Source: a virus. From it: a stretch of 37,590 nucleotides of DNA. The first letter of the stretch is position 1. Each line of letters opens with the position of its first letter. Shown here piece after piece: positions 1 to 37,590 of the stretch. The position numbers and the translations under genes were made by a program. Where the stretch lies: IMG/VR virus record IMGVR_UViG_3300048922_000453, positions 1 to 37,590 of that record; one strand, given 5' to 3'. The notes beneath the pieces were generated by a model, which saw nothing but the letters and a program-made list of their open reading frames with translations, had not been told where the DNA came from and searched no databases.

Positions 1-1131
1 ATGGCTTACTACGTTATTGAAAAAAGAAAGACGACTAAGGGTGAGTTTCGTTATCGCTGTACTGTAGCAGTAAAAAACGAAGGGGTAGTAGTTCACCGTG
101 AAAGAGAGACTTTCTCCAAGCAGTCTGAGGCAAAATCATGGGGTGTCATCAGGGTTGCCGACATCGAAAAGAACGGCATACCTGTTGAGAATAAAAAGAA
201 TGGCACCCTCTTTGGCGATTTGCTGAAGATGTATATCAGCCACCCCAGCATAACTTATAGTGCAAGCAAGGCCTCATCCTTAAGCCTGATTAGTCGCTGC
301 GAAATTTGCAGCGTACCTCTCAAAGACTTCAGCTCAAACACTTTCATAAATCACGCCAAGCTGAGGGCTGACCAAGGTGCCGGCCCTTCAACCATTAGAA
401 ACGATATCACCTTTATCGGTGCTGTCCTGGCTTCGGCATCGCCTATGTTCAACATAGCATTTGATATGGAGTGTTATCGTTCTGCCAAATATCAGATGAG
501 CAAATTGGGGATGATCGCTCACTCTCAAAAAAGAAGCCGCCGACCTACCAAAGATGAAACGGATGCCCTTCTGGTTGCACTTGAAGAGCGGTCGCGTCAT
601 TCATACAAAAAAATTCCATTTCACCGCATTTTTCTTTTTTCGATATTGTCTTGCATGAGGATTGGCGAGGTAACTCGCTTGAGGTGGGATGATATCGATC
701 ATCAGCAGAAAGCCATACTCGTTCGCGATCGTAAGCACCCACGTAAAAAGATGGGTAATCACATGTACGTCGCGCTGCTTGGTGATGCCTGGGACATAGT
801 CATGATGCAGCCTAAAACCAGCGATCTGATTTTTCCCTACAGGCACAAAAGGATTTCAATCGTGTTTGGTGAAGAAAGGAACAAGTTAGGCATTGAAGAC
901 CTTCGATACCATGACCTGCGCAGAGAGGGAGCCAGTAGGCTTTTTGAGGCGGGATTTGTGATCGAGGAAGTAGCCCAAGTAACAGGACACCGTTCACTTA
1001 AGACATTGTGGCAAATATATACAGAACTTTATCCCCGCTCCCTGCATGACCGATTCAAAGAGTTGCAGGATAAAAGAAGCGACCTCATTCCTGACCTTGA
1101 TAAAACACCCGTGAACGCGAGTGTTAAGTAA
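1..1131 (+). CDS. int: Tyrosine recombinase (phage integrase)
   Basis: This 376-residue site-specific recombinase would integrate and excise the prophage. The sequence shows an N-terminal arm-binding/SAM-like region (about 1-170) and a C-terminal catalytic domain. Catalytic residues visible are R220 in CMRIGE, H304-x-x-R307 in HDLRRE, H330 in TGHRS and the probable nucleophile Y340 in QIYTEL. The length is normal for lambda-type integrases. The ATG is the first base of the window, so upstream signals and the att site cannot be seen. The gene lies at the tail end of the prophage and its 3' end points towards the tail genes, so the att site probably lies left of it rather than between it and the tail fibre. 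No frameshift or missing catalytic residue is visible. Confidence 0.95.
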   Translation: MAYYVIEKRKTTKGEFRYRCTVAVKNEGVVVHRERETFSKQSEAKSWGVIRVADIEKNGIPVENKKNGTLFGDLLKMYISHPSITYSASKASSLSLISRCEICSVPLKDFSSNTFINHAKLRADQGAGPSTIRNDITFIGAVLASASPMFNIAFDMECYRSAKYQMSKLGMIAHSQKRSRRPTKDETDALLVALEERSRHSYKKIPFHRIFLFSILSCMRIGEVTRLRWDDIDHQQKAILVRDRKHPRKKMGNHMYVALLGDAWDIVMMQPKTSDLIFPYRHKRISIVFGEERNKLGIEDLRYHDLRREGASRLFEAGFVIEEVAQVTGHRSLKTLWQIYTELYPRSLHDRFKELQDKRSDLIPDLDKTPVNASVK

Positions 1132-1136
1132 GTAAC

Positions 1137-1155
1137 GCCCGGAAGGTGCCGGGCG
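1137..1155. terminator. Possible bidirectional terminator hairpin
   Basis: A 7-bp GC-rich stem (CGCCCGG / CCGGGCG) lies between the 3' end of the integrase and the convergent 3' end of the lipoprotein gene. The flanking T tracts are poor on both strands, so the call rests mainly on position. Confidence 0.4.
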
Positions 1156-1160
1156 GAAAA

Positions 1161-1502
1161 TCATAAGCAGGTTTTGATTGCAGCCTTACGTTTTTCTATG
1201 CCATTTGTGACGTCCAGAGCGCCACGAAGAGAGTAAAAGTTTATCCGCGTCACCTCGCCATCTGCAAATACATCTGCGTTATCTGCTCCAGAAAATACGC
1301 TGTAATACTTACCTGTTTTCTGAGGAATAATTTGATACATAAGTGGATTTTTCTGCCATGCAGCTAAAATGCACTCTTGAGTCTCTTCTGGGGTTTTTGC
1401 CGTCGTATATGACGCTAAAACCTCTTGATCCTCACGATAATTATATGGGTTAGTGCATCCCACTAGCCCCAGAGCTATCAGCGCGACGGCTAAATTTTTC
1501 AT
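1161..1502 (-). CDS. Small lipoprotein of unknown function
   Basis: A 113-residue protein with a clear lipoprotein signal: a KN start, hydrophobic LAVALIALGL and the lipobox LVGC, so Cys is the probable lipidated residue and the mature part is periplasmic. ATG at 1502 is preferred over the TTG one codon upstream because AGGA lies about 7 nt before it. The mature part ends with a cysteine and contains another in TQECILAAW, so a disulfide is possible. It sits between the integrase and the SOS operon at the prophage edge, as lysogenic conversion genes often do. I do not recognise the family. Confidence 0.75.
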   Translation of the reverse strand: MKNLAVALIALGLVGCTNPYNYREDQEVLASYTTAKTPEETQECILAAWQKNPLMYQIIPQKTGKYYSVFSGADNADVFADGEVTRINFYSLRGALDVTNGIEKRKAAIKTCL

Positions 1503-1581
1503 CAATTAATCCTGTCAGTTTTACTTGAGCTCATGCTAACAGAGATACGTCACTATGAGACCTGTTCGATTAGGATAAACC

Positions 1582-1905
1582 TTAAATCGTGGGGCGGCAT
1601 TGTTCATAAACCGACACTATTTCAGCAGTTACTTTGCCCAGCACGATAATCCCTTCCATGCCCTCTCCGTCGATCGTCTCGCCGTCTGAGGTGACAATCC
1701 CTGTACTGAACAATCTGCCCAGTTGCGGGAACTCGCCTATCTGGAAAGCGACCTTGTCGCCCGGCACTGGCTTCAGTGATTTGTCAGCCAGCACAAACCC
1801 GTCAGGCGTCTCAATCAGGATCATGTTGTTGCGGTGAGGCATCAGTACATCGTTCAGGTCGATGCGCCGCTCGATGTAATCGGACGCTGGTGATGGAAAC
1901 CCCAT
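1582..1905 (-). CDS. UmuD'-like protein, pre-cleaved form without catalytic Ser
   Basis: The first 20 residues (MGFPSPASDY then IERRIDLNDV) match UmuD from its auto-cleavage point onward. UmuD is cut between Cys24 and Gly25, and this protein starts Met-Gly-Phe-Pro-Ser-Pro, so it corresponds to UmuD'. The later VPGDKV and IVLGKVTAEIV stretches fit the S24 beta fold. The segment that should carry Ser (GDSM in UmuD) reads ETPDGFVLAD, and the Lys region reads QLGRLFST, so both catalytic residues appear lost. ATG at 1905 is chosen for GAGG 7 nt upstream; an in-frame upstream start overlaps the preceding gene and has no such site. The gene follows a 79-residue gene by two bases under a LexA box. 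No umuC is present. P1 HumD is a known phage UmuD' homologue. Confidence 0.8.
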   Translation of the reverse strand: MGFPSPASDYIERRIDLNDVLMPHRNNMILIETPDGFVLADKSLKPVPGDKVAFQIGEFPQLGRLFSTGIVTSDGETIDGEGMEGIIVLGKVTAEIVSVYEQCRPTI

Positions 1906-1907
1906 AA

Positions 1908-2147
1908 TTACCTCACGTATCCCATGTTGCGTAACGACCACGTTTTATTCTCGGTCTCCTCTGTGACCAGTTCGAAGAAGAAATTCTGGTAACGCCTAAT
2001 CCACCGGTTGCACTCCTGCAGCGTCCACACGTGATTAACGTCATCCAACCGCTTCTGGAATGCCGCAGTGGTGACAATCTGACGCCCCCGGCCGTCCTTC
2101 GTTATCGCTCCAGTGAACGCCGCGTGTATGTCACTCTCTCTCGCCAT
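1908..2147 (-). CDS. SOS-operon small protein, unknown function
   Basis: A 79-residue protein starting MARESDIHAAF, with a Trp-rich middle (VWTLQECNRWIRRYQ) that could be a small helical nucleic-acid or protein-binding fold. The start at 2147 has a perfect AGGAGG Shine-Dalgarno; the longer reading frame to 2195 would run through the LexA box and is rejected. It is the first gene of a two-gene operon with the UmuD'-like gene 2 bp downstream, so the two are probably co-translated and induced after DNA damage. I do not recognise a named family. Confidence 0.75.
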   Translation of the reverse strand: MARESDIHAAFTGAITKDGRGRQIVTTAAFQKRLDDVNHVWTLQECNRWIRRYQNFFFELVTEETENKTWSLRNMGYVR

Positions 2148-2168
2148 GATAAATCCTCCTCTGATAAA

Positions 2169-2188
2169 TACTGTATGTATAAACAGTA
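2169..2188 (-). promoter_or_regulatory. LexA (SOS) box
   Basis: TACTGTATGTATAAACAGTA matches the Escherichia coli LexA consensus TACTGTATATATATACAGTA at 18 of 20 positions, with both CTGT/ACAG half-sites intact. It lies 21 bp upstream of the chosen start of the 79-residue gene, where it would block that operon's promoter. Confidence 0.9.
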
Positions 2189-2340
2189 ATATCAATCGGT
2201 ACTTTTGATCAAGGCGGAGCGGTGGCCAGATTTGTAAAGGCTTTGAGGTGACAGGGTTTTTAGTTGGCGCAGGCGGTGGGGAGTGACTAATCTCAAATGA
2301 CCCACCCCGCAGCCTGCTTAGACTGGCGCGGTCTGTAGCT

Positions 2341-2362
2341 GCCCCGTCGCCGGGGCTTTTTT
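2341..2362 (+). terminator. Rightward intrinsic terminator with no visible upstream gene
   Basis: The stem GCCCCG/CGGGGC with loop TCGC is followed by TTTTTT. It reads rightward, but no rightward gene precedes it; the interval 2189-2340 holds no convincing coding sequence. It may end an unannotated small RNA. Confidence 0.65.
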
Positions 2363-3617
2363 ATGACCCCTGCTGATCGTTACTTTCAGGTATTGCGCCG
2401 GGCTCATCTACCGGAGCTTCTTCTTTGGAATAAACCTCAACACGCAGGTCCACCCAGCGTCCAGCAGGTATGTCTATTGGTGCACCATCTTCATATCCCG
2501 TCACTTCGTTACGCGCAAAGGCTGGCGCTGAGCTATGCTGACGATGGAACGTCTTGATAAGCAGGTCGCCTGATACACCCACTTCGTAATCGACCCATAA
2601 CAATGCAAGGTCGTTGCGATCTTTAGGCAGACCGATACCACCATCAGGACCGCCCCATGCAGCATCTGAGTTAAATCCCTGCGTGCCTGTAATGCGATAT
2701 ACACCTTCACTGACGTGCTCAGAGGTCACTCCGCTGGCCTGGTCGTTAACTTCGCATGTCCCATCGGAGAACAGCTTTACGATTGGCGAAGCGCGTTTGA
2801 TAAAGCCGTTACTGTCGACAGTTGTATTGCGTGAATGCCAGAGCTTCGACCATCCCTTCCAGCCCTGATAACCGGGATAAGCAGAGTTTCTGGAGTTAAG
2901 CCAGTAATCACCTGATGATCCCCATGTGCTCGCTATAGCTGTACCTACGTTAGCGTTAGGTGACGGGAAGTAGTTAACAAGGGAATACTGAGAAGGTGCA
3001 TCCCAAGGGCTTACTGTATTTGGAGTGTCCGCATGAAGCTTCATGCCTAAGTCGAGCGTAGAGGAGAAACTCCCATACCAGTCATTTCCGGAGCCCTCAG
3101 TGAGTACGCGAGCTGTTGTAGCTGCAAGATTCGTTCTGGCTGTTTTCTTATCGGCAACGCTGTTCAGGTTGTCCTGCTTTGTGAGCACATCGGAAGAATT
3201 AGCCTTGTTTCCTAGCTGAGTCGATAAGTAGTTCCAGCCGGGACCGCTGAACTGGCTGCCATCAGGAAGAGTGACTGTGATATTTCCACTCGCGCTATAT
3301 ACCTGTTGCCAGTTTGCCTTATCAAGATTTAGCCCCCGAATGGCCTTAGCTACATCTGCTGCTACCTGTGCCGTAATGGCTACCAGGGCAGAGTTTGGCA
3401 AAGCCGTCCATGCTACCCCTGATGCAGTCGGGCCGTTATATGCCGTAGTAAGTGTCACACTCGTAGCTGAGTTAACTGACTGCACGCCCAGCGTGTATGT
3501 CACACCTCCAACAACCGTGACAATGAAATCGTTAGCTTTAAGCTCTGCTGTAAATGATGTCCCGGTTCCGGTGACCGCGGTTGAATTATTAGTTAGTGCA
3601 ATAGTGCCTGCTGGCAT
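2361..3617 (-). CDS. Tail fibre protein
   Basis: This 418-residue structural protein probably makes the side or terminal tail fibre that binds the host surface. The N-terminus (MPAGTIALTN, then GTGTSFTAEL) is a common tail-fibre attachment domain in lambdoid prophages. Residues about 170-265 (YGSFSSTLDLG to WKGWSKLWHS) resemble a pyocin-knob-like fibre module, and the C-terminal 140 residues form a separate region rich in Gly and Asp. GGAG sits 6 nt before the ATG. A leftward terminator precedes the gene, so late transcription must read through it or the fibre has its own promoter. No tail fibre assembly chaperone (Tfa) is visible next to it. Confidence 0.85.
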   Translation of the reverse strand: MPAGTIALTNNSTAVTGTGTSFTAELKANDFIVTVVGGVTYTLGVQSVNSATSVTLTTAYNGPTASGVAWTALPNSALVAITAQVAADVAKAIRGLNLDKANWQQVYSASGNITVTLPDGSQFSGPGWNYLSTQLGNKANSSDVLTKQDNLNSVADKKTARTNLAATTARVLTEGSGNDWYGSFSSTLDLGMKLHADTPNTVSPWDAPSQYSLVNYFPSPNANVGTAIASTWGSSGDYWLNSRNSAYPGYQGWKGWSKLWHSRNTTVDSNGFIKRASPIVKLFSDGTCEVNDQASGVTSEHVSEGVYRITGTQGFNSDAAWGGPDGGIGLPKDRNDLALLWVDYEVGVSGDLLIKTFHRQHSSAPAFARNEVTGYEDGAPIDIPAGRWVDLRVEVYSKEEAPVDEPGAIPESNDQQGS

Positions 3618-3634
3618 AGCTTTCTCCGGGCAAT

Positions 3635-3660
3635 AAAAAACCCGGCGCGGTGGCCGGGTT
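3635..3660 (-). terminator. Leftward intrinsic terminator upstream of the tail fibre
   Basis: An 8-bp stem AACCCGGC/GCCGGGTT is followed on the minus strand by a run of six T. It lies between the Cor-like gene and the tail fibre start and would end the Cor transcript. Confidence 0.85.
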
Positions 3661-3679
3661 CATTGATTTGAGTTATTTA

Positions 3680-3904
3680 CTATTTATCGCAGGTGCTTTC
3701 GTTGAAGTTTGACTTCGAAACCCACTTCCATCCGAATGGATTACCCGCGTAGTACTGTGTCTGATTGGCGACTTTCTTAATTCCATAAACCGGGACGACA
3801 ACGTCCTGACCGCCTATCCGGGCGGTTGCAGAGCACTGCTGGGGTGGCAAAGTCTGACAACCTGCGAGAGCGGATACGGCCAGACATAACAAAATCTTTT
3901 TCAT
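3680..3904 (-). CDS. cor: Cor-like phage exclusion lipoprotein
   Basis: A 74-residue lipoprotein with signal MKKILLCLAVSALAGC, so the lipidated Cys follows an LAG lipobox. The mature part has the features I associate with Cor of phi80/mEp167-type phages: CSATARIGGQDV, a TQYYAGNPFGW segment and a C-terminal Cys. Cor blocks FhuA-dependent phage adsorption, protecting the lysogen and newly released virions. The start at 3904 is preferred to an ATG 9 nt upstream because GGAA spaces correctly. Its place next to the tail fibre and its own terminator are typical. The family assignment is by recall of sequence, not by a search. Confidence 0.75.
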   Translation of the reverse strand: MKKILLCLAVSALAGCQTLPPQQCSATARIGGQDVVVPVYGIKKVANQTQYYAGNPFGWKWVSKSNFNESTCDK

Positions 3905-3992
3905 AATTTCCATCCTTGTTTAATTTATCCCTCTTATACATTCACATCTTAAACACATCAAACAAATTGATGGATTTCAAAGATCGATTAAT

Positions 3993-4664
3993 TTAATAGC
4001 GACTGACATCCACGGCAAATATTCTGTTCCTGAAGTTCGTGTAGGTGACGTTGCCGGTGCCACCAGCAGGGGTTCCCTTGTCGAGCACGGAGCCTAGAGC
4101 AGACGTTGACCCATTGAAAATAGATCGCGCATAGAAAAGCGACTGAAAGGGATAGTTTTGCGCTCCCTGATTGATCACGCCATTAATCACCCCGGTCATA
4201 ACAGGGCTGACTGCCCATCGACCTGAAAGAGATTGCGAAATGTTATATCCGGCAGAGTCAGCGCCTTCCGTGCCGAGGCTTTGCACATTGCTCAGCACTT
4301 TCGACAGATTGTGAATAATGCAACGTCTCGGGCTGGCATTATCAAAAATGGCAATCCCGTATGCAGGCGGAGTCTGGTACTGGTAGCCGAAGATATAAAG
4401 AGTGATGACCGCGGACGTTGAATTACCTCCGTAAGTGAGAATACCTTGACCGGATGAATCTCTTGAATAGAAGGCATATCCATCGGCTCCGGTCAGGTCG
4501 TAGTAGAAAAGCCTCACCACCGAATCATTTGGGTGAATTACTGATGAGCCCAATCCGCCCGCGGGAATGCTGAAGCTCATTTTCCCAATCAGCGTCAAAG
4601 GCATTGTTCCTTTAATATAAAAAGGATTGCCCGCATCGTCAGTCAGAGCGACGCCAAATTCCAT
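3993..4664 (-). CDS. Tail tip/fibre-associated protein (DUF6453-like)
   Basis: A 223-residue protein starting MEFGVALTDDAGNPFYIKG and ending FRNRIFAVDVSRY. It is rich in Gly, Ser and aromatic beta-strand patterns, with no signal peptide or membrane segment. It follows the J gene and a 103-residue gene in the same direction, where HK97-like phages carry small proteins that associate with the tail tip or fibre. I place it tentatively with the DUF6453 type of phage proteins. Its exact role is unknown. Confidence 0.65.
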   Translation of the reverse strand: MEFGVALTDDAGNPFYIKGTMPLTLIGKMSFSIPAGGLGSSVIHPNDSVVRLFYYDLTGADGYAFYSRDSSGQGILTYGGNSTSAVITLYIFGYQYQTPPAYGIAIFDNASPRRCIIHNLSKVLSNVQSLGTEGADSAGYNISQSLSGRWAVSPVMTGVINGVINQGAQNYPFQSLFYARSIFNGSTSALGSVLDKGTPAGGTGNVTYTNFRNRIFAVDVSRY

Positions 4665-4666
4665 GT

Positions 4667-4978
4667 TTACTTCCTGACAAAGAAAAGAAAGGTACCTGCA
4701 AAGGCCTGGAGAGAACCGGCAGAATAGTCTGTATCACCCGCCGCAACTATCGTGGCGGTGTTGCCTGATATACTTATCCTTCTTCGGCCTTGTGGCGGTG
4801 CGTCCATATTGGCCTGAAAGTTGTAGTCCAGAACATACCCGGGCGGAACAGCAAATGTGAAACTTCCGCTTTTCTGGCCGTTTGTAACCACTAGCGTCCC
4901 TGCTGATAGTATTCTCACTATCCCTGTGTTTGTGTCTCTGCCAGCTGAATCCCATGTTCCGAACCCCCATTTAGCCAT
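4667..4978 (-). CDS. Small tail protein downstream of J
   Basis: A 103-residue beta-rich protein (FGTWDSAGRDTNTG near the start, GTFLFFVRK at the end). Its ATG overlaps the J stop codon in a TGATG junction, so it is translationally coupled to J. The 223-residue gene follows after 2 bp. This arrangement indicates a virion or tail-tip accessory role, but I do not recognise a defined family. Confidence 0.7.
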   Translation of the reverse strand: MAKWGFGTWDSAGRDTNTGIVRILSAGTLVVTNGQKSGSFTFAVPPGYVLDYNFQANMDAPPQGRRRISISGNTATIVAAGDTDYSAGSLQAFAGTFLFFVRK

Positions 4979-7900
4979 CAGAATACTCCCGTCAGCCTTC
5001 CTACTTGGACTAGTGATCCGTCAGCTGATAAAACTGAAAGGCCGGTGCTCTCAAGCTTGCAGCGCCCCTCTCCCGCAACTGAACCATTCATTGAAAATGT
5101 TCCATCTTTATTAAGATTCCATCCAGTAGTTCCGGCCACGTAGTTAGTAGACTGGATGTAGGCAGCGATCATGGCGCTTGTAATAGTCGCTTCACCGATG
5201 AATGCCTGATTGATGATGGTCTGCCCGTTCTGAATGGCAAAGAAGGTCTTCGGTGTTGCACCTACCTGCGACATTACGGCAAAGCGGTCAGCCAGAAACA
5301 GCACCTGCGTCTGCATGCCGGAAGGACTGTTCTCTACGCCAATCCCCATGCCAGCCGCATACTGGCGACCGTTGCTGTCCACGGCGACTTTTACTGAGTA
5401 CTGTGCTGATAGCTTGCCGTTGGTGTCAGCCAGCGCCGTCGAGGTCTGCTGAACAACTGCGGTGTTCTGGTCTACCGTCGCCTGTATCTGTTCAAACTTC
5501 TGAGCATAGGCTTGCTCATTTGTGGCAAGAGTCTGTTTTACCGTCAGAATGTCTGCGCGGTTTTTGCCCGACTCAGCCATCTGATGATCAACAGTTGCGT
5601 CGAGGTTCAGCGCATTCTGCAGCATGGCATCGATGTTGGTATCGACTTTGGCAATGAGCTGCTTACCGGCATCCGTCTTGAGAACCTGCTCTGTGATGTC
5701 GCCCAGCAACGCGGTCGCATCAACACTGCTGGCCCCTTCGACAAACTTCGTCCAGTCGCCAGTATTGCCTATACGATCCACCAGCCGGGCGCGGTACCAC
5801 CGGCGAACGCCAGCGGGCATGGGTCCGTGCTGGTAGCTGACGCCGGGATACGGAACATAAGCCAGAAACTGCGGATTCTGCCCGTCTGCCGTTGTTGCCA
5901 CCTGAACCTCTGTGTAGGAGGTATCACCGGAACCATCAGGAAACGCCCACGTCACGTCAATCGCCCATACCACGTTATCGGTGGCACGGAGATTAACCGG
6001 AGTACCTGGCTTACCAGCCTTGCCCGTCAGCGAAGTTGAGTCAGCATAACCCCACGGAGAAGAAATCTCTGCCGCGTTAACGCCGCGCACTCGCACATCA
6101 TAAACGCCGGTATAGATACCCTGAATGCTGAAACCCTGTGCGCTGGTCTGGCTGACGTTTACCCAGTCGCCCTTATCCTTGCGCCACTGAGCCACGTAGC
6201 TGATAGCGCCCTCAACACGATCCCATGTTACCTGCATCGAGGAGACAGAAAGACCTTGCTCAACAAAGCTGACTTCGCTGATTGTGATGTTGGCAGGTGC
6301 CTTCAGCACACTTATGGGCGTGACGGTGATTGGAGCTGGCTCAATGCGCACACCATCGTCAATGTAGCGGTACTTATTCGGGTCGTGCTGCACACCGGTA
6401 ATGGTAAACGTCCCGTCATCGTTCCCGGCTACTGAGGTGATGCGGAAATACTGGATTGCCAGATTATAGCTGTCGATAGCCCATACCGCTCCCGCCACCG
6501 GCGTGATACGGAAAGAGGTGTTAACGCTGACCGTTTTCTTATCCGCGCTGATGCTGCCGATCGTCCGGGTCTGTGCGGTACCATCCGGCAGGTTTACCAC
6601 CAGCCGATCACCTGCTGCATAATCAACCTGGCGGTCCAGCGTGATGCGCAGGCCGTTAACCGAGCTGATGCGGCCACCGTTCTGTTTACCGCTGCGGAAT
6701 GGGTCTGCCACACCGATAATCTCAGCGGGAATAGGAATGTAACCGTCCAGGCCGACGCCAAATGAAACCGTACCATCTTTGGCGTTGGAGAGAATAGCCC
6801 ACCGCCCGCGTCGATGTGCTTCGCTCTGTGACGTGCAGCCGATGGCTGTCAGGCTCATCTCGCGAACGCCGTAGCGCTGCACCAGATCGGAATCGTAAAC
6901 GCCTTCAACGGTGTCAGAATAGTGATTGACCGGATCGGACCAGCTCGACTGGCATGACGTATAGCGGTTTTTGTAGCTGCCGCCCGCATAAGTGAACAGA
7001 CCATCGATAACGTTCGCCGCGTGGTAAACGAAATCAACATCAACGTTGCCGTCAGAGTCAACCTGCGGCACGTCAGCATTGACGAAAATCTGGCTGTTGC
7101 CCCAGAACGTAATGCCACGGAATATCGCCGCAATGTCCTTCAGAACAGTATACGCATCCTGCTGACTCTGTATGAACACGTTACAGGTAAAGCGCGGCTC
7201 CGTTCCGCCTGCGCCGTCAGACACCATCTGATCGCAGTACTGCGAAATACTGTAAAGCTCCCACTTGTCGATCATGGTGGCATCGACACGCGTCCCCATA
7301 CCAAATATTTTATCCAGCACCAGGTCATAGAAAATCCATGCCGGGTTATCGGTATAGGCGTATTTGAAATCACCCTGCCACGTTCCGGCATAACTACGTG
7401 AAACAGGATCATAGGTTGTCGGCACGCGAACCAGCCGCCCTTTTGGCTTGCACGTTACTTTTGGTGCCTGACCGCTGAACTGACTGGCATCAACCTCGAT
7501 ATACAGCAGCGCGGTATTGGGGTAGCGCAGTTTGCTGTCGATGACCTCTGCGAACGAAAAAACTTTGAAAGCGTTAATAAGCTTTGATGATGAGGAATCA
7601 GCGGTAATTCTACGCACCCTGACTGACCAGCCAGATGTGGCTTTAGGTAAGTCGATGCGATGATCGCGCTGATATTCAGACGTAGTTTTACCGTCAAACC
7701 TTCCGTCCACCACCGTGACCCATGAACCACCGTCAGTTGAGAGATCAATGGCATACTGCGTTACGGTACCGACCATATCGCCATTGTCTTTATACTGATA
7801 CTGAACCGGCAAGCTCAGCTTAATGCGAACGGCATCCAGTGCCAGATTGGTAAACTGGCGGGTCCAGGCGATTGCCTGCGTTACTGCAACTCCAACAGAA

Positions 7901-8196
7901 AGCTCATTATCGACTTCAGGCATACCCTGAATATAGGTCTGGTCCTGCGTACCTTTACGCCAGTCCCACACTACGCCGGTGAAGTTGTAGGTGCCGTCTT
8001 CGTTCGCCAGTTGGGTGTCGTTCAGGTAAATCTGTTGCGCGGTTAAATCACCCTGAATCTCACCCTCTGATATAGCCAGCAGCATTTTTAATTTTGCGAT
8101 AGAAAGCAGATCATCTGGCTGTTCGACCGGAGTATGAGCGCTGCCACCGCCACCACCCTTACTGCCCTGAATCACGGCACCTTCGAGAAGACGCAT
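4978..8196 (-). CDS. J: Host specificity protein J (central tail fibre)
   Basis: This 1072-residue protein forms the tail tip and receptor-binding central fibre. The N-terminal region (MRLLEGAVIQGSKGGGGG, then LLAISEGEIQGD) is characteristic of lambda J-family proteins. Residues about 620-830 contain two fibronectin-III-like segments (ITISEVSFVEQG and GTPVNLRATDNVVWAIDVTW). A helical stretch about 850-930 precedes a DUF1983-like C-terminus with YAAGMGIGVENS and FAIQNGQTIINQAFIG. The length is close to lambda J (about 1130). It has a terminator and an inverted moron immediately upstream, so late transcription must antiterminate to reach it. No break is visible. Confidence 0.95.
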   Translation of the reverse strand: MRLLEGAVIQGSKGGGGGSAHTPVEQPDDLLSIAKLKMLLAISEGEIQGDLTAQQIYLNDTQLANEDGTYNFTGVVWDWRKGTQDQTYIQGMPEVDNELSVGVAVTQAIAWTRQFTNLALDAVRIKLSLPVQYQYKDNGDMVGTVTQYAIDLSTDGGSWVTVVDGRFDGKTTSEYQRDHRIDLPKATSGWSVRVRRITADSSSSKLINAFKVFSFAEVIDSKLRYPNTALLYIEVDASQFSGQAPKVTCKPKGRLVRVPTTYDPVSRSYAGTWQGDFKYAYTDNPAWIFYDLVLDKIFGMGTRVDATMIDKWELYSISQYCDQMVSDGAGGTEPRFTCNVFIQSQQDAYTVLKDIAAIFRGITFWGNSQIFVNADVPQVDSDGNVDVDFVYHAANVIDGLFTYAGGSYKNRYTSCQSSWSDPVNHYSDTVEGVYDSDLVQRYGVREMSLTAIGCTSQSEAHRRGRWAILSNAKDGTVSFGVGLDGYIPIPAEIIGVADPFRSGKQNGGRISSVNGLRITLDRQVDYAAGDRLVVNLPDGTAQTRTIGSISADKKTVSVNTSFRITPVAGAVWAIDSYNLAIQYFRITSVAGNDDGTFTITGVQHDPNKYRYIDDGVRIEPAPITVTPISVLKAPANITISEVSFVEQGLSVSSMQVTWDRVEGAISYVAQWRKDKGDWVNVSQTSAQGFSIQGIYTGVYDVRVRGVNAAEISSPWGYADSTSLTGKAGKPGTPVNLRATDNVVWAIDVTWAFPDGSGDTSYTEVQVATTADGQNPQFLAYVPYPGVSYQHGPMPAGVRRWYRARLVDRIGNTGDWTKFVEGASSVDATALLGDITEQVLKTDAGKQLIAKVDTNIDAMLQNALNLDATVDHQMAESGKNRADILTVKQTLATNEQAYAQKFEQIQATVDQNTAVVQQTSTALADTNGKLSAQYSVKVAVDSNGRQYAAGMGIGVENSPSGMQTQVLFLADRFAVMSQVGATPKTFFAIQNGQTIINQAFIGEATITSAMIAAYIQSTNYVAGTTGWNLNKDGTFSMNGSVAGEGRCKLESTGLSVLSADGSLVQVGRLTGVF

Positions 8197-8207
8197 ATTT
8201 CCCCCAT

Positions 8208-8231
8208 AAAAAAACCACCGGAAGGTGGTTT
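8208..8231 (-). terminator. Leftward intrinsic terminator upstream of J
   Basis: Stem AAACCACC/GGTGGTTT with loop TTCC is followed on the minus strand by a run of T. It separates J from the moron interval and would stop leftward transcripts not modified by Q. Confidence 0.85.
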
Positions 8232-8371
8232 CATTTAGTCACTGTTAAAATATCAGGATTTTTCTTATTTACTTAAGTATGTATGATTAATCGAAATGCA
8301 ACCCAGCAAGTCCTTATCAAAGGCCAAAAGACCATTACAGAGGACTGAAAACTTCAGGGAGAAAAATTTTC

Positions 8372-8602
8372 ATGGCGAAAGAATCTTTTAAATTTCAAGT
8401 AAACACGTCATCTGAGCATCAAACGGTATCTGCGCTGGAGTCTGGCACTGTTAAACAAGAGCTAATTTCTATTGTCGCGAAATTGCCCTTTGAAGAAAGA
8501 ATAGAGTTCATAACTGAATTAAAGGCTTTCAATAACAGTGCAATGAACGAAATTTTAAAGACTGTTGAATACATGGTTGGAACCAAACGGGCTTCTTTTT
8601 AA
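8372..8602 (+). CDS. Inverted moron, small unknown protein
   Basis: A 76-residue acidic-basic helical protein (MAKESFKFQV; LPFEERIEFITELKAFNN) encoded opposite to the late operon, between genes I and J. AGGGAG lies 10 nt before the ATG. The gene is more AT-rich than the tail genes on either side, and a possible TATGAT -10 lies at 8282-8287, although I see no good -35. These are the marks of a moron expressed from the prophage. No signal peptide or membrane segment is visible. Function and family are unknown. Confidence 0.6.
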   Translation: MAKESFKFQVNTSSEHQTVSALESGTVKQELISIVAKLPFEERIEFITELKAFNNSAMNEILKTVEYMVGTKRASF

Positions 8603-8624
8603 CGAGCAGCTTTTACTGCTGACG

Positions 8625-8645
8625 GCGGTTGTATATGCAACCGCT
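8625..8645. other. Perfect inverted repeat after the moron
   Basis: Arms GCGGTTG and CAACCGC flank the 6-base loop TATATG, just after the moron stop. There is no T tract, so this may be an RNA-end or protein-binding structure rather than a classic terminator. Confidence 0.45.
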
Positions 8646-8718
8646 GACAAACTTCTTTGCCAGTGAATTTTTTTCTTCTGAGTAGTTAACAACCGCGTCA
8701 TTTTCGAGCTGGAAACTT

Positions 8719-9342
8719 TCACTGCTGATCGCTGGTAAAGCTTCCCGCGCTGATGATCGCCCCGCCAATTTCACGCGTACCGTAAAGAACCGGAACCGGA
8801 TACCCCATGGCAACGGTATTCACCGGCGCACCGAACGCATAGTTTGGCTTATTGTCCGTGCTGGATGAGGCACCCACGTTGAGCTTGGGTTGCGGCGTCA
8901 GCATCTGTACGACACCACCCAGCAGCATGCTAATACCGATACTGGTCAGTGCTGTGGTTGCCAGGCCGACTGCAGTCGTGGTCCCGATAGCCGCACCGTA
9001 TGCAGCCAGTGACGCACCAGCGGTGAAGAATGCGGCCACAATCGCAACGGCTCCGATGATGATCTGCAACGTACCGCCCCGCTTCGAACCCTCCAGAATC
9101 GGCTCCATCTGAAATTCGGTCGCCGCTGAGGACATGTCGAACTCCTGCAGTCCGATATTATCTTTGCCGCTGAAGAACGCGAATCGCACGCCGTTGAGGT
9201 GGGCGTTTGACACATACTTTTTGAACCCCGGCACCTGTGAGCACATCGCACGCAGCAGCTCCCGCAAATCGGCGACGTGAAACTGGTGCACCTGACCAAA
9301 CATTTTTGCCATCCGGCCTTTTAGTCGCATGGTTTTAAGCAT
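8719..9342 (-). CDS. I: Tail assembly protein I
   Basis: A 207-residue homologue of lambda gpI, needed to assemble the tail tip before J. It has an N-terminal mixed domain (QVHQFHVADLRELLRAM) and a long Ala/Gly-rich hydrophobic stretch (about residues 95-145, including IIIGAVAIVAAFFTAGASLA) typical of this family. The C-terminus PVPVLYGTREIGGAIISAG is also characteristic. It overlaps the end of K by 8 nt, as in lambda. Lambda gpI is 223 residues, so the length is normal. Confidence 0.9.
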   Translation of the reverse strand: MLKTMRLKGRMAKMFGQVHQFHVADLRELLRAMCSQVPGFKKYVSNAHLNGVRFAFFSGKDNIGLQEFDMSSAATEFQMEPILEGSKRGGTLQIIIGAVAIVAAFFTAGASLAAYGAAIGTTTAVGLATTALTSIGISMLLGGVVQMLTPQPKLNVGASSSTDNKPNYAFGAPVNTVAMGYPVPVLYGTREIGGAIISAGSFTSDQQ

Positions 9343-10054
9343 CCATCAGCTCCTTTCTACGCACGATGCGAACGGTACGGTTGCGCCAGTATTCGCCATA
9401 AGGCACCCGTGTAGAGAGGCTCCCGGCGTTATGATGAAGAATGATATTGTTGCCCAGATAGATTGCGGCGTGGTTTGTTACCGGGGCGCTGATGCGCATC
9501 ATGATCATGTCGCCCTCACGCATTTCCGCTGGTTCAATCTCCACAAACCCCTCAGCCTGCCAGTTGTCGTCATACAGATTTTCTTTGCCGTCCACCCACC
9601 ATTCATAATCAACAGACCAGTTTTTCAGAGTGATGCCGTGCTCACGCTGGTAGTAGTCCATAATGAGTGTCCAGCAGTCATTACCGCCAATCAGCCAGGG
9701 GCGACCTGTGTAGTCGCGGTCGGTACGCGGGCTGATAGTGCAGAAGTCGCCATCCGGCCACGACATGATCCCCCACTCCACGCCGGAAAAGTCGCACTGA
9801 ACCCGGTCACGTTCTGACGGGATAAGCTGCGGCACATCGGGGTGCGAATGGATGACCATCAGAATGTCACCCTGCTTTTCCGCTGCCCGCTTATCCTCCG
9901 GCGACAGCGTGAAATGCTCAGTCGGCGATTCAGCGATATTCCTGCAGGGGACGTAGGTCTGGGTCCGGCCAGACTGAATGACCAGACCGCAAGCCTCTTT
10001 CGGGTATTCGGCAGCGACGTGTTCACGTATCGCCTCAAGAATTTTTTTACGCAT
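9335..10054 (-). CDS. K: Tail tip assembly protein K (JAMM + NlpC/P60)
   Basis: A 239-residue two-domain protein. The N-terminal JAMM/Mov34-type metalloprotease domain carries H69-S-H71 and S80-x-x-D83 (HSHPDVPQLIPSERD), so the zinc motif is intact. The C-terminal NlpC/P60 cysteine peptidase has C127 in GGNDCWTL, H195 in TNHAAIYL and H207/H208. In lambda, gpK acts in tail-tip assembly and probably in penetration of peptidoglycan. It starts 2 bp after L and overlaps I. Confidence 0.93.
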   Translation of the reverse strand: MRKKILEAIREHVAAEYPKEACGLVIQSGRTQTYVPCRNIAESPTEHFTLSPEDKRAAEKQGDILMVIHSHPDVPQLIPSERDRVQCDFSGVEWGIMSWPDGDFCTISPRTDRDYTGRPWLIGGNDCWTLIMDYYQREHGITLKNWSVDYEWWVDGKENLYDDNWQAEGFVEIEPAEMREGDMIMMRISAPVTNHAAIYLGNNIILHHNAGSLSTRVPYGEYWRNRTVRIVRRKELMDA

Positions 10055-10056
10055 GG

Positions 10057-10794
10057 TTATTTGCCCTGAAGGTTTGCAGCCGGGAACCCGCCGAATGGCA
10101 GCGGCTGGTCTTCACCAAACCGGGCCTTACAGTCAGCCAGGCGTCCGCCACAAACATCTTTAGACGGGTCATTCGTTGGAGTGCCATCCTTTGCAAAGTA
10201 ACGATTGCCAGCATAATCGCAGCCAGTGCCGGTGCGATACCAGCCGCGCATGCACCAGGTGCATACCGGCGTAATCTGACGTGAAGGCAACTGCAGACTC
10301 TGAATGTCAAAGGGAGAACAGAGTTCAAAATCCACCTGAGCGCGTGTCTCGGATGTTTTCGCATTCACATAAAACAGCTGTACCCGCTCCTCCTGCGGAT
10401 TAGCGTTGGGGTTGCCTGCTGTCCAGTTAGCCGCATCAAGATACTTTGCCAGCGTGGTATGGATGCGCACCTTCGCCTTAACCATGTCGTCAAACTGCAG
10501 ACACAGCGCGGTGACATAGTTGCCCACGTTGCCCACAGACAACTTTGGTGTGGGCTGGGAACCAGTGCTGCTCATCTCCATGCCGGTGAGCTCATACGGA
10601 TGCGGATCGTACTCTTTTCCCTGCCAGATGATTGAAGGGAGGTTTTCTGCTGCGAAAGACTGCCAGCCCTCGGTCGGCAGGTTGTAGGCATGAAAGCGCA
10701 GCACGGTGTCCAGGCCGAAGTCCGTGCCATCAATCTCTATCAGCTGGACCAGACTCCCCGGCTCCAGCGCCTGAATGTCCTGGTTAAAACTCAT
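10057..10794 (-). CDS. L: Minor tail protein L (Fe-S tail tip protein)
   Basis: A 245-residue homologue of lambda gpL. The C-terminal region has the cysteines expected to coordinate an iron-sulfur cluster in this family: CSPF near residue 158, then CTWC, GTGCDY and DVCGGRLADC. The N-terminus (ALEPGSLVQLIEIDGTDFG) is the usual gpL start. It forms the ring between M and J at the tail tip. Between it and M lies a strong leftward terminator, so this segment of the tail operon depends on antitermination. Confidence 0.93.
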   Translation of the reverse strand: MSFNQDIQALEPGSLVQLIEIDGTDFGLDTVLRFHAYNLPTEGWQSFAAENLPSIIWQGKEYDPHPYELTGMEMSSTGSQPTPKLSVGNVGNYVTALCLQFDDMVKAKVRIHTTLAKYLDAANWTAGNPNANPQEERVQLFYVNAKTSETRAQVDFELCSPFDIQSLQLPSRQITPVCTWCMRGWYRTGTGCDYAGNRYFAKDGTPTNDPSKDVCGGRLADCKARFGEDQPLPFGGFPAANLQGK

Positions 10795-10806
10795 TTTTCA
10801 CCCAAT

Positions 10807-10828
10807 AAAAAAGGGCGCATAAGCGCCC
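10807..10828 (-). terminator. Leftward intrinsic terminator between M and L
   Basis: Stem GGGCGC/GCGCCC with loop TTAT is followed on the minus strand by six T. It lies inside the late tail operon. Confidence 0.85.
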
Positions 10829-10846
10829 TGTTGCTGTCGTGACATG

Positions 10847-11188
10847 TCACGGTTCGAAAGATTGTTCGAAGGTAAAGCTGATCTCGGCAAATCCGCCATT
10901 GATAAACTTCGGATTAATCGAATCTGCTTTCACCCGATACAGTTTTTTCTCGCCCCATGGATTTGTCCACCAGAATGAGGTGGTGACGTGGGTTTTCAGG
11001 AACGCCCGGACAGACGCCATAGCGGGCACCTGACCGTTACAGCTCAGCGACCAGCTTTCAGCAGCATCGTTGATCCCTTTCCCGGCAACCTGTTTGTAAC
11101 CATCGCCGTACTGCGCCTGAATGGTGGAAACGCTGAGCTGTTCGCTCGCCTGAATGCGCGTCGCCCAGGTAAATGTATCTGTCGCCAT
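10847..11188 (-). CDS. M: Minor tail protein M
   Basis: A 113-residue tail tip protein of the lambda gpM family (lambda about 109). Features are the start TFTWATRIQAS, the central SWSLSCNGQ and SFWWTNPWGEKKLYRV, and an FTFEQSFEP end. It joins the tape measure end to gpL at the tail tip. It begins 2 bp after the tape measure stop codon. Confidence 0.92.
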   Translation of the reverse strand: MATDTFTWATRIQASEQLSVSTIQAQYGDGYKQVAGKGINDAAESWSLSCNGQVPAMASVRAFLKTHVTTSFWWTNPWGEKKLYRVKADSINPKFINGGFAEISFTFEQSFEP

Positions 11189-11190
11189 AA

Positions 11191-14100
11191 TCAGCTCCGA
11201 CCGCTATAAAGAATTCCGCCCGGTGAAATTTCCTTCTTCAGCCTGTCCGTTATCGTCTGCTGAACGATAGATTTGAGCTGTGAGGCTGCCGCCGAGGTTC
11301 CCGTAGCGGATGCGTCACCGGCCCCGCTTTCCTGCATGATCGTTACCGGGGCATCTACCTGAATAATGGTATTGCCACCCGTGCGGCCACTACCGGGCAG
11401 CGCAGCGGGTCGCTCCGTGGGAGTGTCTACCAGCCCGCCGCTGGCGTATCCGCGCATCATCCCGTAAAGATTTTCAACGCCAATACGCTCGGTGGCCTCT
11501 TTGGTAAAGACGAACTCACCCTTGTGAACCACGCCAGCCGGGTCATATTTTCCACCTGTCCCGGTGAATCCGCCGCCATCGTATGCCTGAAAGCTGGTAC
11601 TCATCCCCATTGCACCGGTACTCCCGGCAGAAGCAGCGGCACCGGCTCCCGCTGCTCCGGCAGCGCCGACTGCAGCCCCGCCAAAACTCATAAAGGATGA
11701 CAGCACTGTTTTAGTCAGCAGTGCCTGCGCGGTCATCTCAATCAGGCTTTTGATAACGCTCTGCGCCAGCGAGGCAAACAGATTTGAAATACTTTCCCGG
11801 AAAGACTGCGTGCCGGTAAGCAAACCGGTCAGGGAGTTAGTCGTTCTCTCCGCCGCCGTTTCCGCCAGGCTCACGATCCCTTTATTCAGTGTGCTCTGCC
11901 CGGCATACAGATTGAGCGCAGCCTGATACTGAGCGTCTGCCGAATCCCGTGATGACTTCTGCATCAGCGCTTCGTACTGTTCCTTATTCAGCCTGCTATT
12001 TTCATAGTAAGCAGTATAAAGGCTCTGCTGCTGCACCAGCTGATTCTGGAGCTGCGCAACCGGATCAACTTCTCCGGCTATGTTGAGCTTTGGCGCGGCA
12101 GCCTGGCTGGCCTGCGCCTGAATCATCTTCTGAGCAGAATCGTTTGCCAGCGTAATGCGGGCTGACTGGTACTCCTGCTCAGTGACCAGGCGGGCGTCAT
12201 ACAGCTCTTTCAGGTTGCGGCTGGCTTCGGACTCCTGACGGATAATGGCTTTAGCCGGTGAGTACTGCTCGGCCAGTTCCTGACGCTGGCGCTGATAATT
12301 AGCCGCATTCAGGGTCAGTACGCGCTGCACCTCCGCCTGACTCACACCAGCAGCTTTGGCATCCTTCAGAATTTTTTCCTGCGATACCTTTTCCTGAAGA
12401 TTGATTTTTTCCAGGCTTGAGGCGTGCGCCTGCTCAATCTCGTTACGCAGCGCAGTAAACTGCTTCAGCGCCTGAGCGCCTTTTTTGTCAGCCTTAGCCG
12501 GGTCCTCTCCGCCCCACGGCGATGCGACTTTACCGGCCTCAGCTGCTGCCGCTGTTGCAGCCTGCACGTCGCTTTTGAGGTTTTTAGCAGAATCAGCAAT
12601 GCCCGTTTTCACCAGGAACCGCGCTTTATCGACGTTCTCCATATTGTCTTTAAGCGTTTGCAGACCGCCGTTCACGGATTCAAGGTCGGCTTCTGCGCGG
12701 GTCTTCCCTTTCTCAACACCGGCAAGCTGACCGAAGGGATCAAACCCCTTCAGGCTGTCCATACGGCTGTCAGCGTCCTGAATTTCCTTAATCAGCTGGT
12801 TTCTCTGCGTGACCTGATTTTCATACTGGTCCTGCAGATCGAGCTGTTTTACTGAAAGCTGCTTGTCCGAAAGCTGCATCAGAGCGGCGGTGGTTTCAAC
12901 CACAGCACCCCTGAGATCGAGTGCAGACTGACGCGCCTGCTTTGCCTGCTCATGGAAATAAAGCAGCGCGGAACCGGCAAGCATCGCCGCACCAACCGGA
13001 CCGCCGATGAGCGACAGCGCACCACGCGCCAGCCCGGACGCAACGGAGGCAGCGCGGGCAGTGACGGAGAGCTGTGCATTAGCCGCCGCCAGCCGCTCTG
13101 TTGCTGCTGTTTCCGCAATTCTGGACTCACGGATGGTGCGGCTCAGCGCGACCTGCTCTTTCTGATAGCCAACATTGATACCCGCTGCGGCGTTTGCCGC
13201 TGTGCGCGTACCCAGATAGCGGGCCTCTTCCTGTGCCTGCTGGCGGGTAGCCTGTGCGGCGGCGATGGTCTGCTTCGCCGTCTCGGCCTGCTGCAAAGCA
13301 TTTTTTCGGACTGCGGCTTCGTTCGCCGCCCAGCCTGAGATATTTTCCCTTAGTCCTGCAGTAAGCTTTGTGGACAGTACGGGAATGAGCGTATAAAGCG
13401 CGACAGAGGCAACGGCGTTAAAGTTATCGGAAAGCGTATTGATGCCTTCAGAAATTGCCTGGATTCCGGAACGCAGAGGTCCGCTGCCAGACTGACCCAC
13501 TTTGATGATCAGCCCTTCAAAAGCGCTGGTCAGCCCCATCAGATCGCCGTTCAGGTTGTTCACCCTTACTGCTGCCTGTTCATGCGCCGTCTGCGTGCCG
13601 GTGAGGGATTTGGTCAGCTCATCAATTTTGCCGCGATTGCCCGTCAGAATAGACGCGGCGTTGATGTTCTCAACGCCAAACAGTTTTACGGCCTGCGCGG
13701 TTGAAAGGTTTTTTCCCGCCAGATTTTCCAGCGCCTTACTGAGCCCTACAACGGACGGTTTGAGCGTTTTATCTGTGCCTTTTTCAAGGCTGAGGATAAT
13801 GTTGCGCAGCGCCGTACCCGCTTCACCCCCTTTAATTTCACGCGACGCCAGCACCTGAATGGCGGCATTCAGCGTTTCAAACCCGATTCCGGCCTGTGCG
13901 GCGGCCACGCCACCATTTTTAATCGCGGCGGCAGTGTCGTTAATTTCGGATGCGCCAAATTTCGCACCGGCTGCCAGGACGTTTATATAACGGTCGGCCT
14001 GCTCAGCACCGGCACCGAACTGATTCAGTGACAGCGCCAGCGTTCTGGTGGCATCCGGCAGCGTGCTGCCGCCCGCCTGAGCCAGCAGCAGTGCGCTATT

Positions 14101-14547
14101 GGTCGCTTTTTGCAAACCATCAGCCGTATCAAGCAGCTCCGGTTTCGCTGACGCCATCAGCTTCAGCGCCTCAACAGCCTGACTGGCGCTGTACTCGGTA
14201 GTGCGCCCCATCTGCTGTGCAGCCGCATCCAGATCACGCAGCTTATTACCGGTTGCGCCGGTAATGGATGACAGGTCAGACAGCGCCTGAGAATACTGCC
14301 GCGATGTCTGGATAATGGTACCCAGTGACAGTCCTACGCCAGCCAGCCCGGCGATCCGCCCTGCCAGTCCGCGAACGGCAGAATTTACGCGCCCGTAAGC
14401 CTCTTCCGTTTTTTTCGCATCGTCCTGCGCCTGTCTGTTGAACTGGCGGGACTGTTTACCGGCGTCGCCGTAGGCACCGACTAGCTGGCTTTTAAAATTT
14501 GCGGCGTTGAGGTGTAACCCTACCGCCAGCGATGCTACGTCAGCCAT
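11191..14547 (-). CDS. H: Tail tape measure protein H
   Basis: This 1118-residue protein sets tail length and is the scaffold for tail-tube polymerisation. Residues about 60-360 match the TP901-type tape-measure core (YSQALSDLSSITGATGN, QMGRTTEYSASQAVEAL, FGASEINDTAAAIKNGG). Hydrophobic segments follow at about 380-400 and 505-530 (SGLARGALSLIGGPVG). The rest is long coiled coil, with a lambda-type C-terminus (FTGTGGKYDPAGVVHKGEFV). Its ATG overlaps the stop of the T frame (TAATG), so it is coupled to G-T. It is uninterrupted. Confidence 0.95.
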   Translation of the reverse strand: MADVASLAVGLHLNAANFKSQLVGAYGDAGKQSRQFNRQAQDDAKKTEEAYGRVNSAVRGLAGRIAGLAGVGLSLGTIIQTSRQYSQALSDLSSITGATGNKLRDLDAAAQQMGRTTEYSASQAVEALKLMASAKPELLDTADGLQKATNSALLLAQAGGSTLPDATRTLALSLNQFGAGAEQADRYINVLAAGAKFGASEINDTAAAIKNGGVAAAQAGIGFETLNAAIQVLASREIKGGEAGTALRNIILSLEKGTDKTLKPSVVGLSKALENLAGKNLSTAQAVKLFGVENINAASILTGNRGKIDELTKSLTGTQTAHEQAAVRVNNLNGDLMGLTSAFEGLIIKVGQSGSGPLRSGIQAISEGINTLSDNFNAVASVALYTLIPVLSTKLTAGLRENISGWAANEAAVRKNALQQAETAKQTIAAAQATRQQAQEEARYLGTRTAANAAAGINVGYQKEQVALSRTIRESRIAETAATERLAAANAQLSVTARAASVASGLARGALSLIGGPVGAAMLAGSALLYFHEQAKQARQSALDLRGAVVETTAALMQLSDKQLSVKQLDLQDQYENQVTQRNQLIKEIQDADSRMDSLKGFDPFGQLAGVEKGKTRAEADLESVNGGLQTLKDNMENVDKARFLVKTGIADSAKNLKSDVQAATAAAAEAGKVASPWGGEDPAKADKKGAQALKQFTALRNEIEQAHASSLEKINLQEKVSQEKILKDAKAAGVSQAEVQRVLTLNAANYQRQRQELAEQYSPAKAIIRQESEASRNLKELYDARLVTEQEYQSARITLANDSAQKMIQAQASQAAAPKLNIAGEVDPVAQLQNQLVQQQSLYTAYYENSRLNKEQYEALMQKSSRDSADAQYQAALNLYAGQSTLNKGIVSLAETAAERTTNSLTGLLTGTQSFRESISNLFASLAQSVIKSLIEMTAQALLTKTVLSSFMSFGGAAVGAAGAAGAGAAASAGSTGAMGMSTSFQAYDGGGFTGTGGKYDPAGVVHKGEFVFTKEATERIGVENLYGMMRGYASGGLVDTPTERPAALPGSGRTGGNTIIQVDAPVTIMQESGAGDASATGTSAAASQLKSIVQQTITDRLKKEISPGGILYSGRS

Positions 14548-15157
14548 TACATTAACGCCCTCATTACGGCGTCACACTGCTGATCCACGCTGTGCGTGGG
14601 CGTGCTCTGCCTGGTGTCGTTTGCGGTGTTTGCGGATTGTGGTTCGGAGCGGGTCAGGATGCCCTGCTGTAGAAAGTAAGCTCGCCAGTGGTTCAGCGTA
14701 TCGCACGGTAATGCGGCTATGACTGACGGGTCAGGCTCACCCCACCTGTCAGCCAGCCAGAAGATCAGCTGCAGCCATGACGAGCCGGTCAGTTTTTTTC
14801 GGCGGCGTCCAGTTTGCCAATGGCATGCGTTTTGACGCGTTCAATAGCGGCCATCAGCGCCGGGTTATCGTGAGCGTCCAGCAGCTCCGCTGCAGTCGGA
14901 AGCAGTTCAGGCTTGATGGCTGAACCATCAGGATTAACCAGGCTGTCGAGAACCAGCTGGACGCTCATTTCTGAAATTGCACGGATATTGCCGGTCGCCT
15001 GCGCCGCATCAAGCTCTTCCTCGTAGCGGATAAGCTCACCGGCAGTACGGCGGCGGATGTATACCTGAGCGCCCAGCAGCTCTGTTTTGATGGCGGTAGA
15101 CTTAGGCTGTAGCAGAACTGCTTTTAACGTGGCCGCACTGAATTTTTTCTCGGACAT
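14547..15157 (-). CDS. GT: G-T fusion tail chaperone by -1 frameshift
   Basis: Reading G to A-AAA-AAC (bases 14798 to 14792 on the minus strand), three bases before the G stop codon, and slipping back one base opens a further 81 codons. They start LTGSSWLQLIFWLADRW and end MRALM, with the stop overlapping the tape measure ATG. The product is about 203 residues. In lambda and HK97 the rare G-T product bridges tape measure and tail tube protein during assembly. The extension is not an ATG-started reading frame and is visible only by joining the two frames. Confidence 0.87.
14789..15157 (-). CDS. G: Tail assembly chaperone G
   Basis: The 122-residue unshifted product (MSEKKFSAATLKAVLL to GKLDAAEKN), the abundant partner of G-T in tail assembly; it is absent from the mature tail in lambda. 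It lies between the tube protein and the tape measure, the conserved position. Its final codons GAA-AAA-AAC form the frameshift site. Confidence 0.9.
   Translation of the reverse strand: MSEKKFSAATLKAVLLQPKSTAIKTELLGAQVYIRRRTAGELIRYEEELDAAQATGNIRAISEMSVQLVLDSLVNPDGSAIKPELLPTAAELLDAHDNPALMAAIERVKTHAIGKLDAAEKN
14792..14798 (-). promoter_or_regulatory. Programmed -1 ribosomal frameshift heptamer
   Basis: A_AAA_AAC in the zero frame of G fits the X_XXY_YYZ rule. The zero-frame TGA follows immediately, and the -1 frame is open to the tape measure start. Confidence 0.85.
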
Positions 15158-15212
15158 TATTCGATCCCGTAAGTGGTAAATGCCGCCATTCAGGCGGCGT
15201 GGCTGATGGAAA

Positions 15213-15665
15213 TCAGGAGCCTGCGACTACGCCCCACTCGATGTTATTCTGTTTACCCTGAACGGTAATCTGAATCACCTCACTTGCTGGCGCGGTGATT
15301 TCATTCATCTGCCAGCCGGACAGCGCCAGTACCATGTTGGCGGTGCGACCATTCGGCAGTTCAACGTAGAACTGGACCGTCTGGCGGTTTTGCGCGGCAT
15401 TCAGGAAGTCTGCAAAATCGGTATTAGCAGGATCATCAATGAAGCCCAGCGATTTTTCCGGGCCTTCCGGCAGGTCAGAAATAAACTGTTTGCTCTTATC
15501 AATCAGCGTGGTGCAGTCCACAAAGCTGCCGGTCTGGCCGGTAGCGCCCAGCGCCTTACAGTTAATCAGCGGCTTCATCGCTGAGACAGCGGCGCCGGAT
15601 GGCCCCCATTTCACTACGGTTCCTGCAGGCAGCATCGCGTATTCTGGCGAAGTTTTATCAGCCAT
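15213..15665 (-). CDS. V: Major tail tube protein V
   Basis: A 150-residue lambda/HK97-type tail tube protein with MLPAGTVVKWGPSG near the start, the KALGATGQTGSFVDCTTLID segment, and PNGRTANMVLALSGWQMNE towards the end. It polymerises as hexameric rings to form the tail tube. It is the first strictly tail gene after the neck genes and is followed by G/G-T. The 47-bp gap to G contains a small GCCGCC/GGCGGC hairpin without a T tract. Confidence 0.92.
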   Translation of the reverse strand: MADKTSPEYAMLPAGTVVKWGPSGAAVSAMKPLINCKALGATGQTGSFVDCTTLIDKSKQFISDLPEGPEKSLGFIDDPANTDFADFLNAAQNRQTVQFYVELPNGRTANMVLALSGWQMNEITAPASEVIQITVQGKQNNIEWGVVAGS

Positions 15666-15698
15666 GACTTTCTCTCTCTTTGAAGTTGGTAGCGGCTG

Positions 15699-16100
15699 CT
15701 ACCCGTTGTTTTGAATGCGGTCCCGTATTTCTACCGCGAGGATTCGGAGAACGCGGGATTTGTTGTAATCCAGCGCCGGGCGAATGAAGGGATCAGGAAT
15801 CTGCTTAACCGTACCGAACTCCTGAGCCAGTGCCTTGATGTAATGCTGCTTACTCGGACCGACCCGCAGCACGACAACGGCGTTACCTTTAGCCCGGGTT
15901 GTTGAACGGATTTTGATAGAGTCACGCATGTGCGGCCCTTTCGCTGACTCGTCATAACCCGCATGCTCTTTCATATCCTGCTCAACCACCTGGAGAGCTG
16001 CCCGGCCAGCTTCACGTAACACCTTTGTTCCGGCTTTTTCACCCAAGGCAATCAGCTGGCGCTCAAGCTCATCAAGACCTGTAACTTCCATTCTCAGCAT
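15699..16100 (-). CDS. HK97 gp10-family neck/tail completion protein
   Basis: A 133-residue protein of the HK97 gp10 family. Typical features are EVTGLDELERQLIALGEKAG, AGRAALQVVEQDMK, and the C-terminal YIKALAQEFGTVKQIPDPFIRPAL. It acts in head-tail joining or tail completion. ATG at 16100 has GAGG 7 nt upstream; another ATG lies three codons in. It follows the DUF3168-like gene by 2 bp in a compact neck operon. Confidence 0.88.
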   Translation of the reverse strand: MLRMEVTGLDELERQLIALGEKAGTKVLREAGRAALQVVEQDMKEHAGYDESAKGPHMRDSIKIRSTTRAKGNAVVVLRVGPSKQHYIKALAQEFGTVKQIPDPFIRPALDYNKSRVLRILAVEIRDRIQNNG

Positions 16101-16102
16101 GC

Positions 16103-16486
16103 TCAGACCTCACTGAAGTAGATAATAAAATCTCTGGTCAGGCGGTACTGCACTGCGTTGTTGGGCAGCGTGAATTTATCCTGTTGCAGCGAACCGCGCT
16201 CAACGTACTGAACCGGATAGCCGCCAATATCACCATACCGGATTCCCTTCCACATCTGCCAGAGTTGAGCATCAAGCGCCAGCAAGCCCGAGTAGTCAGA
16301 GACTTTCACAAAGGAAATCTGGAATCGTCCCGCCACCAAAGACGTTCTGACAAGACCGCTTTCAATCTCGGGGTCAGAAATACGCTGATAGGTAATCCCT
16401 TGTTGCTCAGTGTCAGGAATCAGAAGTGGATAGACTTCCAGTTCGGAAAGTGACTGAAGGGATTTGTAGATGCCTGATTCAATCAT
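16103..16486 (-). CDS. Tail terminator-like neck protein (DUF3168 type)
   Basis: A 127-residue protein beginning MIESGIYKSLQSL and ending TRDFIIYFSEV, with VYPLLIPDTEQQGITYQRIS, the usual pattern of DUF3168/gpU-like tail terminator proteins. I place the start at 16486 because AAGGGA is then about 9 nt upstream and the gene overlaps the preceding one by 8 nt; the longer frame to 16564 runs deep into the upstream gene. Order and size fit an HK97-like neck cassette. Confidence 0.8.
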   Translation of the reverse strand: MIESGIYKSLQSLSELEVYPLLIPDTEQQGITYQRISDPEIESGLVRTSLVAGRFQISFVKVSDYSGLLALDAQLWQMWKGIRYGDIGGYPVQYVERGSLQQDKFTLPNNAVQYRLTRDFIIYFSEV

Positions 16487-16814
16487 GACGCACATCCCTT
16501 TCAGCTGTGATGACAGCACGATCCCGGCTGCTGCGGTCAACAGCCCTGATTGTGTAAATCTCACTCCCCCAGCTTATTTTCCAGTCCGTCTGAACATCGC
16601 TGCGTGACCGGATGGTGAACTGCCATGTCTCCACAATCTGCTGCTGATCCATACTGCGTATTTTGCGGTTTGATATGTTTTCAGCTTTAGCCCATATAAA
16701 TGGCGAGCTGATTACAACTTGCCCCTGTAACACTTCACCCAGCGGCCCGCGCTCTGACTCAGTGCGCTGAACCCTGATGCGTTTATTGAGCTCGCCAGCA
16801 GCCAGGCCTGTCAT
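16479..16814 (-). CDS. Head closure / head-tail adaptor protein
   Basis: A 111-residue member of the phage head-tail adaptor (head closure) family: AAGELNKRIRVQR at the start, WAKAENIS, and SWGSEIYTIRAVD near the end. It normally plugs the connector after DNA packaging. It overlaps the connector gene by 4 nt (ATGA). It is intact although the portal it normally serves is absent from this prophage. Confidence 0.87.
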   Translation of the reverse strand: MTGLAAGELNKRIRVQRTESERGPLGEVLQGQVVISSPFIWAKAENISNRKIRSMDQQQIVETWQFTIRSRSDVQTDWKISWGSEIYTIRAVDRSSRDRAVITAERDVRHD

Positions 16815-17137
16815 AGGCCATATATCCTGTAAGGCTGAAGGAGCGCATCGACCGCCAGAGGCATTTCGCTGGTATTTTTGTCGCTGACCGCTTCGCGGTT
16901 TGCGTACCAGTGGCCGACCAATAGCAATATGACCAGGCGAATATCATCATCAAGCAGAAGACGATCCTCATCGGTATCAAACCCGGCATCAGCATTGGTT
17001 TCATAGAGATTTCGGCGTGTCCATTTCTCAATGTGCCGCTTTGCCGCTCCGATGTAGATTATTAACAGCGAGTCCTCACTGTTATCGTCAGCATCAATAC
17101 GGCAATGCTCTCTGACCGTTTCAATTGCAATGATCAT
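16811..17137 (-). CDS. Head-tail connector protein (HK97 gp6-like)
   Basis: A 108-residue gp6-like adaptor that forms a ring under the portal. Features are TVREHCRIDADDNSEDSLL, YIGAAKRHIEKWTRRNL and LLVGHWYANREAV. The four-base overlap with head closure shows coupling. It lies directly after the terminase/capsid fusion gene, where it would follow the capsid gene in an intact HK97-like phage. Confidence 0.9.
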   Translation of the reverse strand: MIIAIETVREHCRIDADDNSEDSLLIIYIGAAKRHIEKWTRRNLYETNADAGFDTDEDRLLLDDDIRLVILLLVGHWYANREAVSDKNTSEMPLAVDALLQPYRIYGL

Positions 17138-17151
17138 GATGAGAATCCCTT

Positions 17152-17174
17152 AAAAGCGGCCCGAAGACCGCTTT
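17152..17174 (-). terminator. Possible leftward terminator after the capsid fusion
   Basis: Stem AAAGCGG/CCGCTTT with an 8-base loop is followed on the minus strand by TTTTA. The U tract is short, so termination may be partial. Confidence 0.55.
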
Positions 17175-17179
17175 AATGA

Positions 17180-18484
17180 TTAGCTGCCTGATCCAGTCAG
17201 AGAGCCATACACAAACGCTTCAGGACGATACACCGCCAGCGCCAGACGCTCTTCACAACGGATAGTGATCATGTTTTTCTCAAAGTCGTCGGCGTTTTCG
17301 CTGGAAACCACAACGTTTGCTTCTTCGCGGTCGAAAATCTGCGCACCGGAATTGAACGCACCCGTCAGGAATTTACCCAGGAACTGAGCAGCTTCGGTGG
17401 CTACGACTGGCAGGCCCCACAGGGTAGGCGTGGTCAGCTGTGATGGATTAGCCAGAATGTAACGCCCCAGCGTATCCTTGCTCAGTTCGATTTTCGCCCA
17501 GTCGGTAAAGTGCAGCACGTGACCGGACGCCGGAAAACGGGCAAGCTGCGCCTGCAACATAGCCAGACGAAGAATGTCGATCCCCGTCTCATTCTGAACA
17601 GCAAACGCTGCACTGAATGGCTTGGCCTGAGGAATGATGCCCGCCAGATGAGCGCCGGTGCCGTCACCGAAAAGAATTTCCTGCTCTTCAACGTAGGAAA
17701 GACCGTAACGCATCTCCGCATCTACGGTGGACTGCAGCTGAGCAAAGTCATCCAGAATCTGCTTTGAAGCCTTGAACATGTGAGCAATCGTGCGCACAGC
17801 CGTGGTCTTCTCGGCGAATTCGATTTCGCTGTAAGGTTTGGTGGTGTTTTCAGGCACCACTGAAGCCTTGTTGGTGAAGCCCGTCTGCTGAACATAATAA
17901 ATCGTGTTGGACTGCGTGCGGCCCGGTGCGATCAGGTCACGGATGAAAAGCCGCTGCTTAGGCGCGGTGTCAATACCGGGAAGGCGCTGAGGTGCCACAA
18001 TCTGACCCGGCACATCAACAGTGGTAAGCGCGGCTTTCACAGGTACCGAAATACGCTTATTACCTTCCAAGCTTGAGCGGATACCCGACGAAACTGTTGA
18101 TTTGGCATTTTTACGTGCCACTTCGTTATAAGCGGTACGGAACCGGCGAACCATTACCGGATCGCCATCATCATCCATAATCTGTTTGCCGCTCATTTCA
18201 TCAATCAGCGGAATGGTGAATCCAAAAAGGTTTATCAGGATGAAGATGTGCCAGGGCATCAGCTCAATCGGCTTGCCCGCCAGAGCACCTTTCACATGCG
18301 GAACGAAGTTATAGAAGTCGAGAATGTGCTGGGCGCGGTCCTCACTGAAGTAGATACCGCGTTCCGGCCCGTGTTCTAAATCATTGAGGAATCTCTGGCA
18401 CGCCAGGCGCACCAGTTCGCCAGCAACGATCTCGCCAGCCAGCACGCTTTCTGCGTACTGAATACCAGCCTGAACAGTTGCCAT
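17180..18484 (-). CDS. In-frame fusion: terminase large subunit N-terminus to major capsid C-terminus
   Basis: The 434-residue frame is chimeric. Residues 1-130 are the N-terminus of an HK97-type TerL (RFLNDLEHGPERGI, MPWHIFILINLFGF, RRFRTAYNEVARKNAKST), ending at the Walker A. From about residue 136 (SSLEGNKRI onward) it is the mature part of an HK97-type major capsid protein: QRLFIRDLIAPGRTQSN, RTIAHMFKASKQILDD, LFGDGTGAHLAGI, LWGLPVVAT, FEKNMITI. Missing are the rest of the TerL ATPase and nuclease, the portal, the protease and the capsid delta domain. Probable cause is a deletion of about 3-4 kb, estimated from usual gene sizes. The frame is open across the junction (about 18065-18094). 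The product should be neither a working terminase nor an assembling capsid subunit. An assembly error is the main alternative. Confidence 0.9.
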   Translation of the reverse strand: MATVQAGIQYAESVLAGEIVAGELVRLACQRFLNDLEHGPERGIYFSEDRAQHILDFYNFVPHVKGALAGKPIELMPWHIFILINLFGFTIPLIDEMSGKQIMDDDGDPVMVRRFRTAYNEVARKNAKSTVSSGIRSSLEGNKRISVPVKAALTTVDVPGQIVAPQRLPGIDTAPKQRLFIRDLIAPGRTQSNTIYYVQQTGFTNKASVVPENTTKPYSEIEFAEKTTAVRTIAHMFKASKQILDDFAQLQSTVDAEMRYGLSYVEEQEILFGDGTGAHLAGIIPQAKPFSAAFAVQNETGIDILRLAMLQAQLARFPASGHVLHFTDWAKIELSKDTLGRYILANPSQLTTPTLWGLPVVATEAAQFLGKFLTGAFNSGAQIFDREEANVVVSSENADDFEKNMITIRCEERLALAVYRPEAFVYGSLTGSGS

Positions 18485-18487
18485 TCA

Positions 18488-18961
18488 TCATTTGCGCTTT
18501 TTAAGAAACTCTTCCAGAGGATCGGCTTCGGCTGGCCCGGATGCGCCAACCTTGGAACGGCTGGCCGGGGTCATGCCAAATTCAGAGAGCATTGCCCGGA
18601 TGCGCTTCCACGCATCGGACTTCATCACTGCTGCCGGATGTGCTTTAACAATATCCTCACCAGTAGCTGACACCGTTTTATAGGTGTAGCCCTCTTCAGT
18701 AAGAACATCGCAATGTTGCCGGTACTCGGTGTAAGCCTCGATCAGCAACTCAAGCGCTTTACCGTCGAGAGTGGTCATCACTCCGACAGCATCAAGTTCT
18801 TCGCCGATTCGTTTGAACCAGTACTTCCCCATCTTGTCCAGATGCTTCGGAATTGGGGGTACCCCAGAAGGGGGTTTTGGCTCTTTTTTGTTTACTGCCC
18901 GTTTTGATGGGTTCCCCTTCACCAAAGCCAGATGTGTCGGGGTTTTCGGTGGTCCTGGCAT
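18488..18961 (-). CDS. Terminase small subunit (P27/HK97 type)
   Basis: A 157-residue DNA-recognition subunit of the packaging terminase. The start MPGPPKTPTHLALVKGNPSKR is typical of the P27/HK97 gp1 family, followed by helices with WFKRIGEELDAVGVMTTLDG and LLIEAYTEYRQ. It ends immediately before the TerL-derived fusion gene. It looks complete, but its large-subunit partner is truncated. The interval upstream of it is the expected position of cos. Confidence 0.92.
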   Translation of the reverse strand: MPGPPKTPTHLALVKGNPSKRAVNKKEPKPPSGVPPIPKHLDKMGKYWFKRIGEELDAVGVMTTLDGKALELLIEAYTEYRQHCDVLTEEGYTYKTVSATGEDIVKAHPAAVMKSDAWKRIRAMLSEFGMTPASRSKVGASGPAEADPLEEFLKKRK

Positions 18962-19181
18962 AATCGAAAACTCCTATTAATAACTGGTTGGGGGACCCCA
19001 AAAAAAGTTTTCTAACCTGCGGCGGTGTGAAAAAGGGTTAGGCGGCGGTCCTGAAAGGCGAAAGGGGGGAACTTTCGACCCGCCCTCCCCCTTCAAAAAC
19101 CACTCAAATGATAGTCATTCTCATCTGAGACGTGACCGCACCAAAACGGTGCACCCTGACAGCATGAAACGATAACCATTA
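18962..19181. other. Probable cos / terminase-binding interval
   Basis: A 220-bp non-coding gap lies between HNH and terminase small subunit genes, the place of cos in HK97-like genomes. Inside it, 10-bp inverted repeats TCAAATGATA (19104-19113) and TATCATTTGA (19180-19189) flank a second palindrome, GCACC/GGTGC at about 19138-19153. The repeats could be terminase-binding sites. They also resemble Fur boxes. The exact nick sites cannot be read from sequence alone. Confidence 0.55.
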
Positions 19182-19532
19182 TCATTTGAATCTGTCTCTG
19201 GCTGTCTTTGCCTTGTGGCACGGCCAGCACAAAGCCTGAAGGTTGCTGTCGTCATCGGTACCCCCATGTGCTTTCGGAATGATGTGGTCAACCGTCTTAG
19301 CTGCTGTGGGTCTGCCCTTTCGCAGGCACTCCTGACAGAGGTGCCGATCGCGCTCAAGAACTCTCGCACGTCTGACATCCCATTGACTGCCATATCCGCG
19401 CTCATGCCTGCTTTGACCGCGTTGATGCTGTTGCCAGCCCTCATTGATATGGTCAGCACAGTAACCTGAGCGATCAGTTGTTGTCTTCCCGCACCCATGC
19501 TTGCGGCATGCTCTCGGTATTCGTTGTGGCAT
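19182..19532 (-). CDS. HNH endonuclease, packaging-associated
   Basis: A 116-residue HNH protein (start MPQRIPRACRKHGCG). CRKHGCGKTT...GYCADH looks like an N-terminal zinc knuckle. The core is CQECLRKGRPTAAKTVDHIIPKAHGG followed by NLQALCWPCHKAK, with the HNH His, Asn and His present. HK97 gp74-type HNH proteins next to cos act with terminase in DNA packaging. ATG at 19532 is chosen for GGAG 5 nt upstream; it overlaps the preceding glycosyltransferase by 59 nt in another frame. With TerL truncated, its packaging role is probably idle here. Confidence 0.88.
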   Translation of the reverse strand: MPQRIPRACRKHGCGKTTTDRSGYCADHINEGWQQHQRGQSRHERGYGSQWDVRRARVLERDRHLCQECLRKGRPTAAKTVDHIIPKAHGGTDDDSNLQALCWPCHKAKTARDRFK

Positions 19533-20115
19533 CCAGTCTCCACGCCCTGCGGCGCTCTGTGCGTTTCTGGTTGTCCTGGTGCCGCTCAACAGTCGGCAGG
19601 TCAGCGTGATCCACAAGTGAGTAGCACGGGTAGATAACATCACCGCAATACGCATCACCTACTGCATAGTCAGCTGGCTTGCTGCTATCCCATCGCCGCA
19701 GCACATCATCAATACGATGATGAGGAATGCTGTAGCAGACGCCGTGTATCAGCCTGCTCATGGTGATGTAGTCCGTCTGGCGCTGGTCACTATCGATAAG
19801 CTTTGTCGCTACTTCAGACTGATACTGTGGTGGTCGGCCAGTCCCCAGATAGAATGACAGGAGATCGTCAGGGAACCTGTTAAGCCAGGCTTTTACCTTA
19901 TCGGTGAACCCATCGACCAGCAGTGCATCATCTTCCATGATAACCACCCGGCAATCCTGCTGAGCGGCCCATTCGATAGCGCGGCGGTGATTAGCATTTG
20001 CACCACCATCTTTATCATCAAGCAGGAAGTGCGCTCCCAGAGTGAGCTTCAGAATCATCACCGCTTCAAGTCGTGAGTGATGTGCAACGATGGCAAACTT
20101 TATTTGTGTTTCCAC
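19474..20115 (-). CDS. Putative glycosyltransferase (single domain)
   Basis: A 213-residue protein with features of a GT-A glycosyltransferase: N-terminal FAIVAHHSRLEAV, a middle ANHRRAIEWAAQQ and a DXD-like metal site E61-D-D in VVIMEDDALLVDGF. The C-terminal part holds HGVCYSIPHHRIDDVL. It overlaps the next glycosyltransferase by 16 nt and the HNH gene by 59 nt, so all three are one transcript. The acceptor is unknown; host surface polysaccharide, virion protein or DNA are all possible. No membrane segment is seen. Confidence 0.72.
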   Translation of the reverse strand: METQIKFAIVAHHSRLEAVMILKLTLGAHFLLDDKDGGANANHRRAIEWAAQQDCRVVIMEDDALLVDGFTDKVKAWLNRFPDDLLSFYLGTGRPPQYQSEVATKLIDSDQRQTDYITMSRLIHGVCYSIPHHRIDDVLRRWDSSKPADYAVGDAYCGDVIYPCYSLVDHADLPTVERHQDNQKRTERRRAWRLDATTNTESMPQAWVREDNN

Positions 20116-21557
20116 CAGGCAAACTCCTTACCGATGCCATCTGACTTAAAAACTGTATGTACGCTGGGACCGGTAACCAGCCTGTCGCTGTAGCGATGTG
20201 CGACGATGCCGAACGCCATCATGTCACCAACAGCAGAGGCCGATGATTCCTGCCCCCAGAAGCGCAGCGATTCGATGTGGTAATACAGCCGGACGATGCC
20301 ATGCGCGATTTCCATCACATCATTGCGTGTGCCACCGAGCAGGCCAGCGTTAAGCATCACCTCATTACGGTGCGCATTAATGAACGCCTGATAGGTTGAT
20401 TCGGGGTGCGACTGCTTAGCCCAAGGATCGGCATAGGTTTTTGGTTCAGAACCTGCGTAAATTTTGCCGGGTTCCATTTCTCCCCATGGCTCTCGCAGCA
20501 TCTGAACGTCAGTACCATCGGTACACCAGACGAAGTGATATTCAGGGTGATCGCGAAGGTGCTGCCAGACATGCAGCCAGCGCCGAAAATAGACGTTCAT
20601 TTTCACATTAGGGACGGCTACAAGCGAAGCCCCTGCAGGTGCGGTAGTCAGCTCATCAGCCAGCACCACTGCGTCACCACCTTTTACCGACGCGGCCCAC
20701 TTAGCCAGCAGGTCTGGCGATGCAGTCATTTTGGTGCCGCGCTGTGGGTCAGGTTGACTTGTCAGTAACGTGGTGATCACCACATTGCGCTGCTGGCGGT
20801 ACTTTGCGTAACCGGTATAACCATTGTTACGGCGCTCGTTGTGAATGGTCACATTGCGCTTAACCTGCGCTTCACGGTCTGGCTTTGGTACTGAACGCTC
20901 TATTGCCTGATTCTCATCAAGTGAGTAAATCAGCTTGTCTGAGCCAACGACATCAGCGAACGCCCAGCTGGTTAACCCGGCGTTGTGGATGCGCAGCGCT
21001 AAATCAGAGTGTTCATACATGCCACGCTGATAGATGGGATCGAAACCGCCAACCTTCTCAATGGCGCTACGGTGGTAATAGAGCATCACGCCGCGCTGAC
21101 CGGTATAGGCTACATGCTGGTCATCACGATAAAGCACCGCAATGTCATTCAATTTTTGCCCGGTGGCGAAGTCCTGAAACTGGTAAGCCAGATGCGGCTC
21201 AGGCGATTTGATGTAGGGCTGTTCCCATCCGCCAGCAATCGGCCAGGCATCATCGTCCCACAAGAACAGGTGCTCACAACCGGCGTCAATCAGCGCTTCA
21301 AGGCTGGCGTTTTTCGCGGCCACGATACCGTGGGAAACATCATGCCGAATGACCCTGACGCCTTCCGGAACTGTCACTGGTTTGGTTGAGCCGTCATCAA
21401 TAACAACCACCACAGCACCGACCGGCAAATACTTCAGATGGTAGTCCAGTGCACGGGATATAACGTCATGGCGGTTATGGGTGCTGATTGCTATACCAAC
21501 ATTTGAACCGCAACCAAGTAACGGCCCGTATTGCACACCATCAATCACAACGTCCAT
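20100..21557 (-). CDS. Two-domain glycosyltransferase (GT2-like N-terminus)
   Basis: A 485-residue protein with two apparent GT-A units. The first (about 15-215) has NVGIAISTHNRHDVI, VVVIDDGST, and a D101-D-D in LFLWDDDAWP, followed by GVMLYYHRSAIEKVGGFD, as in family 2 enzymes. The second (about 258-480) starts NVVITTLLTSQPD and has a DXD-like D347-G-T-D in FVWCTDGTDVQML. It is soluble by inspection. Its neighbours are a second glycosyltransferase and the HNH/cos module. Two catalytic domains suggest addition of a disaccharide or two different sugars. Substrate and target are not predictable. Confidence 0.8.
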   Translation of the reverse strand: MDVVIDGVQYGPLLGCGSNVGIAISTHNRHDVISRALDYHLKYLPVGAVVVVIDDGSTKPVTVPEGVRVIRHDVSHGIVAAKNASLEALIDAGCEHLFLWDDDAWPIAGGWEQPYIKSPEPHLAYQFQDFATGQKLNDIAVLYRDDQHVAYTGQRGVMLYYHRSAIEKVGGFDPIYQRGMYEHSDLALRIHNAGLTSWAFADVVGSDKLIYSLDENQAIERSVPKPDREAQVKRNVTIHNERRNNGYTGYAKYRQQRNVVITTLLTSQPDPQRGTKMTASPDLLAKWAASVKGGDAVVLADELTTAPAGASLVAVPNVKMNVYFRRWLHVWQHLRDHPEYHFVWCTDGTDVQMLREPWGEMEPGKIYAGSEPKTYADPWAKQSHPESTYQAFINAHRNEVMLNAGLLGGTRNDVMEIAHGIVRLYYHIESLRFWGQESSASAVGDMMAFGIVAHRYSDRLVTGPSVHTVFKSDGIGKEFAWWKHK

Positions 21558-21679
21558 TATTCAGAGTTTCCTGCTGGCTGGATATAGTAAACCCTCGGCA
21601 ATGGTGAGACCACCAGCCGAAGATTCATTGTGTTTATGCTGAAAAGTGAACTCACTGAATGAAGTTTTCAGTACAAACT

Positions 21680-21701
21680 AAAAACCGCCCGAAGACGGTT
21701 T
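21680..21701 (-). terminator. Leftward terminator of the AT-rich moron
   Basis: Stem AAACCG/CGGTTT with loop TCTTCGGG is followed by TTTTT on the minus strand, 6 nt after the stop of the 189-residue gene. Confidence 0.8.
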
Positions 21702-21707
21702 GGTCAC

Positions 21708-22277
21708 TTATGGCAATATGAACTCTAGCTTAGCGATATTAGGTGGCAGTTGGATTTTAATATCTTGCACATCATGCCAAAAAAGTCGGTATTCTTGCTG
21801 CCACTCGTCATAAGTCGACTTCAAAAAATGGTTTCTATGGTGCGAAGCTGTATAGGAACAACGCCCATCTATGCCTTTAACACCAGTATAATCATCAATT
21901 AACTTTTTCAGCGTGGCAACATCGTCAATCCTTACGCATGCTTTTTTGCCTAGTTTTTTTGCTATAAACTTGCTTTTTTTTTCGCATAAGCAAATAACCA
22001 AACCATCCTCATGGTAACGGGTCACTGTTCCATCAATGACTTCCCCACCAAAATTATTTCCCTCAAAAACCACCCCCATTACACCATCTCCAAATTTAAT
22101 GTAGGGGTTTATTCTTTTTACATCAAAAGTCGAGCTGTCGATAAGGTTCTCATCAGGCGTATAGATACCAGCCCTATCTTCCCTTCTGTATCGACTTGCT
22201 ACATAAAAAGGGACTACTCCCCCGCTAATCCAAGCATCAGCCCAATCAGCATGAGTCAGGTATAGATATAAGCTCAA
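21708..22277 (-). CDS. Free-standing moron, unknown 189-residue protein
   Basis: The gene starts at TTG (22277) with GGAGG 5 nt upstream; no ATG occurs for many codons, so TTG is well supported. The protein begins MSLYLYLTHADWADAWISGG, with PFYVASRYRREDRAGIYTPDE close behind. The C-terminal part is basic and aromatic (SYTASHHRNHFLKS). There is no signal peptide or membrane segment. The gene is AT-rich compared with its neighbours and has its own perfect TATAAT promoter and intrinsic terminator, so it can be expressed in the lysogen. That profile fits superinfection exclusion, defence or toxin genes, but I do not recognise the family. Confidence 0.75.
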   Translation of the reverse strand: MSLYLYLTHADWADAWISGGVVPFYVASRYRREDRAGIYTPDENLIDSSTFDVKRINPYIKFGDGVMGVVFEGNNFGGEVIDGTVTRYHEDGLVICLCEKKSKFIAKKLGKKACVRIDDVATLKKLIDDYTGVKGIDGRCSYTASHHRNHFLKSTYDEWQQEYRLFWHDVQDIKIQLPPNIAKLEFILP

Positions 22278-22302
22278 TTTAACCTCCGTTTCATTCGCAG
22301 AG

Positions 22303-22332
22303 ATTATAGTTCAGCTCATAAATCATTCCCAA
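22303..22332 (-). promoter_or_regulatory. Sigma70 promoter of the AT-rich moron
   Basis: On the minus strand TTGGGA (bases 22332-22327), an 18-bp spacer and a perfect TATAAT (22308-22303) precede the GGAGG-TTG start of the 189-residue gene. Confidence 0.7.
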
Positions 22333-22491
22333 CTAAGGCTTTGCTAAAAGTTGAGAATCTTGCAAATGAAACGTTCACCGCGTGGCTGCCAGGTCTATTT
22401 TGTGTCTTATAGGAGACAAATGAGGTTTTGATATTTTCACTCACAATAGAACACGAAGCTTTCATTCAGAAAATCTATTGAGGAGGTTTTA

Positions 22492-22578
22492 ATGCACCAT
22501 GACTGGATTATCTTAGCTATCGCCTATGCACCAACCATAAACAGCATAGTCACGCTGATTTTCATGCACCTAAAGTAA
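22492..22578 (+). CDS. Candidate small membrane peptide (28 residues)
   Basis: A very strong AGGAGG precedes an ATG-started 28-codon frame (MHHDWIILAIAYAP, ending LIFMHLK), predicted to be one membrane helix. The pattern of an Asp near the start, a hydrophobic helix with Ala-Pro inside and a basic end is reminiscent of Fst/Ldr-type type I toxins. It runs opposite to the lysis and moron genes. A hairpin (AGGCGCA/TGCGCCT) follows it at about 22586-22612 within outer TCATCA/TGATGA arms. Upstream, at 22433, GGAG precedes another ATG that gives only M-R-F-stop. No antisense promoter was found by eye. Confidence 0.45.
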   Translation: MHHDWIILAIAYAPTINSIVTLIFMHLK

Positions 22579-22618
22579 TCATCATCAGGCGCACTCGTAA
22601 ATGCGCCTTGTGATGAAC

Positions 22619-22858
22619 TCAGCAATCATCGTCCGGCTGAGCAACTGCACGGCAGCCGAACATGCAGGCGTGCTGCATTGATGTTTTTGCCTGGGCAATC
22701 CAGCGAGGGTCTGCGTCTGAGTCGTGCTTTAGCCGATCAAGATGCGAGATAAATTGACGACTTAATGCCTTGAGGCTATTCATCTCTGCAATATCTTGCT
22801 CGGAAAGGGTCCGATACCCCTTTACTGTGCTGCCGTCCTGCGGTTTTGCTTCGCTCAT
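22619..22858 (-). CDS. acb2: Acb2-like anti-CBASS cyclic-nucleotide sponge
   Basis: A 79-residue helical-hairpin protein. GYRTLSEQDIAEMNSLKAL (14-32) and DPRWIAQAKTSMQHACM (50-66) followed by AVAQP are the two conserved helical blocks I associate with the Acb2/Tad1 hairpin family, including the W in PRW and the C-terminal AxAxP. Acb2 proteins oligomerise and bind cyclic di- and trinucleotides made by CBASS, preventing abortive infection. The gene overlaps the 82-residue gene by ATGA. It would be expressed with the lysis genes from the late promoter. Assignment is by motif recall. Confidence 0.75.
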   Translation of the reverse strand: MSEAKPQDGSTVKGYRTLSEQDIAEMNSLKALSRQFISHLDRLKHDSDADPRWIAQAKTSMQHACMFGCRAVAQPDDDC

Positions 22859-23103
22859 AATGTTTTGGCCTTCTCAGTTGGCTGGATTGGCTTCACGTGC
22901 GTGAACATGAAGCCTTCATATGGCAGTGGCATGTAACAGGCCAGCAGTGTGATCAGGTCAAAGAACCACTCAGGCACACCGTTAGCAGCGCACACATCAG
23001 GTTCGCCTGATTCCATATTGCGTAAGTAAACCGGAACGATGTTGGCGAACAGGCCGGTATGCTCCCATTCGCTCTTATTAACCCTGCCGAAAAATACTGC
23101 CAT
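22855..23103 (-). CDS. Unknown protein coupled to the Acb2-like gene
   Basis: An 82-residue protein (MAVFFGRVNKSEWEH to QPTEKAKTL) with a central aromatic segment WFFDLITLLACYMPLPYEGF. ATG at 23103 is chosen for GAGG 6 nt upstream; it starts 2 bp after the Rz stop. Its stop overlaps the Acb2-like start, so the pair may act together. I do not recognise it. Confidence 0.7.
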   Translation of the reverse strand: MAVFFGRVNKSEWEHTGLFANIVPVYLRNMESGEPDVCAANGVPEWFFDLITLLACYMPLPYEGFMFTHVKPIQPTEKAKTL

Positions 23104-23105
23104 GG

Positions 23106-23576
23106 CTACCTCAAACACTGCTCATAGATATATTGCTGCAAAGCGGCTATTTGCTTTCCGGCGAGCTCGATTCGCTCTCTGAGGGTGAAATAATCCCGTT
23201 GAGATGCGTCAGTAAGTCGGTCGCTGGCTGCATCATCCACGCCGGTGGTGCCGGAGGCGTTACCTTTCGGGCAGATTGCGTTGAGGCGCAGCCCGCATTT
23301 ACCAGAACTAACGCACTGCTGAAGAGAATCAAGCTTAGCTTTGGCATCTGCCAGCTCCTTGGTGTATTTCGCATCAAGCGCGTCCACATCACGCTGTCTC
23401 GTCTGCATATAAGTGATGGTGTCATTAGCCAGCTTTAGGCTGCTGCTTGCCGTGTCACGCTGCGCCTTGTAGTCAATGGCATTGCCTCGGTAATAAAGCG
23501 CGAATGCTACTGAGGTGGCTAGTAGCAGCAGAACCAGCAGGATGAGTGCAGTGATCGCTTTAGCCTTTAAGGTCAT
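23106..23576 (-). CDS. Rz: Spanin inner-membrane subunit Rz
   Basis: A 156-residue i-spanin. It has an N-terminal membrane anchor (ALILLVLLLLATSVAFALYY) and a long periplasmic coiled coil (KAQRDTASSSLKLANDTI and DALDAKYTKELADAKAKL). It links to Rz1 to fuse inner and outer membranes in the last step of lysis. ATG at 23576 is preferred to GTG at 23582 because GGAG then has a 7-nt spacing. It overlaps the lysozyme end by 17 nt and carries Rz1 inside it in another frame. Confidence 0.92.
   Translation of the reverse strand: MTLKAKAITALILLVLLLLATSVAFALYYRGNAIDYKAQRDTASSSLKLANDTITYMQTRQRDVDALDAKYTKELADAKAKLDSLQQCVSSGKCGLRLNAICPKGNASGTTGVDDAASDRLTDASQRDYFTLRERIELAGKQIAALQQYIYEQCLR
23147..23347 (-). 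CDS. Rz1: Spanin outer-membrane lipoprotein Rz1 (nested in Rz)
   Basis: A 66-residue lipoprotein wholly embedded in Rz in another frame. It has a signal MPKLSLILFSSALVLVNAGC with lipobox VNAGC, and a proline-rich stretch TPPAPPAW typical of Rz1. AAGGAG lies about 7 nt upstream of the ATG, which settles the start. It is the outer-membrane half of the spanin complex. Confidence 0.9.
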   Translation of the reverse strand: MPKLSLILFSSALVLVNAGCASTQSARKVTPPAPPAWMMQPATDLLTHLNGIISPSESESSSPESK

Positions 23577-24069
23577 CGACACTCTCCGCCAGACACAATG
23601 AGCGCTCCATGTCTCGCCGGTTCATCAACCCGCGCCACTTCATACCACCGGCATATACCCAACGGCGCAATTCCTCACACGCACCCTCATGATCACCCGC
23701 GTTGAGCTTCTTCAGTAAAGTGGATTTTGAAAAGGCACTGGTGCCTACGTTGTACGTGAAGCTGTAAAGCGCTGCTCGCGGATACTCACCGAGCGGGACT
23801 TTAACCAGTGAATCGACTGTCTTTTTAACGGGCTTCAGGTCATTCCAAATCAGGCGATCACATTCTCGGTCGGTATACTTCCTGCCTTTGATGATGTCGG
23901 TGCCGGTGTGTCCGTCGCAGACAGTCCAGACGCCTGCCACATCTTTGTAAGGCTCGTACACCCTCCCCTCTACCCCATCTTTACCACCGAGGAACACCGT
24001 AGCGATAGCCATAGCTCCGCCACCCGCGACAGCAATAAGCTTATTGCGCAGGCTGTTTGACATAGCCAT
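23560..24069 (-). CDS. R: SAR endolysin (GH24 lysozyme, R21 type)
   Basis: A 169-residue muramidase with an N-terminal signal-anchor-release helix (NKLIAVAGGGAMAIATVFLGG), rich in Gly/Ala as in P21 R. The catalytic triad follows E-x8-D-x5-T: E34, D43 and T49 in the EGRVYEPYKDVAGVWT stretch. C51 lies next to the site as in R21. It is exported by Sec, held inactive at the membrane and released when the pinholin collapses the potential. The start at 24069 has GAGG 8 nt upstream. It follows the holin by 3 bp. Confidence 0.94.
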   Translation of the reverse strand: MAMSNSLRNKLIAVAGGGAMAIATVFLGGKDGVEGRVYEPYKDVAGVWTVCDGHTGTDIIKGRKYTDRECDRLIWNDLKPVKKTVDSLVKVPLGEYPRAALYSFTYNVGTSAFSKSTLLKKLNAGDHEGACEELRRWVYAGGMKWRGLMNRRDMERSLCLAESVDDLKG

Positions 24070-24072
24070 GGG

Positions 24073-24315
24073 TTAATCCTCGTTGATGGCTGCCGCGGTA
24101 GGCCAGCGTTGAAGGGCTTTGATTTGCGCCAGCGTAGCCTTTCGCTTGTAATACCAGTTGATGCCTAGAGTGAACAGCGCCACCAGAATACCGGCCAGGA
24201 CGCCAACAGCACTCCATTCATCGGGACTCAGCCTGGTCAGCAGACCGTTAGCAATTGTCCCGGCAGATGCGCCGTATGCCGCGCCTGATGCCAGTTTGCT
24301 CATATCGATACTCAT
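24073..24315 (-). CDS. S: Pinholin, S21 type
   Basis: An 80-residue class II holin with two membrane helices: a Gly/Ala-rich first (KLASGAAYGASAGTIANGLL) and a second (WSAVGVLAGILVALFTLGINWYY), then a basic tail. Like P21 S it has two nearby Met codons, at 1 and 5 (MSIDMSKL), which could give antiholin and holin forms. ATG at 24315 has GGAGGTGAT directly upstream; the longer frame to 24624 crosses the late leader terminator and is rejected. Pairing with a SAR endolysin is the usual combination. Confidence 0.9.
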   Translation of the reverse strand: MSIDMSKLASGAAYGASAGTIANGLLTRLSPDEWSAVGVLAGILVALFTLGINWYYKRKATLAQIKALQRWPTAAAINED

Positions 24316-24512
24316 ATCACCTCCGTGATTACGGTCGGTGCTGTCGGTAGTCAGAAGAAAATTGCGCAACACCACGGCGTCAAAAGTGTGTGTGGAGACT
24401 GATTGGCGTGCGCAAAAACGAAAAAAGGCCGCTCTTTGGCGACCTCTTTGAATGGAAACCCTGACGCAATAGCGGTAACTGCCTTGCCCGTCGGCAACAG
24501 GGGTAATTTTTC

Positions 24513-24558
24513 TATCCCCTACAAGGGATAATCTTTTACTCATCCCTTTCAGGGGATA
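24513..24558 (-). repeat. Two related palindromes in the late leader
   Basis: TATCCCCTACAAGGGATA (24513-24530) and CATCCCTTTCAGGGGATA (24541-24558) are each palindromic, and the second matches the reverse complement of the first at 15 of 18 positions. The transcript between late terminator and holin can therefore fold in two exclusive ways. Confidence 0.7.
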
Positions 24559-24565
24559 AGCCAAT

Positions 24566-24591
24566 AAAAAAGCCCCGCCAGCTGGTGAGGC
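24566..24591 (-). terminator. Late leader terminator (tR'-like)
   Basis: Minus-strand stem GCCTCACC/GGCGGGGC with loop AGCT (one mismatch, one G-T pair), then TTTTTT. It lies between Q and the holin, where a lambdoid late transcript stops unless Q modifies the polymerase. Confidence 0.8.
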
Positions 24592-24695
24592 TGCGAGGCT
24601 TTCGGACATCCACTTAATATGCAACTGACCCGCAATCAGCGAATCAGATAATTCTTTTTAGTGCGGAAGACTCATAAAATCCCCACTATGAGGAG

Positions 24696-24723
24696 ATATT
24701 AATCCATTCCCGGACAAAAGCAA
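24696..24723 (-). promoter_or_regulatory. Candidate late promoter (pR'-like)
   Basis: Minus-strand TTGCTT, a 16-bp spacer and TAATAT follow the end of Q and precede the leader terminator. Position fits the single late promoter; the match to consensus is moderate. Confidence 0.5.
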
Positions 24724-24747
24724 CAGTTATCTTTGGGTCTGGTACTT

Positions 24748-25530
24748 TTATGCACGTGTAATTTTCTGGAAGGTCTGGTCAGCGTGAGACTCTTCATACT
24801 CAAGCTTAGCCACCAGCGCGTCAAAGAAAGGCTTCCAGTTGCGGTTCCAAGTTCTCTCCTGCAGGTCAGGAATCAGCACCCGGATGGCTCTGAATGCTTT
24901 TGTACCGGGCGAGCGCGCAAATCCTCTGCCACCACACCGATCACAATTCTTCTCAACGATGGAATTAGTTTGCCTGGACATCTCAATATCACGCACGCGG
25001 CCAGTACCATTGCACCGGCACCGCTCTGTCACTGCGCCTTTGCCGTGACATGTCACGCACATCTTTTCCAGCGTATCCAGCCTGTATTTTGGAGGAACGT
25101 AATTATCGTTATCAGGCGTTGAGCAGCCAGGGTGAACCATCACATACTCAATGCTGTTCATAATGCCACGGCCATCACAGTCGGGGCATGAGTGGGTAGT
25201 TGATGCAGAGCGGACATAATCTTCATATGCCAGCTTGGAAAGAACTCTGATACAGGAAGGCAGCTTTGAGCCAGCTGCTTTCAGAACGAGCTTTGGTGTT
25301 ATGCGCCGGGCATGCACCATAAGCAGACCTATAACGCGATCTTTATCCCCTTCGCTGACCCCGGACTTAGCCAGAACGGCTGCAATCCCCATCGGAGACT
25401 TTGACTGACACATCCCGATAGCGGCCATTAGGTCTGTACCCGTAAGCCCCTCACTTCCCGTAGCACGGGATGAGTCACTAATCTGCAGGCTCTTCGGATT
25501 GAAGTGCTTCAGCGCCGATTCAATTTTCAT
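24748..25530 (-). CDS. Q: Late antitermination protein Q
   Basis: A 260-residue Q of the phage 82/21 type. Four zinc-finger-like CxxCxG motifs lie in the C-terminal half: CPDCDGRG (120), CVTCHGKG (163), CRCNGTG (176) and CDRCGGRG (201), resembling a DnaJ zinc domain. The N-terminal region has DLMAAIGMCQSKSPMG. ATG at 25530 is preferred over an upstream GTG because AAGGTG spaces correctly. Q modifies RNA polymerase at the late promoter so it reads through the leader terminator and the internal terminators of the late operon. Confidence 0.9.
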   Translation of the reverse strand: MKIESALKHFNPKSLQISDSSRATGSEGLTGTDLMAAIGMCQSKSPMGIAAVLAKSGVSEGDKDRVIGLLMVHARRITPKLVLKAAGSKLPSCIRVLSKLAYEDYVRSASTTHSCPDCDGRGIMNSIEYVMVHPGCSTPDNDNYVPPKYRLDTLEKMCVTCHGKGAVTERCRCNGTGRVRDIEMSRQTNSIVEKNCDRCGGRGFARSPGTKAFRAIRVLIPDLQERTWNRNWKPFFDALVAKLEYEESHADQTFQKITRA

Positions 25531-25550
25531 ACTCACCTTCTCCACACACT

Positions 25551-26567
25551 TTATTTTTTGTCTGTCCCAATCACTCCGACTGCAATCGCGTGATCGAGGA
25601 ACCTGAACAGCAGCTCTATCTGACTGCCGTATTTCGCTTCAAACGCTCTCATATCCCGGTGCAGTTCATCGTGATGCGCTCTGCATAGCGGTATCACAAA
25701 TAAATCATGCGCCTTCGTTCCCATTCCCCCCTGTCCGTGTCCGATGATGTGATGAGGATCGTCAGCCTGTATGCCGCAACATGCGCAAGTCTGCGACTTT
25801 ACCCATCGTGTGTATTTTTCACTTTCCCAGCGCTTACGCTTGGGCCGCTTCATGAATGATTCTGGTGATTCCGGGTCTGCATGGAGGCTGATTATCTTTT
25901 TGACGATCTGCGCTGCGTCCTGAATAACCTCTCTGGCCGGGCGCTCTGCAACGATATGAGACTCTTTGGTCTCTCCTGCATAGTTTGACTCTTTCGGCAT
26001 GCGCAGAACGCGCCGCGCCGGTGCCTCCGGTATCAGGTCAATCACATCATTCAGGGTTGCCCACCAGCACAGTTCCGGCAGAGTCAGTTGGTGGTCACCA
26101 TTTAGCGCCATCTGACTGCATGCAGCCCTGATTATCCAGAGTGCGGTATTACCTTTGGCGATATTCTCCAGGTTACCGGGTACGCCGTTTTCCCTGAACT
26201 CATTATCGTGGCTATAGCAAAGAGACACCAGGCCGTTTTCGATTTCTGACACTGTGATTTCATGGTGATGCCACACATCCAACTGCTCCCACTGGCAGCA
26301 CCCGAAGGACTGGACGAAGGATGCCAGCGCATTCGGTCCACCAGCGGCCTTTATCACGCGTTCGTGACTGAAGAAGGGAATCAGTGAGGGTTCATCAAGT
26401 AACGGCTGTGTGCCGTCATTCAGCCGCCCTGATGGCAGGTCTGCCATATCCATTGTCGGTGTGCTTATCACCACCCTGCCCTTAAACAGCTTCAACAGGT
26501 CTGGTCCTGGCTTCAGCAACACAATCCCGGTGCGCGGGGCTACCTCTGGCGTAAGTAATGCTCTCAT
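25551..26567 (-). CDS. DUF968-type protein with HNH-like zinc centre
   Basis: A 338-residue protein common in lambdoid nin-like regions. The C-terminal third has an HNH-like centre: C261 and C264 in CACCGIQADD, H272-H273 in PHHIIGHGQGG and RAHHDELH at about 296-303. The N-terminal two thirds are an uncharacterised helical region. It overlaps RusA by 4 nt. A recombination or DNA-processing role is inferred from the neighbourhood and the fold. Confidence 0.85.
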   Translation of the reverse strand: MRALLTPEVAPRTGIVLLKPGPDLLKLFKGRVVISTPTMDMADLPSGRLNDGTQPLLDEPSLIPFFSHERVIKAAGGPNALASFVQSFGCCQWEQLDVWHHHEITVSEIENGLVSLCYSHDNEFRENGVPGNLENIAKGNTALWIIRAACSQMALNGDHQLTLPELCWWATLNDVIDLIPEAPARRVLRMPKESNYAGETKESHIVAERPAREVIQDAAQIVKKIISLHADPESPESFMKRPKRKRWESEKYTRWVKSQTCACCGIQADDPHHIIGHGQGGMGTKAHDLFVIPLCRAHHDELHRDMRAFEAKYGSQIELLFRFLDHAIAVGVIGTDKK

Positions 26568-26929
26568 GCGGCCACCACTTCAAAAGGCGTGATCGTTACT
26601 TCGGCCTTACCCTTCTTCGTCGTTGCGCCCCACTCTACCGAGAATCGTTTTATCTGGCTGTCGTCGCCCCACACACCGGCATGCGTGAGACTGTCGAATA
26701 ATGCTTTGAGGTAGTTATCAAGGTCACGCTGGCGTTTATCTGGTGGGAACAGAAGCACAGTAACCTGCACATTCACTGTAATCGGCTGTGGCCGGCGCTT
26801 TAGCTGCTCAAGAACAGCAGCAAATGCGTTGGAGCGGAAACAGCGCCCGGAGGCGCTGATCAATACTCCCTTTCTGGTGTTACGCCAGTACGTGTTAACG
26901 CTTGGCGGGAACGGGAGGATTAACTTCAT
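26564..26929 (-). CDS. rusA: Holliday junction resolvase RusA
   Basis: A 121-residue resolvase that cuts four-way junctions. Three acidic residues of the active site are visible: D69 and D71 in KRQRDLDNYLKALFD, and D90 in VWGDDSQIKR, nearly the same numbering as E. coli RusA. The start MKLILPFPPSVNTYWR is typical. It overlaps the methyltransferase upstream and DUF968 downstream, each by 4 nt. Confidence 0.95.
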   Translation of the reverse strand: MKLILPFPPSVNTYWRNTRKGVLISASGRCFRSNAFAAVLEQLKRRPQPITVNVQVTVLLFPPDKRQRDLDNYLKALFDSLTHAGVWGDDSQIKRFSVEWGATTKKGKAEVTITPFEVVAA

Positions 26930-28755
26930 GCAACCGCTCCTTTACTGCCCAGACACATCTCAGGGAGGTTTGAGCGCACTAATGCCTCTGCAAATGGCGG
27001 CGGCACAGCATTACCACAACGCGCTACCTGTTTGTCTTTCGCAAATTTATTGCCCATGTAATCGCGGTCTATGACATACCAGGACGGGAAACCCTGAGCG
27101 GCGTACAGCTCATGCGGCTGCAGCATACGCATGCCAATGTCCACTATCTGGTAGGTAATGCCATCGATGTTCACCAGGCCCGGAGATTCATGGTGATCAC
27201 TGGTGTGCTCTGACAGAAATGTCCGAACCTCGCCCAAATGAGTGCCACTGGCTGTCACTGTGTGCAGTGGTGTGTCGGTTGGCTGTCCTGTATTGGTGCC
27301 ACGAAATTTGATCAGGCTGCTGGTCACTAACGCATGATGATCAGTAGTCGTAACCGTATGCACAGGCGCATCCATCGACGCGCCCGGGCCTGAATAGTTG
27401 CCACCAAAATGTTTTGCCAGGAACGCCGAAACCAGAGCAAATTTATTACCACCGGCTGTGACCGTTCCCATCGGTTTTCCAATATCCAGCGCCCGGGGTG
27501 CTTGCCCTTCCCGTTCGCCATAGCCAACCTGAATAAGCGTCGGGCTGATCAGGGCGCTTTTCCCACCGCCACCAGCAGTTATCGTTGCCAGTGGTTCGTT
27601 CAGCTTATGGCCGATGCTGTTACCGAACTGACGAGATATGAACGGGGTCAGTTTTGCCTCAACAACTCCCAGCGCGTGACCGTTGCCGCCTGGCCGTTTT
27701 GATGTGCCGGCAGTAACTGTTGGCATTGGTTCAGTTACCTCCTGACCGGTTGCGCCAGTACGGAATTTCGTAAGGTGCGGTGTAACGATGGCGTAACCAT
27801 GCGTTTTCGTAATGGTCTGCAGCGGCTCAGTCAGAGCCTGCCCACGGAAACAGTCATATTTGGTTTTGGTGCTGGTGTGGTTGCATTTGACGATAAACGG
27901 TGCCGGATTTTCGATAACAAAACGCTGAATGCCTCTGGCAATTCTGCGAAGCGTGTTTTCAGCCAGCGGCTTCTTGCGGTCAAAAATACTCTGGCACTCC
28001 AGAGACCAGTCAATACACTCAGCAGCTGTACGCCACGGCTTGAGGTTGCCAGATTGCACAGCAAGGCTTTGCGGGTCTCCGTGAGTTGGCTTAGGCCATG
28101 TCACCGGCTGTCCGTCGCAGCGCATCACCATGAAAAATCTTTTGCGAATAGTGGGCGCGCCATAGTCACAGGCGCGCAGTTCTCGGAACTCAACTGTATA
28201 ACCCAGCCCCCGGATCAGGCGAGTGATTTCAGGACCATGACGATCAAGCTGTAGGCATTCACACACCTCATCCAGTGCCGGATGATCTGCTGCAATGCCA
28301 GTGCTCAGCATGCCAACAAAAGCGGCGAACGTCTCACCTGCCCTGGCTGGGTCTGGCTGCGCCTCACCCTCCAGCAGCGGCCCCCATGTCTGAAATTCTG
28401 TGACGTTTTCCAGCATGCCCACACGAAATTTTGTATCCAGCGCCCAGCGAATTGCCACCCATGCCAGACCGCGAATTTCTTTTTTGACCGGCTTGCCGCC
28501 TTTCGCCTTGCTGAAATGGCGGCAATCAGGAGAGAACCAGGCGAGACCAACCGGTGCCCCAGCGGTCGCCATTACCGGGTCAACCTCAAACACTGACTCG
28601 CAATAGTGCAGCGTCTGGGGATGGTTTGTAGTGTGCATAGCGATGGCGTTTGCATCGTGATTGATTGCGATATCAACACTGCGACCAATAGCCATCTCAA
28701 TACCAGTACTCGCGCCACCACCACCAGCAAAATTATCTACGATGATCTCTCTCAT
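26926..28755 (-). CDS. DNA C5-cytosine methyltransferase with repeated TRD
   Basis: A 609-residue C5-MTase. Motif I is FAGGGGASTG (9-18); the catalytic loop is FSPDCRHFSKAKGG with C78, so the usual PCQ is PDC-R; motif VI is ENV (116-118); RKRFF (204-208) fits motif VIII; and GNAVPPPFAEAL (581-592) is motif X. Between residues about 290 and 510 there are six copies of a P(L/M/V)xT(I/V)T core, at 311, 343, 388, 428, 464 and 496, each in a 32-45 residue unit. This looks like an expanded or multi-specific target recognition region. It would protect the phage genome from restriction. It overlaps ParB-like and RusA genes by 4 nt each. Confidence 0.92.
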   Translation of the reverse strand: MREIIVDNFAGGGGASTGIEMAIGRSVDIAINHDANAIAMHTTNHPQTLHYCESVFEVDPVMATAGAPVGLAWFSPDCRHFSKAKGGKPVKKEIRGLAWVAIRWALDTKFRVGMLENVTEFQTWGPLLEGEAQPDPARAGETFAAFVGMLSTGIAADHPALDEVCECLQLDRHGPEITRLIRGLGYTVEFRELRACDYGAPTIRKRFFMVMRCDGQPVTWPKPTHGDPQSLAVQSGNLKPWRTAAECIDWSLECQSIFDRKKPLAENTLRRIARGIQRFVIENPAPFIVKCNHTSTKTKYDCFRGQALTEPLQTITKTHGYAIVTPHLTKFRTGATGQEVTEPMPTVTAGTSKRPGGNGHALGVVEAKLTPFISRQFGNSIGHKLNEPLATITAGGGGKSALISPTLIQVGYGEREGQAPRALDIGKPMGTVTAGGNKFALVSAFLAKHFGGNYSGPGASMDAPVHTVTTTDHHALVTSSLIKFRGTNTGQPTDTPLHTVTASGTHLGEVRTFLSEHTSDHHESPGLVNIDGITYQIVDIGMRMLQPHELYAAQGFPSWYVIDRDYMGNKFAKDKQVARCGNAVPPPFAEALVRSNLPEMCLGSKGAVA

Positions 28756-30251
28756 TTCCCTGCCTCCAGTGAAAGTGGCAACTGCGTGACCGTTGCAATG
28801 ATTTCCGCGTGCGTCATTTTCTCCAGTAGCATGCGGTTAATATTGCTTTTCAGTTCACGCTGCTCCTCAACGGGCAGGTCCGAGGAAGATTTTATCTGGC
28901 TGAATACTGCGTTTACCTCAATAGGCCAGACCTGAGTGGTTACGCCTTCTCCCGCTAACTCACGGACGGCCTGACGCAGCATGCGGATGTTTGACCAGCA
29001 ATCACGGTTAGTCTGCTCCACCAGCGCGATAAACTCCTGAACCGTGCACGGCCTGTCCTGGCGAACGTCAATCAGCACCGCTGAAAAACGCTGCAACTGT
29101 TCCTTTGCCAGCTCTGGATCATCGTACTGCTCTGACACCCACAGCTTCAGTTCAAGATCGTCATGATGCTCTTTGATGAGGCGCACCGCTTTAGCAATGG
29201 TCTCTGCCGGAACTGTCACACAGGTAGGGTTCTCAACGGAGTCCGCCGCCCAGGTATGCGCGTACTTTGATTCGTTGTAGGTGTACTCAGCTTTCATTTT
29301 GAACGCGGCAATAACGCACGCCCACGCTTCTACACCGCTTTGCTCAAGGATTTCGTGTTTTAGAAGCGGCAGGTCATCACCATCGCCGCTCTCTGACTTA
29401 ACCGGGGCCGGTTGTTCGCTTACTGATTGAGTCACGCCGTAGTGCTCTTTGGCGATCAGGATAATATCCATCAGCTCAGCCGCCTGCAGGTCAGTTTCAA
29501 ACGTCAGCGTAATGCGGGCGCCCTCATCGCTCTGTTCTGTCTGAGAATGTTTAGCAATCAGTTCTGCAAGCTTACGTGCCTGGGCAGCACTGAACTGCGG
29601 CATAGCATCGGTCTTAGTCAGTTTCTTCTTCCCTGCCGCTTTCGCCTTCTGCATCTGCTCCTGAGCAATGGATGAGGCTTTAACACCATGTTCGCGCTGC
29701 AGTGCTACTGCTGTGGTTGCGGCCACTTCGCCGGATTTCACCATCTCAATCAGAGGTTCGCCAACGGTCAGCAGCTGCAAGTGTTGCTCAACATCGGTGA
29801 TCGAACGTTTCACCTTGGCGGCAATTTCTGCTGGCTCTAATCCCTGATTAACGAGGCGCTGGTAGGCTGCTGCCCGCTCCAGCGGCAACAGGGCACGTCC
29901 CTGGCTACTGGTGACCATGAACGCCACGCTGTCCGCCTCACTCCCCACGAAGTCTTTGCACTCAAGGCGCAGCGTATAGCCCTCTTCCTGAGCCAGCTTC
30001 GCGCCGTAATACCGGTGATGGCCATCGATGATCTTAATGCCCTTCTCGGTGACCTTAACAGCCAGCGGAGGCACATGCTCACCGGCGATAAAGGCGTCGC
30101 GGAACTCCTCGACATGGGTTTGATCGATATCACGGATGTTGTAATTAGTTTCTACATACAGCTCATCAACGCCCAGCAGGTAAGTTTTACGGGTGGTGAT
30201 ATCGGTATCGCTATTTTTCTTGTCGTCGTAAATGCGCGCTAATGTGCTCAT
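28752..30251 (-). CDS. ParB/Spo0J-domain protein
   Basis: A 499-residue protein. The N-terminal ParB-like domain (about 20-125) contains VDELYVETNYNIRDID and IIDGHHRYYGAKLA in place of the usual GERR/R box. A KorB-like helix-turn-helix follows (EPAEIAAKVKRSITDVEQHL). The long C-terminal region is unassigned and helical. ATG at 30251 overlaps the stop of the 40-residue gene (ATGA) and is preferred to one 18 nt upstream. No ParA or plasmid partition genes are nearby, and it is coupled to the methyltransferase, so chromosome partition is unlikely to be its job. A DNA-binding or nuclease role in the lytic phase is inferred. Confidence 0.85.
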   Translation of the reverse strand: MSTLARIYDDKKNSDTDITTRKTYLLGVDELYVETNYNIRDIDQTHVEEFRDAFIAGEHVPPLAVKVTEKGIKIIDGHHRYYGAKLAQEEGYTLRLECKDFVGSEADSVAFMVTSSQGRALLPLERAAAYQRLVNQGLEPAEIAAKVKRSITDVEQHLQLLTVGEPLIEMVKSGEVAATTAVALQREHGVKASSIAQEQMQKAKAAGKKKLTKTDAMPQFSAAQARKLAELIAKHSQTEQSDEGARITLTFETDLQAAELMDIILIAKEHYGVTQSVSEQPAPVKSESGDGDDLPLLKHEILEQSGVEAWACVIAAFKMKAEYTYNESKYAHTWAADSVENPTCVTVPAETIAKAVRLIKEHHDDLELKLWVSEQYDDPELAKEQLQRFSAVLIDVRQDRPCTVQEFIALVEQTNRDCWSNIRMLRQAVRELAGEGVTTQVWPIEVNAVFSQIKSSSDLPVEEQRELKSNINRMLLEKMTHAEIIATVTQLPLSLEAGK

Positions 30252-30370
30252 GCTGTGGTCAGCTCCCATGTCAGGACAATAATCAGGGCGGCAATCATCA
30301 CCGCTGCGGTGCGGATGGCCTGGTAGAAAATCTCATTGCGTTGGTAGTGGCTCTTCAGGTGCGCTTTCAT
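30248..30370 (-). CDS. Small single-pass membrane protein (40 residues)
   Basis: A 40-codon frame starting MKAHLKSHYQRNEIFYQ with one hydrophobic helix (AAVMIAALIIVLTW). It is joined by ATGA overlaps to the PerC-like gene before it and to the ParB-like gene after it, and GAGG lies 8 nt before its ATG, so translation is well supported. The N-terminus is basic and probably cytoplasmic. Function is unknown. Confidence 0.75.
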   Translation of the reverse strand: MKAHLKSHYQRNEIFYQAIRTAAVMIAALIIVLTWELTTA

Positions 30371-30801
30371 TGGCGATCCTCACTCAGGAAGCTTTCGCCA
30401 ATACGGCCTGTATCAAGCCCGCCATAGCTGCCACAGTTAAGTGAGCCTCTTGCGGCACAGCGGTCGCAGTTCTCTATGGCTTCATTGCGGGATGCATCGA
30501 ACCGGGCCACCAGCATCGCTTCACGCCACACCTGTGCAGCACGCAGCCAGAACCCTTTAGCCTCCAGTTCGGTAGCCTGCTTCGCCAGCTGGCGATGCTT
30601 TTCGCTCTCTTCTGGCACCGGAGCGGTGTTGATCGAATAACTCCAGTCGCTGGCACGCTTGAGAGTCCCCCTGGTGAACAACGGTTTGATAAAGCGCTTC
30701 ACTGAAGTTTCATGCAGGCCAGTGAGCTTGCAGAGATCGCGGACCTTCAGCGGGCCATTGCGGGTAATCAGTTCAAGAATTTTTGATTCGTGGTTAATCA
30801 T
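30367..30801 (-). CDS. Winged-helix + PerC-like regulator
   Basis: A 144-residue protein. The N-terminal region is a winged helix (ILELITRNGPLKVRDLCKLTG, ETSVKRFIKPLFTRGTLKR). Residues about 75-115 match the PerC family core: LEAKGFWLRAAQVWREAML followed by a short ending with CDRC. The C-terminus carries two further Cys. It lies downstream of the replication gene in the early operon. PerC-family prophage proteins regulate host genes in some enterobacteria; here regulation is inferred. Confidence 0.78.
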   Translation of the reverse strand: MINHESKILELITRNGPLKVRDLCKLTGLHETSVKRFIKPLFTRGTLKRASDWSYSINTAPVPEESEKHRQLAKQATELEAKGFWLRAAQVWREAMLVARFDASRNEAIENCDRCAARGSLNCGSYGGLDTGRIGESFLSEDRQ

Positions 30802-30813
30802 CGCTCTATCCCC

Positions 30814-31698
30814 TTATGCGCCGCGAAAGCCGTCAGGTATCGCGTAGTCCATTGATGAGATGGCCATAACATCTCGCTGCCATTTACCGTTGACACATTT
30901 CGGACGGCCCGCCTTGTCCCATTTCTGGGCAGAACCCAGATAGCCTGGGAACTTACCCTGGCGGAAAATGGTTTCCGGTCGCACGTATTCACGCATTTTG
31001 GTGTCTGCACCCCACTTAGCAATTGAGTAATCGACGGTGAGGATCAGCTCATCAACAGTGAAATCTTCAGACAGACGACCTCGAATAGGTCCCAGCGATG
31101 ATTTTGATTTCTGAAAGCGCAGGCCAGAGGCACGCACCAGATGCTCTAACACAGTGAAAGCAGCCTGATTTGCATCAGGGGCATGGTCGGGTTGCCCCGC
31201 AACCTGACAAGAAGGGGTTGTAGTAATCTCTGTAGTATTCTCTGTTGTAATCTCTGTAAGACGAGGGCAATTTGCCCCCATCGATGGGGTTAAAATGCCA
31301 TTATCGATAGGTGCAGCTTGCCCTTTTCGATGAGTGCAACTTGCATCCTTCGATGAGGGCAATTTGCCCTCATCGGTCAACAGTGGGTTTGCGTGGTTAA
31401 TAGCGTAAAAATTGGTGCGATCATGTTGAGTCTTTTTCAGCTGCTCAACATAGATGAGTCCGCTTTTCTTAAGCGAGGTCAGAGCACGTTTAACCGTATC
31501 TGACGACCACCATGGGAATTGCTCATTCCAGTCTTCAATGGTGTTGTAAATCCAGCGTTTGCCGTCATGCTCAACACCTGAAGTGGTGTCCTCCAGCCAG
31601 TAGCAAATCTGTTGCAGCACAATGGCCTCATTCAGCCCAATGCGCTGCGCAAGGGCTGGACTAATGACCAGAGGCTTAACCTTAAGCAATAAACTCAT
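30814..31698 (-). CDS. Replication initiator (O-like) with internal origin
   Basis: A 294-residue replication protein. The N-terminal winged-helix region (SPALAQRIGLNEAIVLQQICYWLED; SDTVKRALTSLKKSGLIYVE) is the DNA-binding part. A low-complexity Thr-rich middle (TEITTENTTEITTT) corresponds to the repeated origin DNA. The C-terminal region (LVRASGLRFQKSKSSLGPIRGRL) is a conserved phage replication C-terminal domain. ATG at 31698 is chosen for GAAGG upstream and the ATGA overlap with the DUF4222 gene. No separate helicase loader (P/DnaC type) is visible downstream. Confidence 0.87.
   Translation of the reverse strand: MSLLLKVKPLVISPALAQRIGLNEAIVLQQICYWLEDTTSGVEHDGKRWIYNTIEDWNEQFPWWSSDTVKRALTSLKKSGLIYVEQLKKTQHDRTNFYAINHANPLLTDEGKLPSSKDASCTHRKGQAAPIDNGILTPSMGANCPRLTEITTENTTEITTTPSCQVAGQPDHAPDANQAAFTVLEHLVRASGLRFQKSKSSLGPIRGRLSEDFTVDELILTVDYSIAKWGADTKMREYVRPETIFRQGKFPGYLGSAQKWDKAGRPKCVNGKWQRDVMAISSMDYAIPDGFRGA
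31227..31386. other. Putative replication origin: five 23-bp iterons plus 12-bp repeats
   Basis: Five units begin at 31272, 31295, 31318, 31341 and 31364, exactly 23 bp apart. Each has TTGCC- or ATGCC-like bases, then TCGAT (TCGGT in the fifth) at offset 9, and several end in a complementary GGGCA. Next to them are three 12-bp direct repeats with TCTCTGT at 31227, 31239 and 31251, AT-rich enough to be the unwinding element. Position inside the initiator gene is as in lambda ori. Confidence 0.82.
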
Positions 31699-31877
31699 GA
31701 CGCCACCTTCCTGAACTTCTGGCTGAACAGAACGCGGGGCTGCATGCATGGATGCGGATAGTTCGGGCGCATGTAAATCACGCGATGATTAACCACGTCT
31801 ACACCAACCGTCTCCACAACCACGCCGCGCGGGTCTTTGTAGCGTTCCACCCAGGGTTTAATGATCTCGTTTTCCAT
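31695..31877 (-). CDS. DUF4222 family small phage protein
   Basis: A 60-residue protein (MENEIIKPWVERYKDPRG, NHRVIYMRPNYPHPCMQPR, FSQKFRKVAS) with the strongly conserved DUF4222 pattern of early lambdoid operons. The ATG at 31877 overlaps the previous stop (TGATG), and the gene overlaps the replication gene by ATGA. Function is unknown. Confidence 0.87.
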   Translation of the reverse strand: MENEIIKPWVERYKDPRGVVVETVGVDVVNHRVIYMRPNYPHPCMQPRVLFSQKFRKVAS

Positions 31878-32065
31878 CAATTCACACCTGACTGCGCCGG
31901 ACGGCGGTAGAAAGTCTTCCACGCGGACTCAACTACCAGACGAGTAGTTGTCTGGTAGTTGTTAGGGCCACCTGCGGTCGGTATGATTTGCTCATAGACA
32001 GGGACGCCAGCAATAAGACGGCAACGGAATTGCCCAACTGCTTTGGTTTGGCTTACAATGGACAT
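31877..32065 (-). CDS. Small early protein, start next to the oop-like promoter
   Basis: A 62-residue protein (MSIVSQTKAVGQFRCRL to YRRPAQSGVN) between the YmfL-like regulator and DUF4222. ATG at 32065 is preferred because GGAG (in GTGTGTGGAGAA) lies upstream; the longer frame to 32203 crosses a terminator. Its start codon abuts the predicted 5' end of the opposite-strand RNA, whose body covers its ribosome-binding site. Family unknown. Confidence 0.7.
   Translation of the reverse strand: MSIVSQTKAVGQFRCRLIAGVPVYEQIIPTAGGPNNYQTTTRLVVESAWKTFYRRPAQSGVN
32030..32059 (+). promoter_or_regulatory. pO-like promoter of the antisense RNA
   Basis: TTGCCC (32030-32035), an 18-bp spacer and TACAAT (32054-32059) read rightward, opposite to the early operon. 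Transcription should start near 32066. Confidence 0.7.
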
Positions 32066-32140
32066 GCGATTGATTCTCCACACACGTTGATTTAGTCGCG
32101 ACCGACGCTCAGGGCTGCAATCCCTGGGCGTCACTTTTTT
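32066..32140 (+). ncRNA. oop: oop-like antisense RNA
   Basis: A predicted RNA of about 75 nt between a good sigma70 promoter and an intrinsic terminator with an 11-bp stem (GACGCTCAGGG, 32104-32114, and CCCTGGGCGTC, 32122-32132; one G-T pair) and a T6 run at 32135-32140. Lambda OOP is 77 nt, lies between cII and O, and runs opposite to the early operon, as here. Unlike OOP it ends before the 3' end of the CII-position gene (32163) and instead covers the leader and ribosome-binding site of the 62-residue gene. Confidence 0.72.
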
Positions 32141-32162
32141 GGGGCTTAAAAAACTTTTCATT

Positions 32163-32699
32163 TCAAATGTCCTGCGCTTCGATCTGCACGCCTGACGCAT
32201 CAATCTTCCTGCCGTTCGCCACGAAAATATCTACAGAATGCTCAGCAACACCGACGCCATACAGCGCCATGAACCCCAGAAAGCCATGAATCTGGTGGCG
32301 CATTTTGGTGTGGAACAATGCGGACAGGGTTTTGCGCTCTTTGCTGTCGATCACACCGTCAGACGCTGCAGCAATTTTGGCGATTGCTAACTCACCAGCT
32401 GCTGCACTCGCTTTCATTTCGATGTCATACAGATCTACCTTATCCACCTCTTTCACTGCAGATACATCCACCAGCAGCTTCCCGTGACGTGTCGCGAAAA
32501 AGTCTGCCAGGCATGCAGTGCCGGATAAATCTTCCATCTTCATGAGTTCATCCAGGGTGAAGAAACGACTGCCACACTTGCGGTACATGTGGTTGTGAAA
32601 CTGATCGATGGTCATGCCTAAGTCATCGGCCATACCTAAACGACCTGCTCTGTGTGCTTTGCACATCAGTCGGATTGCTGTGTTGATTGTGTCTACCAT
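32163..32699 (-). CDS. YmfL-like regulator in the CII position
   Basis: A 178-residue protein similar to YmfL of the e14 prophage: AGRLGMADDLGMTIDQFHNHMYRKCGSRFFTLDEL is the DNA-binding part, followed by MEDLSGTACLADFFATRHG and KVDLYDIEMKASAAAG. The helix-turn-helix at about 17-40 suggests it controls early or lysogeny promoters. It is second in the leftward early operon after the Cro-like gene, the place of cII in lambda. Confidence 0.83.
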   Translation of the reverse strand: MVDTINTAIRLMCKAHRAGRLGMADDLGMTIDQFHNHMYRKCGSRFFTLDELMKMEDLSGTACLADFFATRHGKLLVDVSAVKEVDKVDLYDIEMKASAAAGELAIAKIAAASDGVIDSKERKTLSALFHTKMRHQIHGFLGFMALYGVGVAEHSVDIFVANGRKIDASGVQIEAQDI

Positions 32700-32724
32700 T
32701 TCTTATCGTCCGTTGTAGTTACGG

Positions 32725-32967
32725 TCATGCCGCAGTAGCTTTAGAATTCAATTCCGGCCAAATTTTCATCCAGTCAGCTGGGTGAAGGTCTTTCCTGCTA
32801 ATTACACCAGCTGAGTGAATTTCGATGAGAACTGACAATGCCGGACCGAGCTTCTGCCCTTTGCTAATTGCCTTGCGGAGATATTCAATCGTGGTTTCGC
32901 ATTTGACGGCGAACTCTCGTTGTCTACCCAGCGCAAGGCCATTCAGATACGTTCTTAACGTTTCCAT
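32725..32967 (-). CDS. cro: Cro-like repressor (YdaS type)
   Basis: An 80-residue DNA-binding protein (LRTYLNGLALGRQREFAVKC, ISKGQKLGPALSVLIEIHSAG, VISRKDLHPADW) with a helix-turn-helix and the RxDLxP ending of YdaS/Cro-type proteins. It is the first gene leftward from the operator cluster and divergent from the repressor, so it is Cro by position. AGGAGG lies just before its ATG. Confidence 0.88.
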   Translation of the reverse strand: METLRTYLNGLALGRQREFAVKCETTIEYLRKAISKGQKLGPALSVLIEIHSAGVISRKDLHPADWMKIWPELNSKATAA

Positions 32968-32992
32968 GGAGCCTCCTGTTGTTGATGATGGG

Positions 32993-33020
32993 AGTATACC
33001 TGCAAGTATATTTTATTCAA
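32993..33020 (-). promoter_or_regulatory. pR-like early promoter (leftward)
   Basis: Minus-strand TTGAAT (33020-33015), a 16-bp spacer and TATACT (32998-32993). The -10 and spacer are covered by the first operator, so repressor binding would shut it. Confidence 0.7.
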
Positions 33021-33049
33021 TACCTGAAGGTCATTTACCTGTGAGTAAT
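32995..33049. promoter_or_regulatory. Operator cluster OR-like (three sites)
   Basis: Sites TATACCTGCAAGTATA (32995-33010), AATACCTGAAGGTCAT (33019-33034) and TTTACCTGTGAGTAAT (33034-33049) share the pattern TATACC-N4-AGTATA. They overlap both the leftward early promoter and the repressor promoter. Three similar sites flank the other side of cI. Confidence 0.85.
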
Positions 33050-33061
33050 TTTTCGTATGAT
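33034..33061 (+). promoter_or_regulatory. pRM-like repressor promoter
   Basis: TTTACC (33034-33039), a 16-bp spacer and TATGAT (33056-33061). The expected transcription start falls on the cI start codon at 33068, which also lacks a Shine-Dalgarno, so the message is probably leaderless as from lambda pRM. Confidence 0.65.
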
Positions 33062-33067
33062 CCGGGT

Positions 33068-33754
33068 ATGAAAATCGATACCGACAAAGACGTTTTTGAA
33101 ATCCGGCGACTTAAGCTTCAGGAGCTTGTTGACAGATTCGAGACACAAAAGAAATTTGCTGAAGCGGCAGGCCTTGATGCGACTGTTGTTTCTCGGATGC
33201 TTTATCCACCAGGAAAAGCGAACAAACGTAATATCGGTGAACAATCAGCTCGCCAGATTGAAGATTCACTAAAATTAAGTCGTGGGTGGCTGGATGGATT
33301 AGCGAAGTCAGCAGAATCCAACGTCACCTATGTAGGCCCGAACGAACCTAAAGGAAGCTTCCCAGTCATAAGCTGGGTTAGTGCAGGACAATGGATGGAA
33401 GCGATAGAGCCTTATCACCCCAAGGGTGTAGACCGTTGGTATGAAACAACCGTTGATTGTTCAGAGAATTCATTCTGGCTTGATGTTAAGGGTGACTCGA
33501 TGACTGCGCCTGCTGGGCTTAGCATTCCTGAAGGTATGGCCATACTTATTGATCCGGAAATTGAAGCAAGGAATGGCAAGCTGGTCGTTGCCAAACTTGA
33601 TAGTGAGAATGAAGCAACTTTCAAAAAGCTTGTAGTCGATGCCGGTCGTAAATTTTTGAAACCACTTAATCCTCAATACCCTATGACTGAAATTGATGGC
33701 AATTGTCGAATCATTGGTGTTGTTGTTGATGCAAAAGTTACCAATCTTCCTTAA
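33068..33754 (+). CDS. cI: CI-type prophage repressor (S24 peptidase)
   Basis: A 228-residue repressor. The N-terminal helix-turn-helix is KKFAEAAGLDATVVSRML (29-46). The C-terminal S24 domain has the cleavage pair A106-G107 in SWVSAGQW, the Ser in KGDSM (S144) and Lys in ATFKKL (K186), so RecA-stimulated self-cleavage should be possible. ATG at 33068 is chosen because it begins the repressor homology and lies at the predicted transcript start; the longer frame back to 32825 runs through cro and the operators. It maintains lysogeny by binding the two operator clusters on either side. Confidence 0.93.
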   Translation: MKIDTDKDVFEIRRLKLQELVDRFETQKKFAEAAGLDATVVSRMLYPPGKANKRNIGEQSARQIEDSLKLSRGWLDGLAKSAESNVTYVGPNEPKGSFPVISWVSAGQWMEAIEPYHPKGVDRWYETTVDCSENSFWLDVKGDSMTAPAGLSIPEGMAILIDPEIEARNGKLVVAKLDSENEATFKKLVVDAGRKFLKPLNPQYPMTEIDGNCRIIGVVVDAKVTNLP

Positions 33755-33776
33755 CCACTCATAAGCCCTTTCGATG

Positions 33777-33799
33777 ACCCGGCAATTGCCGGGTTTTTT
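33777..33799 (+). terminator. Rightward terminator after cI
   Basis: A perfect palindrome ACCCGGCAATTGCCGGGT is followed by a T tract, 22 bp after the cI stop. Confidence 0.92.
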
Positions 33800-33850
33800 G
33801 TTTCCTGCTCCCGCCCCTCTAAAAATAAATCTCTATAACTTTCAATTAAA

Positions 33851-33912
33851 TATACCCACAAGTACAATTACTTTACCTTTGAGTATTTACTATCCATATA
33901 CTCGTAAGTATA
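33851..33912. promoter_or_regulatory. Operator cluster OL-like (three sites)
   Basis: Sites TATACCCACAAGTACA (33851-33866), TTTACCTTTGAGTATT (33872-33887) and TATACTCGTAAGTATA (33897-33912) match the consensus of the cluster left of cI. They cover the promoter of the rightward early operon. Confidence 0.85.
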
Positions 33913-33914
33913 TT
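33886..33914 (+). promoter_or_regulatory. pL-like early promoter (rightward)
   Basis: TTTACT (33886-33891), a 17-bp spacer and TATATT (33909-33914), overlapped by the second and third operators of this cluster. Confidence 0.6.
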
Positions 33915-33949
33915 TAGCTCATCGAATGCTTGCGGGGTATACCGTGAAA

Positions 33950-34099
33950 ATGATTAAGAACATGTCGAACACATCGGTTCGGGACCTGATTACGTTTTTG
34001 AGGCTCTTCCCAGATGCTGATGTTGTCTGTTGTGGTGATGCCGGTGTGGTGAGTGTGCAGTGTGATGTTGAAGACGTGGTTCGCGGACCAGCGCTTTAA
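33950..34099 (+). CDS. Small early protein in the N position
   Basis: A 49-residue frame (MIKNMSNTSVRDLITF to VVRGPAL) begins just after the rightward early promoter; GTG at 33944 is an alternative start. It contains a Cys pair (VVCCGDAG) and is acidic, not the short Arg-rich protein expected of an N antiterminator, although it occupies the N position before a terminator. Function unknown. Confidence 0.55.
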   Translation: MIKNMSNTSVRDLITFLRLFPDADVVCCGDAGVVSVQCDVEDVVRGPAL

Positions 34100-34119
34100 G
34101 AGTACGGAATTGCTGTGTT

Positions 34120-34157
34120 GGCGGTTACTCATGAAGGTTTGTTTAACCGCCCTTTTT
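34120..34157 (+). terminator. Rightward terminator in early leader (tL1-like)
   Basis: Stem GGCGGTT/AACCGCC with an 18-base loop is followed by CTTTTT. It lies 20 bp after the 49-residue gene, so downstream early genes need read-through or antitermination. Confidence 0.7.
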
Positions 34158-34376
34158 CACAACGACAAGGACATTTGCAAAGCGGGTGTTTTCGAACGCT
34201 TTAGAGACGTGGAGTAAGTGTCCTTTTCGTTGTGGTGATTAAAGCCCGGTAACGTTTCATGTTACGCAGGGGTAACAGTCAGAGCGCGGACTGGAGGGAA
34301 ACGGCGTTACTGCGACATGTAAGGGTCGCCGCCACAGCATTAAACCGCAGGCTGGTTCAGTCTTAATTGACCATCA
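34158..34376 (+). other. Structured untranslated leader
   Basis: No convincing gene. I see short hairpins, AAAGCG/CGCTTT (about 34177-34203) and GTAAC/GTTAC (about 34250-34266). This probably forms the leader of the Icd/Ash-like gene. Confidence 0.45.
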
Positions 34377-34823
34377 GTGCCTGCGCCGGATGGGGTAACC
34401 GGCACCACAATCAAAGAGCGCGGGCGTGAAAAACTGAATCCTGCGACCAGCACAAAAACCGAATCCCGATCGGGCTGGGCAAAAGATGGTGCAGGCGGAC
34501 CGCTCTTTTTGATTGTGGTGAATGCGGCCAGCGCGCGCGGAAGACTGACAAAGATTGCACACAGTCTAAGAGTTTCCGCTCTGGTGTTTGTCAGTCTGAC
34601 CAGAGCACCGGGAGGCACCCGGCACCGCAGCAACCTTTCAAGTGTGTGGAGTAATCGGGCTGTGGGTTATTGCAGTAACCCACCAGCCAACTTAAACGAA
34701 TCCCAAAAGTTTTTTATTGCCATCACTGGCAAGGGATTCATGCAACCAAAAATCGTGTGTGGAGAATTTCATGGAAAAGCCGAACGACCATATAACCGTA
34801 GGCATTATCACCCTGCCCTATAG
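34377..34823 (+). CDS. Icd/Ash-like protein
   Basis: A 148-residue frame from GTG (MPAPDGVTGTTIKERGREK). The central GGPLFLIVVNAASARGRL, SVWSNRAVGYCSNPPA and KFFIAITGKGF segments are typical of the P4 Ash and prophage Icd-like (cell division inhibitor-like) family. The DNA carries three long inverted repeats, so part of the conservation in this family may reflect RNA structure. It overlaps the next gene by 53 nt. Translation and toxicity are not proven by sequence; the Icd name is by similarity only. Confidence 0.65.
   Translation: MPAPDGVTGTTIKERGREKLNPATSTKTESRSGWAKDGAGGPLFLIVVNAASARGRLTKIAHSLRVSALVFVSLTRAPGGTRHRSNLSSVWSNRAVGYCSNPPANLNESQKFFIAITGKGFMQPKIVCGEFHGKAERPYNRRHYHPAL
34403..34520. 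repeat. Long inverted repeat 1 in the Icd/Ash region
   Basis: Perfect 13-bp arms CACCACAATCAAA (34403-34415) and TTTGATTGTGGTG (34508-34520), extended by GAGCG/CGCTC inside, across about 92 nt. Confidence 0.85.
34543..34596. repeat. Inverted repeat 2 in the Icd/Ash region
   Basis: Perfect 10-bp arms GACTGACAAA (34543-34552) and TTTGTCAGTC (34587-34596) with a 34-nt loop. Confidence 0.85.
34658..34688. repeat. Inverted repeat 3 in the Icd/Ash region
   Basis: Stem TGGGTTA (34663-34669) with TAACCCA (34676-34682) around a 6-base loop, extended after a bulge by GGCTG/CAGCC-like pairing. Confidence 0.8.
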
Positions 34824-34929
34824 CCATATCCTGAATGGCTGGATTTTGCCTGACGGCTCAGTAGTCACCAATCCAATTAAGGCGCAGAACGAAGCTGAGC
34901 GCCTTAACAGCACCATCACCATTCACTGA
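34771..34929 (+). CDS. Small early protein, unknown
   Basis: A 52-residue protein (MEKPNDHITVGIITLPYSH; LPDGSVVTNPIKAQNEAERL). The ATG at 34771 is chosen for GTGTGTGGAGAA directly upstream, which supplies the ribosome-binding site; the frame begins within the end of the Icd/Ash-like gene. This type of short protein often accompanies Icd-like genes in enterobacterial prophages. Function unknown. Confidence 0.72.
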   Translation: MEKPNDHITVGIITLPYSHILNGWILPDGSVVTNPIKAQNEAERLNSTITIH

Positions 34930-34939
34930 GGGCGATGAC

Positions 34940-35383
34940 ATGCATCATTTCAAATCCAATAAAGAAGTCGTCGCTGCAGGCCACCAGTTCGCTAAGAACA
35001 TCGGGATGGATACTCCTCTTATCGAAATGGCAAAGATGGTGACTGAGCTGTCGTCGCGTCTCGACGTTGCCACCGTTCGCGCCAATCTGATGGCTGCAGA
35101 GGTACTGCGTATCAACAGCGTTCTGCCTGACACCATCAACGCGCTTCAGGTTGCTGGGGCTGATATGACCCTGATTGATGACCTGAATGCAGCGCTTGCT
35201 ACGCCAGCCTGTGACCAGTGGATTCGAACACTGCGCGGTGAAGCACTCGGTGAGGCGCGTCGGGCTGTGTCAACTATGGGTAATCAACAGCTGCCTGGCA
35301 CCTCACAAGCGATCAACCTCATTTCCCAAATGGAAATGGATTTACTCCGCTCACGTACGGTAACGCTGAAGGTGGTGTCATGA
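34940..35383 (+). CDS. Ea22/Ead-like early protein
   Basis: A 147-residue helical protein. A coiled-coil-like N-terminal half (MVTELSSRLDVATVRANLMAAEVLR) is followed by LATPACDQWIRTLRGEALGEARRAV, which resembles the TPATDAFLAELKAQG segment of Ea22-type phage proteins. GAGG lies 8 nt before the ATG. It overlaps the next gene by ATGA. The role of this group in early phage development is not known. Confidence 0.62.
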   Translation: MHHFKSNKEVVAAGHQFAKNIGMDTPLIEMAKMVTELSSRLDVATVRANLMAAEVLRINSVLPDTINALQVAGADMTLIDDLNAALATPACDQWIRTLRGEALGEARRAVSTMGNQQLPGTSQAINLISQMEMDLLRSRTVTLKVVS

Positions 35384-35784
35384 AAAAGGTCGCCCAATTT
35401 CGCCGCAGCAATGGCCCTAACGCCGGATTCAGCGAAAAGCTTGCCTGGCAGTTATCCAAAGGCCCGGCAACGGGTCGGGAGCTGGCGCAGCAACTCGGTA
35501 TGACGCTGAGCGAGTTTAATCGTTTAGTCCTTCACATCATGCGCCGTGGTGGTGAAACACTTCAGGTTGAGGCATCCAATCAGGTTTGTCTCGGTGGCGG
35601 ATCAATTGACCGCTCTTACGCCCTGGTCAGAAATCCGCGCCGTGTTGCTCCCCCGCCATGTAAGCCAATGGTAATCAACCACAGGAATGACTGCTCTGAA
35701 GAGGCAAAGAAGCGCCACTGTGAAGCAGCAAAACGCCGCGCCCGTCTGATTGCCAGCGGGCTGTATCTGGAATGCATGGGTTAA
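35380..35784 (+). CDS. Winged-helix early protein
   Basis: A 134-residue basic protein with a helix-turn-helix at about 30-60 (LSKGPATGRELAQQLGMTLSEFNRLVLHIMRRGG) and a Pro-rich then Lys/Arg/Ala-rich C-terminal helix (SEEAKKRHCEAAKRRARL). A transcription or DNA-binding role is likely. It is coupled by ATGA to the gene before it. Confidence 0.68.
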   Translation: MKKVAQFRRSNGPNAGFSEKLAWQLSKGPATGRELAQQLGMTLSEFNRLVLHIMRRGGETLQVEASNQVCLGGGSIDRSYALVRNPRRVAPPPCKPMVINHRNDCSEEAKKRHCEAAKRRARLIASGLYLECMG

Positions 35785-35796
35785 GGATGGTGAGTG

Positions 35797-36093
35797 ATGG
35801 CTATTGTCTGCGATAAGCACCTGACCGATGAGGTCATTGCAAAAGCGTTTGAGAATACCAATTTCGGCCGGGATGACTACCGCACTATCCTTGCAGAAAC
35901 AGTGATGAAGCGTGCTGCCGGGTATCACTCAGGATGGACAGCAACAACCATCTGCATGCGACTGGGGCTGCTCAGCGAAAAGAATCAGTCCGCAACAAAG
36001 TTGGGGCTGACCATGGCATTCCATCACTACTACAGGCCGGTAGTTCGCGAAGCGATCAATGCCGCCCAACTCCGCGCAGGAGAGCCATCATGA
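35797..36093 (+). CDS. Unknown early phage protein
   Basis: A 98-residue helical protein (MAIVCDKHLTDEVIAKAF, YRTILAETVMKRAAGYHSG, MRLGLLSEKNQ). ATG at 35797 is used, with AAGGA 9 nt upstream; GTG one codon earlier is possible. Its stop overlaps the next start (ATGA). It resembles other small proteins found near nin-like or early genes but I cannot name it. Confidence 0.68.
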   Translation: MAIVCDKHLTDEVIAKAFENTNFGRDDYRTILAETVMKRAAGYHSGWTATTICMRLGLLSEKNQSATKLGLTMAFHHYYRPVVREAINAAQLRAGEPS

Positions 36094-36440
36094 CCGAAGA
36101 GCAGAAGCAGGCGCTGATTGAGTGGCTAAAACCTCAGATTGATGAGCTGCAAAATGTGTCCGATGAAATTCCTTTCGGGCTGGACTCAGACAGTGCAATG
36201 CACTTAAACGCCATGCGTATCGCGCTGTCCGCTCTGACCTCGCAGCCGGACTCAGCTCCCTGTGATTGGGTTTATATCCGATTTACCGACATCAGCAAAA
36301 GCCAGCGGATGAAATGTCAGATTGCATGGTCAGATTGGTTAAACAGTGTGATTTATGATGAAGAGGGAGCGCCGTTATTAATTTCCAATAGTGCTTTCCA
36401 AGTCATCCGCGCAGCCGGTTATCAGGTGGAGGGTGAGTGA
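36090..36440 (+). CDS. Unknown early phage protein
   Basis: A 116-residue protein (MTEEQKQALIEWLKPQIDEL, ALSALTSQPDSAPCDWVYIRF, FQVIRAAGYQVEGE). AGGAG just before 36090 and the ATGA junction settle the start; an upstream frame extending from 35934 is a different reading of the previous gene. The acidic helical N-terminus is seen in many prophage proteins; function unknown. Confidence 0.68.
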   Translation: MTEEQKQALIEWLKPQIDELQNVSDEIPFGLDSDSAMHLNAMRIALSALTSQPDSAPCDWVYIRFTDISKSQRMKCQIAWSDWLNSVIYDEEGAPLLISNSAFQVIRAAGYQVEGE

Positions 36441-36730
36441 TGTTCACCAAGGCGGATTTGCAAGCCAGGGTTGATGAGCTGGAAAAGGATAATCAGGCTC
36501 TAAAAAAAATTTTGGCGCGGGCAGAACGCGAGTTGAATGACAAGCTTGATCCCGAAGAACTGCCGCCCTTGCCAGTCCCTTACCTCATTACTTGTCAGAT
36601 GAAGTATTACCGGATGCCGTGGGAGCCATTCTGGTGTTACGAACATCTTCAATGGTGCGATGAGTTGGATAGCAGCTTTCCATATTCAATGGCTGATAAC
36701 TCATGCCCTGTTTGTAGAGGTGCTGAATAA
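36440..36730 (+). CDS. Coiled-coil/zinc-ribbon early protein
   Basis: A 96-residue protein. Residues 1-35 form a coiled coil (DLQARVDELEKDNQALKK), and the C-terminal half has Cys pairs (CYEHLQWC, CPVC) that could bind zinc. GGAGG is about 7 nt before ATG 36440. The next gene starts in a TAATG overlap. Confidence 0.65.
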   Translation: MFTKADLQARVDELEKDNQALKKILARAERELNDKLDPEELPPLPVPYLITCQMKYYRMPWEPFWCYEHLQWCDELDSSFPYSMADNSCPVCRGAE

Positions 36731-37068
36731 TGGCAAAGTCACCCGCCGAACGCAAAGCAGCGCAGCGTGCCAGACAGGCCGCTGCCGGTGGTAAAAAGCT
36801 GGAGCTGGCGCTGGATAGTCAGGAACTGGAGATGCTGGCGCAGAACTGCGCCGCACGCCGCCCCGGTCGTGAACCGTATGAGCTGAACGAGTACATAGCG
36901 CTGTTAATCCGCCAGGACAATGCACGGGTCCGTAGCCGGTTCAGGGCGATGAGTAAGCGCAAGTGCGGTAAGTGTGGTGACAATCTTCCTGTGCAGGATT
37001 GCCCATTGAAAGAAGAGTCAGCCTGCTGGGTTCGGCTGGGCTGGCACGAAACAAAACTTAACGTGTGA
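36730..37068 (+). CDS. Unknown early protein with C-terminal Cys cluster
   Basis: A 112-residue basic protein (start MAKSPAERKAAQRARQAA), a helical middle possibly like a ribbon-helix-helix dimer (ELALDSQELEMLAQNCAARRPG), and a C-terminal CGKCGDNLPVQDCPL cluster that could bind zinc. It is coupled to the previous gene (TAATG). The family is frequent in lambdoid prophages but is not characterised, to my knowledge. Confidence 0.68.
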   Translation: MAKSPAERKAAQRARQAAAGGKKLELALDSQELEMLAQNCAARRPGREPYELNEYIALLIRQDNARVRSRFRAMSKRKCGKCGDNLPVQDCPLKEESACWVRLGWHETKLNV

Positions 37069-37077
37069 CATGTCACA
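37064..37077. promoter_or_regulatory. Perfect 14-bp palindrome upstream of prtN-like gene
   Basis: TGTGACATGTCACA overlaps the end of the previous gene and lies 43 bp before the PrtN-like ATG. Its 12-bp core occurs twice more in the window (10839-10850 and 25045-25056). Confidence 0.5.
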
Positions 37078-37119
37078 TTGATTAAAATCCTGATGCAGCA
37101 GGAATGTGTGGAGAAGAAT

Positions 37120-37374
37120 ATGAATACAATGTTTTTATTGATGGCTGAATATGAGACGGCAACCGTTCCACTTAGCCAGGTATGCGAGAAATATTTTGGC
37201 ATGAAGTCGGCAACCGCTGAACGGAAGGCGTCGGAAAACAGATTGCCAATCCCAACATTCAGAACTGCGGAAAGCCAGAAGGCTCCGCGAATGGTACATA
37301 TCGCAGACCTTGCTGATTACATCGATCAGCAAAGAGAGGAAAGCAAAGCGGTGCACCGCGCAATGCAGGCGTAA
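37120..37374 (+). CDS. PrtN-like (pyocin activator family) regulator
   Basis: An 84-residue protein: NTMFLLMAEYETATVPLSQVC, KYFGMKSATAERKA, LPIPTFR, QKAPRMVHIADLADYIDQQRE. This is the PrtN family, named after the Pseudomonas pyocin activator and common near integrase or excisionase in enterobacterial prophages. It probably contains a helix-turn-helix like AlpA/Xis proteins. ATG at 37120 is chosen for GGAG 7 nt upstream. It ends 30 bp from the convergent AlpA-like gene. Target promoters are unknown. Confidence 0.85.
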   Translation: MNTMFLLMAEYETATVPLSQVCEKYFGMKSATAERKASENRLPIPTFRTAESQKAPRMVHIADLADYIDQQREESKAVHRAMQA

Positions 37375-37387
37375 ATAACTCTTTTCT

Positions 37388-37421
37388 GCGTGAACCCGAG
37401 ATGCTCACCTCTGGTTCACGC
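37388..37421. other. Inverted repeat between convergent prtN-like and alpA-like genes
   Basis: Perfect 9-bp arms GCGTGAACC (37388-37396) and GGTTCACGC (37413-37421). No clear T tract on either side; it may still separate the two convergent transcripts. Confidence 0.45.
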
Positions 37422-37590
37422 CACCATTCAAAATCCACTTATCAACTTCTGCAAGTATATAAAGTTTTGGCCTGCTTCGAATCGGCTTAGGGAATCCCAT
37501 TTTTTCCGTGTAATTCCTGATTGTCGTTCTTGATGTGACCCTCAGCTTGCTCATTACCTGCGCTTCAGTTACGAGTTCAATTTCAGCCAT
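37405..37590 (-). CDS. AlpA-family regulator / probable excisionase
   Basis: A 61-residue winged-helix protein (MAEIELVTEAQVMSKLRVTS, RTTIRNYTEKMGFPKPIRS, ILAEVDKWILN) of the AlpA/TorI type. Such proteins act as recombination directionality factors or as transcription factors for prophage integrase genes. It starts exactly at the window edge, so its promoter is not seen. Position at the prophage end, opposite the integrase end, fits an excision factor next to an att site. Confidence 0.82.
   Translation of the reverse strand: MAEIELVTEAQVMSKLRVTSRTTIRNYTEKMGFPKPIRSRPKLYILAEVDKWILNGGVNQR

Follow-up and report, generated by a model that had tools for sequence, protein, structure and literature searches.

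What is to be made of a single uninterrupted reading frame that begins as a large terminase subunit (TerL) and ends as a major capsid protein (MCP)? Such a frame lies between the small terminase subunit (TerS) gene and the connector genes of a viral sequence from the IMG/VR collection (record IMGVR_UViG_3300048922_000453), analyzed here over positions 1 to 37,590 and referred to throughout as the window. It had been proposed that the hybrid replaces the head module of the phage. The frame might indeed encode a working protein, but it might also be a fault of assembly or the chance product of a deletion.

The fused frame and its provirus

The frame opens with an ATG on the minus strand and reads through 434 codons without a stop (Table 1). 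PHROGs profiles assign its residues 2-137 to a TerL family (phrog_10517, E 3e-43) and residues 119-433 to a major head protein family (phrog_10, E 4e-71), and the Pfam Phage_capsid domain spans residues 162-427. The open reading frame, PHROGs and Pfam thus agree with the original prediction that an N-terminal part of TerL continues, in frame and uninterrupted, as a mature-type HK97 MCP. The junction had been placed at about residue 136, close to where comparison with an intact relative (L002, below) now puts it, after residue 134, with the capsid portion starting at MCP residue 104.

As a large terminase the product is incomplete, the ATPase core beyond Walker A and the nuclease domain both being gone: Pfam locates the ATPase at residues 112-266 and the nuclease at residues 274-552 of the intact TerL of L002, and in residues 1-134, which are all that the window keeps, neither domain is left. 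The capsid portion, by sequence, carries an HK97-fold mature domain. The closest solved structures to the fusion are HK97-type capsid proteins, and the mature HK97 gp5 chain aligns over fusion residues 156-430, with fusion residue 156 matching chain residue 6; the MCP maturation site would be expected near fusion residue 151, about 16 residues past the joint. The scaffold domain of an HK97-type MCP is not part of the fusion, MCP residues 1-103 having been deleted, and no separate scaffold protein was recognised among the window ORFs scanned.

Table 1. Coordinates of the fused frame, its parts and neighbouring provirus genes in the window
Feature	Position	Strand	Evidence or remark
Tyrosine integrase	1..1131	+	Start codon is the first position of the record
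Tail chaperone, tape measure, minor tail proteins, J-like tip, intact	4978..15157	-	
Tail terminator, tail completion (gp10-like), major tail proteins, intact	15213..16564	-	
Head closure Hc1, intact	16479..16814	-	phrog_25, Phage_HCP
Head-tail adaptor Ad1, intact	16811..17137	-	phrog_40, Phage_connect_1
Fused ORF, 434 aa: TerL residues 1-134 + MCP residues 104-403	17180..18484	-	ORF call, PHROGs, Pfam, L002 comparison
MCP part, HK97 fold, scaffold/delta domain gone	17183..18082	-	Phage_capsid E 2e-54; solved capsids including HK97 gp5
Deletion joint, 4-nt microhomology TATC	18080..18083	-	L002/L180 comparison
TerL N-terminal part, ends shortly after Walker-A-like ARKNAKST	18083..18484	-	phrog_10517
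Terminase small subunit, intact	18488..18961	-	phrog_83 E 4e-51; 99.4% aa identity to L002
Lysis cassette: holin, endolysin, Rz-like spanin	23106..24624	-	

Apart from the fusion, the record has the look of a complete lambdoid/HK97-like siphophage provirus, with genes for a tail fibre, Cor, glycosyltransferases, Q, a methyltransferase, a replication gene, CII, Cro and CI, and an early left operon, in addition to those of Table 1. Downstream of the fusion, PHROGs, Pfam and the comparison with L002 all find the connector and tail genes intact, and the tail genes are full length relative to L002 as far as the L002 locus extends. The start codons of the end genes coincide with both ends of the record, and the integrase stands at that end of the provirus where the tail fibre is encoded, away from the left operon. 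Its position had raised the idea of a circularly permuted record, which was dropped since a relative of the integrase in a Kosakonia genome (L082/L162) lies on the same, tail side; on that ground we infer a provirus trimmed at gene boundaries.

Several genes away from the head region were also noted. Beside the lysis genes, window positions 22619-22858 encode a 79-aa protein with an Acb2/Tad1 hairpin domain, a possible anti-CBASS/anti-Thoeris sponge. A 609-aa cytosine methyltransferase (26926-28755) has family matches in three separate stretches, as if a domain of ~300 aa had been inserted in it, and a 505-aa protein (28752-30269) combines a ParB-like N-terminal part with a methyltransferase-like C-terminal stretch. 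The left operon ends with a PrtN-type pyocin activator domain (37078-37374), where an excisionase would stand.

The joint measured against intact relatives

L002 (IMG/VR 3300031416_000151) served as the reference; it is collinear with the window and has the head block in place, and its identity to the window is 99.3% on the TerL side (6.2 kb) and 94% on the capsid/tail side (9.4 kb). Its block encodes a TerL of 576 aa, a portal of 434 aa, a ClpP-like protease of 282 aa and an MCP of 403 aa. The window is without L002 bases 6229-10038, which is exactly 3,810 bp and divisible by 3; the breakpoints fall at TerL codons 134/135 and MCP codons 103/104, so that the remainder of TerL, the portal, the protease and MCP residues 1-103 are missing. 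A second close relative that has kept the head block, L180, is likewise 3,810 bp longer at the site of the joint, and its TerL side has 99.4% DNA identity to window 19026-18080. The TATC at the joint occurs at the TerL breakpoint in L180 and at the MCP breakpoint in L002, and microhomology of at least 4 nt is expected for 1.9% of random breakpoint pairs; a hairpin at the joint is not notable (z -1.2). Comparison with related intact phages, which had been suggested as a way to find the deletion ends and any microhomology, thus delivered both. No intact sibling bearing the window's own MCP allele was found when one was searched for.

The missing pieces do not lie elsewhere in the window, again as predicted for the C-terminal part of TerL, the portal, the protease and the delta domain. 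When the L002 TerL, portal, protease and MCP were used as tblastn queries, the window returned matches only to the beginning of TerL and to the C-terminal portion of the MCP, the protease and the TerL C-terminal part being absent from the rest of the record, and a portal was not found by HMM anywhere in it. The breakpoint removes the MCP scaffold domain almost exactly, a mild coincidence that we count against reading the event as a simple deletion.

Alternatively, the phage may truly be intact and TerL fused to MCP by the assembler, and the junction is indeed confined to one record, taken from a public virus collection. The deletion ends, however, have just 4 nt in common, too short for collapse of a de Bruijn graph, and within 150 nt of the L002 breakpoints no shared exact word exceeds 8 nt, the one of that length being located elsewhere; repeat-mediated collapse was ruled out, there being no repeat at the deletion ends, and the record is free of Ns. 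Nor is the joint a seam between genomes of unequal similarity, or a mosaic boundary between two phages, since the step in identity to L002 lies instead near 18.9 kb, where identity drops from ~100% to ~96% inside TerS (window 18900-19000). That step is a natural mosaic boundary, near the deletion joint but separate from it. An assembly artefact is unlikely on this evidence.

The record is very probably an HK97-like lambdoid siphophage provirus hit by one apparently recent deletion of 3,810 bp, via illegitimate recombination at the 4-nt TATC, with the fusion as its by-product. Replication slippage or end joining would have produced such a deletion, and the ATPase core and nuclease of TerL, the portal, the ClpP-type maturation protease and the scaffold (delta) domain of the MCP would all have been lost in one step.

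Chance and selection in the open frame

A frame that stays open across such a junction had been taken as unusual for a random deletion. This proved wrong: when one breakpoint was drawn at random in the L002 TerL and one in its MCP, 32.4% of the pairs (a fraction of 0.324) gave an open in-frame fusion, and with about a third of such pairs leaving the frame open, no particular cause need be sought for it. Compared with L002, the MCP part of the window has 67 synonymous and 6 nonsynonymous codon differences, with zero amino-acid changes specific to the window, and the substitution pattern in TerS, the connectors and the tail genes is similar. Since the window displays no protein-level decay, the deletion is probably recent, and the simplest reading is that it is too young to have left any mark. 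The absence of decay is also compatible with a fusion retained by selection.

In that second case the fusion would be retained and expressed as a functional protein, for instance as a scaffold-less capsid subunit that poisons the procapsids of superinfecting HK97-like phages, or as a new packaging or shell protein, and the provirus would be a headless tail-and-lysis element. Its frame has stayed open, unlike that of L085 (below), its identity to an intact MCP is 95% at the amino-acid level over the matched stretch, and amino-acid changes are not in excess, all of which would suit a maintained protein. Against this, an open frame had a 32% chance of arising, the fusion is common to no relatives, recency accounts for the conservation, and assembly in HK97 relies on the scaffold domain and the portal (PMC10275583). 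We therefore give a functional fusion hardly any credence. In the literature searched, no description of a TerL-MCP fusion was found. As for a replacement of the head module, the proposal holds insofar as the head genes are gone and the fusion occupies their site; it fails in that no functional replacement is supported, what is seen being a plain deletion in one record. On the deletion reading, the 434-aa fusion would owe its open frame to a one-in-three chance, would be without packaging activity, and would probably misfold, aggregate or remain unassembled; most probably the hybrid is a side product that serves no purpose.

Related loci and the fate of the provirus

The gene order, MCP, connectors and tail module of the window are those of HK97-like siphophages (L002, L180 and L003), in which TerS is followed by TerL, portal, ClpP protease and MCP, but the 3.8-kb TerL-portal-protease-scaffold block of these phages is not in the window. 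Escherichia phages CharmingMan and mEp235 also have parts in common with it. Among the 142 loci with enough upstream sequence, the window included, TerL-portal-protease-MCP is kept in 137 relatives, and three more keep portal-protease-MCP with a related TerL undetectable. The block is lost in the remaining two, the window and a prophage of Pantoea sp. GD03673 (L085), which was the sole candidate for a second carrier of the fusion. It was ruled out as an independent, frameshifted deletion: the loss in L085 begins at TerL residue ~99 and stops close to the C-terminus of the protease (L085:9540-11622), overlapping that of the window but with other ends, its MCP is complete (402 aa, with the scaffold domain), its TerS and TerL are both frameshifted, and it has no fusion frame. 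To judge from sequence, the loss in L085 is an independent event, more decayed than that in the window. Exact and degenerate junction searches found no match in any other viral contig, and no phage record matches the junction contiguously; protein searches of viral contigs, GTDB species genomes and phage records found no other full-length fusion, which was also absent from the family-level genomes searched (two largely overlapping sets of 392 genomes each).

F-type (flexible) tailocins have an intact siphophage tail and lysis genes without a working head, as do, so far as its genes suggest, the contents of the window. Were the provirus domesticated to such a headless tail particle, loss of the head module would have been advantageous and tails and lysis retained; the connector, tail, tip and lysis genes are all intact, and an overlapping segment was lost independently in L085. 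However, F-type tailocins are lineage-conserved and lack integration, replication and packaging genes, whereas the window retains genes for integration, repression and replication together with TerS, its integrase, CI, Cro, CII, replication gene, TerS and MCP remnant all being still present. Furthermore, no relative has the same deletion, L085 appears decayed, and two cases among 142 are no sign of a maintained lineage. Domestication is very unlikely.

Defective (cryptic) prophages, by comparison, have likewise lost packaging and portal genes while retaining integrase and tail genes, and a survey found that incomplete prophages preferentially lose portal and terminase genes whereas integrase and tail genes persist (PMC7744054). 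In the window the integrase, a CI-like repressor, Cro, CII, Q, lysis and tail genes are recognisable, and the virion-essential portal, protease and TerL C-terminal part are lost. It differs from cryptic prophages generally in having one recognised lesion, which created an open hybrid frame. Overall, this is ordinary prophage decay.

If induced, the provirus could presumably still excise, replicate, form tails and lyse its host. Procapsid formation and DNA packaging should no longer be possible, since HK97 assembly requires the scaffold domain and the portal (PMC10275583) and what remains of TerL has little of the ATPase and none of the nuclease; the provirus would be defective unless a helper phage provides heads. 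An annotation that labels the hybrid as 'terminase' or 'capsid' could let such a defective provirus pass as complete. Some caution is also due before function is read into an open hybrid of two conserved phage genes, which looks striking, yet is what about a third of random deletions yield. The locus nevertheless offers a clean case, with a joint known to 4 nt, of a provirus that has lost its packaging and head genes and retained those for tail and lysis.
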